A stretch of DNA of 64,000 nt, taken from an uncultured SAR324 cluster bacterium. Lineage in GTDB: Bacteria; SAR324; NAC60-12. The notes beneath the pieces were generated by a model. It was given only the letters and a program-made list of their open reading frames with translations, ran no database searches and had not been told where the DNA came from. The position numbers and the translations under genes were made by a program. Numbering within the stretch: the first letter of the stretch is position 1; every line of letters begins with the position of its first letter. The stretch spans positions 310,001 to 374,000 of the forward strand of contig CAJJCY010000004.1 of the NCBI GenBank assembly GCA_905182865.1, given 5' to 3'. Shown piece by piece: positions 1 through 64,000 of this stretch.

Positions 1-616
1 CTCTCCGATACTCCAATTTGGTTCGAGCTTTTTATTCCAGCATATAAATAGGCAAAAGTTTTAACTGGTTTAGGTTAACAGAACCATCGTTATCACGAAG
101 GTATTTTACATTGCTAGGTGAGGGAATGGACTTACGAGGTTGCTCAGCCTGCAAGCATCCTTTCTGGTAAAATGGCGTAAACACTTTGTAATGTAGTCCC
201 ATCATCTTTTTTGATCGTCCATGGCTCCCAAAGTAACGACCCATTGCAGCTTTCTACATTTAGACTTTTTTTTAGATGATCTTTGATCTTTTTGCATCAC
301 GATCAATACGCCACGGTTCATAGCATCTATTCCAATAAATCGCATTTATATCAAAGCGAGTTAAAATTTCATCAAGAATATCAATAGGATTACCGTGATA
401 AACGGATAAATTTCCGCCTAAAGAGTTGTTGAGTGATTTAAGAGAATGATGCAACCACCAACGGCTTGCACTGCCCATAGTATAATCACCTGCATTCCCA
501 TCATCAAGGATGAAGAGTGGCAGGACTTTTCCATGCCTTGCTGCTTTATAAAGTGCAGGATTATCTGACAAGCGCAAGTCCTGTCTAAACCAGTGAATAG
601 CAATATTTTCTGTCAT
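1..616 (-). pseudogene. DNA photolyase/cryptochrome, N-terminal part, frameshifted and cut by window edge
   Basis: The N-terminal photolyase domain is clear: it starts [20 protein letters not shown], the typical IHWFRxDLRxxDNPAL start, and then has SRWWLHHSL and NRCYEPWR. After about residue 112 the frame is lost. The homologous text resumes in a second frame (NGSLLWEPW), then a third (HYKVFTPFYQKGC), and shifts again near position 32, so at least three indels separate the pieces. The FAD-binding C-terminal half lies beyond the left edge. The start codon overlaps the stop of the upstream SDR gene by four bases (ATGA), so the two were probably co-translated. As read it cannot make a working light-driven repair enzyme. 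Either the gene is dead or the contig carries sequencing indels. Confidence 0.8.
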
Positions 617-1320
617 GGCTTAACTTCTGTGCCATCCCACGCGAAACATTTACCGCTTTGCTCAGATGTTAAGTTTGTTAAAACTTGCAATAGTTTTTGG
701 ACTGAATACTCGGGTGTAAATAGCTTACCATCGGGCACGTTACCCTGAAAGGGCATAGATAAATTACTATCTACCGTTCCAGGATGAAGTCCAACGATAA
801 TTGTTTTTTTATTACTTCTGCCAATTTCAATTGCTGCATTTTCCTGAGAATCAGAACCATGAACTGCATTTTCACTAATAGAGTCAGCAAATTCATTTCT
901 AATAGTTCCAGCAGCTGAAAGTGCTGCAAAAATAGATTGGCTATCTCTATTCAGTTTGGGAAGGAAATGTTTAGCGATTAAAGAAGGAAGAATGGTGTTG
1001 GCCTCAAATAAGAGATGAAATTTTTCTGCAGATAATTCTTTCAGTGATTTTTCAGGCAACAGTGCACCATCATGCAAAATACCCGTGGCAACAATAACCA
1101 TATCAAGTTTCGCATCTTTCGAAGCAATCAATGCAGATTCTTCAATTGATGTTTCATCCCGATAATTAATCTGGTGGTATGTCACATTCGGCAGCATTAT
1201 TTCTGGCTGTTGTTGGGAAAAAGCATGGATAGTTGCATTAGGGTATGAAACAGATAACTGTAGTGTAAATGAGCTGCCAATTGCTCCTGAGGCACCGACA
1301 ATCACAATGTTGTTAATCAT
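613..1320 (-). CDS. Short-chain dehydrogenase/reductase with scrambled active-site segment
   Basis: 235 residues of C-factor-like SDR. The N-terminal Rossmann glycine motif GASGAIG is at residues 9-15 and the C-terminal family block [20 protein letters not shown] is intact. Between them the segment that should carry the catalytic YxxxK (normally a W-Y-S-Y-R-A-S-K type stretch) reads [20 protein letters not shown], with no Tyr/Lys pair. The correct frame returns at NAAIEIG. This looks like two compensating indels rather than a substitution, so the product is probably inactive if the sequence is right. It lies directly upstream of the photolyase relic with a 4-base overlap. The substrate of such SDRs is not predictable. 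Confidence 0.75.
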
Positions 1321-1417
1321 ACTAAAACTCTCTCAAAATTTTATTTTTCTAAATCAAAATCATAGTAATAGTCTCTTCCACTATGCCTTAAATGAGTCAT
1401 CTACCACATAAACTAAT

Positions 1418-1690
1418 GATAGTCTCCAGAGAGTACAGACTCTTAAATGAACACCTGTCTTTGAATAGTTAAGTTAGTATTTGCCATAATTGCCTTGCAC
1501 TTATGATAAATAGGTTAAAACCTAATTTCTACCCCGTGTATGTTTTTGGGATGATATATAATAGAGATTGATGCCCGTTTTGAGCCCCACCCCCCCTCAT
1601 TGCTTAAGGCAGAACATCAATCTGGTCAGGTTTGAAATGAATAATATTCTTATGTTGGAAGTAAAAACCAATACGTGTGATTTTGGTCTA
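1418..1690. repeat. Intergenic dispersed repeats: terminase relic plus copy A of a repeat also near 6.4 kb
   Basis: The gap 1321-1759 has no gene. About 1418-1481 is a degraded second copy of the 5' end of the terminase small-subunit gene found at 4621-4685; both share the words CTCCAGAG and TGTCTTTGA on the plus strand. About 1531-1650 matches 6430-6555: CCCCGTGTA, GGGATGATATATA, a CCCCACCCCCC run and CTGGTCAGGTTTGA occur in the same order and spacing. These are remnants of mobile or phage DNA, not functional elements that I can name. Confidence 0.6.
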
Positions 1691-1759
1691 CAGGCTGAAA
1701 TTTGATAGGAACTTTAATATAACCAAAACCAACCAATATGTGGGAAAAACTTAATGTAT

Positions 1760-2426
1760 CTAGAATAATTCTTTTAGCCCTTTAAAATCGATATCTGAGA
1801 ATTCATTTAACTTTAGCTGAGCCATAGAAAAATCTTGATTCAAACTAAGATTGCCAGGAATCGCAATCCCTTTTATACCTGCAGAGAGAACTGAATTTAG
1901 ACTTGAAGTAGTATCTTCAAAAGCAACTGATTCTAATTCTTGGACATTAAGCTCCTCAAGACAAATTTTATAAACTTGAGGATCTGGCTTTTGCTTATTA
2001 ACAGTACCACTATGAGCGATAAAATTGAAATTTGATATTTTTATTGATTTTAGTCCTAAAAGTATATTTTCAATAGTCTGTAAAGAAGTAGTTGAAGCTA
2101 TACCTAGTAATATGTTATTTGCTAGAAGTTCTTCGCACAATTGTTCAAATCCTGGTCTAATTAAAGATCTAGATTTGAGAATTTTTTGTTGAAATATTTT
2201 AGTTTTGTCATAATGGATTTTTTGTAAAATATTTTCAAAATCATAAATCATAATATTGCTGTAATGTAATACTTCCTGAAATTTTAAGGTATCCTATGTA
2301 TTCTTTTTCATTCCAAATCTCATCAATTTGATTTATTTTCATGGATTCATTAAAAGAATCTAATTGTAGTCTGGATGTTTCGGAAAAGCTTCCTATTGAT
2401 CCAAAAAATACTGCTTTCAGTGTCAT
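1760..2426 (-). pseudogene. HAD-superfamily (CbbY-like) hydrolase split by a frameshift
   Basis: Two overlapping minus-strand frames make one HAD protein. The N-terminal piece (2241-2426) has KAVFFGSIGSFSETSRLQ and the C-terminal piece (1760-2251) has RPGFEQLCEELLANNILLGIAS, then KPDPQVYKICLEEL and VAFEDTTSS, which are HAD motifs II-IV with the motif III Lys and motif IV acidic pair. They join at about 2241-2270 with a single indel. Motif I reads GSIGS instead of DxDGT, so the nucleophile Asp appears to be Gly. Some marine HAD proteins do carry a GSIGT variant, so this may be ancestral rather than decay. Function unknown; a sugar-phosphatase-type ancestor is likely. Confidence 0.7.
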
Positions 2427-2550
2427 TTTTAAATTTTATTAGATTTGTTAGTGATTTTAGATACTATCTTTGCGTGTGGGATACGTATTTTGTTTTAATT
2501 GTAATGGATTGTAGTACCAACTCTTTAATACTGATATTGCAGTATTAATA

Positions 2551-2597
2551 TGGTGGTGGGGGAAGGATTTGAAACTTCTACCTTCGGGTTATAAGTT
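2551..2597 (-). pseudogene. 3' fragment of tRNA-fMet (candidate att remnant)
   Basis: This stretch repeats, with a few mismatches, the 3' 47 bases of the intact tRNA-fMet at 7732-7807: CCA end, acceptor 3' strand, T arm, and anticodon stem as far as the CAT region. Homology stops abruptly after that. The same orientation and the position on the 3' side of the intact tRNA are what integration into a tRNA 3' end leaves behind. Confidence 0.75.
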
Positions 2598-2683
2598 CTA
2601 TGTTCCCCCCTATCACTGGTTAATATTTTCTTATATTAACCGTTACTATCTATATAATAACAGCGCTTTATGGAATAATCAAT

Positions 2684-2737
2684 TGTTATTCAGTTATACT
2701 AATTTATAGCCAATTATACGGCTTATAGACACCTATA
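2684..2737. repeat. 54-bp inverted repeat, left arm
   Basis: The reverse complement of this segment matches 6332-6385 at 49 of 54 positions by direct comparison (shared core ATAAGCCGTAT, ending in GTATAACTGAATAACA). The two arms enclose the pseudogene and metalloprotease segment. No transposase is visible between them. Confidence 0.8.
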
Positions 2738-2757
2738 TCGACACCTAATTATTGTAC

Positions 2758-3497
2758 TCAGTTGGAGCCATTAAGTTCTTCAATCTTTGCCTCAAGATTA
2801 TTGATAAATTGATCAATTAACTTTGAATTATCTCCACGAACCACAATATTTACACCAAATTTTCCACTTTTAACAAAGGGATATGATCCAACAGATAATT
2901 TAGGGTATTCTGAAGATAATTTTTCTAATAGAGCAGCGATTTCGCCTTCAGCAAGAAAAAGTTTGAGAGTTTTACTAAGAGTTGGTGTGCCACTTTTTAA
3001 AGATTTTAGAATACTTGAGACCATTGCTTGAAAAACTTTTGGAACACCTGCCATGACATGGACGTTTTCAATCGAAAATCCTGGTGCAACCGATACTGAA
3101 TTTTTGATTAACTTAGCCCCCTTTGGTATACGAGCCATTCGTAACCTAGCAGAATTTAATTTTTTGCCTAGTCCTCTGTAATAATCCTCTAGTTTATTTC
3201 TTGCATCTTCATTTATATCTATCGGAAGATTGAAAGCTTCAGCCATACATTCTGATGTAATATCATCATGAGTTGGACCAATACCGTTAACTAGTAAATA
3301 CAAAATCAAAAGAAGCTGATAGGGTTCTAACTGCTGAAATGATTGCTGGTTTATAATCTCTTACAATTCGAACCTCTTTTAGATCAATACCAACCTTTGA
3401 AAGTTCGATGGCAAGAAAGTGCATATTCGATTCACGAGTTCTCCCAGATAAGATTTCATCACCGATAACAAGACATGGATGCAGTTGGGTTTTTCAT
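2758..3497 (-). pseudogene. Molybdopterin-binding (MoaB/Mog/CinA N-terminal-like) protein, frameshifted
   Basis: The intact C-terminal frame (2758-3309) contains the family signature GIGPTHDDIT, then MARIPKGAKLIKN and a PGFSIENVHVMAGVP block, typical of the MoCF-biosynthesis fold fused or related to CinA. The N-terminal part is found in another frame at about 3310-3480: LVIGDEILSGRTRESN and LKEVRIVRDYKPAI, ending in FVFTS just before the GIGPTHDD motif. A further shift separates this from an ATG at 3497. So two indels break a gene of about 245 codons. It may have been a nicotinamide-nucleotide amidase relative or a molybdopterin-binding protein; the C-terminal CinA deamidase domain is absent. 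Confidence 0.75.
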
Positions 3498-3527
3498 TTT
3501 TTAATAAACTAAGAATTTGACCATGTA

Positions 3528-3580
3528 TCTATTTGATTTACAAATAACTCTATCTAAATTATCAGGTGGGAAAGTGGTAA
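3528..3580. repeat. Direct repeat 1 flanking the propeller fragment
   Basis: This segment (TCTATTTGATTTAC, CTCTATCTAAA, CAGGTGGG) reappears in the same orientation at 4090-4147 with a few substitutions. The two copies bracket the truncated repeat-protein fragment at 3644-3943. Confidence 0.65.
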
Positions 3581-3643
3581 GTATAGAATAATCTTTAAAA
3601 TAGCTCTACAGAACTATGTTTTTAATGAATAATAGGTCTGAGT

Positions 3644-3943
3644 GTGAATCATTGCTATTTCGTATGCCCCCCTTTATCTGGAGTAATAGATGGAGTGACT
3701 TACGAAAACAATATCTTCATGACGGTGGGTGCTAATGGAACCACTCTTTCGTCACCTGATGGAATCACATGGACTTCCAGGATTTCTGGATCATCGAACA
3801 TTCTCCGGGATGTTACCTACGGAAATAGTACCTTCGTGGTAGTGGGACATTCAGGAACCATCCTCACTTCTTCAGATGGAACCACATGGACTTCAAGGAC
3901 TTCTGGAACATCAAACACTCTCTATGGAGTCACCTCCCGATGA
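3644..3943 (+). CDS. Fragment of a secreted beta-propeller/BNR-like repeat protein
   Basis: 99 residues from a GTG start. It is nearly all repeat: units of about 37 residues with GVTYENNIFMTVGANGTTL, SSPDGITWTSR, YGNSTFVVVGHSGTILTSSD and GTTWTSR. The SxDGxTW pattern is the Asp-box-like motif of propeller repeat proteins. There is no signal peptide and only about two and a half repeats, whereas full propellers need six to eight blades, so this is probably a piece of a longer gene left behind by rearrangement. It is bracketed by direct repeats at 3528 and 4090. No function can be assigned. Confidence 0.5.
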   Translation: MNHCYFVCPPLSGVIDGVTYENNIFMTVGANGTTLSSPDGITWTSRISGSSNILRDVTYGNSTFVVVGHSGTILTSSDGTTWTSRTSGTSNTLYGVTSR

Positions 3944-4089
3944 AGCTCATTCACCCTGTCCTCTCGGTAAAGCTCTTACCCTGTTGCCTTGCAATACTGA
4001 AAGGATTTTCCGAAGTGGTAAACCTTAGAGTGTAGGTGCTCCATAGAACGTCCTTTCCGTTAACCTTTGCAAACAATCTTCAGTCTCAA

Positions 4090-4147
4090 TCTATTTGATT
4101 TACGACTAATTCTATCTAAAATATCTGGTGGGTAATGACTGGTAATA
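4090..4147. repeat. Direct repeat 2 flanking the propeller fragment
   Basis: Second copy of the segment at 3528-3580, same orientation, a few mismatches. Confidence 0.65.
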
Positions 4148-4241
4148 GTAGGTGGGGGATATTAATACGCTAAGCTGTACCATTTGATGTTTACTGACAT
4201 CTATAGAAATATAGTATTATTTTACTTAGGGGTTATTGTCT

Positions 4242-4683
4242 TCATTTAGTCAACTCAGGGCCTGATATGCTTCTCCTACTTCTGAAAGCACCTACCAATA
4301 ACTGAGCGCCATCCTCTCCTACAAGACTCACAAGTTGAGCATTGAGTTCTTCAATAGATTTATCTTTAACTATTTCATGTCTATCAACTGGCCTGAACCC
4401 AGCTCTATCCAAAAGATCACGAGTTGCGCCTAATCGTACACTCTCACTCTCAGCATTCTCTGCAAGGTCAGACAGTATATTCAATGCTCTAGGTGCTATT
4501 TCAGCAAAGTTACGGTGTAACTCCTCACTTATTTCATCTGCACACTCTCTGCGGAGCTTACAAGCCTGATTACGCAATGTATGAGTGTCTTTGTATCCAG
4601 CCTTCTTTGCTGCTTCTAAGTGATCTCCAGAGCGTACATACTCTTCAACGAATACTTGTCTTTGATTAGTTAAGATTAGTCAT
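4242..4683 (-). pseudogene. Phage terminase small-subunit-like protein, frameshifted near its start
   Basis: From an ATG at 4683 the sequence reads MTNL and then, after a one-base shift, TNQRQVFVEEYVRSGDHLEA AKKAGYKD and so on into the open frame 4242-4577 (RLGATRDLLDRAGFRPVDRH, KSIEELNAQL). The N-terminal helix-turn-helix with an LTxxQxxFVxEY opening and the A-x-x-A-G-Y motif match the DNA-recognition domain of terminase small subunits. The intact frame alone would start inside the HTH. No large terminase, portal or capsid gene is nearby, so this is a stranded phage remnant. A degraded copy of its 5' end lies at 1418-1481. Confidence 0.6.
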
Positions 4684-4769
4684 TTAGGTGTTTTAAATTA
4701 AATATTAAACTATGCTTGTCAGAATTATATTTACTTTATTATAACACTTTTTAGTAATGCTTAAAAGAC

Positions 4770-4826
4770 TATAAGTATCTGTTATCCTATGTTAACAACG
4801 TATTTCATCCCCGTGTAGGTTGGTGG
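4770..4826. repeat. Dispersed repeat copy B
   Basis: Nearly identical over 57 bases to 6392-6448; both contain CTATAAGTATCTGTTATCCT, ATGTTAACAA and CATCCCCGTGTAGGTTG. It lies in the gap 4684-5071 upstream of the metalloprotease gene, where I see no other gene. Confidence 0.75.
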
Positions 4827-5071
4827 CTTGTATTATTTTCTGTGGATTCTGGGTCTGCATTCAGACAACTTTGATCTGGAACAATTATAGATTTGCCTGC
4901 ATAATAATCACAATTTAAATTCAGAATTCAATCAATATTGGGTAACTAACAATCAATTTAAATTCAGAAAGACTCTTTCTACACCTTACTTTGACCTATG
5001 AAAACCAAATTCTATTAGATAAGTTTTCATTTAAAATTAAATTCCTCTCAAAATTTATTAAATAAAAAAAT

Positions 5072-6271
5072 ATGAAGTTCTATGTATTTATTCTAATCGT
5101 TGTCATGTTTTCCTGGTCTTGTTCGTCGAATGATGAAGAAGCTAGCAACTCAAATGCGGCTTCTGTATGTTCAGAGACTTCATCAGATGCAGAAGTCTAT
5201 GAAATTTTTCAACTCGGCACCACAAACTGTAATTTATTCTGCGAGGATAAATCCTTATCAGAGTGCCAGACTGCTTGGGAAAACGGTGAAAAAAATCTGA
5301 ACTACCAGTACGTAGCAAAGTCCTGGACTCCATTGAACACGGTTCACAATAAAAGTGAGGTGTATTTATACAATTTCACTCCGGTTGATTATGAAAATGT
5401 TTCTATCTCTGACAATAATGGGGTATTTAAATCCAGTATTCAGATTAAGGCTTGGAACAGAATCAAGTATCAGCATGTTGTGTCAGGAGATAATGTGACG
5501 GTCACCATACCGAGCAGTAATAACCCGATCATGTTGAAATTTGCCAACGTAAAAACAAAATGGAAGTGGGCGCCCCATAACTTTGATCCTGATAGGACTC
5601 ATGCTAACTGGTGGACGAATTGGACAGGATCGGCTTTAAGGGCGAATTATATCATGAATTACAATATGGCCAACTTCATCAGTACTGATACATTCAAAAA
5701 TGTTATTGTCAACGACAATATTACCTACAGTGGTGCAACGACAACCTGGTATGACAGTTCATGGGGTACCTATGACAATAACAGTGTAATTGTCTCAAGA
5801 ATGAGGGATATTGGTGCGCTGTTTAGGATCGGTGTGGTTAATGGAGGGCAACCCAGTGGACTTGGGGGAGGTGATGTGCATGGTGTGGCCCCTCATGTAC
5901 TTTATGACCATATGCGTTCAAAATTCTGGAGTAACAATGGCTGGAATGGAGCAGATATATGGTTTCATGAGTTTTCTCATTGCTTAGGATTTAGTCACAG
6001 TTCAAACATGACTTATGCTCAGGCAACACCACCCTATGATTCTGACATTCCTGGAAAAGTACAAACTGCTATGGTAAATGCATACAAAGAGGACAACACG
6101 GACCCATTGTTCCCTCCTGGTGATGGACAGGAGGGAATTGATTGTGGTGCTGAACTTGCGGGGGAGAATTGTCCTTCATCCAGGAGTTTGTATACACCCA
6201 AGAGGAAGTTGAATTTCGCAGACGATCAAATATTTGATTTCAGTGAATCTACAAAATATCCCAAAGATTAG
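5072..6271 (+). CDS. Metzincin-type zinc metalloprotease lipoprotein
   Basis: 399 residues. The N-terminus is a lipoprotein signal: a hydrophobic stretch ending in SWSC at residues 14-17, followed by a Ser/Asn/Glu-rich linker, so the protein should be anchored in a membrane on the outside of the cytoplasm. The zinc site is HEFSHCLGFSH near residue 300, matching HExxHxxGxxH of metzincin peptidases. The upstream half is Trp/Asn-rich with no recognised domain, and there are several cysteines. It is probably an extracytoplasmic peptidase; the substrate is unknown. It sits alone between dispersed repeats inside the putative island, and it is one of the few intact genes there. Confidence 0.8.
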   Translation: MKFYVFILIVVMFSWSCSSNDEEASNSNAASVCSETSSDAEVYEIFQLGTTNCNLFCEDKSLSECQTAWENGEKNLNYQYVAKSWTPLNTVHNKSEVYLYNFTPVDYENVSISDNNGVFKSSIQIKAWNRIKYQHVVSGDNVTVTIPSSNNPIMLKFANVKTKWKWAPHNFDPDRTHANWWTNWTGSALRANYIMNYNMANFISTDTFKNVIVNDNITYSGATTTWYDSSWGTYDNNSVIVSRMRDIGALFRIGVVNGGQPSGLGGGDVHGVAPHVLYDHMRSKFWSNNGWNGADIWFHEFSHCLGFSHSSNMTYAQATPPYDSDIPGKVQTAMVNAYKEDNTDPLFPPGDGQEGIDCGAELAGENCPSSRSLYTPKRKLNFADDQIFDFSESTKYPKD

Positions 6272-6331
6272 ATCGGTTAACGTTTTAGACCAATTTTTCA
6301 CTCTAGAAATTAAATAAGAATTAGATGTCAA

Positions 6332-6385
6332 TATAGGTTTCCATAAGCCGTATCATTGCCTATAAATTGGTATAACTGAATAACA
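6332..6385. repeat. 54-bp inverted repeat, right arm
   Basis: Inverted partner of 2684-2737 (49 of 54 matches). It directly abuts dispersed repeat copy C. Confidence 0.8.
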
Positions 6386-6391
6386 AGATCC

Positions 6392-6560
6392 CTATAAGTA
6401 TCTGTTATCCTATGTTAACAAGGTATTTCATCCCCGTGTAGGTTGATGGGATGATATATACAGTAAGCTTGGTGCCTGTTTTGTTACCCCACCCCCCTTA
6501 ATCGATTATATTAGACAGAGTCTCAAGTCTGGTCAGGTTTGAGATGAATAGTAATGCTGT
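6392..6560. repeat. Dispersed repeat copy C (longest copy)
   Basis: Its first 57 bases match copy B (4770-4826) and its later part (6430-6555) matches copy A (1531-1650), so it appears to be the most complete element, about 170 bases. No open reading frame covers it. The following stretch, 6561-6977, has only short open frames that I do not recognise. Confidence 0.7.
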
Positions 6561-6977
6561 CTTTGCACATTCATCATGACATCAGCCAAATGATGCTTAA
6601 AACCCCTCTAAGGTGATATAGTCACTTTAGTCTGAAATGGCACTCTTATTAGTCATTCATGTGCAATAGAGGTTGATTTAACTACGCTTACGCTACGTAT
6701 CACGGAAGATTCGGCAAAACAATTGGTGAATAGCTAACTTAGTACTGAGATTAATAAGATTAGTGCTGCTTGGAGATGGGAATGTATTTGATGTTTCGCC
6801 TGCACATTCCGAGATGTTAATACTAACGATGGAATACTTACTTGGGAGAAAGTTGACTAAATATAAAAAAGTAGGAAGGGATGTGTCTGTTTGGATGCAT
6901 AGATATAAACCTATCGTATACCAGGCCAGTAGCATATCTTTTTTGAACCTTGGCTTTAAATGACTGTAGTGCCGCTC

Positions 6978-7577
6978 TCAGACAAATACTGACATGCCTT
7001 TCAAACTACGAAACTGGTTGCGAAGTTCTTCTGAAATGTTATTTTCCTCAATACAGATCAGCCGCAATCCACTCGCATTCTTTGCCCATTCAAGTATTTC
7101 CTTACCTCCTTGATCGCCAATCGAACACCCAACCAAGCCAAGCTCTGTCAAAGTAACAATGAAGTAGACTGCTAAAGTCATAGCACCTTGATCACCAATG
7201 GTATTGTAGCTTAGGCTAAATGAGCCAAGTCTCGCTAACTCAGAAGATGGCGTCTTATCCAGAGCATTTGCAATGATCTTCACATCACTAGCTGTAATTC
7301 TGGCATTCCTCAAATGTAAATTTAAGATAGAAGAACTAACCACACTACTAGCGAAATTATCAGCTGCTGCCATGGTCACATCAGAACCGATGGCTCGAAG
7401 AGCGTTCTGCAGGCTTTCCTCAAGAGTTAGTAAGTTAGATTGTGATAATTTACTGGCCATTGTTTTTCCCGTTGCTGTCATCAACGTAAGAGAAAACGCC
7501 CCTACCAATACACCAAATTCACGACGAGTGAACTTTGGATAGTATCGCTTTATTTCTCGATCTTGACTCATAGTCAT
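6978..7577 (-). CDS. Leucine-rich-repeat (RNase-inhibitor-like) protein with Tat-type signal
   Basis: 199 residues. The N-terminus has a twin-arginine motif FTRREFGVLVG followed by a hydrophobic stretch and an A-rich cleavage-like region, suggesting export as a folded protein. The body has RI-type leucine-rich repeats: ILNLHLRNARITASDVKIIA, LGSFSLSYNTIGDQGAMTLA and LTELGLVGCSIGDQGGKEIL, each with the LxLxxNxIGDxG pattern. Such repeats mediate protein binding; no enzymatic domain is present. An alternative start at the second Met (7571) is plausible. It is next to tRNA-fMet at the island boundary. The partner is unknown. Confidence 0.6.
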   Translation of the reverse strand: MTMSQDREIKRYYPKFTRREFGVLVGAFSLTLMTATGKTMASKLSQSNLLTLEESLQNALRAIGSDVTMAAADNFASSVVSSSILNLHLRNARITASDVKIIANALDKTPSSELARLGSFSLSYNTIGDQGAMTLAVYFIVTLTELGLVGCSIGDQGGKEILEWAKNASGLRLICIEENNISEELRNQFRSLKGMSVFV

Positions 7578-7731
7578 ACCAGCTTCAATATTAAATGTAA
7601 CATTGATAAAAATTAGAAAGGGATGTATAAAAAAGTGTGTTTATAGTGTTGGAAGTACTGTTGGAAGTAAAATATATAAAATAATTGAATTACTTACAAA
7701 GGCTGAATCTTCTGATATTACACCATAAATA

Positions 7732-7807
<76 letters not shown>

Positions 7808-7841
7808 ATATAGAAGAATAAAAAAATTAATCTAAAAATTG

Positions 7842-7915
7842 AGCGAGAGACCGGGTTCGAACCGGCGACCCTCAGCTTGGAAGGCTGATGCTCTACCAAC
7901 TGAGCTACTCTCGCC
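7842..7915 (-). tRNA. tRNA-Gly (TCC)
   Basis: Cloverleaf with acceptor GCGAGAG/CTCTCGC, D arm GCTC/GAGC, anticodon loop CTTCCAA (anticodon TCC) and T arm GCCGG-TTCGAAC-CCGGT. The CCA is not encoded. It is 34 bases upstream of tRNA-fMet on the same strand, so the two are probably co-transcribed. Confidence 0.93.
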
Positions 7916-8056
7916 TCATCTTATTAATCATTCTAGATGCTAAACCCGCATTCTGTCAATACATTTATTTTCGCAACCGTTTATTTTGTTATAAACATAA
8001 TGGGGTTGTCAGGTTGAGGAAAAATCATAAAAATGGAATTGTGCGCCAGAAGCCCT

Positions 8057-8593
8057 CTAAGCTTTGTTTTTAGTCTTACGACTGATTGGTCCACCATGAA
8101 CATGTTCAAGGGGCGGCAAAGGGTCTCCTGAAGGGCTTACCGGACGTTCCCCATAATTTCCCAGAGTACGAATGCGGTCATATAGAATAATTGCACCAGT
8201 TGTGGCTACATTAAGACTGAAACTGGTGGGGATTTTTATGACATGCCGGCAGCGTTGTAATATTTCGGGACTTAAATTTCCCATTTCGGGGCCCAAAATG
8301 TATGCGGCATTTGGTGGATGCCGAAAAACTGGCAATTCTACTGCATCTTCAAAGAACTCAATACCTACCAAAACACAGCCTCCTGGAAGTTTTAAATCTT
8401 CAGCAGAACTGAAATCATACCAGGGAATGTTCCGTGGTGCTGCCGAAGTATCCGATTTTGCCTTAGTGACTGAATATTCTGCATTGACAGTAAACAGAAA
8501 GCTCGCTCCAAAGGCATGTGCAGTGCGAAACAGGTTCCCTGCATTCATTGGTTTGCTCGACTGTTCAATTCCTACACCGAAATATCCTCGCAT
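8057..8593 (-). CDS. SpoU/TrmH-family RNA 2'-O-methyltransferase
   Basis: 178 residues from ATG at 8593; a GTG at 8602 is possible, but GGAGAG is spaced better for the ATG. The SPOUT knot motifs are present: motif 1 NAGNLFRTA with the catalytic Arg, motif 2 LGPEMGNLS, and motif 3 SLNVATTGAIILYDR, which bind S-adenosylmethionine. These enzymes methylate a ribose 2'-OH in tRNA or rRNA. The short form without an N-terminal RNA-binding extension resembles single-domain TrmH-type proteins. The exact target cannot be told from sequence. It directly follows the aldehyde dehydrogenase gene, whose stop lies a few bases upstream, so the two are probably co-transcribed. Confidence 0.85.
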   Translation of the reverse strand: MRGYFGVGIEQSSKPMNAGNLFRTAHAFGASFLFTVNAEYSVTKAKSDTSAAPRNIPWYDFSSAEDLKLPGGCVLVGIEFFEDAVELPVFRHPPNAAYILGPEMGNLSPEILQRCRHVIKIPTSFSLNVATTGAIILYDRIRTLGNYGERPVSPSGDPLPPLEHVHGGPISRKTKNKA

Positions 8594-8598
8594 AACTT

Positions 8599-10999
8599 TC
8601 ACTCTCCATACGGAATCCAGACATTCTTAACTTGAGATGCACGCCGCATCCATTCCCGTCCTTCTGACTGCTGATTATCAAACCAGTCAAGTTGTGCTCC
8701 GTTATTGGTCCAGATGATCTTCATATTGCCAGTACTTAGTTTACAAGCCTCCGTACACTCAGTTTTAGTTCCTGCCACCCATAATCCTGCTACATCATCA
8801 TGTTTAGCCAGAACGGTACCGAGCTTTGCAGAATCTCCGGTTACAATATTGACTACTCCGGAAGGGACATCTGAGGTTTCCAGAACCTGATAAAAATCTG
8901 TGACAACCAAAGCAAATGGACGTGACGGCACAAGCACAACAGAATTCCCCATTGCGATTGCTGGTAAAAGCATTGACAGCATACTCAAAAGCGGAGCTTC
9001 ATCCGGACAGACAAGTCCCAGCACACCGATCGGTTCATTCAGGGCTAAAGCGAGTCCTCGCATCGGCGGTTGATGAATCATTCCCTCGTGCTTATCAGCT
9101 AAAGCCGCATAAGTAAAAATCCTGCTCACGGCAGTTTTTACTTCAAGCGCTGCCTGTTTTTCGGTGACCCCCGTTAGCTGAGTAATTCTCTTTTTAAATT
9201 CTACAGCCCGTGTTTCAAGGTTTTCTGCGAGAAAATATAGAATTTGTGCCCGCAAGTGACGGGTGCTGCTTTGCCATCCGGACGCATTTGTGGGCAGCTT
9301 CTACGGCATTCCGGATGTCTTTGCGGTTGCCGTCGCCGCATTTCTCCTGCTAGTGAACCGTCAGCATTGACAACGTTTAGCGAATAACCGGAATCTGGAC
9401 GAGCCTGTTTCCCTCCGATGTAAAGTTTGTGCAGTACGGTCCAGTGATAAAGCAGTAGTTGCAGATGCTTTAACTTTTGCTACCGACTTTCGTATTTGAT
9501 TTTTCGAAATTCCGGATTCTTTTGGCTTGAGGTACTCAAACATACCCTCATGTCCACCTTCACGGCCGTATCCGCTTTCACGGTAACCGCCGAATCCAAC
9601 AGATGCGTCGAACTGATTTGTACAGTTAATCCAGACCACGCCGGCATTTTAGTTTCGGAGCGACGTGCAGAGCTTGATTGATATTTTCGCTCCATACACT
9701 GGCGGCTAATCCGTAAGCACTGTTATTGGCCAGCATCACTGCTTCATCCGTGGTGCGGAAAGTCATTGAAACCAGTACCGGACCAAAAATTTCAGTTTGG
9801 GCAATAATCGATGCTGGTGAAACATTTGTGAAAAGCGTAGGTGGAAAATAGCAACCGTCACCTTTTTTTTCTGCATTTTGAGGTAATTTACCTTCCCATT
9901 GCCAAATTGCAGCACCTTCCTTTTTGCCTTGGTCCACCAGGTTCTGGATGCGCTCCTTTTGAATTGGGGCGATGATTGCTCCCATGTCCATGCTTTTGTC
10001 CAGCGGATCTCCGACCCTCAGTTTTGCCATACGCTTCTTCAAGCGATCAATCACTTTTTCAGCAACGCTTTCCTGCACCAGCAAACGCGATCCCGCACAG
10101 CAGACCTGTCCCTGATTAAACCAAATTGCGTCCACCAGACCTTCAATTGCGCTGTCCAGATCAGCATCTTCAAAAATAATGAACGGAGATTTACCACCTA
10201 GTTCAAGTGTCAGTTTTTTATCAGTATCAGCAGTAGCTTCACGAATTAACCTTCCAACATCAGTCGATCCGGTGAATGCGATTTTTTTCAAATCAGAATG
10301 ATTTACCATTAAGGATCCGGTTTGGCCGGGACCAGTCACTAGATTAAAAACTCCAGGCGGCAAGCCTACTTGCGAGCAAATCTCTGCAAATAGGAGAGCA
10401 GTCAACGGAGTGTATTCTGCAGGCTTTAAAACTACCGTGTTTCCGGCCGCTAAAGCAGGCGCTACTTTCCATGAAAGCATCAGCAAAGGGAAATTCCAGG
10501 GAATTATTTGACCTACTGGTCCTATAGCAATGTGTTCCGGAAACTCGCTTTCCAGAAGTTGTGCCCAGCCTGAGTGATGATAAAAGTGGCGGATTACGAG
10601 TGGAATGTCGATGTCACGGGTTTCGCGAATCGTTTTTCCGTTATCCATAGTTTCAAGGACAGCAAATAGCCGTGAGTGTTTTTGCAACTGTCTGGCAAGT
10701 GCATATAAATAGCGGGCACGCTCATGTCCGGAAAGGGATTTCCACTTTGGAAATGCTAGTTTTGCTGCTCTTACGGCTGCATCTACGTCACTTTTTCCTG
10801 CTTCAGAAATCGAGGCCAGTTTTTTGCCATTTGCCGGATTGTCTGTGCTGAAAACTTTGCCGGACTTTGCTTTACACCATTTACCATTGATAAAAAGCCC
10901 AAATTTAGATTTATGCTCTTTGAGCCACTCAAGTGCTAAATCAGGACTTTCAGGTGCAGGACTGTATTCCATAGTTTCGAATATTTCAGTTATTTCCAT
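8599..10999 (-). pseudogene. Two-domain aldehyde dehydrogenase of ALDH16 type, multiple frameshifts
   Basis: The first domain (9626-10999) is a full ALDH core: IIPWNFPLLMLSWKVAPALA, IAFTGSTDVG, the Glu in TLELGGKSP and the Cys in NQGQVCCAGSR. The frame then slips (an extra base in the codon after KLK) into VVWINCTNQFDASVGFGGYR at 9361-9639. More slips near 9430, 9340 and 9275 precede the second domain, 8599-9255 (RAQILYFLAENLETR onward), which resembles an ALDH fold lacking the catalytic Cys. The order of an active domain followed by a degenerate one is that of ALDH16 proteins. Neighbouring deoC and sugar-kinase genes suggest acetaldehyde from deoxyribose-phosphate cleavage as substrate. With four indels it is either dead or badly sequenced. 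Confidence 0.75.
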
Positions 11000-11129
11000 T
11001 TGTTTTTTGTGTTATATAAAATATATGTTTCACAATTATGCGACAGAATGCATTCAAATATTCGTTCAGAGTCCCTGCAATGGAACGAGAAAATCAGAGC
11101 CGATTTGATCCTTACGATATCTTCACTAC

Positions 11130-12326
11130 TCATGAATTGAGTGATTCCAGAAAAAAGGTACTCCAGACACCCTTGCCTTTGAGCTTGATTTCTCCCCGAG
11201 AAGTCAGTTGACCAACCCCTTCCAGATAATCCTTGGTTTTCTCGGAAATGTGAATTTTACCCGGTTCGCTGCTGCTTTCCATGCGGGAGGCAATGTTGAC
11301 CGCATCACCCCAAATGTCGAAGGCGTTGCCAGAGGTACCCGCAATCAACGGTCCGGAATGGATACCGATACGCAGTTCCCAGCGTTCATTGCCAAGGACT
11401 TCTTGCTGTAGATTCACGCCCTCCACAAACCGCAGCATGTCCAACCCTGCCACGCAGACGTTTTTAGCATGGGAGTTTCGCTGTTCCGAAATCCCCCCTA
11501 CACACATGTAGGCGTCCCCTATGGTTTTGACCTTGCGAATATTGTGCTTTTCAACAATCTTGTCAAAGCCCCGAAAAAACGTATCCAAGGTCGCCAGCAA
11601 CTCTCCCGGCTCCAGGCGCTCCACTTTTGAGGTGAATCCCACAATATCTGCAAACAGGATCGTGGCTGAAGAGTAGTAACGTCCGGAGGTTTCAGCATGT
11701 TCTCCATCAGTTTTCGTTTCGGACTCCTTAGTAGGCTGCTTCGCATCATGTTCGCTTTCAATCAACGACACGATCTGATCAGCGAGGAGGCGTAAGCCTT
11801 CAATTTGATTGTGTTTCAAGGATTTTGAAACTCCATCCACCACGCACAGCGTTCCCATTGAAAACCCCTGTGAACTGATCAGTGGTGCCCCGGCGTAAAA
11901 GCGTATCGGCGGGTAATCCGGGAGTCTAACTATCTGCTTAGTACGCTCGTCTTCCAAGAGATCTTCAATGATCAGGGGTTGATGGGGGGTGTTCAAGCTG
12001 AACTGGCAAATTGAAAAATCTCTGGGCATGTCCCACGGTACACTTTCTCTTTCTTCCTTGCTGAACCCGTAGGCGACTTTACAGCGTTGAACCGTCGAAC
12101 CCAAAATGTTAATGAAACAGTGTGTACATCCGGTCAGATAGGTTACCACTTCGGTTAACGAGGAGTAGCGTCGGTCTTTCTCCAAATCCTTTTCCAGCAT
12201 CCCCAGACGCTTCAATTCCTTCATTCGCAAATCCTCATTTGCGGGATTGTTAACGGGAACAATTCCCGCTTCCTTGCACAGTTTTTGGACTTGCTCCAAA
12301 TCTTCTTGTTTTAATTCACCAGTCAT
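11130..12326 (-). CDS. GAF-domain class III adenylate cyclase
   Basis: 398 residues. Residues about 50-190 form a GAF sensor domain (FINILGSTVQRCKVAYGFSK, YAGAPLISSQGFSMGTLCVV); about 212-395 form a class III cyclase catalytic domain. All the usual catalytic residues can be seen: the metal-binding Asp in FADIVGFT, Lys and Asp in VKTIGDAYM, and the Asp, Asn and Arg in DIWGDAVNIASRM. The Lys/Asp pair selects ATP, so cAMP is the expected product. No membrane segment is present, so it is a soluble sensor; its ligand is unknown. It sits between the ALDH16 and deoC genes on the same strand, separated by about 130-160 bases on each side. Confidence 0.9.
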   Translation of the reverse strand: MTGELKQEDLEQVQKLCKEAGIVPVNNPANEDLRMKELKRLGMLEKDLEKDRRYSSLTEVVTYLTGCTHCFINILGSTVQRCKVAYGFSKEERESVPWDMPRDFSICQFSLNTPHQPLIIEDLLEDERTKQIVRLPDYPPIRFYAGAPLISSQGFSMGTLCVVDGVSKSLKHNQIEGLRLLADQIVSLIESEHDAKQPTKESETKTDGEHAETSGRYYSSATILFADIVGFTSKVERLEPGELLATLDTFFRGFDKIVEKHNIRKVKTIGDAYMCVGGISEQRNSHAKNVCVAGLDMLRFVEGVNLQQEVLGNERWELRIGIHSGPLIAGTSGNAFDIWGDAVNIASRMESSSEPGKIHISEKTKDYLEGVGQLTSRGEIKLKGKGVWSTFFLESLNS

Positions 12327-12487
12327 GACATACCTTTATTGGGTTGCTTGGTTTTTTATAAAACACTGAATTTTATAATATTTTTAATTCATCGTTCCGG
12401 GACTCCACCTTGTAACTAGTAAATTATCTAAACAAACCTGTCCAGTCTGTAATCCTGTCATAAATTCTTTGCACTGACATTGTCAGT

Positions 12488-13450
12488 TCAAGCTGTGGGC
12501 TGTCTATGCGCCGCAGAGTAACGACCTGTAACATAATGTTCAAGTTGCCGCTCAATATCTGTCAGTAAACCGCTGGCACCAAAACGAAATAGATCCGGTT
12601 CCAGCCATTTATTCCCAAGTTCTTCCTTCATTAAAATTAGCCACTCCAATGATTGTTTGGCATTACGGATACCCCCCGCAGGCTTGAATCCAACGTATGA
12701 TCCGGTGATTTCCAGATATTCGCGAATCATCCGAATCATCACCAAACTCACAGGAAGTGTAGCATTGATACTTTCTTTCCCAGTGGAGGTCTTGATGAAG
12801 TCAGCTCCAGCCATCATGCAAACTAAACTTGCTTTGGCTACATTACGGAAGTTTCCGAGTTCACCGGTTCCCAAAATAGTTTTCAAATGTGATTCACCGC
12901 ATGCCTTGCGGAATGTAGAAATTTCATTGTAAAGAGCTTGCCAATCTCCTGCAAACACATGTGATCGGGTAATTACAATGTCAATTTCTTTAGCGCCAGC
13001 AGCTACAGAATCTTTGATTTCTTCAATGCGTCGGGGCATGGAATTAAGTCCATGTGGAAATCCTGTTGAAACTGCGGCAACCGGAATACCGGAATTTTTC
13101 AGGGCATTTACTGCAGTTTCCACATAAGCATGATAAACACAGACTGCTCCTACACGTGGTTTAAGTCCATTTAAACATAAATTTTCAATAAGTTCCGGAC
13201 GCAGCGGTTGACGCGCTTTGGCGCAAAGACGGTTTACACGATCAGGTGTGTCATCACTGGAAAGAGTGGTGAGGTCCATGCAGCGTAAACTTTTCAGCAG
13301 CCACGCGGCCTGCCATTCTTTTTTGATGCTGCGACGTTTCGTCAGGGTTGCACAACGGCGTTCGATTGCACTTCGGTTCATCTGAATACTGTCCAGCCAG
13401 TCTGAATTAAACGCTATACCGGGATTTCTAGTGTGTTTGTAGTCAGTCAA
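12488..13450 (-). CDS. deoC: Deoxyribose-phosphate aldolase (long form)
   Basis: 320 residues of TIM-barrel aldolase. The Schiff-base lysine is in GADFIKTSTGKE, the acidic active-site residue in KEIDIVITRSHVF, and the phosphate-binding stretch in YVGFKPAGGIR. It splits 2-deoxyribose-5-phosphate into glyceraldehyde-3-phosphate and acetaldehyde. The N-terminal extension of about 75 residues makes it longer than the E. coli enzyme and similar to the long-form branch that includes animal DERA. It lies between a PfkB kinase (upstream) and, past the cyclase gene, an aldehyde dehydrogenase (downstream): a coherent route for deoxyribose or nucleoside carbon. The start codon at 13450 gives MTDYKHTRNPG; other starts are less likely. 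Confidence 0.93.
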   Translation of the reverse strand: MTDYKHTRNPGIAFNSDWLDSIQMNRSAIERRCATLTKRRSIKKEWQAAWLLKSLRCMDLTTLSSDDTPDRVNRLCAKARQPLRPELIENLCLNGLKPRVGAVCVYHAYVETAVNALKNSGIPVAAVSTGFPHGLNSMPRRIEEIKDSVAAGAKEIDIVITRSHVFAGDWQALYNEISTFRKACGESHLKTILGTGELGNFRNVAKASLVCMMAGADFIKTSTGKESINATLPVSLVMIRMIREYLEITGSYVGFKPAGGIRNAKQSLEWLILMKEELGNKWLEPDLFRFGASGLLTDIERQLEHYVTGRYSAAHRQPTA

Positions 13451-13506
13451 AATAATCCTTAAAATTTGTGAAACCGTCTTTTATAATTAAAAAATGTAAT
13501 TTTGTA

Positions 13507-13527
13507 ATCCCGGACGATGTCCGGGAT
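13507..13527. terminator. Perfect 9-bp hairpin between kinase and deoC genes
   Basis: ATCCCGGAC-GAT-GTCCGGGAT is a perfect palindromic stem with a 3-base loop in the 180-base gap between the PfkB gene and deoC. No long T run follows on the minus strand, so it may be a dispersed palindromic repeat rather than a terminator. Confidence 0.45.
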
Positions 13528-13627
13528 CCAGCGTTATTATAAAATTTTTGGGTTAAATGTTTAGCAACTCCCGTGAAATTCATGGTCTGCACTTCTTTTC
13601 GCTAGGAACGACAATGGCTAAAATAAA

Positions 13628-14554
13628 TTATTTATTTAGTAAGTCCAGGATTTCATTGTTATAAGGCATAGACGGAGCAGTTCCAAGGCGTGTCACAGAA
13701 ATGGCAGCAGTTGCAGAACCAAAGCGTACTGCTTCTAACAGTGGCATTCCTTCTGCCAGGGCATGGGCAAAGCCGCCGTTAAAGGCATCTCCTGCTCCAG
13801 TCGTTTCAATTACATTTTCTCCCATATCAAAAGCAGGTACGTGCTGACTGATTTCAGAATTACGTACATAAACTCCAAGTTCACCCAGTGTGATTACTGC
13901 GGTTTTAACTCCTCGTTCCATAAATATTTTTGCAGCTTTTTGAGCATCATCTACTGATTCAACAGGTATTCCGGCCAGCATGGCTGCCTCAGTTTCGTTT
14001 GGAGTAAAATAATCAGTGAGTCCATAGACGTCATCCGGTAGTATTGCTGCTGGTGCAGGATTTAAGATTGTGGGCACTCCGTTTCTTTTTGCTACTTCCA
14101 AACCGCGTTGCATCACAGGAATCGGTACTTCAAGCGAGGCCAGGAAAAAAGCACACTTTGCAATTCCAGCCTCAGCAGCATCTAAATCATCCGGAACCAT
14201 GGCATCAGCGGCTCCTGGAACTACTATAATCACATTTTCACTGGTTTCTTCATTGACCACAATTGAAGCGGCTCCTGTTGCCACATCTGGAATTTCCCAG
14301 ACATATTCTGCATTGATACCTTCATCGGCATATAGTTTCATTGCCATTTCACCAAATGTATCTTTTCCAATCTTGGTGATGAAGATTGTCTCAGCACCTG
14401 CTCTACGAGTTGCTACAGCCTGATTTGAACCCTTTCCACCTGGGCCTAGTTTGAATGAATTTCCGATAAAGGTTTCCCCTTTGAGAGGCATACGGTCAGT
14501 ACGAAACGTCAGGTCTGCCACAAAAATTCCCAGAATTGAAATTGGTTTACTCAT
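13628..14554 (-). CDS. PfkB-family sugar kinase (ribokinase/deoxyribokinase-like)
   Basis: 308 residues, the normal ribokinase length. Family motifs: GPGGKGSNQAVATRRAGAE near residue 38 (PfkB signature 1) and ETTGAGDAFNGGFAHAL near residue 250, which carries the catalytic Asp and the anion hole. The C-terminal LGTAPSMP block is also ribokinase-like. It phosphorylates a pentose at the 5-OH with ATP. Placed upstream of deoC, deoxyribose is a sensible substrate (deoxyribokinase), but ribose cannot be excluded because the two subtypes differ at few residues. No repressor or permease gene adjoins it. Confidence 0.88.
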   Translation of the reverse strand: MSKPISILGIFVADLTFRTDRMPLKGETFIGNSFKLGPGGKGSNQAVATRRAGAETIFITKIGKDTFGEMAMKLYADEGINAEYVWEIPDVATGAASIVVNEETSENVIIVVPGAADAMVPDDLDAAEAGIAKCAFFLASLEVPIPVMQRGLEVAKRNGVPTILNPAPAAILPDDVYGLTDYFTPNETEAAMLAGIPVESVDDAQKAAKIFMERGVKTAVITLGELGVYVRNSEISQHVPAFDMGENVIETTGAGDAFNGGFAHALAEGMPLLEAVRFGSATAAISVTRLGTAPSMPYNNEILDLLNK

Positions 14555-15119
14555 TTGTTTTTCTCACCAGATGATTAAATATTATTGTTTGTGAAATTCA
14601 AAAGTTAGTAAGACACATTAAACACAACTGGCTTAAATATAAAGACAGAAAAATAAATCAGATCTTTTCAGTTGATATATGGAATAAAACAAAAATAATT
14701 CAGGAATTTAATAATTTATAATAACACATTGATAATACTCAATATAAATCAATAATAATTTTTAGACTTCGGGGTTATATAATTGCGTATATGTTTGACA
14801 CGAATTATGCATAGTTATGTAAAAATAATCTTTAATTTTAGTAATTTGATTAAGAAACACAATTTAAATGAGTTCTTTTAATTTTAATAAATTTCTGTTT
14901 TCAATTGTTAACGTTGGGGGATATAATTTTGCTAACTACAATTATTAATCGTTAGTTACGAGTTATCGTAAGATATTGATATTGTGTACTGCTTGTTTGT
15001 CATTTCTAACGAAGTGAAAGATTTGCTAAAGTGCTAATATCGTACAATATCACTCTCATATGTTTTGGATGACATGACAAAACTCGTGACTGTGATGATA
15101 TTTATAATCGGAGACTATT
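14555..15119. other. AT-rich intergenic region, no gene seen
   Basis: 565 bases of very AT-rich DNA between the divergently transcribed kinase gene and the recombinase gene. No open frame or RNA structure is convincing. It should hold both promoters and, if the recombinase is active, possibly its binding sites. Confidence 0.5.
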
Positions 15120-16670
15120 ATGCCAAGACAAATAAGGGTCAGTACAGAATATAGTGGAGTGTATTTTGTTAAGCTTGCAAATCAGGATCAATCATTTTTT
15201 ATCCGTTACAAACGTAATGGAAAAAGTGTTGAAGAAAAGGCCGGACGCAGCAATCAAGGATGGAATGCGGAAAAAGCCTACCAATTGAGGACTGAAAGGT
15301 TGTCTGAAACTAGTGCTGCAGGAAACGAAATGCATTCAAAATCAGATTTGCATTCGCAGCAGGACTGGACGTTTTCTAAAATATTTTCTGAGTATTTACG
15401 TTTACGAAACAAACTCAAAGGCCGTGCAAATGACATTTACCGCTTCAAGAACTACCTTGAAAAGGAATTTGCGAACATCACCCCTTCATGTGTCACTCAG
15501 GACGATATAAGGCGATTTAAGCATAATCTCCAAAACAGAGAACTAAAACCGGCTACTATCCGTCACGTCCTTGAACTGCTCAGGCGTCTTGCAAACTTTG
15601 CGGCCAAAAATAATTTGTGCTCCGGACTGAGTTTTAAGATTCAAATGCCCAAGGTTGAAAATTATAAAACTGAGGAATTGACTAATGCTCAATTGCAGAA
15701 ATTGATGCAAGTATTGGAAGAAGAATCAGATATTCAAGTCAGTAATCTGGTGCGTCTTGCGCTCTATACCGGAATGAGGCGTGGTGAACTGTTTAATCTG
15801 AACTGGGGTGATATTGACTTTTACAACAAAAACATTACTGTCAAATCCGACAAAAAAGGAGACCAACCGACAATTCCTTTGAATGAGATGGCTGAAAAGG
15901 TACTGGTTGAACACGCACACACTGAAAACGGCAGCAAGTTTGTATTTCCCGGACGTGGTGGTAAAAAACGCACTGAGTGCAAACGACCATTGCTGAGGAT
16001 TAGAAAAAAAGCTGGATTGCCGGATGATTTTCGTATTTTACAGGGTCTCAGACATGTATATGCCTCCATGCTGGTATCCAGTGGAAAGGTGGATCTTGAA
16101 ACCCTGCAGTCTCTGTTAACTCAGAAATCGCCACTAATGACACAACGTTATGCTCATCTGCTTGATGAATCACGGACAAATTCGAAAAATATAATTGCTG
16201 ATGGAGAGCCTAACTTATTAGATGCAACTGAAGAAGAAAATTATGTTAGTGAAACAGTAAATGCAGAACTTCTCGCAGAAGAAGTTCTGGAAGTTGATTG
16301 TCCAGTAGAAGACGTGGATACAGAACATTCAGAAGAGGAACCGTTAAAAGATTTTATCCGTGAGACAACCTATGCAGAACCTCTTGAAAAAGAAAATCCT
16401 GAAACTGATATTCCTGAAGAACAAGTGCTAACTGAGTTTGTGCAAGTAGCAGAGCAAGAGGTTGGTTTTCACGAGAATGTGTTTTCAAATTCATGTGAAG
16501 CCGAGCAAGAAGATGATTATTCTCCAGAATACATTGAAAAAGTGACTGAGTTTGATACAGAAGAAGAGTTTATTATTGGAGAAGAAGAGTCTATTATTGT
16601 AAAAGAGGAGTTTATTATTGCAGAAGAAGAGTTTATTATTGCAGAAGAAGAGTCTTATTATTTGAGATAG
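15120..16670 (+). CDS. Tyrosine recombinase with substituted catalytic histidines and acidic repeat tail
   Basis: 516 residues. Residues about 1-60 resemble an arm-binding domain, about 85-175 a SAM-like core-binding domain (FSEYLRLRNKLKGRANDIYR) and about 185-345 the catalytic domain. Arg I is in YTGMRRGELFNLNW, Arg II in QGLRHVYASML, and the nucleophile Tyr in MTQRYAHLLD. The residue three before Arg II, normally His, is Gln (LQGLR), and the usual LLGHK/LLTHK is LLTQK, so both catalytic His positions are Gln. A tail of about 150 residues is strongly acidic and ends in near-perfect EEEFIIAEEE repeats. The next gene follows after 31 bases. It may be an integrase of the adjacent island, a host recombinase or an inactivated relative. 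Confidence 0.85.
   Translation: MPRQIRVSTEYSGVYFVKLANQDQSFFIRYKRNGKSVEEKAGRSNQGWNAEKAYQLRTERLSETSAAGNEMHSKSDLHSQQDWTFSKIFSEYLRLRNKLKGRANDIYRFKNYLEKEFANITPSCVTQDDIRRFKHNLQNRELKPATIRHVLELLRRLANFAAKNNLCSGLSFKIQMPKVENYKTEELTNAQLQKLMQVLEEESDIQVSNLVRLALYTGMRRGELFNLNWGDIDFYNKNITVKSDKKGDQPTIPLNEMAEKVLVEHAHTENGSKFVFPGRGGKKRTECKRPLLRIRKKAGLPDDFRILQGLRHVYASMLVSSGKVDLETLQSLLTQKSPLMTQRYAHLLDESRTNSKNIIADGEPNLLDATEEENYVSETVNAELLAEEVLEVDCPVEDVDTEHSEEEPLKDFIRETTYAEPLEKENPETDIPEEQVLTEFVQVAEQEVGFHENVFSNSCEAEQEDDYSPEYIEKVTEFDTEEEFIIGEEESIIVKEEFIIAEEEFIIAEEESYYLR
16561..16665 (+). repeat. Coding tandem repeats (about 24 bases each)
   Basis: About four and a half copies of a unit containing GAAGAAGAGTTTATTATTG, encoding the acidic/hydrophobic alternation EEEFIIA at the C-terminus of the recombinase. 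The second and third units have diverged slightly (variants with TCTATTATTG and AAAGAGGAG). Such repeats can vary in copy number by slippage. Confidence 0.8.
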
Positions 16671-16701
16671 AATGAGTCAAAAGTGACTGTTTGAGGAAGA
16701 A

Positions 16702-17520
16702 GTGAAAATATATTTTCAAGGATCGAATGAGTCAACTGAAAATATTGTAAAAGTTCATGAAAAAGAAAGTCAGGAGTACAGTAAGGTTTCAGCTGCTGTC
16801 AAGGAAAAATCATCTCAGTCACATAACGCTTTTACTGAGTTTTTCAAACAGAATGAAACATTAAAAACTCAACCGAAAGATGTTCCGGAAAATCCTTCAA
16901 CACCTGCAGAGGTATCAGGTTTTACGGGAGATGTGGACTCAGAGCCAAAGGTTAAAGAGTTAAATGAGGATTTAATTGATGTTTCGGCAGCCAACCAGGA
17001 TGGAGAAGCAAAAGAAGTAAATGATGAATCTGAAATAATGTCAAATGAGCAAAATCAATATGAAATAAATGTGATATCTACTCTTGAAGATGTTCCAACA
17101 TTAAATGTTGATGAAGAAATGTTAGAAGAGGGATCTGTTGATAATAAGGCCGAAGAGCCCTCAGAAGAGGTGCCAGAAAGCACAAATCTGCCTGTATTTT
17201 TGTCAACTGAACCCGCTGAAGAGCAGGAAGAAATTTTCAGTAACCAATCGATGCCAGTACCAGTACCTGAAAAGGCTAAAAATCAAGTTGTTGTTATTCA
17301 GAGTTTTAAACAGTACCTTTCCGGAGTTTCTTCAACAGATGATGAGGTATATTCTTCAGAAATAACAACTAATAATAAAGATGTTGAAAACAAAACTAAA
17401 CCGAAAGTGCGACCATCAATTAAAGAATTGAAAAACGATTTGATATTACTGTCCAAGATGATTAAGGAAGCTCCCAAGCGAGAAAAGAAGAATTCTGACC
17501 AAAAACAAAGTGAGTTTTAA
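16702..17520 (+). CDS. Acidic, probably disordered protein downstream of recombinase
   Basis: 272 residues from a GTG start preceded by AGGAAGAA. It is rich in Glu, Asp, Ser, Pro and Lys with almost no hydrophobic core, so it is predicted to be mostly disordered. A more helical, basic C-terminus (IKELKNDLILLSKMIKEAPK) could be a binding segment. A mid-region phrase, FKQYLSGVSS, resembles FTEFFKQNE near the N-terminus. I do not recognise a family. It lies 31 bases after the recombinase, shares its acidic style, and the two are probably one transcript, so it may act with or be co-inherited with it. Confidence 0.6.
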   Translation: MKIYFQGSNESTENIVKVHEKESQEYSKVSAAVKEKSSQSHNAFTEFFKQNETLKTQPKDVPENPSTPAEVSGFTGDVDSEPKVKELNEDLIDVSAANQDGEAKEVNDESEIMSNEQNQYEINVISTLEDVPTLNVDEEMLEEGSVDNKAEEPSEEVPESTNLPVFLSTEPAEEQEEIFSNQSMPVPVPEKAKNQVVVIQSFKQYLSGVSSTDDEVYSSEITTNNKDVENKTKPKVRPSIKELKNDLILLSKMIKEAPKREKKNSDQKQSEF

Positions 17521-17706
17521 AAATAAAACTTGTGTGAATTAATTACAGATTTTGCAGAGTCTTAAGGTCTTTCAGGATACTTTGTTCAACAACATTCAAG
17601 TAACTGTGAATTCAAATGTGACTGTATGTTTACCGACCATATAAATAGAATTTAGTATGATCCAACGAATTGATATGGTGTTCAGTCTGAGAAAATAAAA
17701 ATATGG

Positions 17707-19041
17707 TTAAGGCAATGGGCGATAGTAGCTGACAGCACGGACAGTTCCAAGCAGCAACAGCAGATTTAAGGTTACTGAAATCCAGGCGGCTGAAGAATAG
17801 TCCCCATTTAAGCTTTCCGACAAACCAAATACAGGCGGCCCAATCGCACTTGCGAAAACTTGAGCCCCCATAAATGCTCCACTGATTGCCCCAAGGTGTT
17901 TGCGTCCATAGAATCGTGGCCAGGCAATGATGGTTAGACAGCCCCAAATTCCTCCCTGCACTCCAAAACCAATAATTAACATGAGTCTGAACCAGAACGA
18001 TTCCAAATTTAGTATTCCAAGACTGCCTACAGCAAGCCCGGCAAGCAAAATCATTAGAAGATACTTAAGAGGCATTCTGTCACTGGCCCAGCCTGCAATA
18101 AAGTGACTTATCACACTGATTACAGACATAGGAAGAAACAATCCATAGGCTTCCATTCTAGACAGTCCGGCAAGTGCTCCTATTGAACTGATATGAAAGG
18201 TGAAACCGGTGACTATCAGAGCCGCAGAGCATAAACCAAGACAGAATATCCAGAAATTATAGGTTCTTAACGCCACTTTAAGTGTTATTTCTGGTTCGGA
18301 AAACAAGTTTGTTGTGTCCAGAGATGTTATTTTATCCCCATCCATGAGCAGTCCACAATCTTCAGGTTTATCACGAAAAAACAACCAGCCTATAAAGGCC
18401 ATGCCGAATCCGAAAATAATGGCCATGAGTATCATACTGCCAGAATAACCGTAATCTTCAATAATAATATTCATGAAAAGCGGTGCACCAGAAAAGCTGA
18501 AGGCTACAAAGATGCCACTGATACCACTGACCATCCCTCGTCTGCGTTCAAACCATTTAGCCAAGGTATTACGGCTAACCATGGCCATGATTCCCTGTCC
18601 AAATTGTCTCAGTAAAAGAAAAACCACTGTGATCACTAGAAGTTCGCTTGTTAATATTGAAATGTTAGGAAGCAATGAATGTACGAGTTGAATGATGGTT
18701 AATAACTCAGCAAACAAAAGCAGCGAAATTCCCATTCCAATTCCTGCAAAAACAATCATTATCCGTGCACCCACAAGGTCATAATAGCGTCCTGCAAGGG
18801 GAAGAAGTAGACTGCTTAATATAGTTCCAGTCATATAGGCCATGCTGATTTGCATACGGGTTAGGTGACTGTTTTGTATGAGGAAATCTGTGTAAACTCC
18901 AACCCCCACTGTCTGTCCTGGTATGCTCGCAATCATACCCATTGTTGTGAAGATAACAATGCACCATCCATAAAAAAAAGGGAAACGTGAAGGACTAAAA
19001 GGGAAGTTTGTCTGGAAGATAGATGAAAATTTTATTTTCAA
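17707..19041 (-). CDS. MFS transporter (monocarboxylate/OFA-like)
   Basis: 444 residues with about 12 hydrophobic segments in two halves separated by a loop near residues 215-245. The loop after TM2 has GRYYDLVGARIM, the degenerate MFS motif GxxxDxxGxR, and FFYGWCIVIFTTMGM at TM1 is typical of the monocarboxylate/oxalate-formate antiporter-like subgroup. It should sit in the inner membrane and move a small anion by proton coupling; the substrate cannot be predicted. It is convergent with the recombinase operon and has no partner gene. Start chosen at MKIKFSS. Confidence 0.8.
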   Translation of the reverse strand: MKIKFSSIFQTNFPFSPSRFPFFYGWCIVIFTTMGMIASIPGQTVGVGVYTDFLIQNSHLTRMQISMAYMTGTILSSLLLPLAGRYYDLVGARIMIVFAGIGMGISLLLFAELLTIIQLVHSLLPNISILTSELLVITVVFLLLRQFGQGIMAMVSRNTLAKWFERRRGMVSGISGIFVAFSFSGAPLFMNIIIEDYGYSGSMILMAIIFGFGMAFIGWLFFRDKPEDCGLLMDGDKITSLDTTNLFSEPEITLKVALRTYNFWIFCLGLCSAALIVTGFTFHISSIGALAGLSRMEAYGLFLPMSVISVISHFIAGWASDRMPLKYLLMILLAGLAVGSLGILNLESFWFRLMLIIGFGVQGGIWGCLTIIAWPRFYGRKHLGAISGAFMGAQVFASAIGPPVFGLSESLNGDYSSAAWISVTLNLLLLLGTVRAVSYYRPLP

Positions 19042-19238
19042 TTAGAAAGGTCTCTCTAAGTATATATCAGTAAATTGTTTGTAAACAATTAAAAATATAA
19101 AAATATTAATAAAGTCAATGGCGATTATATTGTTTGCAGGAATGTAATATCACCAAGTGTTGCTGGATAAGGAAGAACACTCACATATTGAATCTTTTCA
19201 TTAACACTAGATAGATAATCTTTTTGATTTCCAATTAA

Positions 19239-19261
19239 TCTCCCAGCTGAGCTAATCCCCC
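19239..19261 (-). pseudogene. Truncated tRNA-Ala 5' fragment
   Basis: Reading the minus strand, GGGGGATTAGCTCAGCTGGG AGA is the first 23 bases of a typical bacterial tRNA-Ala (acceptor 5' strand and D arm). The next bases bear no relation to tRNA, so only the 5' third survives. Confidence 0.6.
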
Positions 19262-19277
19262 AGATAACAACTTTGTA

Positions 19278-19352
19278 GTTCCAGGCAGATTTGAACTGCC
19301 GACCTCTGGGTTATGAATCCAGCGCTCTCACCAACTGAGCTACCCTGCCATC
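19278..19352 (-). tRNA. tRNA-Met (CAT)-like gene with unpaired acceptor stem
   Basis: Minus strand: D arm GCTC/GAGC, anticodon loop TTCATAA and T arm GGCAG-TTCAAAT-CTGCC are all good. The 5' acceptor strand GGCAGGG cannot pair with the 3' strand TGGAACT (at most three weak pairs), and no CCA follows. The gene looks as if its last bases were replaced, possibly by integration or rearrangement. It may be non-functional. Confidence 0.6.
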
Positions 19353-19528
19353 AAGTGGAGCTAGATTATGTCATGTAGCGCAAAAATAAGACAAGTTTAT
19401 TGTGGATTATATTAGCCGTAGATTGATTTGAAATTATACAAAACTAAACTTTTATTCAATTTGACATTATAGTATTTTATTTGCAGAATTGGGTGGTCTG
19501 TGAAAGTAAAGCTTAGTTTAGATTTGTC

Positions 19529-20309
19529 ATGATTTCAGTACAAAATGTTGTTAAGCACTTTGGCGGTGTAGCTGCTGTTGACGGTGTTGATATGAAGATT
19601 GAGAGGGGATCCATTACCGGTTTGATCGGCCCAAATGGTGCTGGAAAAACCACCCTTTTTAATTTGATTGCCGGAAATATTGCTCCTAGCAAAGGCAGTA
19701 TTATTTTAGATGGTGAGGATGTGACCGGTCTTAAGCCTCATGAATTGTTTTCCAAGGGACTTCTTCGTACCTTTCAGATTGCACATGAATTCCACACTCT
19801 CAGCGTTTTAGATAATCTGATGCTTGTTCCACCAAAGCAGACAGGTGAATCTTTGCTTGGGGCATGGTTTCGCAGGAAAGAGGTAGTACGTCAGGAAACT
19901 GAAAACAGGAAAAAAGCTGAGGATGTAATTTCTTTCCTGAATATGAAGCATATGGCTGCTGAACTGGCTGGAAACCTTTCCGGTGGTCAGAAAAAAGCTC
20001 TTGGAACTTGGGCGGACTATGATGGTTGATGCCAAAATCGTATTTCTGGACGAAGTCGGTGCCGGCGTTAACCGCACCCTTCTTGGCACGATCAGCGACG
20101 CCATTCTGCGCCTAAACCAAGAGCGCAATTACACCTTTGTGGTGATTGAGCACGACATGGATTTTATCGGCAAGCTCTGCGACCCGGTGATCTGCATGGC
20201 CGAAGGAAAAGTATTGGCCGAGGGCACATTGGCTGAGATTAAGGCCAATGAGCGGGTGATAGAGGCCTATCTTGGCACCGGTTTGAAAAATAAGGCGGTG
20301 GCACAATGA
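19529..20309 (+). CDS. livG: Branched-chain amino-acid ABC transporter ATPase LivG, frameshifted
   Basis: About 260 codons in two frames. The first (19529-20029) has Walker A GPNGAGKTT, the Q-loop region LLRTFQIAHEF typical of LivG, and LSGGQKK. An extra A in the run after CAG (about 19990) throws it out of frame. The second frame (19983-20309) carries on with LLELGRTMMVDAKIVFLDEV, which contains Walker B, and the H-loop VVIEHDMDFIG. Codon usage turns noticeably GC-richer just after the shift. It would power uptake of hydrophobic amino acids or amides with LivF, LivH and LivM. Its stop overlaps the livF start (ATGA). Confidence 0.85.
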
Positions 20310-21022
20310 CCGACGAGCCGTTTCTAATCGGGGACGCTATGACTGGTGGCTATGGCAGCGGCCCCGATATTCTGCACGGATGCACAATTTCAGTGGAAAA
20401 AGGCCAGATCGCGGTGATCGTTGGGCCCAATGGTGCCGGAAAATCAACCGCGATGAAGGCGGTTTTTGGCATGCTGAACCTCAACGGTGGTGCGGTGCGA
20501 CTGAACGGTGTGGATATAACAGCCCTTTCACCGCAAGACCGGGTCAAACACGGCATGGGTTTCGTACCCCAGACAAGCAACATTTTCACGTCGATGACAG
20601 TAGAGGAAAACCTCGAGATGGGGGCGTTCATCCGCACTGATGATTTTCGCGAGACCATGGAGCAGGTTTATAGCCTGTTTCCGGTCTTGCATGAAAAACG
20701 CAATCAAGCTGCGGGCGAATTATCGGGCGGCCAACGCCAGCAGGTTGCGGTGGGGCGGGCGTTGATGACGCGGCCCAAAGTGCTGATGCTGGATGAGCCA
20801 ACTGCCGGGGTGTCACCAATTGTGATGGATGAACTCTTTGACCGTATTATTGAAATCAAGCGTACCGGAATCGCGATTCTGATGGTAGAGCAGAATGCCC
20901 GTCAAGCCCTGAATATTGCCGATCGTGGGTTTGTTCTGGTTACAGGTGAAAATCGATTTACTGACACCGGAGAGGCTTTGCTGGCCAATGAAGAGGTCCG
21001 GAAATCTTTTTTAGGAGGATAA
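20306..21022 (+). CDS. livF: Branched-chain amino-acid ABC transporter ATPase LivF
   Basis: 238 residues, normal LivF length. Walker A GPNGAGKST near residue 40, the signature LSGGQRQQVAVGRAL, Walker B VLMLDEPTAGVSP and the H-loop LMVEQNARQALNIADRG are intact. TSNIFTSMTVEENLEMGAF is typical of LivF. It overlaps livG by 4 bases and is followed 3 bases later by livH. Its first three quarters are visibly GC-richer than the flanking genes, and the composition drifts back near the 3' end. It pairs with LivG on the cytoplasmic face of the importer. Confidence 0.92.
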   Translation: MTDEPFLIGDAMTGGYGSGPDILHGCTISVEKGQIAVIVGPNGAGKSTAMKAVFGMLNLNGGAVRLNGVDITALSPQDRVKHGMGFVPQTSNIFTSMTVEENLEMGAFIRTDDFRETMEQVYSLFPVLHEKRNQAAGELSGGQRQQVAVGRALMTRPKVLMLDEPTAGVSPIVMDELFDRIIEIKRTGIAILMVEQNARQALNIADRGFVLVTGENRFTDTGEALLANEEVRKSFLGG

Positions 21023-21025
21023 TAG

Positions 21026-22048
21026 TTGGAATATTCGAATGACTTGTTAAATGCACTTGTGTTGATTTCAAATTATGTTTTGATACCTGCAATATCCTAT
21101 GGTTCTCAATTGGCCCTCGGAGCAGTTGGAGTCACACTTGTTTTTGGTATTTTGCGTTTTGCAAATTTCGCTCACGGTGAGATGATGTCCTTTGGCTGCA
21201 TGGCCACCATTTTCATTACCTGGTGGTTCCAATCAATGGGTATTTCAAACGGAGTTTTCCCAACAGCACTGCTTGCGCTGCCTTTTGCCATTCTCATCAC
21301 GGCACTGCTTGCAGTTGCAATTGACCGTTCAATTTTCAGTTTTTACCGTATTCATAAAAGCCGACCGGTGACTTTTGTGGTGGCATCCGTCGGTGTGATG
21401 TTTATGCTGAACGGCTTGGTCCGGATCCTGATTGGTACAGACGAAATTATCTTCCGGGACGGTCAAAAATTTTTAATCAAAGCCGGTGTCTTCAAAAAAA
21501 TGACTGGATTGAGTGAAGGTCTGGCTCTAAAGCAAACTCAAGTTTTGACCTTTGTATTGGCGGTAATCGCAGTACTGGCACTATTCTGGTTTTTGCAGCG
21601 GACACGTACGGGTAAAGCCATGCGGGCTTTTTCTGATAACGAAGACCTCGCATTGCTTTCCGGAATCAATCCGGAACGGGTTGTACTGGTGACCTGGATT
21701 ATTGCCGCAAGTCTGGCAACGTTAGCCGGGGTTCTTTATGGGCTCGATAAAAGTTTTAAACCAATGGTCTATTTTCATTTGCTATTGCCCATTTTTGCGG
21801 CAGCTATAGTCGGTGGAATAGGGCATCCACTGGGAGCAATTCTTGGCGGATACATAGTGGCTTTTTCTGAAATAACTGCAACCTATGCCTTTAAAAAGTT
21901 TATTAAATACCTCGCGCCAGGGGATTTTGTGCCTGATGGACTGGCACAATTATTAACAACTGAATACAAATTTGCGGTATCTTTTTTCATTCTGGTGCTT
22001 GTGCTTCTTGTACGACCGACTGGAATATTACGCGGGAGGGTGCTGTGA
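21026..22048 (+). CDS. livH: Branched-chain amino-acid ABC transporter permease LivH
   Basis: 340 residues, from a TTG start preceded by a strong AGGAGGATAATAG site. About eight membrane segments; the family stretch LALGAVGVTLVFGILRFANF AHGEMM near residue 30 is the LivH/UrtB hallmark, and SGINPERVVLVTWIIAASLA TLAG lies in the cytoplasmic-loop region that contacts the ATPases. It is somewhat longer than the usual 290-310 residues. It forms the inner-membrane channel with LivM, whose GTG start overlaps its stop. Confidence 0.9.
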   Translation: MEYSNDLLNALVLISNYVLIPAISYGSQLALGAVGVTLVFGILRFANFAHGEMMSFGCMATIFITWWFQSMGISNGVFPTALLALPFAILITALLAVAIDRSIFSFYRIHKSRPVTFVVASVGVMFMLNGLVRILIGTDEIIFRDGQKFLIKAGVFKKMTGLSEGLALKQTQVLTFVLAVIAVLALFWFLQRTRTGKAMRAFSDNEDLALLSGINPERVVLVTWIIAASLATLAGVLYGLDKSFKPMVYFHLLLPIFAAAIVGGIGHPLGAILGGYIVAFSEITATYAFKKFIKYLAPGDFVPDGLAQLLTTEYKFAVSFFILVLVLLVRPTGILRGRVL

Positions 22049-23397
22049 GTAATAACAGACGTGCCGTAATTAGTTTTTCAATTATGGCAATGATGATTGC
22101 AATTGTGGGTTTTGGACAATCATGGAACGTTGCGCTGGCAATAGTTAATCTATGCCTGATTTCAGCAGTAATGTCTATGGGGCTCAACATGCAGTGGGGT
22201 TTTGCAGGCTTGTTTAATGCCGGAGTTATGGCTTCTACTGCAATCGGAGGTCTGACCGCATTGCTAATTTCTTATGCACCGGTCTCAAAAGCCTGGTCTG
22301 TCGGTGGTACTTCACTTTTTGCGGCACTGATTTCATTGCTGCTGACAATAGTTGCAGGTGTACTGGTATGGAAAAAAACAGCTAAAGGCAAGAAAAGGTC
22401 ATGGAGAATGACTGCAGTAGTGCTGACAGGTTATCTCTTCATGCGGTTTTTCTATGAACAGGGTACTGCAGCAATTGAAGCTGTTAATCCTGCAAAAACT
22501 GGTTTTTTGGGAGGAATGGGGCTGCCGATTATTCTTTCATGGTTTGCAGGTGGACTGGCTGCAGCTGGTTTAGCCTGGCTCATTGGAAGAATTTCACTTG
22601 GATTGCGCTCTGATTATTTTGCAATTGCGACACTCGGCATTTCAGAAATCATGATTTCAATTCTCAAAAACGAGGATTGGCTGTCGCGTGGTGTGAAGAA
22701 CGTGACTGGACTGAAACGTCCTGTGCCTTATGAGGTGGATCTTCAGCAGGCAGAATGGTTTATTAAGCTCGTTCATTGGATTTATGGAACTGCTGAAGAC
22801 GGCGAATCTCTCAGTGCAAGTGTAATGCACGAAGCAATGCAGTTAAGTGCAGGCGTGTTTGTGAAACTTTGCTATTCAGCATTGTTTCTAGCTGTAGTAC
22901 TTATTATTTTGGGTCTGGCGACGCGTGCCCTGAATTCACCTTGGGGTAGAATGATGCGTGCCATTCGTTTCGCGACGCAACTTGCAATGGGAAAAAACAC
23001 CCCGGATCGTCAGGTTTTTATCATCGGTTCTGCAGTAATAGGAATATCCGGTGCAATGCTGACCACACTTGATGGACAGTTCACTCCGGGTAGCTACATA
23101 CCACTGCGTTACACCTTTCTGATTTGGGTTATGGTGATTATAGGCGGCAGTGGGAACAATTTAGGCGCAATCATTGGTGCATTTATTACCTGGTTTGTCT
23201 GGATAGAAGCAGAGCCTTCAGCGCTTTGGTTGGTGAGTCATATAAATGTTTTTCTTGATGAATCCAATCCTTTGAGACAGCATCTGCAGGAAGTTGCACC
23301 ACAAATGAGAATGGTGCTGATGGGCCTTATTTTGGTGCTGGTGCTGAGATTCAGGCCAAAAGGGATATTACCCGAAGAAGCTCCGGATCATTATTGA
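22045..23397 (+). CDS. livM: Branched-chain amino-acid ABC transporter permease LivM
   Basis: 450 residues, GTG start overlapping the livH stop. Multiple membrane segments; LNMQWGFAGLFNAGVMAST and GRISLGLRSDYFAIATLGIS EI are LivM motifs, and the C-terminal RFRPKGILPE is the standard ending. It is longer than the typical 320-360 residues because of insertions, for example residues 90-150 and a loop around DGESLSASVMHEAM. It completes livGFHM. No periplasmic binding protein gene is in this operon; a Liv-type one lies about 22 kb away at 45535-46730. Confidence 0.9.
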   Translation: MSNNRRAVISFSIMAMMIAIVGFGQSWNVALAIVNLCLISAVMSMGLNMQWGFAGLFNAGVMASTAIGGLTALLISYAPVSKAWSVGGTSLFAALISLLLTIVAGVLVWKKTAKGKKRSWRMTAVVLTGYLFMRFFYEQGTAAIEAVNPAKTGFLGGMGLPIILSWFAGGLAAAGLAWLIGRISLGLRSDYFAIATLGISEIMISILKNEDWLSRGVKNVTGLKRPVPYEVDLQQAEWFIKLVHWIYGTAEDGESLSASVMHEAMQLSAGVFVKLCYSALFLAVVLIILGLATRALNSPWGRMMRAIRFATQLAMGKNTPDRQVFIIGSAVIGISGAMLTTLDGQFTPGSYIPLRYTFLIWVMVIIGGSGNNLGAIIGAFITWFVWIEAEPSALWLVSHINVFLDESNPLRQHLQEVAPQMRMVLMGLILVLVLRFRPKGILPEEAPDHY

Positions 23398-23543
23398 TAC
23401 AGTCTTAATAAGTACTTAAGTCATATTTTTTATAATAATTATCATTCCAGTCAAAGAAATGCGTAGACCTGGAATCAAGAATTCATGAAACTCACTAAAA
23501 TATTAAATTTATCAAGAAAAAAATAATCTTCTTTTTCATTAAT

Positions 23544-24793
23544 ATGAAAAAGATTTTTCTCCTACACTGGCAATAACAGATGAGGGTAAAGCGAGGGTTT
23601 ACCTCGATAATCCGGGAGGAACACAAGTTCCACGACAAGTTCTGCAGCGAATGGAAAGATATATGATTCACACCAATGCTAACTGTGGAGGCCCTTTCAG
23701 GACTTCGATTGAGTCAGATTTGGTGCTGGAAGAAGCACATCAGGCAATGGCGGATTTGCTGAATGCAAAATTTGCGGATGAAATTGTGTTTGGTGCGAAT
23801 ATGACAAGCTTGACCTTTGCATTTTCAAGGTCTATTGGGCGTCTTTTTAAACGCGGAGACACTATATTGCTAACAAGAATGGATCATGACGGTAATGTTG
23901 GTCCATGGCTGCATCTCGCTGAGGATTTGGGTTTAAAAGTCAGGTGGCTGAATTTTGATTTGAAAACATATGAATACGATCTTGACGAAGCCGCAGCTTT
24001 ACTCAAGGACGGTGCAGTAAAACTGGCGGCAATCAACTATGCCAGCAATTGTCTGGGCACAATTAATGACGTGAAAACAATCACAAAACTAGCTCATCAG
24101 TCCGACACTTTGGTTTTTGTAGATGCAGTACAGTACGTACCTCACGGGCCTACTGACGTTCAGAATATCGGTTGTGATTTTCTAGTCTGTTCACCCTATA
24201 AATTTTTCGGTCCGCACCAGGGGGTTTTGTGGGGGAAAGCAGAATTGCTCTCTTCACTGGAGGCATATAAAGTAAGGCCTGCAGACAATAATGCACCAGG
24301 AAAATTTGAAACTGGTACCCAGTTGCATGAAGGCCAGGCAGGCACATTGGGCGTACTGGAATATCTGGAGTGGATCGGCAAAACTATGGCAACAGAATTT
24401 CAGGCAAATTTCCCTGACTTCAGTGGTCGCCGAAAATATTTACACGCTGCAATGCTGGCTATCCAGGACTATGAAGAGACACTAAGCAAAAGACTGATTT
24501 CCGGTTTGCAAAACTTGTCTGGAGTAGATTTAAAGGGAATCAGCAATCAAAATGCATTCTCCCGCCGTGTTCCAACTGTTTCATTTACGGTCAAAAATCA
24601 AAATCCGCAAGAGATTGCACAGAAATTGTCTGCAGAAAATATTTTCGTCTGGCACGGACACAACTATGCTCTGGAAGCAATTCGTCAAATGGATCTGGAA
24701 AAATCAGGAGGTGTTGTTAGAATAGGCCCAGTGCATTACAATACCATTGCTGAAATTGACCACACACTTGAGGTCTTGAAAACCTGCTGGTAA
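23544..24793 (+). CDS. Cysteine-desulfurase-like PLP aminotransferase-fold protein
   Basis: Fold-type I PLP enzyme of the cysteine-desulfurase-like family. NCGGPFRTS near the N-terminus, VFVDAVQYVPHGPTDVQ (the Asp that holds the pyridine nitrogen) and CSPYKFFGPHQGVLWG (the PLP lysine) are clear. The first ATG in the open frame is 23651 (380 residues), but conserved N-terminal sequence, VYLDNPGGTQVPRQVLQRM, lies upstream in the same frame with no start codon. It connects to an ATG at 23544 only if one A is removed from the A run. So the start is probably frameshifted. The real reaction of this subfamily is not established; sulfur transfer is only one possibility. It stands alone after livM. 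Confidence 0.8.
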
Positions 24794-24872
24794 AGAATTA
24801 TAGCAGTAGTAGTTCATTTCAACTGTATTAACCTTGTCTACAATTTGTCTTAATTTATTAATTGCAAAGTTC

Positions 24873-24965
24873 TTACTCAAATGCTTTCATCCCTATGGAA
24901 ACACGTATGATCCGATGAAGCATAGGAAGTCCCATAGTGCCGCAGCCAGCAATGCCCACATTCAT
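24873..24965 (-). pseudogene. N-terminal stub of a beta-hydroxyacid (6-phosphogluconate-type) dehydrogenase
   Basis: A 30-codon frame, MNVGIAGCGTMGLPMLHRII and then a stop after KAFE, carries the Rossmann GxGxMGxP motif that opens 3-hydroxyisobutyrate-dehydrogenase-like proteins. Nothing of the remaining 260 or so residues follows. It lies in the gap just before galT, on the opposite strand. Confidence 0.5.
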
Positions 24966-25009
24966 TTGTAGTATATTTTTCATCCAGAAGAGTCCACTCC
25001 TTAAAACTA

Positions 25010-26065
25010 ATGATTTCTGCAGATTACAGCATGACATTTCTTGAAGATCCTCATCGTAGGAAGAACATCCTCAGCGGCGAATGGGTGCTGAATTCTCCGC
25101 AGCGCACCAAGAGGCCCTGGAATGGGAGCATACATTCTCCGGAAGGGAAAAAACGTACCAGTTATGATTCGCAGTGTTACCTCTGTCCGGGAAACTCACG
25201 GGCAGAGGGAGAACAAAATCCTGACTACAAAGGTATTTTTGTTTTTGCTAATGATTTTCCGGCTTTGCTGCCTGATATAGAATTCAGTGAATCAGAATCA
25301 CCACTTTTACAAGTACAATCAGTTTCTGGCATTTGCCGCGTGCTTTGTTTTTCGGAAAGGCATGACCTGACGCTTCCGGAATTGGAGTTGGATGCAGTGG
25401 AAAGAGTGGTGGGGGTATGGGTGGAACAGGTTAAAGAATTGGGAGAAATCTTCAAATGGGTACAGATTTTTGAAAACAAGGGAGAAATGATGGGGTCTTC
25501 CAATCCCCATCCACACGGTCAAATATGGGCTGGTAATTTTCTGCCCAACGAGATCTGTAGAGAAGATAGACAACAACGTGATTACTTCAAAACTCATGGA
25601 ACTCAACTTTTAGCTGATTACCTTGAACATGAAATAAGAAGCAAGGAGAGATTGGTTGAAATAAATGAACACTGGCTGGCAGTAGTTCCCTGGTGGGCAG
25701 TTTGGCCTTTCGAAACACTTATTTTACCAAAACGACAGGTAGCTTGTTTTTCAGGTATTACCGGAGATGAGCAGTCTGCGCTGGCAGAATTGCTGAAAAA
25801 TCTACTGACGCGATACGACAATCTTTTTCAAACGAGTTTCCCTTATTCGATGGGATGGCACGGTACTCCTTTTTCATCGCTCTCAAAGGAGTCATGGACG
25901 CTACACGCGCATATCTTTCCTCCGTTATTGCGTTCAGCCAGTATCCGAAAATTCATGGTAGGTTACGAAATGCTTGCTGAAGCACAACGTGATTTGACTC
26001 CAGAACATGCGGCCGGACTACTCCGTGAATGTTCTACTCAGCATTATCTTAAGCGTACTCTATGA
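25010..26065 (+). CDS. galT: Galactose-1-phosphate uridylyltransferase
   Basis: 351 residues, normal length for GalT. The active site MGSSNPHPHGQIW near residue 160 carries the His-Pro-His nucleophile motif; the N-terminal DPHRRKNILSGEWVLNSPQR TKRPW and Cys-containing CYLCPGN (structural zinc) are typical, as are the C-terminal MGWHGTP and LHAHIFPPLLRS. It swaps UMP between UDP-glucose and galactose-1-phosphate in the Leloir pathway. The start could also be the Met at 25031. Its stop overlaps the galK start (ATGA), so they are co-translated. No galE or galM is in the window. Confidence 0.95.
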   Translation: MISADYSMTFLEDPHRRKNILSGEWVLNSPQRTKRPWNGSIHSPEGKKRTSYDSQCYLCPGNSRAEGEQNPDYKGIFVFANDFPALLPDIEFSESESPLLQVQSVSGICRVLCFSERHDLTLPELELDAVERVVGVWVEQVKELGEIFKWVQIFENKGEMMGSSNPHPHGQIWAGNFLPNEICREDRQQRDYFKTHGTQLLADYLEHEIRSKERLVEINEHWLAVVPWWAVWPFETLILPKRQVACFSGITGDEQSALAELLKNLLTRYDNLFQTSFPYSMGWHGTPFSSLSKESWTLHAHIFPPLLRSASIRKFMVGYEMLAEAQRDLTPEHAAGLLRECSTQHYLKRTL

Positions 26066-27213
26066 GTAAAATGGCCATTCAAGTCCAACTAGCTTTTGAA
26101 GAACGTTTTGGTTCTGCTCCAGAGCATGTGATTCGGGCACCAGGAAGAGTCAATTTGATTGGTGAACATACTGATTACAGTGGAGGGTTTGTTTTGCCTG
26201 TTGCACTTGAACATGCTGTTTGGATCGCCCTTCGTCCTCGCCCGGACCAACGTGTTGTACTGCATTCTCTGGATTTTGCTGAAACCGCGGAACTGGATCT
26301 TTCGGAACCGCAAAAACAAGAAAAAGGCTGGCAGGAGTACCTTAAGGGGATCACCAAGGTCCTGCAGGAGGCAGGATGGAAACTAACTGGTTGGGAAGGA
26401 GTGATGATGGGAGATATTCCACAGGGAGCTGGACTTTCGTCTTCCGCAGCACTTGAGATGGCCTGTCTCAGAGCTTTTGCAGAAGTTTCTGGAAAATCGT
26501 GGCAGCCCAAAATTGCGGCAAAAATGGCACAACAGGCAGAAACTGAGTGGGTTGGAATTAGCTGCGGTATTATGGATCAACTGATTTCCGCATGTGGTGT
26601 TGCTGGACATGCACTTTTTATTGATTGCCGTAATTTGGAAATGAAACCAGTAAAGCTACCGGAAGGAATACGAATCATGATTCTCGATACTATGACACGA
26701 CGTGGCCTGGTTGACTCACTTTATAACGAACGACACAGTCAATGCCTTCAAGCTGCCGAAATCTTGGGAAAATCTATCCTGAGAGAAGTGTCTCTTACAG
26801 AACTTCAAGCTCAATCGTCAAAGCTAAGTCCTTTACTCTATCGCCGGGCTGGACATGTCATCAGCGAAAATCAGCGTGTCAAGCATGCAGTAGGAGCAAT
26901 GCGCAGCAATGATCTCAAATTACTTGGTCAACTGATGCAGCAATCACATGCTAGTTTGCGTGATAACTTTGAAGTTTCAAATTTAGCTTTGAATACAATT
27001 GTGGAATGCGCTCTCTCTGCTCCAGGATGTCTGGGGGCAAGAATGACAGGTGCGGGCTTTGGAGGCTGTGCTGTTGCAATTGTTAAAACAGAACTTGAAA
27101 TGAAATTTCATAATTCGGTTAAGGATTGCTACAGAAAAAAATCAAGTTTGAATCCGAAAATTATTTCCTGTAATCCTGCAAATGGTGTGACTAGATTAGC
27201 ACCTCTCGCCTAA
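26062..27213 (+). CDS. galK: Galactokinase
   Basis: 383 residues. GHMP-kinase motifs in order: the sugar-binding signature GRVNLIGEHTDYSGGFVLP near residue 27, the ATP-binding loop GDIPQGAGLSSSAALEMA near residue 120, the catalytic-Asp segment CGIMDQLISACG near residue 170, and the C-terminal GARMTGAGFGGCAVAI. It phosphorylates galactose at C1 with ATP, feeding GalT. It overlaps galT by 4 bases. A perfect 10-bp hairpin about 70 bases downstream probably ends the transcript. Confidence 0.95.
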   Translation: MSKMAIQVQLAFEERFGSAPEHVIRAPGRVNLIGEHTDYSGGFVLPVALEHAVWIALRPRPDQRVVLHSLDFAETAELDLSEPQKQEKGWQEYLKGITKVLQEAGWKLTGWEGVMMGDIPQGAGLSSSAALEMACLRAFAEVSGKSWQPKIAAKMAQQAETEWVGISCGIMDQLISACGVAGHALFIDCRNLEMKPVKLPEGIRIMILDTMTRRGLVDSLYNERHSQCLQAAEILGKSILREVSLTELQAQSSKLSPLLYRRAGHVISENQRVKHAVGAMRSNDLKLLGQLMQQSHASLRDNFEVSNLALNTIVECALSAPGCLGARMTGAGFGGCAVAIVKTELEMKFHNSVKDCYRKKSSLNPKIISCNPANGVTRLAPLA

Positions 27214-27280
27214 TAATTATCAATGTTCAAAATTCTGCCAATACTAAGATAAATTATTGCTGATGTTTTGGGGGAAGATA

Positions 27281-27306
27281 ACACTTTAATCTTATAATTA
27301 AAGTGT
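27281..27306 (+). terminator. Hairpin downstream of galK
   Basis: ACACTTTAAT-CTTATA-ATTAAAGTGT, a perfect 10-bp stem with a 6-base loop followed by ATTT, lies 68 bases after the galK stop. The stem is AT-rich, so it is a weak intrinsic terminator at best. Confidence 0.5.
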
Positions 27307-27458
27307 ATTTGCTTGATTTACTGGAATAGTTCAGCTATAAGTCACGTATGTATTTTTAGGTATTTCATCAGATTTGTTTTTGGCTCTCTCCGCAAAGTGT
27401 CACATAGAGTGCTTATTTCACGCTCTAAATATAATTAAAAATTTATGATTTTGCTTAA

Positions 27459-29294
27459 ATGACAGCATCATTGCCTGTTTCGGTTAAAACTGCCGCTCCT
27501 ATGTGGAATCTTTTCCGTTATCTACGTCCACATTGGCGGTTTTTTTCGTGGTCCTGTTTTTCCAGTATATTGAATAAGGTTCTTGACCTGATGCCGCCAG
27601 TACTGGTGGGCTGGGTGATTGACTCCGTCAGACGTGAGCCTCCGGAGTGGATTGCGAATTTACTCGGAACTATAGACCCCTGGAGGTTAGCAGTATTCCT
27701 GGCTGTGTTGGGGGTAGTAATTTTTTTCTTCGAAAGTCTTTTCGAGTGGGCCTTTCAGTACGGATTCATGAATCTTGCCCAGCGTGTACAGCATGAGTTG
27801 CGCACAGACGCCTATAATCACTTGCAGACGCGTGAGATTGAGTTTTTCGAGAACCACCGAATGGGGGAGACGATGGCGATGCTGAACGATGATGTGAACC
27901 AGATTGAGCGTTTCCTTAACATCGGCTTTAACGAAATCCTGCAATTGCTTGTACTTTTCATTTTTGCCGGAAGTTTAATGTTAGGAGTTTCCTGGGAATT
28001 AGCCTTGGTGGGGTTATTCCCTCTGCCTTTTGTACTTTGTGGAAGCCTGATGTACCAGCGCTTAATATCTCCACGCTACCGGAAGGTTCGAGAAGCAGTC
28101 GGTGCGCTCAGTAGCCGTCTTGAGAATAATATTGCAGGTATTCTTGTAATCAAGAGTTTCACTGCAGAAAAATTTGAATCCGAACGTGTGGCTGATGCTT
28201 CACATCAATATAAACAGGCAAACTACGAGGCGATCAAGCTCAGTGCGCTTTATGTACCGCTTATTCGTATGGCGATTGCAATTGGTTTTGGCGGCGTACT
28301 TTTACTGGGGAGTTACTGGGTGTTGGAAGACAAAGGATTACTGACAGTTGGCGAACTGGTTTTCTTTTCGATGATGATTCAACGCCTGCTCTGGCCGTTA
28401 ACCAGGATGGGAGTGACTCTTGATGAGTATGAACGTGCCAAGGCCAGCGCACAGCGTACATTCGGTCTGCTCCATACACCCAGTAAAATAGTAAGTCCTG
28501 TAAGCCCTAAAATACTTCCGCATCCTGTTAAGGGTAAAATTGAGCTCAGAAATTTGGGGTTTTGCTATAAGCGGGGCGGTGACGTTTTAAAGGGCTTTAA
28601 TTTAACTGTAAATCCAGGTGAAATGATTGGCATTGCCGGAGTCACCGGTGCCGGAAAATCTACCTTAATTAAGCTGCTTTTGAGGCTTTATGATCCCACA
28701 GATGGACAGGTACTGCTTGATGGAATTGACCTACGGGAATTGGAACTGTCTGAACTCCGTAAACAAATTGCACTTGTAAGTCAGGAAGTCTATCTTTTTC
28801 ATGGAACTATTGCTGAAAATATTGCTTACGGTCCTAAAAAAATGAACCTTCAAGAAGTTGAAGCTGCTTCACGGTCAGCTCAACTCCACGATTTTGTACA
28901 GACACTTCCGGAAGGCTATCAGACTATTGTCGGAGAACGGGGGATCCTCCTTTCAGGAGGACAACGTCAACGTCTCAGTATTGCCCGTGCAGTGCTTAAA
29001 AACTCACCTGTGATGATATTTGACGAGGCGACGAGTTCTGTTGATACGGAAACCGAGCGGGCAATTCAAGCTAATCTTGCAGGAATCACCAAGGGAAAAA
29101 CAGCGCTGGTTATTGCACATAGGCTTTCTACAATCAGACATGCAGACCGAATACTTGTGATGCGTGACGGTCAGGTTGCAGAAGAAGGACATCACGATGA
29201 ACTGATTTTAATAAACGGAACTTACGCAGACCTTTGGCACATACAGTCCGGAGATTTCGGGAAACATTCATATTCTGAGCTAATTTCTTCCTGA
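27459..29294 (+). CDS. ABC exporter, fused membrane and ATPase domains (MsbA-like)
   Basis: 611 residues. Residues 1-330 form six membrane helices of the type I exporter fold (ETMAMLNDDVNQIERFLN is the coupling-helix region). Residues 360-600 form the ATPase: Walker A GVTGAGKST, Q-loop SQEVYLFHGTIAENIAYG, signature [15 protein letters not shown], Walker B VMIFDEATSSVD and H-loop VIAHRLSTIRHAD, all intact. It works as a homodimer half-transporter exporting a lipid or drug-like compound. A second half gene is not adjacent. The substrate cannot be deduced from sequence. Confidence 0.9.
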   Translation: MTASLPVSVKTAAPMWNLFRYLRPHWRFFSWSCFSSILNKVLDLMPPVLVGWVIDSVRREPPEWIANLLGTIDPWRLAVFLAVLGVVIFFFESLFEWAFQYGFMNLAQRVQHELRTDAYNHLQTREIEFFENHRMGETMAMLNDDVNQIERFLNIGFNEILQLLVLFIFAGSLMLGVSWELALVGLFPLPFVLCGSLMYQRLISPRYRKVREAVGALSSRLENNIAGILVIKSFTAEKFESERVADASHQYKQANYEAIKLSALYVPLIRMAIAIGFGGVLLLGSYWVLEDKGLLTVGELVFFSMMIQRLLWPLTRMGVTLDEYERAKASAQRTFGLLHTPSKIVSPVSPKILPHPVKGKIELRNLGFCYKRGGDVLKGFNLTVNPGEMIGIAGVTGAGKSTLIKLLLRLYDPTDGQVLLDGIDLRELELSELRKQIALVSQEVYLFHGTIAENIAYGPKKMNLQEVEAASRSAQLHDFVQTLPEGYQTIVGERGILLSGGQRQRLSIARAVLKNSPVMIFDEATSSVDTETERAIQANLAGITKGKTALVIAHRLSTIRHADRILVMRDGQVAEEGHHDELILINGTYADLWHIQSGDFGKHSYSELISS

Positions 29295-29518
29295 ACGATT
29301 CAGGTCACTGATTCTCGTTTACCTAATAGTCGGACATCTTTCGTGCGACACGTTAATGTCCTTCACTTTTTATTTGTTGACCTTTTTTAAATTTACTATT
29401 AGTATTGCTTCTCTATAATTCCAGTAGCATGATGTTAGCAAGTCCGAGTTAATCAGCATCATGCGAGTATTTTTGTAATGAAGGTTTACGGGCAAACCTT
29501 ATTCAAGAAGAGCTGATT

Positions 29519-29800
29519 ATGAGTTACAGAATAACAGACATCAATTTTGATCCAAGCCGACGCGACGAGTTTTTGGCCTTTACTGATAGTCAAAGGGAAA
29601 AAATTCAGGCTGTTAAAGGCCTTCAAACGGTAAATGTAGCTGAAGTGGGAGAAGGTCAATCTGTCATCATTGCACGTTACGACAGTGAGGAAAGTGCTGT
29701 TGCTGCAACAGAAACGATACAGGGTATTTTGGGCGGAATGGCTGAGTTTATGACTTCTCCACCAAATCGAAGAGGCGGTCCGATAATGTGGGAGATGTAA
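29519..29800 (+). CDS. Small dimeric alpha-beta barrel-like protein
   Basis: 93 residues with the pattern of an ABM-type ferredoxin-like fold: strand RITDINFDP, helix SRRDEFLAFTDSQREKIQAV, strand LQTVNVAEVGEGQSVIIARY, helix SEESAVAATETIQGILGGM and a C-terminal strand. Members of this superfamily bind small organic ligands or heme, or act as cofactor-free monooxygenases, usually as dimers. No catalytic residue can be fixed. It is preceded by AAGAAGAGCTGATT and stands alone. Probably a real gene; function unknown. Confidence 0.65.
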   Translation: MSYRITDINFDPSRRDEFLAFTDSQREKIQAVKGLQTVNVAEVGEGQSVIIARYDSEESAVAATETIQGILGGMAEFMTSPPNRRGGPIMWEM

Positions 29801-29851
29801 GCTGAAAAGCGTGGTTTATTATTTCACTGCGCCCACTAGGATCGTCTTAAT

Positions 29852-31504
29852 TCAAAAAAGAAAGGCCACAGACAAACCGGCCTTAGGATAGGCTTTGGAT
29901 GAAGTATCCAGGCTGCCGGATTCAGAATATTTTCGAGTACTCGATTCCAGTGAAAAATATCCTCTTAGCTTGAGTTCTGAGTCCAGGGAATAGTCCAAGA
30001 AGATTGCATTGGTCAGTGAATTACTGGAATAACTGAACCCTCCTAGACTCTCTCCCGGCGCATTCTCCCGTTTAAATTGAAGTGATTTATGAATGAGAGA
30101 ATAAGTTGGTGAAAAAAACTTAAAATTATATAACTCAAGATTTAATCTATAAAAATTTAATTTAGTATTAAAACTCTGAATTGAAAGAAGACTTTCGTTA
30201 TAAGCTTCAATCGCAGCTTCTTCAAACTTGTTTTTTGCCCCGTCCAATGGAACTGGTTCTGGTTTTTTATCAATGCCAAATCCCTGAAAAAATTCTATCC
30301 GGAAAAATCGGTTATGGTAAAAAATTCCATTCTTGCTCATTTCAATATCATCCTTATGGAATAGGGAATCATGTTTGATGGCATAATAGACAGTATTCAT
30401 AATTGAGACATCCACAGACCATTCTCCGTAATCAAAACCTCCTGAAATTGAGTGGATCTCGTTTTCCCGATCATCATAAGATTCCATCTCATCAGGAGAC
30501 CATTTGTATTTTTCCTGCCCGATATTAAAACGTGAAATATCCACCATGATGGAAAAATGAACATAGCTTGATTTCATTTGGTAGGAAGCCTGAAACTGTG
30601 GTTCTTCGTGGATTCCGAAATTCATCGGGGCAACTCCGGTAACGAGTACACGTTGAAATCCGAAGGGTCCCTCTGTCAGCTCACTCCTGATGAAGGGAAT
30701 AAAACTATTGTTTCTATTTCTGGATGAACCATAACGGCTGCCCAGGTTGACCCACATTCCAAGAGATGTGTCATTACCGAAAAGCTTTGGGACAGGATAA
30801 AATCTTTTATTTTCATCATATTTTTGTAGCCGGTCATAGCCTTTCTTCAATCGGTCCAGCTCATTTTTGATCAGAAGAGGTTCCGACAGCAGGTATTGAG
30901 GATATATTCTGGGCTTCAACTTATTTGCAACCCCAATGCCCTCTGTTCCTGTTTTGCACTCCATGAAAGGGTAGGGATGAACAAATTCATATGGTGATGA
31001 AAGTGATGGTTCTGAATTAATACTTTGGCTCAGAGGAGTAATCTCAATATCCCAGATATCTTCCGTATCTACTACAGTTGGAGTCCCGGTTGTTGAAAGG
31101 AAAGAGAATTGATCTTCAGAGTGATCAATCATCCAGCCTTTTACCAGGTCAAACACTTCTCCTTCATACAAAGTTTTGATAGTAAAAACCATTGAATCTT
31201 TTGCTGCCACATTTTTAGGAATACGGATATTTCCTATTGGATAGTATGCGATGTAGATGATGTCGAAACGGGGTATGTTCCGTATGTCTCCTTCCAGGGT
31301 CAACAATTGAATCTTATTTTCATCAACACTGATGATAACTCCATTCTCCCTCATGCAGGCAGAAAAATAGACTGAGGAGATATTGATGCAGTAAACCTGC
31401 TGTGCGGTCATTAATAAAACTGACAGTAAGAAAAACTTTTTGCAGATGCTAGAGAAAAAATTCAATCGCGACTGCAAATGAAACTTTTTTATTAGAAGAT
31501 TCAT
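29852..31504 (-). CDS. Putative outer-membrane protein, paralogue 2 of a tandem pair
   Basis: 550 residues from ATG at 31504; the longer frame would begin inside the upstream gene. A signal-peptide-like stretch KKFFLLSVLLMTAQQVYC precedes a region homologous to the upstream gene: VIISVDENKIQLLTLEGDIR NIP (compare LIFDVDENEIQLLDKNGSFR VLP) and SPYEFVHPYPFMEC. The C-terminal half alternates polar and aromatic residues and ends in Phe (GLSVAFLF), as outer-membrane beta-barrels do. The N-terminal domain would then be periplasmic. Function unknown. Its start overlaps the end of the upstream paralogue by about 55 bases, indicating one transcript. Confidence 0.6.
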   Translation of the reverse strand: MNLLIKKFHLQSRLNFFSSICKKFFLLSVLLMTAQQVYCINISSVYFSACMRENGVIISVDENKIQLLTLEGDIRNIPRFDIIYIAYYPIGNIRIPKNVAAKDSMVFTIKTLYEGEVFDLVKGWMIDHSEDQFSFLSTTGTPTVVDTEDIWDIEITPLSQSINSEPSLSSPYEFVHPYPFMECKTGTEGIGVANKLKPRIYPQYLLSEPLLIKNELDRLKKGYDRLQKYDENKRFYPVPKLFGNDTSLGMWVNLGSRYGSSRNRNNSFIPFIRSELTEGPFGFQRVLVTGVAPMNFGIHEEPQFQASYQMKSSYVHFSIMVDISRFNIGQEKYKWSPDEMESYDDRENEIHSISGGFDYGEWSVDVSIMNTVYYAIKHDSLFHKDDIEMSKNGIFYHNRFFRIEFFQGFGIDKKPEPVPLDGAKNKFEEAAIEAYNESLLSIQSFNTKLNFYRLNLELYNFKFFSPTYSLIHKSLQFKRENAPGESLGGFSYSSNSLTNAIFLDYSLDSELKLRGYFSLESSTRKYSESGSLDTSSKAYPKAGLSVAFLF

Positions 31505-33056
31505 TATTATCGTTAGCTGCTTGGGAATGGTAGTTTCTGATGAAATAGTTAAGGTTGTATTTGAGAGAAACGTAATCTTCAAAGACTTGTTTGAGTTTCA
31601 GGGATGTAATCAGTTGATCGAATTTCAACTGATAGTTTTCTCCAGATAATCTTTCGTCGTACTGGCCCGCTAAATATACTTCACTGACTCCAAAATGAAT
31701 GTCTTCAAATAATTCATGAACATAATTTAGTCTCAGGTAGTGGGAATTCAAATCAAATGATTCCAACTGGTTTATCAAATCTGTGGATTGCTGCGTGATA
31801 CTGACTTTGTTGACCATTTCTTCAGCTCTAATCAGTTTAATATTGGTTTTTGATGGATGGCTCGATTTGAATCTCATCGAAGAAAGTATGATCTGGGCTT
31901 CTGTTCTTTCAGTTGTGTATTTTATACTGGCAACTGGTTTTGACTCCTCAGAAAGAAGTTCACGGAATATATTGTTACCCTGAATGGCAATGATTGGATA
32001 ATATAATCCTCCAGAAACTGAATAACTTCCCACGTCAAAGCCTGTTATTGCAATTTGATTGAACTGGGATAGAGCCAGTGCTTCCTGGGGATCATATGTT
32101 GAAAAATAATCATTAAATACAGCTCTTCGCTTGATGATGTAATCGCTGCCATAGGAAAAGGCCCATAGATTTGCAGCAAAAGAAAGAGACAGGAAATGAT
32201 ATTTACCAGAGAATTGTGCAGCCAACACTGGTTCAACATTCGGAAGCAGAGCAACATCACTGGCCCCTATAGTCACTGTCCCCTGCGGTCCAAAATTTCT
32301 ACCGGTTGACCATTGAAAGTGCAGAGGGATTCCTATCGGGATTTCAGCCTTGTAATCATCTCTTTCCATAATGAAACCAATTTTAGTTTGGCGGTCATAA
32401 AGATATGGTCGAGCATAAAAATAGGTTCTGCTTTGAAAACGGTTCAACTGATGGAAGCCTTTCTGAAAAACCGAAAGAAATTTTGAAATACTGATTTTAT
32501 CGCTCAGCATTCTGGTTGGTTGAACGGTGTCAGTAGTCTTTTCCCTGGTATTTTGACACTCCGGCATATTGCTGCCAAAACCGAATTCGTAGGGTGTATG
32601 CTGTAGCAATATTTCTGAAGCGGAAAGTATAGATTCAACTGATTCAAAACCTTTCAACTGGCCAATATTGACCAGATGTGTTTTACCGTTTATGTCGTAA
32701 AAAACGATCAACTCTTCAAAAAACCGAATAGGCCAGCCAATGAAACTGAAATCCGGTTTTCCCTGAACTGTTACTTTTCTTGGAGGAACTTTTAGATTGT
32801 TTAGAAAGTCAATTCGTGGGATTGGATTTTCTACGGTGTTGAAAATAAGAACACTTTCTATTTCTTTTTTTGGCAGGACTCGAAAAGAACCATTCTTATC
32901 AAGTAATTGAATTTCATTCTCATCAACATCAAAGATCAGGCCAGTATAGGAGAGACATTTTTTATAGATAATAGAGTAAATCTCTGAAGCATGAGGGGTT
33001 GACTCAAAGAAAATTATTAAAACAAAAGTGCACAGAAAATAACGAAAATTTTTCAT
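31449..33056 (-). CDS. Putative outer-membrane protein, paralogue 1 of a tandem pair
   Basis: 535 residues from ATG at 33056, chosen because a signal peptide (MKNFRYFLCTFVLIIFFEST PHA) begins there. An N-terminal domain of about 170 residues with DVDENEIQLLDKNGSFRVLP is shared with the downstream paralogue, as is a conserved pattern PYEFGFGSNMPEC. The remainder has alternating-residue strands (for example GFIMERDDYKAEIPIGIPLH FQW) and a C-terminal Phe-rich end (VSFAVAIEFFL), as expected for a beta-barrel. I recognise no named family. Tandem duplication followed by divergence is the simplest origin. It may be a channel or a surface protein. Confidence 0.6.
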   Translation of the reverse strand: MKNFRYFLCTFVLIIFFESTPHASEIYSIIYKKCLSYTGLIFDVDENEIQLLDKNGSFRVLPKKEIESVLIFNTVENPIPRIDFLNNLKVPPRKVTVQGKPDFSFIGWPIRFFEELIVFYDINGKTHLVNIGQLKGFESVESILSASEILLQHTPYEFGFGSNMPECQNTREKTTDTVQPTRMLSDKISISKFLSVFQKGFHQLNRFQSRTYFYARPYLYDRQTKIGFIMERDDYKAEIPIGIPLHFQWSTGRNFGPQGTVTIGASDVALLPNVEPVLAAQFSGKYHFLSLSFAANLWAFSYGSDYIIKRRAVFNDYFSTYDPQEALALSQFNQIAITGFDVGSYSVSGGLYYPIIAIQGNNIFRELLSEESKPVASIKYTTERTEAQIILSSMRFKSSHPSKTNIKLIRAEEMVNKVSITQQSTDLINQLESFDLNSHYLRLNYVHELFEDIHFGVSEVYLAGQYDERLSGENYQLKFDQLITSLKLKQVFEDYVSLKYNLNYFIRNYHSQAANDNNESSNKKVSFAVAIEFFL

Positions 33057-33544
33057 TACAAAATTGTTTTGTTTAAAATCACAATTATATTTATCATGGA
33101 TTATCAATTTTACTTTAAAAAAACTAATGCCTCTGGGAACCAAATCCCGACAATAATCGTATCGACCATTCTTGAATGAGCCTCAAAAAACATCGTCCTA
33201 TTATGGAAGACTGTTACGGTTGCCTCTTCAGACATTAAAAGAAAGGCAACGGTTTTCCGACAATAGCTGAAAGTCAAGTAAGCACCTCCACTCAGTGCCG
33301 TTAGTAAACCACATATTCTGCTTATTTTCAAAAGAATGGTGGTTCACTACTGTATTTTACCCAGAGCGACAACTGAGCTGGGTGCAATTGGATGCGCTGT
33401 TGAATAAATGATCATACATTTATAAGCTTATAAAAATCTCTTGTGAAGCCATAGATCATTTGATATAAAGTTACTTATTTGTACTTCTAGTGCTACTTTT
33501 AACTATCTCAATACAACTGTCACGTCCATTAATCATTAAAATAA
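33057..33544. other. Intergenic region without a recognised gene
   Basis: 488 bases between divergent genes. A 73-codon minus-strand open frame (33110-33331) has no recognisable similarity and no clear ribosome site; I do not call it. The divergent promoters must lie here. Confidence 0.4.
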
Positions 33545-34792
33545 TTGAATCATAATATAAAAAAAGAAAATACATTTGAGTGGTCTGCTTCCAGCAAGTT
33601 TTTGATGCTGAGTGCCTGCATGCTATTGCTGCTGTCCTTTGGCTTTCGTTCCGGATTTGGTTTATTTGTGAAACCAGTCACAGAAGCAAATGGCTGGGGA
33701 CGTGAGGTCATATCTTTTGCCCTGGCCATTCAGAATTTAAGCTGGGGAGTTTTTGCTGCAGTTTCTGGCGGTCTTGCAGACCGTTTTGGTAATGTAAAGG
33801 TTGTGATTGGAGGCACGATTTTTTATGCAGCAGGAATATGGCTGATGGCAGGTGTAGATAGTGTCTGGTTACTGAATACGTCTGTCGGGCTTTTCGTTGG
33901 TGCAGGAGTTGCGGGAACATCTTTTGGAATAATATTGCCTGCAATGGTAAGGGCTGTACCCGAGAATCAGAGACAATGGGCTCTAGGGGTTGGTACTGCA
34001 GCAGGTTCTATGGGACAATTTGCAGTTGTTCCAATCGTACAACAGTTGATGGATACTTATGGCTGGATTTCTGCTTTGAATATTTTGGCGGTTTCCGCCC
34101 TTGGTATGGCTTTTCTGGCCATTCCACTTGCTCGTTACTCAGGCAAAGCAGCCAATGAAGAAGATCTTTTTGAGCAAAATATGTTAGCTGCTCTTAAGGA
34201 AGCACTAAAACATCGTTCATACTTGCTGTTGGTGAGTGGTTTTTTTGTGTGTGGATTTCATGTGGCTTTTATAACTGCGCACATGCCCGCTTTTCTTTCA
34301 GACGTCGGATTTGATCCTCAAGTTGGAGCATGGAGTGTTTCAATTATAGGTTTATGTAATATTTTTGGAGCTTATATTTCCGGATCTATTTCAAACAGGC
34401 TGTCCAAAAGATATTTGTTATGTTTTATCTATTTGGGACGTTCTGTCGCGATCAGTTTGTTTATGCTTATTCCCTTTTCCTTGACTACTGTAGTTATTTT
34501 CAGTGGAGTTATGGGTTTCTTATGGTTGGCTACAATTCCTCCCACTTCCGGCCTAGTTGCAATTATGTTTGGTACAAGGTACATGGCCTTACTGTATGGA
34601 ATTGTTTTCCTTGGACACCAGTTAGGAAGTTTCAGTGGGGTATGGTTGGGTGGATGGCTTTATGACCACAGAGGTAACTATGATATGGTATGGTGGTTGG
34701 GAGTCGCTTTGGGAATATTTGCAGCACTTGTACACTGGCCTATTAAGGAACAGCCTGTTGCACGTCTTGCGGAACCTTTGAATAAGGCTTAG
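33545..34792 (+). CDS. MFS transporter (OFA/monocarboxylate-like)
   Basis: 415 residues from a TTG start. Twelve hydrophobic segments; FGFRSGFGLFVKPVTEANGW GRE in TM1 and GGLADRFGNVKVVIGG, the MFS motif after TM2, are typical of the oxalate/formate and monocarboxylate antiporter-like group. The central cytoplasmic loop lies near residues 200-220. It is distinct from the MFS gene at 17707. It sits at the head of a plus-strand run with a DMT transporter and a lactonase, so it could move a sugar acid or other small carboxylate, but that is inference from position only. Confidence 0.82.
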   Translation: MNHNIKKENTFEWSASSKFLMLSACMLLLLSFGFRSGFGLFVKPVTEANGWGREVISFALAIQNLSWGVFAAVSGGLADRFGNVKVVIGGTIFYAAGIWLMAGVDSVWLLNTSVGLFVGAGVAGTSFGIILPAMVRAVPENQRQWALGVGTAAGSMGQFAVVPIVQQLMDTYGWISALNILAVSALGMAFLAIPLARYSGKAANEEDLFEQNMLAALKEALKHRSYLLLVSGFFVCGFHVAFITAHMPAFLSDVGFDPQVGAWSVSIIGLCNIFGAYISGSISNRLSKRYLLCFIYLGRSVAISLFMLIPFSLTTVVIFSGVMGFLWLATIPPTSGLVAIMFGTRYMALLYGIVFLGHQLGSFSGVWLGGWLYDHRGNYDMVWWLGVALGIFAALVHWPIKEQPVARLAEPLNKA

Positions 34793-34877
34793 GAGTAACA
34801 TTTCGTGCTGTACATGCCTTGTGATCAATGATTGTGTCATCCAACACTGATTCAAAAATAATGGAAAGGACTTAGCG

Positions 34878-35759
34878 ATGGATTTACGTTCCATAATGAT
34901 GGGAGTTAGTTTCTCTATAATTTGGTCGAGTGCATTCACTTCGGCCAGGATCCTTGTGACTGCAGCCTCACCGCTAATGGTGCTTTCATTACGTTTTTTG
35001 ATTTCCGGATTACTGGGAATCTCCCTGGCCTATATGCTGGGACAGAAGATTCAGTTGAACAGAGGAGAGTGGTCAGTGGTGGTGATCATCGGTATCTCAC
35101 AGAATGCCCTCTATCTCGCACTTAATTTCATTGCGATGCAGTGGATTGAAGCCGGTTTGGCAGCCATCATTGCCAGTATGCTTCCCTTAATAGTTGCTGT
35201 CGTCTGCTGGTTTTTTCTCGGAGAAAAAACTGGATTCACTGGAATACTGGGACTAGCAGTCGGTTTTGGTGGTGTGTTGCTCATCATGCTGGACAAACTG
35301 AGCGGTAGCAGTGCTTTTCTTGGTATGACACTTTGTCTGATAGGACTTGCTGGACTGGCAGCGGCTACTTTGTACGTCGGCCGGATGATGAGTCGCAATA
35401 AAAATGTGCTCATGATTGTTGGGCTTCAGATGATTGTAGGCTGTATTACACTGTTTCCTTTGTCACTGATTTTTGAGACCTGGAACATTGAATGGAGTAC
35501 AAGTTTTATACTTGCTTTTTTATATACCACACTTGTCCCAGGACTGTTGGGAACACTTATCTGGTTTTATCTGGTGAGAAGAGTAGGGCCCGTTAGGGCT
35601 TCTACCTTCCATTTCCTAAATCCATTTTTTGGGGTACTTGTTGCAACAGTTATTCTCGCGGAACCTCTGTCCGTGAGGGACGGAATTGGAGTAGTCATCA
35701 TCATGGCAGGGATCCTGTTGGTGCAGATGAGTCGAAGACAGATAGCAAATTCGGATTAA
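34878..35759 (+). CDS. DMT-superfamily (EamA) transporter
   Basis: 293 residues with ten predicted membrane helices arranged as two EamA repeats of five, for example MGVSFSIIWSSAFTSARILV at the N-terminus and VARSTF-like PVRASTFHFLNPFFGVLVAT in the second repeat. AAGGACTTAGCG precedes the ATG. The family exports or imports amino acids, nucleosides or other metabolites across the inner membrane; the substrate cannot be predicted. It lies about 85 bases after the MFS gene and about 110 before the lactonase gene. Confidence 0.85.
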   Translation: MDLRSIMMGVSFSIIWSSAFTSARILVTAASPLMVLSLRFLISGLLGISLAYMLGQKIQLNRGEWSVVVIIGISQNALYLALNFIAMQWIEAGLAAIIASMLPLIVAVVCWFFLGEKTGFTGILGLAVGFGGVLLIMLDKLSGSSAFLGMTLCLIGLAGLAAATLYVGRMMSRNKNVLMIVGLQMIVGCITLFPLSLIFETWNIEWSTSFILAFLYTTLVPGLLGTLIWFYLVRRVGPVRASTFHFLNPFFGVLVATVILAEPLSVRDGIGVVIIMAGILLVQMSRRQIANSD

Positions 35760-35871
35760 CTGTGCAATGGTGTTGATCTGACAATGTTCCGGCAATATGT
35801 GTGTGAGGATTTTCTGGTATTATCAGCTTGGCTGTTGGCAGTGACTTTCTAGATTATTTGTAAAGTAGATT

Positions 35872-36756
35872 ATGAATGACTTTGACCTGGTGGGGGAATT
35901 AGAATGTATTTGGGAAATACAAGCGATTTGCGGTGAAGGTCCGTTGTGGATTGAGGCCGAACAGTCTCTTTACTTCGTGGATATTGATGGCCAGAAACTT
36001 CACTGTTACGAGGAAACATCAAACGCTCGGCGCAGTATTGAACTTGAGGAAAAAACTGGTTGGGTATTACCTCGGTGCAACCATAATGATTTTGTTGCTG
36101 GTTGTGAGTCCGGGGTTTATTTCATGGATAAGAGTTCCGGAAAGATGACATTTGTGATGAATCCTGAACCAGATCAAGTAGAAAATCGTTTCAACGACGG
36201 TAAATGCGACCGGGAGGGCAGGATTTGGGCGGGGCGTTCACATGACCCTGAAACTAAGGCGACGGGTTGTCTTTTTCGGATAGACCCGGACCTCAGTCAC
36301 TCCAGTTGGGACGGACCATATATTTGCCCCAATGGTCCTGCAATCAGTCCGGATGACAGCACCCTTTACCATGTTGATACTTTCGGAGGAACAGTTTGGG
36401 CTTTCGACAAGCATCCGGACGGTACAATATCCAACCGCAGGGAATTTGCAAGACTGGATTCAAAAAAAGAAGGATTTCCGGATGGCCTCACAGTTGACAA
36501 TGAAAACCGGGTCTGGCTTGCACACTGGGGAGGCTCGCGTATCACCTGTTTCAGTCAACAAGGAGAGCGTCTTGGTTTAGTTGAACTGCCCGTTCCGCAA
36601 GTTACCAGCTGTACTTTTGGAGGTCCGGATTTAAGCGTCCTCTATATTACAACTGCAGCCCGCAACCTGGACATTGTAAAGTATCCGCTGGCCGGTGCTG
36701 TTTTCAAGGTGCCGACAAAGACTACCGGGTGTGCCTCCCACGCTTTCGCCGGATAG
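35872..36756 (+). CDS. SMP-30/gluconolactonase-family sugar lactonase
   Basis: 294 residues of six-bladed propeller lactonase. The metal ligands are visible: Glu in CGEGPLWIE near residue 24, Asn in CPNGPAISPDDSTLYHVDT near 152, and Asp in PDGLTVDNENRVWLAHWGG near 204. FNDGKCDREGRIWAG is also typical. It hydrolyses an aldonolactone to the aldonic acid. It is convergent with the sugar-acid dehydratase and SDR genes just downstream, which supply the steps before (dehydrogenase) and after (dehydratase), so a non-phosphorylative sugar oxidation route is likely. Confidence 0.9.
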   Translation: MNDFDLVGELECIWEIQAICGEGPLWIEAEQSLYFVDIDGQKLHCYEETSNARRSIELEEKTGWVLPRCNHNDFVAGCESGVYFMDKSSGKMTFVMNPEPDQVENRFNDGKCDREGRIWAGRSHDPETKATGCLFRIDPDLSHSSWDGPYICPNGPAISPDDSTLYHVDTFGGTVWAFDKHPDGTISNRREFARLDSKKEGFPDGLTVDNENRVWLAHWGGSRITCFSQQGERLGLVELPVPQVTSCTFGGPDLSVLYITTAARNLDIVKYPLAGAVFKVPTKTTGCASHAFAG

Positions 36757-36808
36757 TCGAAGATAGACACGCTTCGCATTTTTGTGGAAGCTAGTTTTGA
36801 ATACGACT

Positions 36809-38587
36809 TCAGTGGGAGTGACGAGGTATAGTGTTCTTGATTTTTTTGTATTTGGTTGCCAGTTCAATGATGCCGCCGCTGGAAAGCTGTCCAACAGTGT
36901 TACGGTAGATTTCCTGCCAGGGAGTCTGGTTTTCAATTACCTCAGTTTTCAGTTGACCGCGACGTTTCTGGAGCTCAGATTCGTCAAGCAGTACATCCAA
37001 TGAGCCTTGATTCAGGTCAATTCGTAGCATGTCACCGGTTTTCAGTAGGGCCAATCCTCCTCCTACTGCTGACTCAGGCGAAGCATTGAGGATAGAAGGA
37101 CTGGCGGATGTTCCGCTTTGTCGCCCATCACCAAGAGTAGGCAGCTCAAGAATTCCTTCCCGGATCAACTTGTCGGGAGGTTGCATATTGACGACCTCTG
37201 CTGATCCAGGATAACCTACTGGACCACATCCGCGGATCACAAGTATACAGTCAACGTCAATGTTCAGTTGTGGATCGTTTATCCGGGAGTGATAGTCTTC
37301 CGGACCTTCAAAAACAATGGCACGTGCCTCAAAGATGTTCAAGCTACCAGGTTTGTCAAGGTATTGAGAGCGAAAAACATCACTGATTACAGAAGTTTTC
37401 ATCACTGCAGAGTCGAAAATATTTCCCTTGAGAACAATGAATCCCGCGTTTTCAAGCATCGGTTTAAGAAAGGTACGAATCACTTCAGTATCCTTTGTAG
37501 TGGTATCTGCATAATTATCTGCAACAGTTTTTCCATTGACTGTGATGGCAGAATCGTGGAGTTTGCCTGCCTTAAGCAGGGCGTTCATTACTGCGGGAAC
37601 TCCACCTGCACGGTGGAAATCCTCTCCAAGGTATTTGCCTGCGGGTTGCAGATTTACCAGCATCGGTATTTCAAACCCAACCTTCTCCCAGTCCTCTATC
37701 TCCAGTTCTACACCGACGTGCCGAGCAATAGCATTGATATGGATCGGAGCATTAGTGGAACCGCCGATAGCTGAATTCAAAACAATTGAATTTTCAAAAG
37801 CTTCTCGTGTCAGTATTTTAGACGGTGTCAGGTCTTCTTTTACCATATCTACTATGCGTAGTCCTGTCCGGTATGACATTTCCCCCCTTTCACTGAGAGG
37901 AGCTGGAATAGCTGCGCAGCCCGGCAGAGACATACCGAGTCCTTCTGCCAGGGAATTCATCGTGGTTGCTGTACCCATGGTATTACAGTGTCCCGGAGAA
38001 GTAGTGGCATCAACAACAATCTGAATGAATTCTTCCTCGTCAATGTCACCTGCTGCTAGCAGTTTTCTTGCTTTCCATTTAATGGTACCTGATCCAGCTC
38101 TTTCACCCTTCCAGTATCCGTTCATCATCGGACCAGATGAAAGGCATATCGCGGGGATATCAACTGTTGCTGCTGCCATCAACAGTGCCGGTGTTGTTTT
38201 ATCACACCCTATTGTAAGCACTACACCGTCGATAGGGTATCCGAAAAGGACCTCAACCAACCCTAAGTATTGGAGGTTGCGATCTAATGCTGCTGTTGGA
38301 CGTTTGCCGGTTTCCTGGATAGGATGTACAGGGAACTCCATGGGTATGCCGCCTTTTTCTCTTATACCGTCACGAACACGGTGAACGAGGTTCATGTGGA
38401 TCCTGTTGCAGGGAACAAGGTCACTGCCTGTTTGAGCAATACCAATAATTGGTTTGCCTGAACGGAGTTCTGCCGCACTGATTCCATAATTTGTATAGCG
38501 TTCAACATATCCAGCTGTTTCGCTCGGATCACCTGGAATGTCAAACCACTCACGGCTTCTGAGTCTGTACTTTTTTTTCTCGGTCAT
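36809..38587 (-). CDS. IlvD/Edd-family sugar-acid dehydratase
   Basis: 592 residues. The iron-sulfur and Mg-binding motifs [18 protein letters not shown] near residue 123 and [20 protein letters not shown] near 195 mark the pentonate/hexonate dehydratase branch (L-arabinonate or D-galactonate/xylonate type) rather than dihydroxy-acid dehydratase. [20 protein letters not shown] and the C-terminal [20 protein letters not shown] are typical as well. It converts an aldonic acid to a 2-keto-3-deoxy acid. It ends the minus-strand sugar operon; the SDR gene lies 68 bases upstream. No keto-deoxy-acid aldolase or dehydratase is in the window. Confidence 0.9.
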
Positions 38588-38655
38588 GATTTATATTCTC
38601 TTGATTGAATTTGCTTGATTGAAATAATATTCTGTTGCTGTTTCATGGAATACAA

Positions 38656-39429
38656 TTACGCACCGATTCCAGCATCCATGAAATAATTCCGGCGGGTACA
38701 CATTCGGCCTGCATCGGAAGCAAGAAACAATGCCAGTTGGGCGATGTCTTCCGGAAGAATCCGGTCAGGCAGACACTGCTTTTCAGTCATGAATTTTTCG
38801 TATTCCGGAGTCATGATTTCCTTCATTTGTCTGGAAGTCCAAACCTGGCCCGGAATGATACAGTTTACACGAATACGATCCTTACCGTAGGCTCGGGCGA
38901 GACTCTGGGTCAGCCCTTCGATGGCAGCTTTAGAGGATGTGTATCCTGGCATGAACTCCATCGCCATATGCCAACTGCATGAACCCATGTTGATAATAGC
39001 TCCTCCTCCAGCCTTTGCCATTGAAGGTTTTACAGCCTGTGCAGCAAAAAAATGGTGACTTAAATTCAAGCGTAATCGCTGTTCCCAATATTCCGGAGTC
39101 ACATCCTCTGGTTCATGTCGTTCATCGCTGGCTGCGTTGTTGATCAGTACACGCACGGTTCCAAGCTTATTTTCTACCTCTGTTACTGCTTTTTTCAAGA
39201 CATTGATGTCTGTCACGTCGCATTTCACAAAAAGTGGCTCTTGATTTACGGTCGCCAGTTTCCGGACAAGTTCTAAAGAGTTTTCTTCCTGAATATCAAA
39301 AAAAGCCACTTTACTCTCCTGTCGTACAAAGGCCTCAACGAAAGCTGCACCAATTCCTGATCCTCCTCCAGTGATCAGAACCGTTCGATCTTTCAAATCT
39401 GGATAATGTGGATAGTTGAATGTACCCAT
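38656..39429 (-). CDS. SDR sugar 1-dehydrogenase-like oxidoreductase
   Basis: 257 residues, classical SDR. Cofactor motif TGGGSGIGAA near residue 20, NNAA near 97, catalytic Ser in INMGSCSWHM, and catalytic Tyr/Lys in GYTSSKAAIEGL. The Asp at the end of strand 2 (VAFFDIQ) favours NAD. The C-terminal RRNYFMDAGIGA differs from the usual ITGQTLxVDGG. Together with a lactonase and an aldonate dehydratase it most likely oxidises an aldose (arabinose, galactose or fucose) to its lactone. It belongs to the minus-strand operon fed by the sugar ABC importer. Confidence 0.85.
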   Translation of the reverse strand: MGTFNYPHYPDLKDRTVLITGGGSGIGAAFVEAFVRQESKVAFFDIQEENSLELVRKLATVNQEPLFVKCDVTDINVLKKAVTEVENKLGTVRVLINNAASDERHEPEDVTPEYWEQRLRLNLSHHFFAAQAVKPSMAKAGGGAIINMGSCSWHMAMEFMPGYTSSKAAIEGLTQSLARAYGKDRIRVNCIIPGQVWTSRQMKEIMTPEYEKFMTEKQCLPDRILPEDIAQLALFLASDAGRMCTRRNYFMDAGIGA

Positions 39430-39539
39430 GTATTTTTTTAATATTTAATTTTGATTAAAGTCTGAACTACTAAAATTGCGACTTCTGCTGATCTGAAACT
39501 TAAGTAGATTCTAAGTTCTATTTTTCTTCAATGCAAGCC

Positions 39540-40787
39540 CTAACTTGCCTTGTTAAAGCCCATTTGCCGCCTACCTAATTCGGTCAAGTCTTCCAGTGAG
39601 GCACGGTTTTTATAGGCAATCTCATAATCTTCCGGAGCAAAATCAGGAGCGCTTCGTCCTTCCAGAAACGGTTGTGTTTGGCGTTCCAGGTAACGCACGT
39701 TCCTGTCACACTTTGGGGCAGAGCCGATGTATAGTACACTGCTTACATTGGAACCCTGATGTTCGTGTTCCACGGCATGGACCACATCCGGGTGCCACCA
39801 TACCGTATCACCCGGATTTACTTTGGGGATCGAAACTAGTCCACGCAGGAGAAGAGAATGCCACTCATCGGTAATGGCTTGCGCACGACCTTCGACTGCT
39901 CCACAAAGCATATCCTCCGGTACATCCTCCTGAAACGGGCGCAGCATAACATAGTCAATGCTGAGAGTGGTGGGAATAAGTTGCAGGGTTCCGTCTCCCG
40001 GCCCCTGTTTAGTGAGTGCAGTCCAGCCCTGCCAGGTCCGAAATGCCCGACATACTGCAGGAGAGTCAATTCCTTCCACCTCCGGTCGGAATGCTCCATT
40101 AAAAGGATTGTAACTCTTCCAATTGCTGCTGAACAATGAGCGGTACACCTGCTGATAGTTGTCTCCCAGCCAGCGTTCGATGGATCCGCCGTCAATGTGA
40201 GGTGAAAGTCCCAGTGATGTATCACCGGGTTGCCTCATTCGTACACGGTCCACATAGGTGCATTCACGATCCGGATCAAAATACTGGGTGCCGTTTTCCT
40301 GATAATTCCATAGCCGATTCAGAAAAGACCTTGTTTGAGCCAAATTCGGACTTTGCCTTGCTTCCACCTGAGGTTTTGACCAGTACACTGCACATATTTG
40401 AGTCCGGTCTGTCTTCAGATCACTGAAATAGTGATCCAGTTCTGGGTCATCTTGCTCGAAATACCCATTGGTTTCAAGATATCTTTCAAGTTCTTCATAC
40501 CACAATGATACCTGTTCTTTAGTAAAAACATTGCGAACCACCACGGCTCCTCGGCGTTTGACAGACTTAATCGTAGTGTCATCAACTTGGTTTGCAATAA
40601 TGTCTGAAAAAGCTATTTCAGGTATAACAGATTCACCACGTTTGCTGGCGGATTCAATGGAATCAATTTCTTCTGCAAGTATGGTCTCTAACTCCCTGAA
40701 GTGTTCCGTTATGTTCGGGCATTGTTCATGAATACGACGTTTCAGTGCGATAATCTGCTCAGGAATGTTAGTTGTGTCGATACTCAT
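39540..40787 (-). CDS. DUF1479 (YbiU-like) putative Fe/2-oxoglutarate oxygenase
   Basis: 415 residues, typical DUF1479 length. The core is a cupin-like oxygenase fold: LGLSPHIDGGSIERWLG gives an HxD pair, and HPDVVHAVEHEHQGSN gives the distal His region. GAVVVRNVFTKEQV near residue 80 resembles the opening of phytanoyl-CoA-dioxygenase-like proteins. The family has no established reaction. Its place inside a sugar importer/dehydrogenase operon, about 100 bases from the SDR gene and about 100 from the ATPase gene, suggests a role in handling a modified sugar or its regulator. Confidence 0.82.
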   Translation of the reverse strand: MSIDTTNIPEQIIALKRRIHEQCPNITEHFRELETILAEEIDSIESASKRGESVIPEIAFSDIIANQVDDTTIKSVKRRGAVVVRNVFTKEQVSLWYEELERYLETNGYFEQDDPELDHYFSDLKTDRTQICAVYWSKPQVEARQSPNLAQTRSFLNRLWNYQENGTQYFDPDRECTYVDRVRMRQPGDTSLGLSPHIDGGSIERWLGDNYQQVYRSLFSSNWKSYNPFNGAFRPEVEGIDSPAVCRAFRTWQGWTALTKQGPGDGTLQLIPTTLSIDYVMLRPFQEDVPEDMLCGAVEGRAQAITDEWHSLLLRGLVSIPKVNPGDTVWWHPDVVHAVEHEHQGSNVSSVLYIGSAPKCDRNVRYLERQTQPFLEGRSAPDFAPEDYEIAYKNRASLEDLTELGRRQMGFNKAS

Positions 40788-40891
40788 GTTAAACCAAGCT
40801 TAAAGAATGCGTATTCCGATCTGAGGATCAAAAGTATACGGAGTGGTAAATGTTGAGGCTCAGCGTAATTTAGCTACAGTTTTCAGTGATG

Positions 40892-41988
40892 TCAAATGCG
40901 CATGGTGCTTGCGCGGTCAAAAATGGATATTTCTGACAGGTCAAGGCTGAGTGAGATGGGCTTGCCTAGTTCAGTATCAATATGGCGTGGAAGCCTTCCG
41001 GTGATTTCGTTTCCATAAAATTCAAAGCTAACTTCCTTTTCATATCCCGTAAGTTCTATCATTGAAGGCTTGAGTTCAACCGGCAATTGAGACTTTAGAG
41101 AAGCATCCGGAAGATTGATATGTTCCGGTCGAAAACCAAAAATGATTTCCTGTCCATCTTTTGGTTCTGAATCAAAAGAATAACCGCTGAGAGAAATTTT
41201 AAAATTGTCTTTTTGCTGTTCAGGAATGAAATTGGGTGCAGTTCCATCTTTCGAAAATGTACCCTGAATCAGGTTTATTGCAGGAGAACCAATAAAGTCC
41301 GCAACAAAAACGCTGTTAGGTTTCTCATAAATTTCCTGAGGCGTTCCAATCTGCTGGATGATACCTTCGTTCATCACTGCTATTCGAGTAGCAAGGCTCA
41401 TGGCTTCGACTTGATCGTGAGTCACATAAATCATTGTCGTTTTCAGTTTCTTGTGCAGTTTTGAAATTCAACCCGCATATCAACGCGCAATTCGGCATCA
41501 AGATTTGACAGTGGCTCATCGAATAAGAACACTTCGGGGCCACGGACAATCGCCCGCCCGATAGCCACCCGCTGCCGCTGGCCACCGGACAGGGCCTTGG
41601 GTTTGCGGTGCAAATAGTCGTCAAGCTGTAATATCCGACTGGCCTCAGTGACTTTTTCTATCTGCTCTTTAGACACTTTACGCTGTTTAAGTCCAAAAAT
41701 GACATTATTACGAACTGTCATGGCTGGATATAAGGCATATGACTGGAAGACCATCGCAATGTTACGATCTTTCGGTTCAACGCGGTTAACAACATATTCA
41801 TCAATTAGAATCTCACCTTCGTCTACATTTTCTAGATACACCAATGCCCTTCCTAGAGTCGATTTCCCACAGCCTGAAGGTCCAAGCAGGACGATAAATT
41901 CACCATCACTTACCTCAAGATTGATTTGCTTGAGTACCTGTGTGTTACCGAAATTCTTGGTCAGATTACTGACTTTTAAAGTTGCCAT
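40892..41988 (-). CDS. Sugar ABC transporter ATPase (UgpC/MalK-like), frameshifted
   Basis: The N-terminal frame (41443-41988) has Walker [26 protein letters not shown] and Walker [21 protein letters not shown]. One A is missing in the run near 41462, so the frame ends early. The C-terminal frame (40892-41434) continues with [20 protein letters not shown] (H-loop) and a TOBE-type regulatory domain ([12 protein letters not shown]). Corrected length is about 365 residues, normal for this family. A stretch of about 170 bases around Walker B is visibly GC-richer than both sides. After Walker A the text [11 protein letters not shown] departs from the usual TLLRMIAGLE, another sign of a mosaic or poor sequence. 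Confidence 0.85.
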
Positions 41989-42036
41989 TTTTTCCTTAAA
42001 TATTGGTCAGCTTGCTGACTTTAAATATTGTCATTC

Positions 42037-42942
42037 TTAGCCTTTTACTGAACCTGCAGTGAGTCCACGGATGAAGTATTTACCAGCCAGAACATAAACG
42101 AGCAGGGTTGGAATTCCGGCAATGAATGCTGCAGCCATGTCTACGTTGTATTCTTTGACGCTGGTACTGGTGAGAACCATATTGTTGAGTGCCACCTGAA
42201 TTGGTGCTGCTTCTCCAAAGGAGAAAGAAGAGCCGAACAGAAAATCGTTCCATATACCTGTAAACTGCCAGATTACTGTAACGACTATGATTGGTGCAGA
42301 AATAGGCAGTAGAACCTTGAAGAAAATTTTGAAAAAACCTGCACCGTCAATCCTGGCAGCCTTGATCATTTCGTCAGGAATAGAAATATAGTAATTACGA
42401 AAAAATAAAGTCGTGAAGCTTAAGCCGTAAACTGTGTGAACCAGTACCAGTCCGCTGATAGAATTTGAGATACCTAAAAGTCCGAGTGTTCTGGCCATCG
42501 GCAGCAGGATTGCCTGGTAGGGAATAAAACAACCGAAGAGGAACAATAGGAACACGAGGTTGTCGCCTCTAAAACGCCACTTGGTAAGAGCATAACCATT
42601 CAATGCACCAAAGAAAGTTGAAATCGCGACTGCAGGTACTACCATTTTTATTGAATTCCAGAAGAAGGGGCGAAGAAAAACGTTGCCGGCATCAATTCCA
42701 TCGCGGCCACTCCATGCGGTCTTCCATGAATCGAATATTATCTCTCCGGGTAAAGTCATGAGGTTACCTTGCCTTATTTCTTCCATGCTCTTTAGCGAAG
42801 TGATAATCATTACATAAAGTGGTGCAAGATAGTATAAGGCAAAGATTCCGAGTGTTATAAAAAGGAGCCAGCGATAAAAGGTTCTTTTACGGGAAGCGGA
42901 ACGTTCAATGTTTTCCATCTTTTGAAAATCAAGTGTTTGCAT
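42037..42942 (-). CDS. Sugar ABC transporter permease, MalG type
   Basis: 301 residues from the ATG at 42942, chosen because AGGAGGCAGG lies just upstream; a longer frame starts earlier inside malF. Six membrane helices; the EAA motif YYISIPDEMIKAARIDGAGF FKIFFKVLLP near residue 200 docks on the ATPase. The start overlaps the end of the upstream permease gene by 14 bases. It forms the inner-membrane pore together with that MalF-type subunit. Confidence 0.9.
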   Translation of the reverse strand: MQTLDFQKMENIERSASRKRTFYRWLLFITLGIFALYYLAPLYVMIITSLKSMEEIRQGNLMTLPGEIIFDSWKTAWSGRDGIDAGNVFLRPFFWNSIKMVVPAVAISTFFGALNGYALTKWRFRGDNLVFLLFLFGCFIPYQAILLPMARTLGLLGISNSISGLVLVHTVYGLSFTTLFFRNYYISIPDEMIKAARIDGAGFFKIFFKVLLPISAPIIVVTVIWQFTGIWNDFLFGSSFSFGEAAPIQVALNNMVLTSTSVKEYNVDMAAAFIAGIPTLLVYVLAGKYFIRGLTAGSVKG

Positions 42943-43807
42943 CCTGCCTCCTAAGTTCTGAATACAGGTAAGGTACAACAATAGCCAGTACGGTGAGGAA
43001 CATCATTACTGCACTTGCTGAAGCCAGTCCAATTTCACTCCGGTGAAAAGCCATTTGAGTCATGAACACCGCAGGCATGTCTGAAGATATTCCAGGACCT
43101 CCCGCAGTCAATGCGATTACCAGGTCATAACTCTTTATCGAGATATGAAGCAGAATGACAATGGAGCTCATGAAAACGGGGCGCATCATTGGAAGCATGA
43201 TGGTTATATAAATACTGTATAGACTGGCTCCATCGATTTTAGCCGCCTTGACTATTTCATCGTCTATTGAACGAAGTCCGGCCAGAAAGAGGGCCATAAC
43301 GAACCCTGAGGACTGCCAGACAGCTGCAATCACGATAGTGTAAATCGACATGTCACGGTTTACAAGCCAGTCAAAAGTAAAGTCTGTGAATCCCCAGTCC
43401 GTGAAGAGCTTTTCAATGCCCATACTTGGGTTAAGCATCCACTTCCATGCAGTTCCTGTTACAATGAAGGAGAGTGCCATTGGGTAGAGGTAGACTGTCC
43501 TTAAAAAACCTTCTGCCCGAATCTTCTGATCCAGTAAAATTGAAAGTATTATCCCAATCAGTAAACAAATGCCAACGAAGAGGACGGTAAAAATTAGCAG
43601 GTTCTCAACTGCATTGAACCAACGCGGACTAGACCAGAGACGGAAGTGCTGCTCAAATCCCCAGAATTCGTACCGAGGTAACATCTTTGACTTTGTGAGC
43701 GAAATATAAAAAGTCCAGAGGACGAAACCGTAGACAAACCACAGAATCACTACAAATGAGGGGCCGAGAACAATCTTTGGAAGGTTTTTCTGTAGCCAGT
43801 AAAACAT
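42929..43807 (-). CDS. Sugar ABC transporter permease, MalF/UgpA type
   Basis: 292 residues with about six membrane segments. The EAA loop IDDEIVKAAKIDGASLYSIY ITIMLP near residue 190 and the N-terminal FVYGFVLWTFYISLTKSKML are typical of carbohydrate permeases. It lacks the large periplasmic loop of E. coli MalF, as in most sugar CUT1 systems. The binding-protein gene is 130 bases upstream, separated by a strong hairpin; the MalG-type gene overlaps its end. Confidence 0.9.
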   Translation of the reverse strand: MFYWLQKNLPKIVLGPSFVVILWFVYGFVLWTFYISLTKSKMLPRYEFWGFEQHFRLWSSPRWFNAVENLLIFTVLFVGICLLIGIILSILLDQKIRAEGFLRTVYLYPMALSFIVTGTAWKWMLNPSMGIEKLFTDWGFTDFTFDWLVNRDMSIYTIVIAAVWQSSGFVMALFLAGLRSIDDEIVKAAKIDGASLYSIYITIMLPMMRPVFMSSIVILLHISIKSYDLVIALTAGGPGISSDMPAVFMTQMAFHRSEIGLASASAVMMFLTVLAIVVPYLYSELRRQDANT

Positions 43808-43851
43808 TTAAAAATTTTGATTAATTTTCTGTCTTTCAAATAAATAAAAAA

Positions 43852-43895
43852 CGCACCCTCCAGAGAGATCAAACCTGAAGGTTTGGGAGGGTGCG
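43852..43895 (-). terminator. Strong hairpin with T run between binding-protein and permease genes
   Basis: CGCACCCTCC pairs perfectly with GGAGGGTGCG (10 bp); an inner AAACCT/AGGTTT stem sits in the loop. On the minus strand it is followed by GTTTTTTATTT, the shape of an intrinsic terminator. It lies 42 bases after the binding-protein stop. Partial termination here would give excess binding protein over membrane subunits, the usual stoichiometry. Confidence 0.85.
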
Positions 43896-43937
43896 ATTAA
43901 AAGATTCCCATTAAAGGAAGTTATTAGGAATCCAAAT

Positions 43938-45206
43938 TTACAAAGATGCCTTCACAGCTTCTGCCAGGTTCCTGGCCGCTTCATGAGAAGACATATTGGA
44001 GTTGAAATGCTCTGTGATAACGTCCTGGATTGCTCCCTTTTGGGCGTTACGGAGCGCCATTCCATGAGCAAAGCTCGGTAGCAAGCCACCTGTCATAGCG
44101 GAATACTTCAAATCTGAAGCAGATCCCTTGGCACACATGTCGAATTCGTCCATGGGGACGTCAAGCCGAGCAGGTATAGAACCCTTATAAATATTAAAAA
44201 TTTTCTGGAAGTTCTTTCCCATTATAGAACTAGCAAGCATTTTCTGACCATCGACTTTGCTCTTACCTTCCATCCCGTAAAAAATGAAGCTGTCAACATT
44301 ATATAGATAGCCATGGTTTGAGGGAGTAGGCAGACAGTAGAAGTCTATTCCGGGTTTCAAACCAGCATTGGAAAATTCCCCTTTAGCCCAGTCACCCATA
44401 ATCTGGAATGCAGCTTTACCGCTCATGACCATCCCTGTTGCTACGTTCCAGTCGCGTCCAGGCATGCCTTTGTCGGTAAAACCTTGAAGTTTACGCATTT
44501 GGTCGAAAACCTTTACCATTGTTGAACCACCTAAAGCATCCATATCTAATTCGACTATGGCTTTTTGGTAAAATTCATTCCCTCCTATTCCAAGAAGTAC
44601 TGCCTCAAAAACTGTAGCATCCTGCCAAGGCTGGCCTCCATGTGCAAAAGGAATTATACCTGCTGCCTGCAATTTGCTTGCAGCTGCATTAAACTCATCC
44701 CAAGAAGTTGGCATTTTTAGCCCATGGGCATCGAGAACTTTTTTGTTTGCCCAGAACCAGTCAATGCGGTGGATGTTTACCGGAGCAGCGCAATACTTGG
44801 TGAACCCATCACACTTCATGTGATTAGCTACCTGAGGGCTTAATAAGGAGTCCCAATTTTCAGCAGTAGCCACCTCATGTATGTGGTAAGGCGCTACTAC
44901 TCCTTCATCATCATATTCCTGAATAGTAGGCCCTTTTATTTGTGAGGCTGTAGGAGGATCTCCTGCAACTATTCTTGCCTTAAGAGTAACATTTGCGGCA
45001 TCTCCACCACCCCCTGCAACAGGCATGTCTTTCCAAGTGCCACCTTTTTTAGCAAAATCGTCCTTAAGGACCTGTAATGCTTTTGCTTCACCTCCAGAAG
45101 TCCACCAATGCAGAACTTCTGCTTCTCCACCGGCCATCGCAGGGCTTAATGTAATACCCATGGCAAAAAGAAAGCCGGAGATTAGCATTAATACTTGTTT
45201 ATACAT
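43938..45206 (-). CDS. Sugar ABC transporter periplasmic binding protein
   Basis: 422 residues from the ATG at 45206, preceded by GGAGAAAAAA; a longer frame extends upstream without a better signal. A Sec signal peptide, MYKQVLMLISGFLFAMGITL SPAMA, is followed by mature GGEAEVLHWWTSGGEAKAL. MPVAGGGGDAANVTLKARIV AGDPP and NIHRIDWFWANKKVLDAHGL are characteristic of the glucose/mannose-type family 1 solute-binding proteins. It captures a monosaccharide in the periplasm for the MalF/MalG/MalK-type importer encoded next. It heads the minus-strand sugar operon. Confidence 0.92.
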   Translation of the reverse strand: MYKQVLMLISGFLFAMGITLSPAMAGGEAEVLHWWTSGGEAKALQVLKDDFAKKGGTWKDMPVAGGGGDAANVTLKARIVAGDPPTASQIKGPTIQEYDDEGVVAPYHIHEVATAENWDSLLSPQVANHMKCDGFTKYCAAPVNIHRIDWFWANKKVLDAHGLKMPTSWDEFNAAASKLQAAGIIPFAHGGQPWQDATVFEAVLLGIGGNEFYQKAIVELDMDALGGSTMVKVFDQMRKLQGFTDKGMPGRDWNVATGMVMSGKAAFQIMGDWAKGEFSNAGLKPGIDFYCLPTPSNHGYLYNVDSFIFYGMEGKSKVDGQKMLASSIMGKNFQKIFNIYKGSIPARLDVPMDEFDMCAKGSASDLKYSAMTGGLLPSFAHGMALRNAQKGAIQDVITEHFNSNMSSHEAARNLAEAVKASL

Positions 45207-45484
45207 TTTTTTCTCCATAACAAAATTAACAATAATGAAAACCATCTCAAATAATGGTTTCAATGTGATAAACAGATTCCGACCATCGGCATCTGCATCT
45301 TCCGGCCAGTATAGCCGAAAACTTATAAAATCAGCTTATTTTTCATTAAAAAGCGATTAAAGTCTAAAATCATAACTCGTATTTTCTGGATTCAAAAATC
45401 GTGAGTAGTGATTAAACTACAAAATTTGGTTGAATTTTTGTCATCCATGTTTTTTGTGTTTCCCATTTTGGGACGATGAAACTA

Positions 45485-45516
45485 CCCCAGTCCGGGACAC
45501 AATGTCCTGACCGGGG
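45485..45516. terminator. GC-rich hairpin after the Liv-type binding-protein gene
   Basis: CCCC-a-GTC-cg-GGAC then loop ACAAT then GTCC-t-GAC-c-GGGG forms an interrupted 11-bp stem 19 bases beyond the binding-protein stop. A TTTT run follows only on the plus strand, so its action on the minus-strand gene is uncertain. Confidence 0.55.
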
Positions 45517-45534
45517 TTTTCCAGAAAGTTTATA

Positions 45535-46730
45535 TTAGCGGAAGCGGACTGTGGTAAAAGCCTTACCTTTAATTTCAAATTCCTTATAGGAACCTGATGC
45601 TTCACCTGGGCCCACCAACTCTACATTTGTTGCACCGACATAATCGACTGCACCACCACCTGCCAAAATTCGTAGTGCTTTGCCCAATTCACCAGGCATA
45701 ATTTTTTCACCTGGAGTATTAGCGACTGCCAAAACATTTGAGGCGAGAGCTGCACGGTCAGTTGAACCGCCGGACTGCATGGCAAGTACGAGAAGCGCAG
45801 CTGCGTCATAAGACTCACCCGTGAAAGGTCCTCCGGCTTTAATTCCAGCTCCTTTTGCCATTTCAGCAAAGCTGGCTGAACCCTTAGAATCAGTTCCGGG
45901 AACTGTTCCAAAAGTGCCACTAAGGTCACCGTCAACATTTTTCAGCAATGATTCACCAAACATTCCATCAGCCAGGATGAATTTGTCAAAAGCACCTGAA
46001 TCGATGGAAGTCTGGATCATATGACGTCCGCCCTGATCGACATAGCCGAATACTGCGAGTATGCTAGCTCCGGATGCATCCAGTGCACCGACTTCTGCAG
46101 AATAATCTGCTTTTCCATCTTCATGAGCTGAAACAATAGTTACTTTAATGCCATGAGCGCTGCTGCTTTATAAACATCAGCTAAACCTTTACCATAATCA
46201 TTGTTTGTGTAGGTAACAGCAACTTTTGAAATTCCACGGCCCATAACGATGTCAGCCAAGACTACGCCCTGACGTGCGTCAGAAGGTGCCGTGCGGAAAA
46301 ACACGCCGTTGTCTTCGATGGCACTTAGACCAGGAGAAGTGGCTGATGGCGATATCATTAAAATACCATTAGGAATTGCAACATTTTTAAGTACAGCAGT
46401 GGTTACTCCGGAACAGTCTGCTCCCATTATCGCGCTTACTTTGTCTGAAGTAATTAAGCGTTCAGCTGCAGCCTGTGCTGCTGCGGCATCGATGCATGTT
46501 GAATCTGCACGGACAACACTGATCTTTTGTCCACCTAGTAGTTGACCTGAATCAGAAGCTTCTTTGAAAGCTAATTCTGCAGAACTGCCCATGTCCGGAG
46601 TCAGGGATTCAATTGGACCGGTAAAGCCCAAAATAATTCCCATCTTTATATCAGCTGCAGCAAAAGCCGGAAGAATCATTGCTCCAGCGGCTATCAGTGC
46701 AAGCTTTTTGAGGATACTAATTTTACTCAT
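45535..46730 (-). CDS. Liv-type (Peripla_BP_6) periplasmic binding protein, frameshifted
   Basis: Start at ATG 46730 with AAGGAGAAGT upstream. A signal peptide, ILKKLALIAAGAMILPAFAA, is followed by ADIKMGIILGFTGPIESLTP DMG and ADSTCIDAAAAQAAAERLI, with SAIMGADCSG in the hinge region: the leucine/amide-binding protein family. At about 46160 one base shifts the frame (YKAA then AHGIKVTIVSAHEDG in the other frame), and the protein goes on to ILAVFGYVDQGGRHMIQTSI and a C-terminus at 45535. Corrected length is about 398 residues. It is a solitary gene here and may serve the livGFHM operon at 19.5-23.4 kb, which lacks a binding protein. Confidence 0.85.
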
Positions 46731-47182
46731 ACTTCTCCTTTTAATAGAAAAATACTTAGTTTTTGATTGAATGCAACCAGAGACCATTCTCCAGTTTTAC
46801 ACTGAGAAAGAGTAAATTTGAATGAATTTTCAAACCTAACTCTTTTCTGATCAATACAAATGCTAGTAAAAATATCATGTTTGCTGATAATTTCAAGGAA
46901 ATTATATTAAAAACTTGCTAAAAGTGATATTTCGCAAAAAAACTTTCCCGATTATAATTGAAATACACATTTGGCTGAAGTAGAATTCAGTTGTAATATT
47001 ACAAAAATTTTGTTTCAATCTAATACAAAAAACTGATTTCAATGTAATAAACACACGGAATTAATGCCTGTTACTTATTCAAGGCACTAAGGCAAAAGGT
47101 TAGTTGCAAAGTTTTAGGTTTTCAGATGGTAGCCACGAACTCCGTTTCGGGGGTAATTTCAAAGAAACACTTAGATAATTTA
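46731..47182. other. AT-rich divergent intergenic region
   Basis: About 450 bases between the binding-protein gene and the phosphatase gene. Two short near-repeats (CAATCTAATACAAAAAACTG and TCAATGTAATAAACAC) are present; otherwise nothing recognisable. It holds the promoters of both divergent units. Confidence 0.4.
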
Positions 47183-47671
47183 ATGAAAGAATCATCCAAA
47201 AATACGACTGAAATTCTTTTTATCTGCATGGGAAATATCTGTCGCTCGCCAAGTGCAGAGGCCGTTATGCAGGCTTTGGTAAAAAAAAGAGGACTGGAAA
47301 AGGAAATCCTTTGTGACTCTGCCGGAACGACTGATTATCACATGGGCAATCCTGCTGATGCGAGGATGCAGGAACATGCTGTTTTGCGTGGTTACGAACT
47401 GAACAGTATTTCACGTCCATTTGAGGAAGATGATTTTGAGAAGTTTGACTTTATAATAACGATGGATGAAGACAATTATCAACAAATCCAGTGGAACGAC
47501 CAAAGTAATAAATATGCAGAAAAGATTCGGCGCATGACGGATTTTTGCAGTTCAAAAACAGTTTCTGAAGTTCCTGATCCATATTACAGTGGTGAGCAGG
47601 GTTTTGAAAATGTGCTGGATATTCTTGAAGATGCCTGCCATGGTTTGCTGGATTACATTACGACAAAATAA
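47183..47671 (+). CDS. Low-molecular-weight protein-tyrosine phosphatase family
   Basis: 162 residues from ATG 47183, which places the P-loop near the N-terminus as usual; an upstream ATG at 47126 would add 19 residues. The phosphate-binding loop CMGNICRSPSAE is CX5R, and the general-acid Asp is in EVPDPYYSG near residue 135. The family removes phosphate from tyrosine or, in some bacterial members, from sugar-phosphate adducts on proteins. It lies 2 bases before a fructosamine-kinase-family gene, a frequent bacterial pairing linked to protein deglycation, so a ribulosamine-5-phosphate adduct is a plausible substrate. Confidence 0.9.
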   Translation: MKESSKNTTEILFICMGNICRSPSAEAVMQALVKKRGLEKEILCDSAGTTDYHMGNPADARMQEHAVLRGYELNSISRPFEEDDFEKFDFIITMDEDNYQQIQWNDQSNKYAEKIRRMTDFCSSKTVSEVPDPYYSGEQGFENVLDILEDACHGLLDYITTK

Positions 47672-47673
47672 TA

Positions 47674-48546
47674 ATGAATCCTGATTTAAAGTCCAGGATA
47701 GAAGAAATTCTCTCAGAGCCTGTAAAATCAACGACTGCTGTGTCTGGAGGTTGTATTGCAGATTCACGTAAATTAGTAATGAACTCAGGAAGAGTGTTTT
47801 TTCTCAAACAGGTTCGTGACGGCAGTTCAGGAACTTTTGAATCTGAAGTTCGTGGGCTGGAAGAGTTACGAAAAGCCGGCGCTGTATTGGTTCCGGAAGT
47901 TGTAGCGCATGGTCTGGATTATTTGCTCTTGGAATGGATTGAGGAGGGAAAGGAAAGTGCAGATTCATGCATGGAGGAGTTGGGTTTTCAATTTGCAAAA
48001 CTGCACTACTTCTCTGGTGAAATATTTGGTTTTCCGGAAGACAACTATTTAGGCGATTCACCGCAATCAAACTCACCCTCAAAAAACGGTAGCATAAATT
48101 GGCCCACTTTTTATGTGGAAAATCGTCTGCAATTTCAAGCCTCTTTGGCGGTTAAAAACGGATATACGAATCCTGAACTGCAAAATCTGCTTGAGCTATT
48201 GTACAACAAAATACCAGAGTTACTTTCTGGTACAGAGGACAAACCATCTCTACTGCATGGGGATTTATGGTCCGGAAATTATTTAATCGATAAAAACGGT
48301 AGGTCTTGGCTGATTGATCCTGCGGTTTATTACGGACATCGGGAAGCTGATTTGGCAATGACTTCGCTTTTTGGTGGTTTCAGTAAAACTTTCTATTCTG
48401 CATACGAATCAGCTTTTCCACTGGCACCTGGTTATGCTGAAAGGGAACCGCTTTACCAACTATATCACCTGCTGAATCATTTGAACCTGTTTGGAACCGG
48501 ATATTACAGACAAGTAATTTCAATCCTGAAACGCTATGCCGGTTGA
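47674..48546 (+). CDS. Fructosamine/ribulosamine 3-kinase family protein
   Basis: 290 residues, normal family length. The aminoglycoside-phosphotransferase-like fold shows FFLKQV (nucleotide-binding Lys), LLLEWIEEG (hinge), the catalytic loop LLHGDLWSGN, and the metal-binding DPAVYYGHREADLAM. Bacterial members phosphorylate ketoamine adducts on proteins (ribulosamines, erythrulosamines), which makes them unstable and so repairs the protein. It starts 2 bases after the phosphatase gene stop, so they form one operon: phosphatase and kinase could act in series on sugar-phosphate-derived glycation products. Confidence 0.9.
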   Translation: MNPDLKSRIEEILSEPVKSTTAVSGGCIADSRKLVMNSGRVFFLKQVRDGSSGTFESEVRGLEELRKAGAVLVPEVVAHGLDYLLLEWIEEGKESADSCMEELGFQFAKLHYFSGEIFGFPEDNYLGDSPQSNSPSKNGSINWPTFYVENRLQFQASLAVKNGYTNPELQNLLELLYNKIPELLSGTEDKPSLLHGDLWSGNYLIDKNGRSWLIDPAVYYGHREADLAMTSLFGGFSKTFYSAYESAFPLAPGYAEREPLYQLYHLLNHLNLFGTGYYRQVISILKRYAG

Positions 48547-48569
48547 GATCTAAACGAAGTATAAATTCC

Positions 48570-49298
48570 TCATAGAACTCGTTCAAACAATGTCTTCATT
48601 GCTTCCCAGGATTTCCTGTCAGCATTTTCATTGTAGGCAAGTGGTAGGTTAAACTTTTTTCCGCGTTCATCAGCAGCAGGGTTTGAAAAACCATGCAAGG
48701 CTCCTTCATAAGAAATGAATTCAAAGATGGCCCCCGCTGTATCCATCTCAGACTTGAACTGATCAATTGCTTCCTGTGAAATAAACTGATCTGAAGCGCC
48801 GTTACAAACCAACACCTCAGCTTTTATTTCTCCAACTGCAGGTGTATGAAATGAATCCAGGGCTCCGTGAAAACTCACCACAGCCCTGAGATCCATTCCT
48901 AAGCGAGCCATGTTCAAAACCAGTGCTCCTCCGAAACAATAACCAATCGCCCCAAGGCGCCTGGAGTCGGACAGTGGGTGCCCCTTAAGTACATTGTAGG
49001 CTGCCTGAACACGGTCTTTAACTATTTTTTTATCGCTGATTACTGTATTCATCAGTGATCCTGCTTCGTCAGGATTGTCTACTGTTTTACCTTCACCATA
49101 CATGTCGACACCCATTGCGACGAAGCCAAGTTCAGCAATTTGTTTAGTTCTTTTTTGGATGTATTCATTCATTCCCCACCATTCTGGAAAAACCAGGACT
49201 CCAGGCCGTTTCTCATTGGTAGTTTCATTCCAGGCCAGATATCCCTTAAATATTGTGCTTTCTACAGAGTAGGATGTGTATTCAGTGTGTATGCTCAT
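48570..49298 (-). CDS. Dienelactone-hydrolase-family alpha/beta hydrolase
   Basis: 242 residues. The nucleophile elbow is GYCFGGAL (Cys), the acid is Asp in VCNGASDQFIS, and the His is in GALHGFSNPAAD, the Cys-Asp-His triad of the DLH family. PGVLVFPEWWGMNEYIQKRT is the usual N-terminal strand-loop with oxyanion residues. It is a cytosolic esterase/lactonase; chlorocatechol degradation genes are absent, so the substrate is open. It is convergent with the deglycation pair and has its own promoter. Confidence 0.9.
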   Translation of the reverse strand: MSIHTEYTSYSVESTIFKGYLAWNETTNEKRPGVLVFPEWWGMNEYIQKRTKQIAELGFVAMGVDMYGEGKTVDNPDEAGSLMNTVISDKKIVKDRVQAAYNVLKGHPLSDSRRLGAIGYCFGGALVLNMARLGMDLRAVVSFHGALDSFHTPAVGEIKAEVLVCNGASDQFISQEAIDQFKSEMDTAGAIFEFISYEGALHGFSNPAADERGKKFNLPLAYNENADRKSWEAMKTLFERVL

Positions 49299-49343
49299 TT
49301 TTTTTCCTTAATTTGGTGTACTCGACAGTCACGAGTTTTGTCG

Positions 49344-49420
49344 TGTCATCCCGAAAGTGTGTGATGGATCTTGTACGATATCAGGACTTTATTGGATCTT
49401 TAAATTTGCTTGAGATGACA
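49344..49420. repeat. Small intergenic element with inverted ends
   Basis: The gap 49299-49922 has no gene. Within it, TGTCATC at 49344 and GATGACA at 49420 form inverted ends of a 77-base stretch containing CCCGAAAGTG and GGATCTT. It resembles the small palindromic repeats dispersed in many proteobacterial genomes. The rest of the gap is AT-rich and should contain the promoter of the downstream ABC operon. Confidence 0.4.
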
Positions 49421-49922
49421 AGTCAATGTAAATAATATCAGTATATTACAAAAACTCATGAATCACGATTTAGTGTATATAATCAAACTTCAAGCTCACA
49501 TGTTTACCGGTGCTTAGGTTTTATTGGATGAGAGCCCAAACTAATTTCGTGAATTAGGCACTCTAACTGAACCAAAGTATTATTACAAATTTTTTAGGAC
49601 TACTCTCCCTCATGTGTAATTGTGAGTAAGGTTCTATAAATTAACCTTGATTCTTTCAGCATTTCCTTTTAGTTTTTGCTCTCAATCATTTTTTAGTGAA
49701 CGACTCCAAATTGAAACAGACTTAACTTACCAGACATTGCAAGGGTAATTTTCATTTTTTTCAGTGAGTTTTTGGTCAATTACTCTATTTTTTAGTGTTT
49801 TGTAAGTTGTTTATTCTCTTTTGGTAGATTTATAAAGAATATGTTTGACACTTTCTGTTTCAAGATGTAGAATGCTCTTCTGTTTAAGATTGTTTTTATT
49901 TAAGTATTTTATATAAGGAAAG

Positions 49923-51018
49923 ATGAGTTCTAGCGAAGCTTATGTTAGTTTCCAGGGTGTTCAAAAAAGCTATGATGGCGAAACACTCGTCGTCAAAGAT
50001 TTGAATTTAGACACGCAAAGAGGTGAATTTCTAACTATGCTTGGTCCTTCAGGTTCAGGAAAATCTACTTGTTTGATGATGTTAGCTGGATTTGAAACGG
50101 TGACTCACGGTGAAATAATTCTCGATGGGACCTCCATCAATAACGTTCCCCCACACAAAAGAAATATCGGCATGGTATTCCAGAACTATGCTTTGTTCCC
50201 TCACATGACTGTCAATGAAAATTTAGCTTTTCCCCTGCAAGTAAGAAAGATGTCAAAAAGTGATATTGAAGACCGTGTTAAAAATGTTCTGGATATGGTG
50301 CAGTTGGGTTCTTTCGGTTCACGCCGTCCGATGCAACTTTCCGGAGGTCAACAGCAGAGAGTTGCAGTGGCACGTTCTTTAGTATGTGACCCAAAGGCCT
50401 TTATGATGGATGAACCGTTGGGCGCGCTTGACAAACAACTGCGTGAGCAAATGCAGTATGAAAAAAAGATTTCAATCAGATGCTGGTGCAACAACAGTTT
50501 ATGTGACTCACGATCAAAGTGAAGCCTTGACCATGTCCAACCGCATTGCGGTTTTTAATGACGGCGTAATTCAGCAACTGGCCGCACCGGATACGCTTTA
50601 CGAAGCACCGGAAAATGCTTTTGTAGCCCAGTTCATTGGGGAGAACAACACCCTTTATGGTAAAGTCATCGGTCTTGATGGCGATATATGTACGGTAGAG
50701 GCAGAGAATGGGGATAAACTAAAGGCACTTGGCGTCAACATACAGGGCGTAGGTTTTGACACCATGATTTCACTTCGTCCTGAACGAGTTGAAGTTAATC
50801 CTGAAAGTGGGCAATGCTCAAGTACTGTTACAGGAAAAGTAGAAGAATTGATTTATCTGGGAGATCATATTCGCTCCCGTATGAACGTTTGTGGTCAGGA
50901 CGACTTTATCGTCAAGATTCCAAACTCTGCAAACCATGCACAATTGAGTCCCGGAGATACGGTTAAAGTTGGCTGGAAAGCAGAAGATGCACGTGCATTG
51001 GATGTACTTGTGTCATAA
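49923..51018 (+). CDS. Polyamine-type ABC transporter ATPase (PotA-like), frameshifted
   Basis: Corrected length about 365 residues. Frame 1 (49923-50522) has Walker A GPSGSGKST, LSGGQQQRVAVARSL, Walker B AFMMDEPLGALDKQLREQMQ. At the run of seven A near 50461 the frame slips; frame 2 goes on with RFQSDAGATTVYVTHDQSEA LTMS (H-loop) and a C-terminal TOBE domain (SLRPERVEVNPESG). AAGGAAAG precedes the start. It energises uptake by the PotB/PotC-like permeases encoded downstream. The part just after the slip is locally GC-richer. The indel is probably a sequencing error, since the rest of the operon is intact. Confidence 0.88.
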
Positions 51019-51161
51019 GATGCTGTGGAATAAAGGAGTTGGCCATTGGATTTATTCAAACTGCCAGCATCACGCTTCCAGCATCTTTTAATAGGAGGTC
51101 CCAATTCAGGGATTTCTAAAAAATAGCCCGTTGTGGGTTTAATTGTAAAATAGGAGATAGT

Positions 51162-52256
51162 ATGAATAAATTCATGCGAACCATGACGGCTGCAGCTGTC
51201 ATGGCAATGGTCGGCTTTGCCGGCCAGACAATGGCAACTGAGTTGGTTGTTGTTTCATGGGGTGGTGCTTATACTGCAAGTCAGCAGAATGCTTACCATG
51301 CCCCTTATATGAAGAATAATCCTGGTATTAAAATCATCAATGATGATTCTGCCGGCAGTGCAGTTGCAAAATTGCGGGCTATGAAACAGGCGGGAAATAC
51401 CACATGGGATTTAGTTGATGCAGTTGCATCTGATGCAATGAGGCTTTGTGATGAAGGTTTAGTTGATGTAATCGATCATGATAATGCTTTGGCTTCGGCA
51501 CCAGACGGAACACCAGCCTCAAAGGATTTTGGGGATTTTATTGTTTCCGAATGTTTTATTCCACAAATTGTTTATTCGACAACTTTTGGGTATCGCAAAG
51601 ATAAAGTCAGCAGACCGATGTCAAGTATCTGTGATGTCTTTGACTTAAAATCTTTTCCAGGCAAGCGTGCCTTGGAAAAAAAGCCGATAAACAATTTAGA
51701 ATGGGCCCTTATTTGTGATGGAGTTGCTCCCTCTAAGGTCTATGATGTCCTTGGAACAAATGCTGGAGTAAAACAAGCACTAGCAAAGCTGGACACGATA
51801 AAGAGTAAGGTTGTCTGGTGGACTTCTGGATCACAAACTCCTCAGCTTTTAGCTGATGGTGAGGTTGTTGTAGGCTCAACTTACAATGGTCGTTTATTTA
51901 AGTTGATTGAGGTGGACAAGCAACCTGTATCTATGCTTTGGGATTGGCAGGTTTTCGACCTTGATGGTTGGGTAGTACCTAGTGGTACTAAAAATAAAGC
52001 AGCAGTCATGAAGTATCTTAAGTTTGCAACCGACACGCAGCGTCTTGCAGATCAGGCCAAATGGATTTCCTATGGTCCAACACGTGCTTCCTCAGCACCT
52101 CTTGTAGGCAATCATAATAGTCTTGGAATTCCAATGGCTCCTCACATGCCTACTGATCCGCTCAACGCAAAAACTACCCTACTCTTCAATTATGAGTTCT
52201 GGGCAGATAATCGTGATGACCTTGATGCCAAGTTTAACGCTTGGTTGTTGAAATAG
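51162..52256 (+). CDS. Polyamine-type ABC transporter binding protein (PotD-like)
   Basis: 364 residues with a clear Sec signal (MNKFMRTMTAAAVMAMVGFA GQTMA) and mature start TELVVVSWGGAYTASQQ, the LxVxxWGGxY opening of spermidine/putrescine and related solute-binding proteins. Periplasmic. The Asp/Glu/Trp ligand set of PotD cannot be confirmed by eye, so the ligand could be another small cationic or amino compound. The operon ends in genes for cleaving diamino acids and amides, which suggests an amino-acid-derived ligand. GGAGATAGT precedes the start. Confidence 0.88.
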   Translation: MNKFMRTMTAAAVMAMVGFAGQTMATELVVVSWGGAYTASQQNAYHAPYMKNNPGIKIINDDSAGSAVAKLRAMKQAGNTTWDLVDAVASDAMRLCDEGLVDVIDHDNALASAPDGTPASKDFGDFIVSECFIPQIVYSTTFGYRKDKVSRPMSSICDVFDLKSFPGKRALEKKPINNLEWALICDGVAPSKVYDVLGTNAGVKQALAKLDTIKSKVVWWTSGSQTPQLLADGEVVVGSTYNGRLFKLIEVDKQPVSMLWDWQVFDLDGWVVPSGTKNKAAVMKYLKFATDTQRLADQAKWISYGPTRASSAPLVGNHNSLGIPMAPHMPTDPLNAKTTLLFNYEFWADNRDDLDAKFNAWLLK

Positions 52257-52328
52257 TCATTTTGCTTAAATCAGTCGGGAATTCAGCAATGTTTCCCGAC
52301 TATTTAAATCCTACCTAACTTTAATTTA

Positions 52329-53591
52329 ATGGAAAAAATCCAAGAAAATATTGTTACTGCTGACGGAATTCCTCTTAAGATAAGTTTGGCAAGAGCTCAG
52401 CGGCGCAGTAAAATTGTTGCTTTCATGATGGTTTTTCCTCTATTGGTTTTTATTGTAGTTGCTTTTATTGGCCCAATTGCTGATATGCTACTGCTGTCAA
52501 TAGACAATTCAATTGTAAAAAAAATCCTACCTAAATCTTCCGAAGCTCTCCAAAACTGGGATGAATATTCAGGTGAGTTGCCTGGTGAGGCTGTATTTGC
52601 TGCTATGGTGGATGAAATAAAAAAAGCTAAGGCCGCAAAGGAACATACTAGAGTCGGGCAACGCCTGAACTATGAAAGCTCTGGATTTTCCAGCTTGTTC
52701 CGGAAAGCTGGACGAAAAGTGACCAAAATAAAAACACCTCCTTTTAAAGAAGCACTAATTAAAACAGATAAACGTTGGGGAGAGATTTATACTTGGCAAG
52801 TAATTAAACAAAATTCATCAAGTTATACTGAAGGATACTACCTTGCAGCATTAGATTTCAAGAGGAAATTTTCAAGTGGAAATATTGAGTCACTGGAATC
52901 GAAGGACAGTATATATCTGAAATTATTTTTTAGAACCATCGTGCTAAGTTCACTAATAACATTTCTCACTTTTGTTATTGGTTTTCCTTTGTCATACATG
53001 CTTTCTACGGTGTCTACTCGTATTAGTAATATCCTTATTATTTTTGTTCTTTTACCATTTTGGACATCACTTCTTGTGCGAACCACTTCCTGGATTGCTC
53101 TTTTACAACAAGAAGGAGTGATTAATGATTTTTTGGTTTTAGTAGGATTTATTAATGAGGAAGGTCGTTTGGCAATGATTCACAATGCTACAGGGACAGT
53201 GGTTGCAATGACACATATTCTTCTGCCGTTTATGATTTTACCTTTGTTCAGCGTGATGAAAACTATTCCAAAATCATACGTACGTGCAGCTATTTCTTTA
53301 GGTGCACATCCTTGGAAGGCTTTCTGGAAGGTGTATTTCCCTAATACAGGGGCAGGTATTGGAGCAGGCTCAATTTTAGTGTTTATTTTGGCAATTGGTT
53401 ACTACATTACACCTGCATTAGTTGGAGGTAGTTCAGGAACGTTTATCAGTAACAGGATTGCATATCATATTTCAAGTTCACTTAACTGGGGTTTAGGTTC
53501 TGCCATTGGGGTTATTTTGCTGGGTATTGTGCTTTTATTTTTTGTATTCTATGACCGTATCGTAGGGATCAACAACATGAAATTAGGATAA
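52329..53591 (+). CDS. Polyamine-type ABC permease (PotB-like) with long periplasmic insertion
   Basis: 420 residues, against about 280-300 for a standard PotB. After TM1 (MMVFPLLVFIVVAFIGPIAD) come about 140 mostly hydrophilic residues (roughly 65-205) before the second helix LKLFFRTIVLSSLITFLTFV. The remaining core is ordinary, with the EAA motif SYVRAAISLGAHPWKAFWKV near residue 320. The insertion should face the periplasm and might contact the binding protein. Two bases separate it from the next permease gene. Confidence 0.9.
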   Translation: MEKIQENIVTADGIPLKISLARAQRRSKIVAFMMVFPLLVFIVVAFIGPIADMLLLSIDNSIVKKILPKSSEALQNWDEYSGELPGEAVFAAMVDEIKKAKAAKEHTRVGQRLNYESSGFSSLFRKAGRKVTKIKTPPFKEALIKTDKRWGEIYTWQVIKQNSSSYTEGYYLAALDFKRKFSSGNIESLESKDSIYLKLFFRTIVLSSLITFLTFVIGFPLSYMLSTVSTRISNILIIFVLLPFWTSLLVRTTSWIALLQQEGVINDFLVLVGFINEEGRLAMIHNATGTVVAMTHILLPFMILPLFSVMKTIPKSYVRAAISLGAHPWKAFWKVYFPNTGAGIGAGSILVFILAIGYYITPALVGGSSGTFISNRIAYHISSSLNWGLGSAIGVILLGIVLLFFVFYDRIVGINNMKLG

Positions 53592-53592
53592 A

Positions 53593-54447
53593 ATGAGTAC
53601 TTTGCCTCCATACTTTAGTGTTCCAGAAAGAATATGGCACTATACATTTTGGATAATTTGCGTTTCAGTTCTGTTTTTTTTGATATTCCCACTGATTGTA
53701 ATTATACCACTTTCCTTTAATGAAGTTCCTTTTTTTACTTTCACAAAGAAAATGCTGGCCTTTGATCCCGATGGTTATTCATTACAATGGTACAACGATT
53801 TTTTTACTAACTTGAATTGGCAGGGAGCTGTTAGAAATTCAGTCTTCATAGCTTTTTTTGCTACAATAATTGCTACATTTTTGGGCACTTTGGCTTCATT
53901 AGGGCTTTCCCGTCCAAATATGCCATATCGGACTTTGTTAATGAGTCTCTTGATTTCTCCAATGATTGTTCCTCTAATTATTTCTGCGGCCGGAATGTTC
54001 TTTTTTTACAGTCGTATAGGTTTACAGGGGACTCATTTGGGTGTGATCTTAGCACACGCTGTGCTGGGTACACCTTTCGTTGTCATTACTGTTACCGCCA
54101 CCTTAAGTGGATTTGACAATAACTTGATTCGTGCCTCTCAAAGTTTAGGAGCCACGCCCACGACAACTTTTTTCAAAGTCATTGTACCTTTGATTACTCC
54201 AGGAGTTATTTCCGGAGCTCTTTTTGCTTTTGTTACTTCTTTTGATGAAGTAGTGGTTGTACTTTTCGTTGGTTCATATAGACAACGCACGATACCATGG
54301 CAAATGTTTTCCGGAATTCGCGAACAAATAAGCCCCACAATTCTTGCGGCAGCAACTTTATTGATTGTCGTCACTATTGCGCTTTTAACTACACTCGAAT
54401 TGTTGCGCCGTCGTACAGAACGCCTACGGGGTGTTACCCCTTCCTAA
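53593..54447 (+). CDS. Polyamine-type ABC permease (PotC-like)
   Basis: 284 residues with six membrane helices. FPLIVIIPLSFNEVPFFTF at TM1 and the EAA loop NNLIRASQSLGATPTTTFFK VIVPLITPG near residue 175 are typical of PotC. SFDEVVVVLFVG in the last third is a family hallmark. With the PotB-like subunit it forms the heterodimeric pore. It completes the ATPase-binding protein-permease-permease operon; the catabolic genes begin about 180 bases downstream on the same strand. Confidence 0.92.
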   Translation: MSTLPPYFSVPERIWHYTFWIICVSVLFFLIFPLIVIIPLSFNEVPFFTFTKKMLAFDPDGYSLQWYNDFFTNLNWQGAVRNSVFIAFFATIIATFLGTLASLGLSRPNMPYRTLLMSLLISPMIVPLIISAAGMFFFYSRIGLQGTHLGVILAHAVLGTPFVVITVTATLSGFDNNLIRASQSLGATPTTTFFKVIVPLITPGVISGALFAFVTSFDEVVVVLFVGSYRQRTIPWQMFSGIREQISPTILAAATLLIVVTIALLTTLELLRRRTERLRGVTPS

Positions 54448-54625
54448 TCAATCATGGCATAAAGTCTCGAAGCTATTTCAGTTTTCGAGCTTAAGATTCT
54501 AACTAAAGAATCTTTAATTTGGATCTTTTCTATCCGGCGACTTTTTTTCCGTAATAATTAACATCCTTCACAACAACAACTTCTTAGAGTTGCTTTTTAA
54601 TGCGAATACTAAAAATGATTAAAAA

Positions 54626-55822
54626 ATGACAACTGTATTTGAAAACGCAACAATCGCTCATGTTGCAGGTAGGCCTCATTCTCATCAGGCTGCACTGGAA
54701 ATCCTTCCTCCCGAAGGTTTTGCAACTGCGATAGAAGAAATTACCCAATGGGATGGATATGCGCCTACACCGCTTTATAGCTTGAAAGCACTTGCAGAAA
54801 GACTGTATCTCAACGAAGTTCTTTACAAAGATGAAGGCCCTCGATTTGGCCTGGGAAGTTTTAAGGCACTTGGAGGAGCTTATGCAGCTTTACGTGTATT
54901 ACAAAAACAAATCTCTCTCTCTTTGAGTAATGATGTCAGTTTAAAAGATATTCGTACAGGAGAATATACCAAAGAAGCTGCCGATATTACATTAGTATCA
55001 GCAACCGATGGTAACCATGGACGCTCACTCGCCTGGGGTTGTCAACGTTTCGGTGCACAGTGCCGCATCTATATCCATGCAGAAGTCAGCGAGGGACGGG
55101 CCGTAGCCATGCGTGATTTAGGTGCGGAAGTAATTCGAATAAAAGGGGACTATGACGATTCAGTAGATCTGGCACGCATCGAGGCTGAGAGAAACAACTG
55201 GTTTGTTGTCTCCGATACGACATGGCCGGGCTATAGTGAACCACCACGTGATGTTATGCTGGGATATGGCGTAATGACTCGTGAAATTAACGATGAGTTG
55301 ACTCAGCCACCGACACATATCTTTCTGCAAAGTGGTTGTGGTGGTTTTGCTGCTTCAGTTGCTTCTGCTTTAAGGCAGTACTGGGGAAATCAAACCCCAC
55401 GTGTGGTAATTGTAGAGCCAGAACTGGCCGCTTGTCTGTATGAGAGTTCTAAAGCAAATGAAGTGAAGAGAGTAAACATCAAAGAAGAAAGCATTATGGC
55501 CGGATTGTCCTGTGGAGAAGCATCCGAAATGGCCTGGGAAATTTTAACAGAAGAGGCGGTTGATTTTATCACTATTCCTGACAATATCGTACCTCAAACC
55601 GTTCGTGCTCTGGCTAGGCCGGTCGGCGATGACCCAGTTATAGAGGCCGGGGAAAGTGCAGTGGCAGGTCTTGCTGTACTAATCTGTGCAGTCAAACAAC
55701 TTGACTTGCGTGCTAAACTTGGTTTGGATAAGACTTCCCGTGTTTTGTTGATTGGTTCAGAAGGCGTTACTGATAGAGAAATATTTGCCAAAATTATGGA
55801 AGGAGATAAACATGCTGGATAG
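54626..55822 (+). CDS. dpaL: Diaminopropionate ammonia-lyase
   Basis: 398 residues, the same length as E. coli YgeX/DpaL. The fold-type II PLP motif KDEGPRFGLGSFKALGGAYA carries the Schiff-base Lys, and SATDGNHGRSLAWG carries the second catalytic Asp, both as in DpaL. PRVVIVEPELAACLYES and the C-terminal LIGSEGVTD also match. It converts 2,3-diaminopropionate to pyruvate and two ammonia. It sits between the polyamine-type importer and an M24 hydrolase whose start it overlaps by 11 bases, so the imported compound may be converted to diaminopropionate or a relative. Confidence 0.88.
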   Translation: MTTVFENATIAHVAGRPHSHQAALEILPPEGFATAIEEITQWDGYAPTPLYSLKALAERLYLNEVLYKDEGPRFGLGSFKALGGAYAALRVLQKQISLSLSNDVSLKDIRTGEYTKEAADITLVSATDGNHGRSLAWGCQRFGAQCRIYIHAEVSEGRAVAMRDLGAEVIRIKGDYDDSVDLARIEAERNNWFVVSDTTWPGYSEPPRDVMLGYGVMTREINDELTQPPTHIFLQSGCGGFAASVASALRQYWGNQTPRVVIVEPELAACLYESSKANEVKRVNIKEESIMAGLSCGEASEMAWEILTEEAVDFITIPDNIVPQTVRALARPVGDDPVIEAGESAVAGLAVLICAVKQLDLRAKLGLDKTSRVLLIGSEGVTDREIFAKIMEGDKHAG

Positions 55823-56984
55823 TCCTGTTCGAGGTTTTCTTGTTGGAGAGTTCGAGACGCGTTTAGAGAGATTACATAAACTGATGTCTACAAAAGGACT
55901 TGCCGGAATTTTACTGATGAGTGAACCGGAAGTGCGATATTTTACTGGTTTTCTTACACAATTTTGGCAAAGTCCGACACGTCCATGGTTTCTTTTCATT
56001 CCTGTTGACAAAAAACCGATTGCTGTAATTCCGGAAATTGGTGCTGCGTTGATGCGCACAACCTGGATTGATGATATTCGAACATGGGGTGCTCCATGGC
56101 CCAAAGATGACGGCATTAGCCTGTTGCAGGACTTACTTGAGCCATTGTTGAAAAGTGGAGCACGGTTGGGAGTCATGAAAGGGCATGAAAGCAGTTTGCG
56201 CATGCCGCTGGGAGATTATGAGCGTTTGATGTCCGGATTAGGAGGAATTGAGGTAGTTGATGCTACTGATATTTTGCATAATTTACGGATGGTTAAATCA
56301 GCAGCAGAGATTGAGAAAATTGCTCATATATGCGGAATTGCTTCACGGACTTTTGCAAGGGCTGGCGATATTTTTCACAAAGGTCAGTCACTTGCGGAAG
56401 CCTTCCGTGCTTTTCGGATAGAATGCTTGACACAAGGTGCTGATGATGTTCCTTATTTGGCTGGCGGTGCTGATCAAGGCGGTTATTGTGATATTATCTC
56501 ACCTCCTTCAAATCGGTCTTTAGAATCCGGAGATATATTGATGTTTGACACCGGCGCTACTTTTGATGGTTATTTTTGTGATTTTGACCGTAATTTTGCC
56601 ATAGAGCAAGCGGATGATCTCTCACGCCGTGCCTATGATACTTTATGGCGTGCAACCGAAGCAGGACTTTCCACGGCACGGCCTGGAAGAACCTGCCGTG
56701 ATTTATTCCATGCAATGGCAGGGGTGGTTGCTGGTGACAGTGACGCGGTGGCGAATGCAGGGCGTTTGGGTCACGGGTTAGGGATGCAGTTGACGGAATG
56801 GCCGTCGATTATACCTACGGACCGAACAGTGTTGGAAGCAGGTATGGTGCTGACGCTTGAGCCATCGGTGGAAACCGTTGATGGGCGTATCATGGTGCAT
56901 GAAGAAAACATCGCGATCACTGAAACGGGCGCGGTGTTCTTGAACGCGCGTTCACCAGAACTGCCAATTATCGGTGGGAGATGA
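55812..56984 (+). CDS. M24-family metallohydrolase (Xaa-Pro-dipeptidase-like)
   Basis: 390 residues from ATG 55812, preceded by AGGAGATAAAC and overlapping dpaL by 11 bases. The creatinase-type N-terminal domain (about 1-155) is followed by a pita-bread fold with all five metal ligands: Asp in MFDTGATFDG, Asp in CDFDRNFA, His in GHGLGMQL, Glu in LTLEPSVE, and Glu in MVHEENIAI. The family includes proline peptidases and also ectoine hydrolase DoeA, which opens a cyclic amidine. The N-terminal domain does not look like that of DoeA. The last 300 bases are clearly GC-richer, continuous in style with the next gene. Confidence 0.85.
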   Translation: MLDSPVRGFLVGEFETRLERLHKLMSTKGLAGILLMSEPEVRYFTGFLTQFWQSPTRPWFLFIPVDKKPIAVIPEIGAALMRTTWIDDIRTWGAPWPKDDGISLLQDLLEPLLKSGARLGVMKGHESSLRMPLGDYERLMSGLGGIEVVDATDILHNLRMVKSAAEIEKIAHICGIASRTFARAGDIFHKGQSLAEAFRAFRIECLTQGADDVPYLAGGADQGGYCDIISPPSNRSLESGDILMFDTGATFDGYFCDFDRNFAIEQADDLSRRAYDTLWRATEAGLSTARPGRTCRDLFHAMAGVVAGDSDAVANAGRLGHGLGMQLTEWPSIIPTDRTVLEAGMVLTLEPSVETVDGRIMVHEENIAITETGAVFLNARSPELPIIGGR

Positions 56985-57084
56985 AAATTATTTAACTTCA
57001 AACAAAGCTACTGAATTTGTAAGGTTTTCTTGAATAATTTCATGATCTAAATGATCTAATAATATTTTATATGAGAATGCTAAT

Positions 57085-58098
57085 ATGAATCATACAGAAC
57101 CGAAAGTAAGCGCAACAATAGATTTATTGGCAGACGGCAAGCACCACGGACATTTAATTATCCCACATTCCCGCAACGACTCTGGCTGGGGAGCGGTGCA
57201 TCTACCGATCGTTTCGATTCGGAACGGTGCAGGTCAGACGATGCTTCTAACCGGCGGGAATCATGGAGACGAATACGAGGGGCCGATCGCCCTTATGAAA
57301 CTGGCTAGAACTCTCGAAGCCGGGGGAATAAAAGGTCAGGTAATCATCATTCCAGCACTGAACTATCCCGCTGTTTTGAACGGTAGTAGGCTGTCACCGA
57401 TTGACGGAGTTAACATGAACAGGGCTTTTCCGGGTAGACGTGACGGCTCAGTTTCATTGATGATCGCTCATTTCGTTCACGAAAAAATCCTGCCATTGGC
57501 CGATGTCGTTCTCGATATCCATTCAGGAGGAAAGACTATGATGTTTTCTCCTTTCGCCTGTTATCACCGGATTCCTGATGCTGAAGTCATGGAACGGGCG
57601 AAACAGGCGATGCTGGCATTCGGAGCTCCTATCAGTCTGGAGCTTGTTGAACTGGACGCCGAAGGCATGCTCGATACAGAGGTTGAGGAGATGGGCAAGA
57701 TCTTCGTCGGTTGTGAAATTGGTGGCGGAGGAACGTCTACACCGGAAACAGTATTGATCACTGAAATCGGAGTTAGAAACTTGCTGGCACATTTTGAGAT
57801 CATCGACGAAAAGCCTATAAGCTGCGAGGATAGGGGACTTCCGCCGACCCGATTGATGCACATGCCGGATTCAGACTGCTATTTAATCAGTAACGATGCT
57901 GGTATTTATGAGACGTTGATCGATCTGGATGAGTCCGTCAAGAAGGGCGATGCCGTAGGCCAAGTTCATTTTCTGGAAAAACTGGAACGTCAACCTGTCG
58001 TTTACTGTGCTGGTCGTGACGGAACCTTGATCGGACGTACCCACAAGACACTGGTCGGAATCGGTGATTTCCTGGGGATGATTGCCACTGAGATGTGA
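57085..58098 (+). CDS. DoeB-like N-acetyl-diamino-acid deacetylase (AstE/AspA family)
   Basis: 337 residues of zinc carboxypeptidase-like deacylase. The zinc ligands are in LLTGGNHGDEYEGPIAL (His, Glu) and VVLDIHSGGKTM (His); NMNRAFPGRRDGS carries the substrate-binding Asn-Arg. Sequence words such as WGAVHLPIVSIRNGAG, SPIDGVNMNRAFPGR and EEMGKIFVGCEIGGGGT follow DoeB (N-alpha-acetyl-diaminobutyrate deacetylase of ectoine breakdown) closely. It would release a free diamino acid and acetate. It lies 100 bases after the M24 gene, itself similar to the DoeA superfamily, and downstream of dpaL. Base composition is GC-richer than the neighbouring genes on the right. Confidence 0.85.
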   Translation: MNHTEPKVSATIDLLADGKHHGHLIIPHSRNDSGWGAVHLPIVSIRNGAGQTMLLTGGNHGDEYEGPIALMKLARTLEAGGIKGQVIIIPALNYPAVLNGSRLSPIDGVNMNRAFPGRRDGSVSLMIAHFVHEKILPLADVVLDIHSGGKTMMFSPFACYHRIPDAEVMERAKQAMLAFGAPISLELVELDAEGMLDTEVEEMGKIFVGCEIGGGGTSTPETVLITEIGVRNLLAHFEIIDEKPISCEDRGLPPTRLMHMPDSDCYLISNDAGIYETLIDLDESVKKGDAVGQVHFLEKLERQPVVYCAGRDGTLIGRTHKTLVGIGDFLGMIATEM

Positions 58099-58310
58099 GC
58101 TAGCAATGTGGTATTTTGCGTTCTATCGAAATTATTGAACAACTTGAATAAAATTATGCAGACCTGTTTTCGTCAGCAATCAGGAATAAATTTGGAATTG
58201 TCTAAGCCGAGCATGGATCAAAGATGACTTGAGGTGCCCCGGACAAATATTTTTGAAAGCTGGCGTAACTTTGTGGCCGCAAAGCTAAATAAATTGAAAG
58301 TAGTAAAATA

Positions 58311-59144
58311 ATGGCAAAAATCTTAACAGAAGAACAAATTCAGCAATTCCACCAAAATGGTTTTGTCTCGCCGATTCGCGTCATGTCAGAAGAAGAAGCG
58401 TACTCAATAAAGGTAAAAATTGAAGAAGCTGAAAAAAAGTTTCCTGAAGATTTTAATCCAGAAAAGCGTAATAATTTACACCTCACTTTTATGGAACTGG
58501 ATGAATTAGCTCACAACAATGTTATTGTGGACGCAGTAGAAGATCTGATTGGTCCTGACATTTCTTTATGGTCCTCTGTTATGTTTATCAAAGATGCTTC
58601 GACTAATCACTTTGTGAGCTGGCATCAGGATGCGACCTATATGGGAATGAATAGTAGTGATTTCCTCACGCCATGGTTTGCATTAACTCCGAGCACTATA
58701 GAAATGGGGTGTATGACGATGATCCCAGGCAGTCACAAGCAAGGTATTCGCAAACATGAAGACACATTTGCTGCAAACAACATTTTAACACGGGGGCAAG
58801 TTGTCAAAGATGTTGATAAATCAAAGTCTGTTGATTTGATCCTGAAACCTGGAGAAATGTCAATTCACCATGGTGCAGCCATTCATGGTTCAAAGCCAAA
58901 CAAAAGCAAGCAAAGAAGAATAGGCTTTTCTCTACAATCATATATGAAACCCAGTGTAGAACAAATTGTTGGCAAAAATATTTGGATGCACATACGCGGC
59001 AAGAAAAGACAAGATCATGATGGTATGAGATTGTGTCGACCTCAATATGATATGGATAGCCGCTCAATTTACCAGCGAAACTTTGCTGATGAAAATTACT
59101 CGAACATTCTATATAATGGATCTAAGATTAAGCGTAAATATTAG
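58311..59144 (+). CDS. Phytanoyl-CoA-dioxygenase (PhyH)-family Fe/2-oxoglutarate oxygenase
   Basis: 277 residues. The iron site is WHQDATYMG (HxD) near residue 104 and IHHGAAIHGSKPNKSKQRRI (distal His and the 2-oxoglutarate Arg) near 185. The start ILTEEQIQQFHQNGFVSPIR is typical for PhyH. The family includes ectoine hydroxylase and many secondary-metabolite hydroxylases. Since HxD is intact rather than HxA/G, it should hydroxylate rather than halogenate. Its place in a degradation locus suggests it oxidises or demethylates the substrate, or opens a ring. Confidence 0.87.
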   Translation: MAKILTEEQIQQFHQNGFVSPIRVMSEEEAYSIKVKIEEAEKKFPEDFNPEKRNNLHLTFMELDELAHNNVIVDAVEDLIGPDISLWSSVMFIKDASTNHFVSWHQDATYMGMNSSDFLTPWFALTPSTIEMGCMTMIPGSHKQGIRKHEDTFAANNILTRGQVVKDVDKSKSVDLILKPGEMSIHHGAAIHGSKPNKSKQRRIGFSLQSYMKPSVEQIVGKNIWMHIRGKKRQDHDGMRLCRPQYDMDSRSIYQRNFADENYSNILYNGSKIKRKY

Positions 59145-59178
59145 TATTTAGTTTTGTTCTCAAACAAGTAATAAATAC

Positions 59179-60180
59179 ATGAAAACTCCTAAACTCCCCT
59201 TAATCATTGACGGACTCCAGTACAACAACTGGTCAGAGGATATTTTCCGGGAGATGAACGAAGGCGGAGTAGCGGCTGTGCATGTGACAATATGTTACCA
59301 TGAGGATTTTCAGGAGATGGTAGAGAATGTGATCGCCTGGAACCGGCTTTTTGAGCTGCATTCCGAGTTGATATTTCATGGGCGCAGCGCTGAGGATGTT
59401 CTGAAAGCGCAGAATGAGGGGCGAACAGCAATTATCTTTGGTTTTCAAAATTGCTCACCAATTGAAGATGATATTGGTTTAGTTGAAATTTGTCATCAAC
59501 TTGGTGTACGTTTTATGCAGCTTTCTTACAACAATCAAAGTCTGCTGGCAACAGGCTGTTATGAAGATGACGATTCCGGAATAACCAGGATGGGGCGTCA
59601 AGTGATCAAGGAAATGAACAGGGTTGGACTGGTTGTTGACATGAGCCATTCTGCGCGTCGTTCTACTCTTGAGGCTATCGAAATTTCAGCACGACCAATT
59701 GCCATTACTCATGCTAACCCTTTTTTCTGGTGTGAGGCGCTGCGAAACAAGACTGATGACGTCTTAAAAGCTATAGGGGAAAGTGGTGGAATGCTCGGTT
59801 TTTCAATGTATCCACATCATTTGAAAGATAAATCAGCATGTTTGCTGGAAGATTTCTGCGGCATGATTGCGAGGACTGCGGAAATGATAGGAGTTGAAAG
59901 GATAGGCATTGGTAGTGATCTATGTCAAAACCAGCCTGACAACGTTGTTGAGTGGATGCGTAACGGTACCTGGAGCAACGAAAGGGATTTCGGTGAAGGG
60001 TCTGCGAAACTGGCCGGTTTTCCAGAACAGCCGGAATGGTTTCGCGACAATCGTGATTTTGAAAATATTTTCAGTTGTATTCCACCTAAAGAATTCATTC
60101 GAGCTGTTGTGGAGCCAGAAATCAACTTAAACAATTTTTTGAAAAATCTTTTGGTCCATAAAAGAAACGATGGAAGATGA
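59179..60180 (+). CDS. Membrane-dipeptidase (M19, renal-dipeptidase-like) family hydrolase
   Basis: 333 residues of amidohydrolase-fold M19 peptidase. DGLQYNNWS near residue 11 replaces the usual HND/HxD opening, so the first zinc-ligand pair (DxHxD) seems changed; GGVAAVHVTICYHEDFQEM, LVVDMSHSARRSTLEAIE, IAITHANP and ERIGIGSDLCQ are recognisable M19 blocks. The family cleaves dipeptides, including those with a D- or dehydro-amino acid. No lipobox or signal is present, so it is cytoplasmic. It ends 11 bases inside the next gene. Confidence 0.82.
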   Translation: MKTPKLPLIIDGLQYNNWSEDIFREMNEGGVAAVHVTICYHEDFQEMVENVIAWNRLFELHSELIFHGRSAEDVLKAQNEGRTAIIFGFQNCSPIEDDIGLVEICHQLGVRFMQLSYNNQSLLATGCYEDDDSGITRMGRQVIKEMNRVGLVVDMSHSARRSTLEAIEISARPIAITHANPFFWCEALRNKTDDVLKAIGESGGMLGFSMYPHHLKDKSACLLEDFCGMIARTAEMIGVERIGIGSDLCQNQPDNVVEWMRNGTWSNERDFGEGSAKLAGFPEQPEWFRDNRDFENIFSCIPPKEFIRAVVEPEINLNNFLKNLLVHKRNDGR

Positions 60181-61882
60181 GAAGTCTGAGACAACCCATA
60201 TTGTTACAAAAGGAATGCGTTCTCCTGAAAAGGTAATGCGTTTGGCCAGAATGGGTTCATCTTTTCAGACGCGCCTAAGTTTTATGCGTAGTCTGACCCG
60301 TAGAATCTCAAAAGAAAAATGGAGATTTGAGAAATTACGTTTTGAAGTCGATGAGAAAGGTTACGGAACTTCGGTTTATGTTGTCCACACTCCGGAGCGT
60401 ACATATTCACTGATAACGTTTACAAATGAAGTTGCCCCGGAGCAACGTACTGACCGTGTGGTAGCGGAGGTATGGGACGCAACCTTCAATCTTTTCGATG
60501 GCATTCCAACTGAGGCGGATATAAAAAGACTCTCTGCAAACACTCCAAAACAAGAGGCTGGTCGATTCGGTCCCAGTGAACTGGTGCTGGCGCGTGCCAA
60601 TAAAAGTTTGCGCCTATTTGAACATGTGGCTTCGAGGTTGTCTGAGGGAAAGCAGCCAGATATCGAACTATTGGCTTCTGTCGGTTATCTGATGCGTACT
60701 ACAGCGGTTTATGGTAGTGGAAAATTCGGTTGTGCTGACAGGGAAAAAATATCCAATCGCTCAGAAATGCGGGGATCTTTTCAGGTAGAATTGATCACGG
60801 TTTATCTTTTTCGCTGGTTCACTATAGAACTAGTTGAATATGTTGCAAAACAACGTGGTGGACGAAAGGCTGTCAGTTTAAATCCGGAAATTAGTAAATT
60901 CCTCGGAATAGGAAATGCCACCGGTTTGGGTATGGCTCCGTTTCTGATAAAACATCCAGTGTTGATCCATAAATGGGTTTTAGCACGCGAAACTGCTCTT
61001 TCCAGAGTTGTTGCTCTTGAATCACATACTCCGGAATCCTTGTCATTATTTAGTAAATTTATGTTTCAGGCAACTCAACACATTGCTGAGTGGAATGTTG
61101 AGGATGAACAACAAACTTCTCGAATAATAAAAACACGTGAAGACCTTAAGCAGTTGTCTAACTGGTTTGCGAATGAAGAAAATATTAATCAGCCACTTAT
61201 CTGGGAGAGGATATTACGCTTTGCAGAAGCCAACTTTTCACTTGAAGGTCAGGAGTTGACAGTCTCACTATTACTTGAATCCCACGGTAAACTTGTAGAT
61301 GAGTTAGCGGATGATATGCAAACTTCCACTGGAATAGAACTTGAGCCGTCAATGAGCCTCAATCAGTTAAGAGAATTACTGCAGAAATCGTTTAACTGGG
61401 CGTTGGAAATTGACTTTGATGATCCGGAAAAACAACGTCGTTTTTGGTACTATTCCGAAGAAAAGTTGGAACCACGTTTTGGAGACAGATATGCTGATCC
61501 GGGGGCAGAACAGGAAATGCCGCTTGCTGTAGCACGTGATGTCTTCCTGCTTAACAAAAAAATTAAGAGCGTTAGTGATGATATATCTGTAGGTAAGTTT
61601 GTTCAAAATCATCCAGAATTCCGTAATATTGTCCGTAGAGTGCAGACAGTTGTTCGTTTTCCGTATGCAGAAATAAGGGATAACATTGTGGACGCCGAGA
61701 TGCGTCCCATCGATCTATTGCGTTTCAAACTGGCTTTTTTTGGAGCCTCCAAATTTGATCCAAAATCAGAGTTATGGACACGCATTACCTTATTTCAGGG
61801 TGCTCCTCTTCCAGATCAATTTGTTGGTAACGATTCAGACGAATGGGCTTTTCCGTTCTGTCCGGATATTGTGGCAGCATGA
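60170..61882 (+). CDS. Uncharacterised 570-residue protein of the diamino-acid locus
   Basis: No named domain is recognised. It is soluble, rich in charged residues, with predicted alternating helices and strands. Conserved-looking blocks are SFMRSLTRRISKEKWRFEKL, GYGTSVYVVHTPERTYSLIT F, AEVWDATFNLFDGIPTEADI and RSEMRGSFQVELITVYLFRW F. The start overlaps the dipeptidase gene by 11 bases and the stop overlaps the next start (ATGA), so it is translationally locked into the operon. That tight coupling is the best hint that it works with the DUF3726-like product. It may be a catabolic enzyme of an undescribed type. Confidence 0.7.
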   Translation: MEDEKSETTHIVTKGMRSPEKVMRLARMGSSFQTRLSFMRSLTRRISKEKWRFEKLRFEVDEKGYGTSVYVVHTPERTYSLITFTNEVAPEQRTDRVVAEVWDATFNLFDGIPTEADIKRLSANTPKQEAGRFGPSELVLARANKSLRLFEHVASRLSEGKQPDIELLASVGYLMRTTAVYGSGKFGCADREKISNRSEMRGSFQVELITVYLFRWFTIELVEYVAKQRGGRKAVSLNPEISKFLGIGNATGLGMAPFLIKHPVLIHKWVLARETALSRVVALESHTPESLSLFSKFMFQATQHIAEWNVEDEQQTSRIIKTREDLKQLSNWFANEENINQPLIWERILRFAEANFSLEGQELTVSLLLESHGKLVDELADDMQTSTGIELEPSMSLNQLRELLQKSFNWALEIDFDDPEKQRRFWYYSEEKLEPRFGDRYADPGAEQEMPLAVARDVFLLNKKIKSVSDDISVGKFVQNHPEFRNIVRRVQTVVRFPYAEIRDNIVDAEMRPIDLLRFKLAFFGASKFDPKSELWTRITLFQGAPLPDQFVGNDSDEWAFPFCPDIVAA

Positions 61883-62623
61883 AATCTCCTGAAATCGTCC
61901 TATCTCTTAATGAAATAATGTTTTACTTTACCAGAGCAGCGGTAGGAGCAGGACTGTCTTTTGGTTTAGCAGAGGATTTTGGGCGTTCCTCCATTTGGAT
62001 TGCAGCCAGTGGTCTTGATCCAGCCAGAATTACTTCAAAAACTCTAAAGTCTCTTGATGAAGCTCAAAGCAGTCTCTGTGCAAGTCAAACTGAGATTGGC
62101 GCTAAAACTGTACTGACGCCTTCCGGAGGAAAACAACTTTCAGCACTTTTTGCTGGACCTTCAGTTTGTGACTGGATTTTAGAAACAAAAGAGGTTTCAG
62201 ACAAAACTCAGCATTTTGTCGTAGAAAAAGTTGATCACCCTTTTCTAATAGCAGCAGCTGTTGGAGCATTAAAATCCGGAAATTGGGAGATTTGCTGGCA
62301 GGATTCCGGAGGCACTCTCTGTAATGTTTTGACAGGTCAGAATGGAAACTGGAAAACTTCATTGGAAGGAAATGAGATTTTTCAACAGCACAGTCCAGCG
62401 GATGTGTCAATCAAATCTGCGGAAAGTAGTTTGTTCAGTTCTAAAAAGTGGATTGAGAAAAACACATTTTCTGAGAAAAACAGTCAAGATGTTTTGGAAT
62501 CAGGAGTACCATTATACGAATCCTGGCCGATAATCCATAAATTATTTTTCTCGCTGCCTGGTTGCTTCCACCGAGGAGTCGCACAAGTCTGGCGCCGGAG
62601 CCGGTTTGGTGGATACGGATTAA
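61879..62623 (+). CDS. DUF3726-like protein, frameshifted near its C-terminus
   Basis: About 247 residues. The opening EIVLSLNEIMFYFTRAAVGA GLSFGLAEDFGRSSIWIAA matches the DUF3726 pattern of a short helical N-terminus with GAGxxxGLAED. Near 62550 a run of T carries one extra base; the open frame then runs on as a basic tail to 62646, whereas the other frame gives LVASTEESHKSGAGAGLVDT D and stops at 62623, which fits the conserved end of the family. No function is known. The start overlaps the stop of the 570-residue gene by four bases. Confidence 0.7.
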
Positions 62624-62765
62624 AAACTAATTGCACTAAAACATAACTTCCAGCTCTATGGTCTTTACTGTAGTAATTGCTTTAGTTATGATTGATATGC
62701 AGACAGTTTGTTATGACTTATTAAATTTTCATTAATTTTTCATTATTAGGTACTTACTAGATCAG

Positions 62766-63218
62766 ATGTCACACACAAAAACTATGAATCCTCTGATAGA
62801 TATTCAGAAAATTGCAAGGCAGGTTTCTTTGTCCGACTTTAACCCGGATGTTATTGTTGGAGTTTCAAGAGGTGGGCTTGTTCCTGGTGTTGCCCTCAGT
62901 CACTGGTTTCAATTGCCGATGGTTCCAATTCAAACAGCACTGAGAGATTTTCCAACCTGGGTAAAATATAAACCTGAGCAAGCACACAAAAAAGTACTGA
63001 TTGTGGATGATGTTTGTGATGGAGGCGAAACATTCCACAAAATTCATGAGGAAATCAAAGAATTTTGCGAGGAACCAAAGTTTGCCTCTCTCTGGTGGAA
63101 CAATGAATGTGATTTTACACCGCATTATTACGCCAGAGAAGTAGCCAAAGACAGTGAAAAACTCTGGATTCATTTTCCCTGGGAATTTGAAAATACTCAA
63201 CAATACATAACTGATTAA
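62766..63218 (+). CDS. Purine-type phosphoribosyltransferase (Gpt-like)
   Basis: 150 residues. The PRPP-binding signature VLIVDDVCDGGETF near residue 78 and the N-terminal PDVIVGVSRGGLVPGVALSH loop are diagnostic of type I phosphoribosyltransferases; the length and the late aromatic LWIHFPWEFE resemble xanthine-guanine phosphoribosyltransferase. It transfers ribose-5-phosphate from PRPP to a purine base. The GMP reductase gene starts 2 bases downstream, so guanine salvage to GMP followed by conversion to IMP is a coherent role. Confidence 0.85.
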   Translation: MSHTKTMNPLIDIQKIARQVSLSDFNPDVIVGVSRGGLVPGVALSHWFQLPMVPIQTALRDFPTWVKYKPEQAHKKVLIVDDVCDGGETFHKIHEEIKEFCEEPKFASLWWNNECDFTPHYYAREVAKDSEKLWIHFPWEFENTQQYITD

Positions 63219-63220
63219 AT

Positions 63221-64000
63221 ATGTATATTGAAAATGAAGTCAAATATGATTTTTCAGACGTGCTGATTAAACCGAAGCGCAGCTACTATACTTCCCGAAA
63301 AGAGGTTGATCTGGAAAGGGATTTCAAATTTAAGTGGTCCAATCTGTCCTGGAAAGGAGTCCCGATTGTTGCGGCAAATATGGATACTGTAGGAACAATC
63401 GGTTCTGCTGAAGTCCTTAGCAAACACAAAGTACTGACCTGTTTGCATAAATTTCATACTGCGGATGAATTACTTAAAATATCCAGTGGTATAAAGAAAA
63501 ATGTTGCAATCACTATAGGAGTCGCAGAAGGTTTGCAGGCACTGTATGATCTCGGTGAGCAAATAAAAGATTTTAATTTTATCTGTATTGATGTAGCAAA
63601 CGGTTACACCGAACAGTTTTGTGATTTTATTAAACTGGCACGCTCTGAGTTTGAAAACAAAATAATTATTGCTGGCAATGTTTGTACGCCGGAAATGACG
63701 GAACAGCTTATTTTGTCAGGTGCAGATATCGTTAAAGTTGGGATTGGAGGGGGCTCTGCATGTCTTACCAGAAATGTGGCCGGAGTCGGAATTCCTCAGT
63801 TAAGTGCAGTTATCGAGTGTTCTGATGCAGCGCACGGAATTGGTGGGATGGTCATGTCAGACGGCGGTTGTACTTGTTCCGGTGACATTAGTAAAGCATT
63901 TGGAGCAAATGCCGATTTTGTGATGCTGGGCGGCTTGTTTGCCGGTCATGATGAGAATAGTGAGACTATTACGGAAAATAAAATTTCAGGAGAAAAAACA
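63221..64000 (+). CDS. guaC: GMP reductase (5' part; runs off the window)
   Basis: The first 260 codons are open to the window edge; full-length enzymes are about 345. MYIENEVKYDFSDVLIKPKR is the standard opening, VAANMDTVG a barrel strand, and VKVGIGGGSACLTRNVAGVG IPQLSAV holds the catalytic Cys and phosphate loop; IGGMVMSDGGCTCSGD precedes GGLFAGHDE. It reduces GMP to IMP and ammonia with NADPH. IMP dehydrogenase has the same core but carries CBS domains inserted after the first barrel segments; no CBS insertion is seen here. It follows the phosphoribosyltransferase gene by 2 bases. Confidence 0.9.
   Translation, partial: MYIENEVKYDFSDVLIKPKRSYYTSRKEVDLERDFKFKWSNLSWKGVPIVAANMDTVGTIGSAEVLSKHKVLTCLHKFHTADELLKISSGIKKNVAITIGVAEGLQALYDLGEQIKDFNFICIDVANGYTEQFCDFIKLARSEFENKIIIAGNVCTPEMTEQLILSGADIVKVGIGGGSACLTRNVAGVGIPQLSAVIECSDAAHGIGGMVMSDGGCTCSGDISKAFGANADFVMLGGLFAGHDENSETITENKISGEKT

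Follow-up and report, generated by a model that had tools for sequence, protein, structure and literature searches.

A run of seven co-directional genes in an uncultured SAR324 cluster bacterium raises the question of whether its products act in one catabolic pathway or in more than one. The run lies in a stretch of 64,000 nucleotides from one contig (hereafter the window), and the original prediction was that it encodes a single system. Our analysis indicates that it is probably a composite catabolic operon, in which an ectoine-type module (module B) and a second module (module C), most likely for homarine, stand together with one Pot-type importer. Gene content, the conservation of both modules, catalytic residues and predicted folds are established here, while all substrates and reaction orders in modules B and C are what we infer.

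Layout of the run and its division into two modules

The open reading frame list and family scans bear out the seven genes on the forward strand in the predicted order, as well as the importer upstream of them at 49923-54447, of which the ATPase gene, potA, is frameshifted. The features are the following.

49923..51018, + strand: potA-type ABC importer ATPase, frameshifted in this assembly (two overlapping ORFs)
51162..52256, + strand: PotD-type substrate-binding protein (SBP_bac_8, 178 bits)
52329..54447, + strand: PotB and PotC permeases (order kept in congeners)
54626..55822, + strand: DpaL, PLP-dependent diaminopropionate ammonia-lyase family (NF006058, 463 bits against a cut-off of 276)
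55812..56984, + strand: M24 hydrolase of a distinct cassette subfamily (PF00557)
57085..58098, + strand: DoeB-like AstE/AspA-fold deacylase (TIGR02994, 377.9 bits, below the cut-off of 402.7)
58311..59144, + strand: PhyH Fe(II)/2-oxoglutarate oxygenase (PF05721)
59179..60180, + strand: M19-fold hydrolase (PF01244, 222 bits)
60170..61882, + strand: U570, a conserved unnamed family (no Pfam or NCBIfam match)
61879..62646, + strand: DUF3726 protein with a predicted Ldh_2-type fold (PF12525, 32 bits against 22.1)
62766..63218, + strand: phosphoribosyltransferase, a conserved flank (PF00156; identical order in congeners)
63221..64000, continuing to 64264 beyond the window, + strand: GMP reductase (NF003470, 477 bits against a cut-off of 397)
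64333-65469, outside the window: second M24, after the GMP reductase gene (order kept in congeners)

The potA gene is split into ORFs at 49923-50522 and 50410-51018, whereas relatives have a single 365-residue ORF; tblastn with the 365-residue orthologue of congener G001 places the frame change near residue 182. The binding protein matches the PotD model at 29 bits, far under its cut-off. Starts and stops overlap between dpaL and the M24 gene (11 bp), between the M19 and U570 genes (11 bp) and between the U570 and DUF3726 genes (4 bp, with 61879 instead of 61843 as the likely start of the last). The run had been predicted to end at 62623, but in congeners the conserved order continues with the phosphoribosyltransferase, GMP reductase and second M24 genes.

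We divide the run into module B (the dpaL, M24, DoeB-like and PhyH genes; 54626-59144) and module C (the genes for M19, the 570-residue protein U570 and DUF3726; 59179-62646) because of neighbourhood counts and the arrangements at loci L065 and L213. M19-U570-DUF3726 nearly always occurs without dpaL, M24 and DoeB: among 80 U570 loci, DoeB was found at 0/80, DpaL at 2/80 and the cassette M24 at 3/80, two of the three being SAR324. At congener locus L065, potC is directly followed by M19-U570-DUF3726 and module B is absent, while L213 has pot genes and the cassette M24 without M19 or U570. Outside this SAR324 genus, modules B and C stand side by side only in Pseudovibrio, where the arrangement differs. 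The Pseudovibrio locus (L255/L129), where the U570 operon stands beside dpaL, M24 and M20, together with the shared direction and overlapping ends of the genes, favours a single pathway in which seven enzymes in turn process a diamino acid that is taken up in cyclic or acylated form. The same counts, L065 and L213 speak against this reading, which we regard as improbable; one pathway for all seven genes was rejected on the neighbourhood counts. What stands of the predicted catabolic system is a recurring association of dpaL, M24 and a DoeB-type deacylase with ectoine-like partners, and genome comparisons rule out chance adjacency, one ground on which the prediction was to be abandoned, for dpaL-M24.

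Module B and its relation to ectoine catabolism

In the DpaL of module B the catalytic residues are kept, the lysine of SFKALGG and the aspartates of ATDGNHG and VSDTTW aligning with E. coli DpaL (4d9g); the stricter model TIGR03528 gives 313 bits and its cut-off of 532 is not reached. By family, 2,3-diaminopropionate is a candidate substrate at this locus. The M24 protein carries the subfamily signature TE...HEEN, and its metal-ligand positions D, D, H, E, E are kept in 21/21 cassette-type members compared. It lacks the second active-site histidine (xHE) that marks a prolidase or Xaa-Pro peptidase: this residue is replaced by T (GHGLGMQLTEWP; LTEWP versus VHEWP), with no histidine there in any of the 21 cassette-type members. 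The predicted kinship of the M24 and deacylase to DoeA and DoeB held only in part. Scores place the M24 outside DoeA/EutD (DoeA_2, 48 bits where the cut-off is 575; also 42.5 against 613); the deacylase is of DoeB type, as a sister of DoeB that scores under the cut-off. Its best PDB matches are 3na6 and the DoeB structures 6twm and 6twl, its branch lies beside but outside the DoeB proteins linked to doeA or eut genes (support 94/97, marginally below the starred level), and the catalytic motifs NHGDEYEG, DxHSGG and the E in (C/T)E(I/L)GG are kept in alignments with doeAB-linked DoeB and 6twm. DoeB paralogues in congeners (~50% identity), which lie beside dnaK/dnaJ or other genes without dpaL or the cassette M24, were rejected as the same locus.

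Roseobacters, Vibrio/Photobacterium, SUP05 and further SAR324 carry DpaL alongside the cassette M24. Their genes are adjacent in Aliiroseovarius, Phaeobacter and Roseovarius, and linked in Vibrio, Photobacterium, SUP05 and SAR324 genome G026. A SUP05 genome has the order dpaL-M24-EutA-PhyH at 55-73% identity, the PhyH orthologue behind dpaL-M24-EutA at the SUP05-type locus L248 being 67% identical. Close to the cassette there are usually genes for an M20 deacylase, an EutA-like protein and an Lrp regulator, along with transporter genes of Ehu or TRAP type; those of Ehu type adjoin it in L226, L244 and L253. At 13 DpaL loci picked by DpaL rank alone, the cassette M24 lay within about 7 kb in 8/13, M20 in 7/13 and an EutA-like gene in 5/13; the Rhodobacteraceae comparison sample comprised 30 genomes chosen through loci. 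The cassette M20 finds its best match in DoeB2 and the racemase in EutA, each under the cut-off.

Taken as a gene set, module B looks like an apparently undescribed ectoine-type route with DpaL in the slot of the PLP enzyme. Like ectoine/hydroxyectoine catabolism (ehuABCD-eutABCDE, doeAB), it combines an importer, an M24 hydrolase, a PLP fold-type II lyase and an AstE/AspA-fold deacylase close to DoeB (about 50% identity), and its relatives add EutA-like and Lrp proteins. Unlike that catabolism, it has an M24 other than DoeA, DpaL instead of EutB as its PLP enzyme, and a deacylase that is DoeB-like in some cases and a DoeB2-like M20 in others. Literature searches on DpaL with ectoine hydrolase and on DpaL with hydroxyectoine found no matching publication, and those on ectoine with diaminopropionate none on such a pathway, judged by title. 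We tentatively propose an undescribed pathway of marine Alpha-/Gammaproteobacteria and SAR324, based on M24 hydrolysis, an interchangeable deacylase and terminal DpaL, for a cyclic or N-acylated diamino acid, for example a five-ring ectoine analogue or hydroxyectoine. M24 would hydrolyse a C-N bond and in doing so probably open the ring of a cyclic amidine or amide; the acyl group would then be removed by the deacylase, DoeB-like here and DoeB2-like M20 elsewhere; and DpaL would act by elimination on the resulting free 2,3-diamino acid or 3-hydroxy-diamino acid, releasing ammonia and a 2-oxo acid. PhyH may hydroxylate the substrate or an intermediate.

Two known systems offer narrower readings. 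In the first, PhyH or import would supply a hydroxylated ectoine, M24 would open the ring, the deacylase would yield 3-hydroxy-2,4-diaminobutyrate, and DpaL, in EutB's place, would remove water and ammonia, with EutA-like proteins setting the stereochemistry. EutA, EutB, EutD and EutE, proposed to be racemase, PLP dehydratase, hydrolase and deacetylase, respectively (PMC5924519), each have a counterpart here, and the EutA-like and DoeB2-like best matches and adjoining Ehu transporters fit as well. However, EutC, DoeC and DoeD were not recognised at the cassette loci, PhyH scores 17 bits with the EctD model (cut-off 336) and the M24 is distant from DoeA; this hydroxyectoine route seems rather unlikely. 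In the second, module B would be the tail of reductive uric-acid breakdown, from acyl-diaminopropionate to pyruvate. In E. coli, YgeY (M20) and then YgeX (DpaL) act serially on N3-acylated diaminopropionate and terminate that pathway (PMC12507026), an order of deacylase and DpaL that module B may share and that also favours the reaction series proposed above, and purine-salvage genes (phosphoribosyltransferase and GMP reductase) flank our run. Yet these flanking genes (PRT-GuaC) are retained in dpaL-less congeners, e.g. at L065, the cassette M20 has its match in DoeB2 instead of YgeY, and M24 and EutA-like partners set the cassette apart. Such a tail is very unlikely, and a uricolytic pathway was rejected for this genome on the score of its marker enzyme SsnA, which stays below the cut-off (139 bits against 455.5). 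Congeners G001, G010 and G014 have dpaL only in decayed or split form, so that the genus may be able to do without module B.

Module C and its probable role in betaine catabolism

By gene content and order, module C is a fragment or core of a widespread operon, LysR-ALDH-M19-U570-DUF3726-Ldh2, which is present in hundreds of Proteobacteria and Acidimicrobiales and which, among the 80 loci, has betaine transporters and demethylases as neighbours. The M19-U570-DUF3726 core stands in operon order in the window. Elsewhere in this genome are an unlinked Ldh2 (69% identical, at G000:C4:756328) and a demethylase (81%); the operon-type ALDH was not found, the best match reaching only 32% identity, in an assembly that is 86% complete. 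In a sample of 25 genus/family genomes, in which incomplete MAGs are numerous, the co-occurrence of U570 with Ldh2 is only suggestive (9/14 versus 3/11, p 0.07).

The M19 protein shares with membrane (renal) dipeptidase its fold and the DxSH, THANP and GSD motifs, but by alignment lacks part of the dipeptidase metal site. Almost every one of 40 homologues has the motifs DxLQYxNW and FGFQN, Gln stands opposite the metal-ligand Glu of 3id7, and LQY and Gln replace the HxD and Glu ligands expected of a membrane dipeptidase in 38-39/40, the HxD position being that of the renal enzyme. Its closest solved relative, 2i5g, was deposited merely as 'amidohydrolase'. Genome contigs yield at least 569 relatives of U570, whose AF2 model is confident (pLDDT 87.9, pTM 0.89); comparison with the PDB, PDB sequences and viral proteins found no match, and assignment of a function by fold was given up on these grounds. 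The DUF3726 protein is predicted to have the fold of the Ldh_2 / YiaK / piperideine-2-carboxylate reductase family: its AF2 model gave 27 matches at E < 1e-3, to Ldh_2 structures only (best 4fjs, 1.3e-6), and hhalign relates it to Ldh2 at E 4e-4 and 35% probability. Unlike that family, most members are ~100 residues shorter and a Pfam Ldh_2 match is absent. A literature search on DUF3726 found no publication.

Ferrer-Gonzalez et al. reportedly described in 2026, in Nat Microbiol (11:1531), a homarine catabolic operon of LysR and five enzyme genes including Ldh2, said to be named homABCDER. Judged by synteny, it is probably the same as the module C operon. The likeness would extend to a link with N-methylglutamate dehydrogenase-type genes; the window differs in that M19, U570 and DUF3726 alone stand together. 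On one plasmid of P. inhibens the operon lies beside sox/mgd-type genes and regulators of the HTH and LysR kinds, and Mgd is reported to participate in homarine catabolism (PMC13390433). Module C would convert homarine (N-methylpicolinate) to N-methylglutamate, helped by Ldh2 and a folate-linked demethylase whose genes lie apart from it in this genome. Degradation of another betaine (e.g. proline betaine or a trigonelline relative), which would leave the logic unchanged, is rather unlikely: the genes around the operon, for BCCT, OpuAC-type binding proteins, MttB and FAD/folate demethylases, serve betaines in general, but the five structural genes, LysR and the sox/mgd link fit conversion of homarine to N-methylglutamate (PMC13390433).

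Implications for marine catabolism

If our reading of module B is true, DpaL and the M24 subfamily, so far unassigned, are markers of the breakdown of a class of compounds taken up by marine bacteria in the manner of ectoines. The gene set would then be a direct handle for finding the compound, and an undescribed pathway would imply a marine osmolyte or metabolite that has escaped recognition. For module C, homarine is a common plankton compound. No solved fold is related to that of U570, which makes the protein a candidate for a new type of enzyme, one that would open the aromatic N-methylpyridinium ring; this and the placing of DUF3726, predicted to be a shortened Ldh_2-fold protein, next to a true Ldh2 are testable structural facts. 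More broadly, these findings suggest that marine genes annotated as dipeptidase, Xaa-Pro peptidase or hypothetical protein belong, in many genomes, to small-molecule catabolism.

The gene run and its flanks

The original prediction placed seven ORFs downstream of a Pot-type importer in a single ectoine-like pathway ending in DpaL. The ORFs and the importer are present as stated, and family scans confirmed their families. The DUF3726 gene most likely starts at 61879, with a 4-bp overlap with the gene for U570, a 570-residue protein without a Pfam or NCBIfam family (60170-61882). The conserved run extends past these genes to window coordinate 65469.

Features of the run (window coordinates)
49923-51018: potA, importer ATPase gene, broken into two ORFs in this assembly by a frameshift at about residue 182
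54626-59144: module B (dpaL, M24, DoeB-like, PhyH)
59179-62646: module C (M19, U570, DUF3726)
62766-64000 and beyond (L008:767-3470): phosphoribosyltransferase (PRT), GMP reductase (GuaC) and second M24 (M24b), in an order that congeners keep

In congeners potA is a single 365-aa ORF, in contrast to the split gene here. Because other genes in the assembly are split likewise (e.g., L171:7065-8982), the frameshift is likely a sequencing error. The three flanking genes are retained in order even without dpaL or M19/U570 (L065, L213). In genome G019 (L178), a flank-type second M24 adjoins Ldh2. Elsewhere, the window encodes a putative lipoprotein with a metzincin-like HEFSHCLGFSH motif (5072-6271).

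Within the genus, the full order pot-dpaL-M24-DoeB-PhyH-M19-U570-DUF3726-PRT-GuaC-M24b occurs only in the window's genome. Intact dpaL is absent from G001, dpaL, DoeB, and PhyH are missing from G003, and G014 has a broken dpaL and no DoeB. A short contig of G005 carries dpaL-M24-PhyH-M19 without DoeB, and in G009 M19 directly follows potC. In G004 (L213), importer and flank are as in the window, but a DoeB2-like M20 protein, three M24 proteins, and a nitrilase stand in a row between them. One of these M24 proteins shares 73% identity with the window's M24, and M19, U570, and DUF3726 are all absent from this cargo. These losses, together with the G004 cargo, therefore mark M19-U570-DUF3726 and the dpaL-M24 part as two separate units. 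The proposed inclusion of M19, U570, and DUF3726 in the cassette thus does not hold, as these three belong to a separate, widespread operon.

Module B, an ectoine-like cassette

The remaining dpaL, M24, and DoeB-type cassette was rightly predicted to be non-random and ectoine-like; it recurs outside SAR324 and is apparently undescribed. On plasmids of Aliiroseovarius, Phaeobacter, and Roseovarius, dpaL adjoins M24 (62-68% identity by tblastn) in the order amidohydrolase-dpaL-M24; some of these loci also have genes for an EutA-like racemase and for Lrp, GntR, or Ehu proteins close by. The order is dpaL-Lrp-EutA-M20-TRAP-M24 in Photobacterium and Vibrio, and dpaL-EutA-M20-TRAP-M24 in SAR324 genome G026. 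In 30 genomes reached through U570 loci, we examined 13 DpaL loci chosen by DpaL rank, disregarding M24. A cassette M24 gene lay within about 7 kb at 8 of the 13, with M20 at seven and an EutA-like gene at five. Since M24 genes of all kinds number just six across the 3.2 Mb of the window's genome, this linkage is far above chance, though the species are related. A SUP05-type genome (L248) with dpaL (73%), M24 (70%), EutA-like (55%), and PhyH (67%) genes shows PhyH to be part of module B. In genome G019, a DoeB-like gene adjoins a PhyH gene that shares 44% identity with the window's (L077:3895-5833); dpaL and M24 are absent there, and a TIM-barrel (AP_endonuc_2) gene lies alongside. A second PhyH-like protein in the window (39540-40787, 415 aa), judged from sequence only, is unrelated to the run; its gene adjoins a sugar-type ABC importer, an SDR, and a dehydratase.

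At module B loci, the best NCBIfam models for the M20 partner and the racemase are DoeB2 and EutA, respectively, both below cut-off, while the window's deacylase slot holds a sister of DoeB in which every catalytic motif is present. DoeB and DoeB2 interchange in ectoine breakdown. That two unrelated deacetylase types swap in one slot argues, by analogy, that this step would deacylate a diamino acid. The E. coli M20 enzyme YgeY and DpaL (YgeX), which act serially on acylated diaminopropionate (PMC12507026), set a direct precedent for pairing a deacylase with DpaL, and the lysine and aspartates of the E. coli DpaL are conserved in the window's. The cassette M24 subfamily keeps the metal-ligand positions, and its signature is otherwise near-invariant (LTE in 20 of 21 members, NTE in one); because Thr replaces the prolidase histidine, it is not a standard prolidase. 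An ectoine-like substrate is suggested by the EutA-like protein and by Ehu-type transporters, which adjoin three module B loci. The substrate may be an N-acyl-diaminopropionate or its cyclic form, or instead a hydroxyectoine whose opened and deacetylated product would be dehydrated by DpaL.

Module C, a widespread operon

Scanning the U570 alignment against 84,980 species genomes yielded 569 or more relatives; Rhodobacteraceae, SAR116, SUP05, Mesorhizobium, Methylocapsa, and Acidimicrobiales are represented among the 80 listed. Among the matches listed, the closest named relatives are MAGs assigned by label to Deltaproteobacteria and Candidatus Lambdaproteobacteria, which puts the window in SAR324. 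At the 77 listed loci with U570 as one ORF, genes within 6 kb encode DUF3726 (56/77), M19 (56/77), ALDH (30/77), Ldh2 (20/77), and LysR (19/77), and the canonical order LysR-ALDH-M19-U570-DUF3726-Ldh2 is found in Ruegeria, Pelagibius, and others. Betaine genes also lie near U570 (BCCT transporters, 14/80; OpuAC-type binding proteins, 5/80; MttB, 7/80; FAD/folate demethylases, 4/80; sox/mgd-type, 4/80). A plasmid of Phaeobacter inhibens carries the operon next to genes annotated as sarcosine oxidase delta, alpha, and gamma, together with a helix-turn-helix regulator and LysR. In four gammaproteobacterial loci (L115, L094, L106, L113), an M24 protein lies directly or closely upstream of M19-U570; its best model is DddP (L115: 436 bits, cut-off 600), and it is possibly another betaine-cleaving enzyme.

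This operon is probably the recently published homarine pathway. The name homABCDER, which we take to be that of the homarine operon, fits its five enzymes plus regulator. R. pomeroyi draws down homarine within hours (PMC12817926). In this species tmaR (AraC type) adjoins mgdABCD, and Mgd is reported to act in the breakdown of homarine, with reference to a 2026 paper on a conserved pathway for this compound (PMC13390433). Homarine chemistry fits the operon's enzymes: in an order that is our own proposal, the ring would first be cleaved and the aldehyde oxidized; a one-carbon acyl group would then come off, Ldh2 would reduce the imine, and N-methylglutamate would be demethylated. The window's genome encodes Ldh2 (69% identity) at a site unlinked to the run. 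Also unlinked is the gene for a FAD/folate demethylase that shares 81% identity with the one beside U570 in G015; a search of this genome for an operon-type ALDH found none.

The AlphaFold2 model of U570 is confident (pLDDT 87.9, pTM 0.89). Comparing it with 350,542 PDB chains gave nothing significant (best E 0.2, TM about 0.1), and neither sequence-profile searches nor viral models gave a match. At E below 0.001, the DUF3726 model (pLDDT 85.6) matches Ldh_2-type enzymes only (27 hits), including ureidoglycolate dehydrogenase, YiaK, and piperideine-2-carboxylate reductase; by profile, DUF3726 resembles the operon's Ldh2 weakly (E 4e-4, probability 35%), with the N-terminal helices aligned. The M19 protein keeps the DxSH, THANP, and GSDLCQ motifs. 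Nearly all of 40 homologues have LQY where dipeptidases carry the HxD metal ligands, a position placed by reference to renal dipeptidase, and have Gln in alignment with the 3id7 Glu. By these motifs, the protein has lost part of the dipeptidase metal site and is unlikely to be an ordinary dipeptidase.

Apparent cargo around a shared importer

Among the 80 U570 loci, Pseudovibrio (L129/L255) is the only case outside the SAR324 genus with dpaL, M24, and M20 beside the U570 operon. The two modules seem to have been swapped in and out next to a common importer, which may serve either module or both, and do not look like steps of one pathway.
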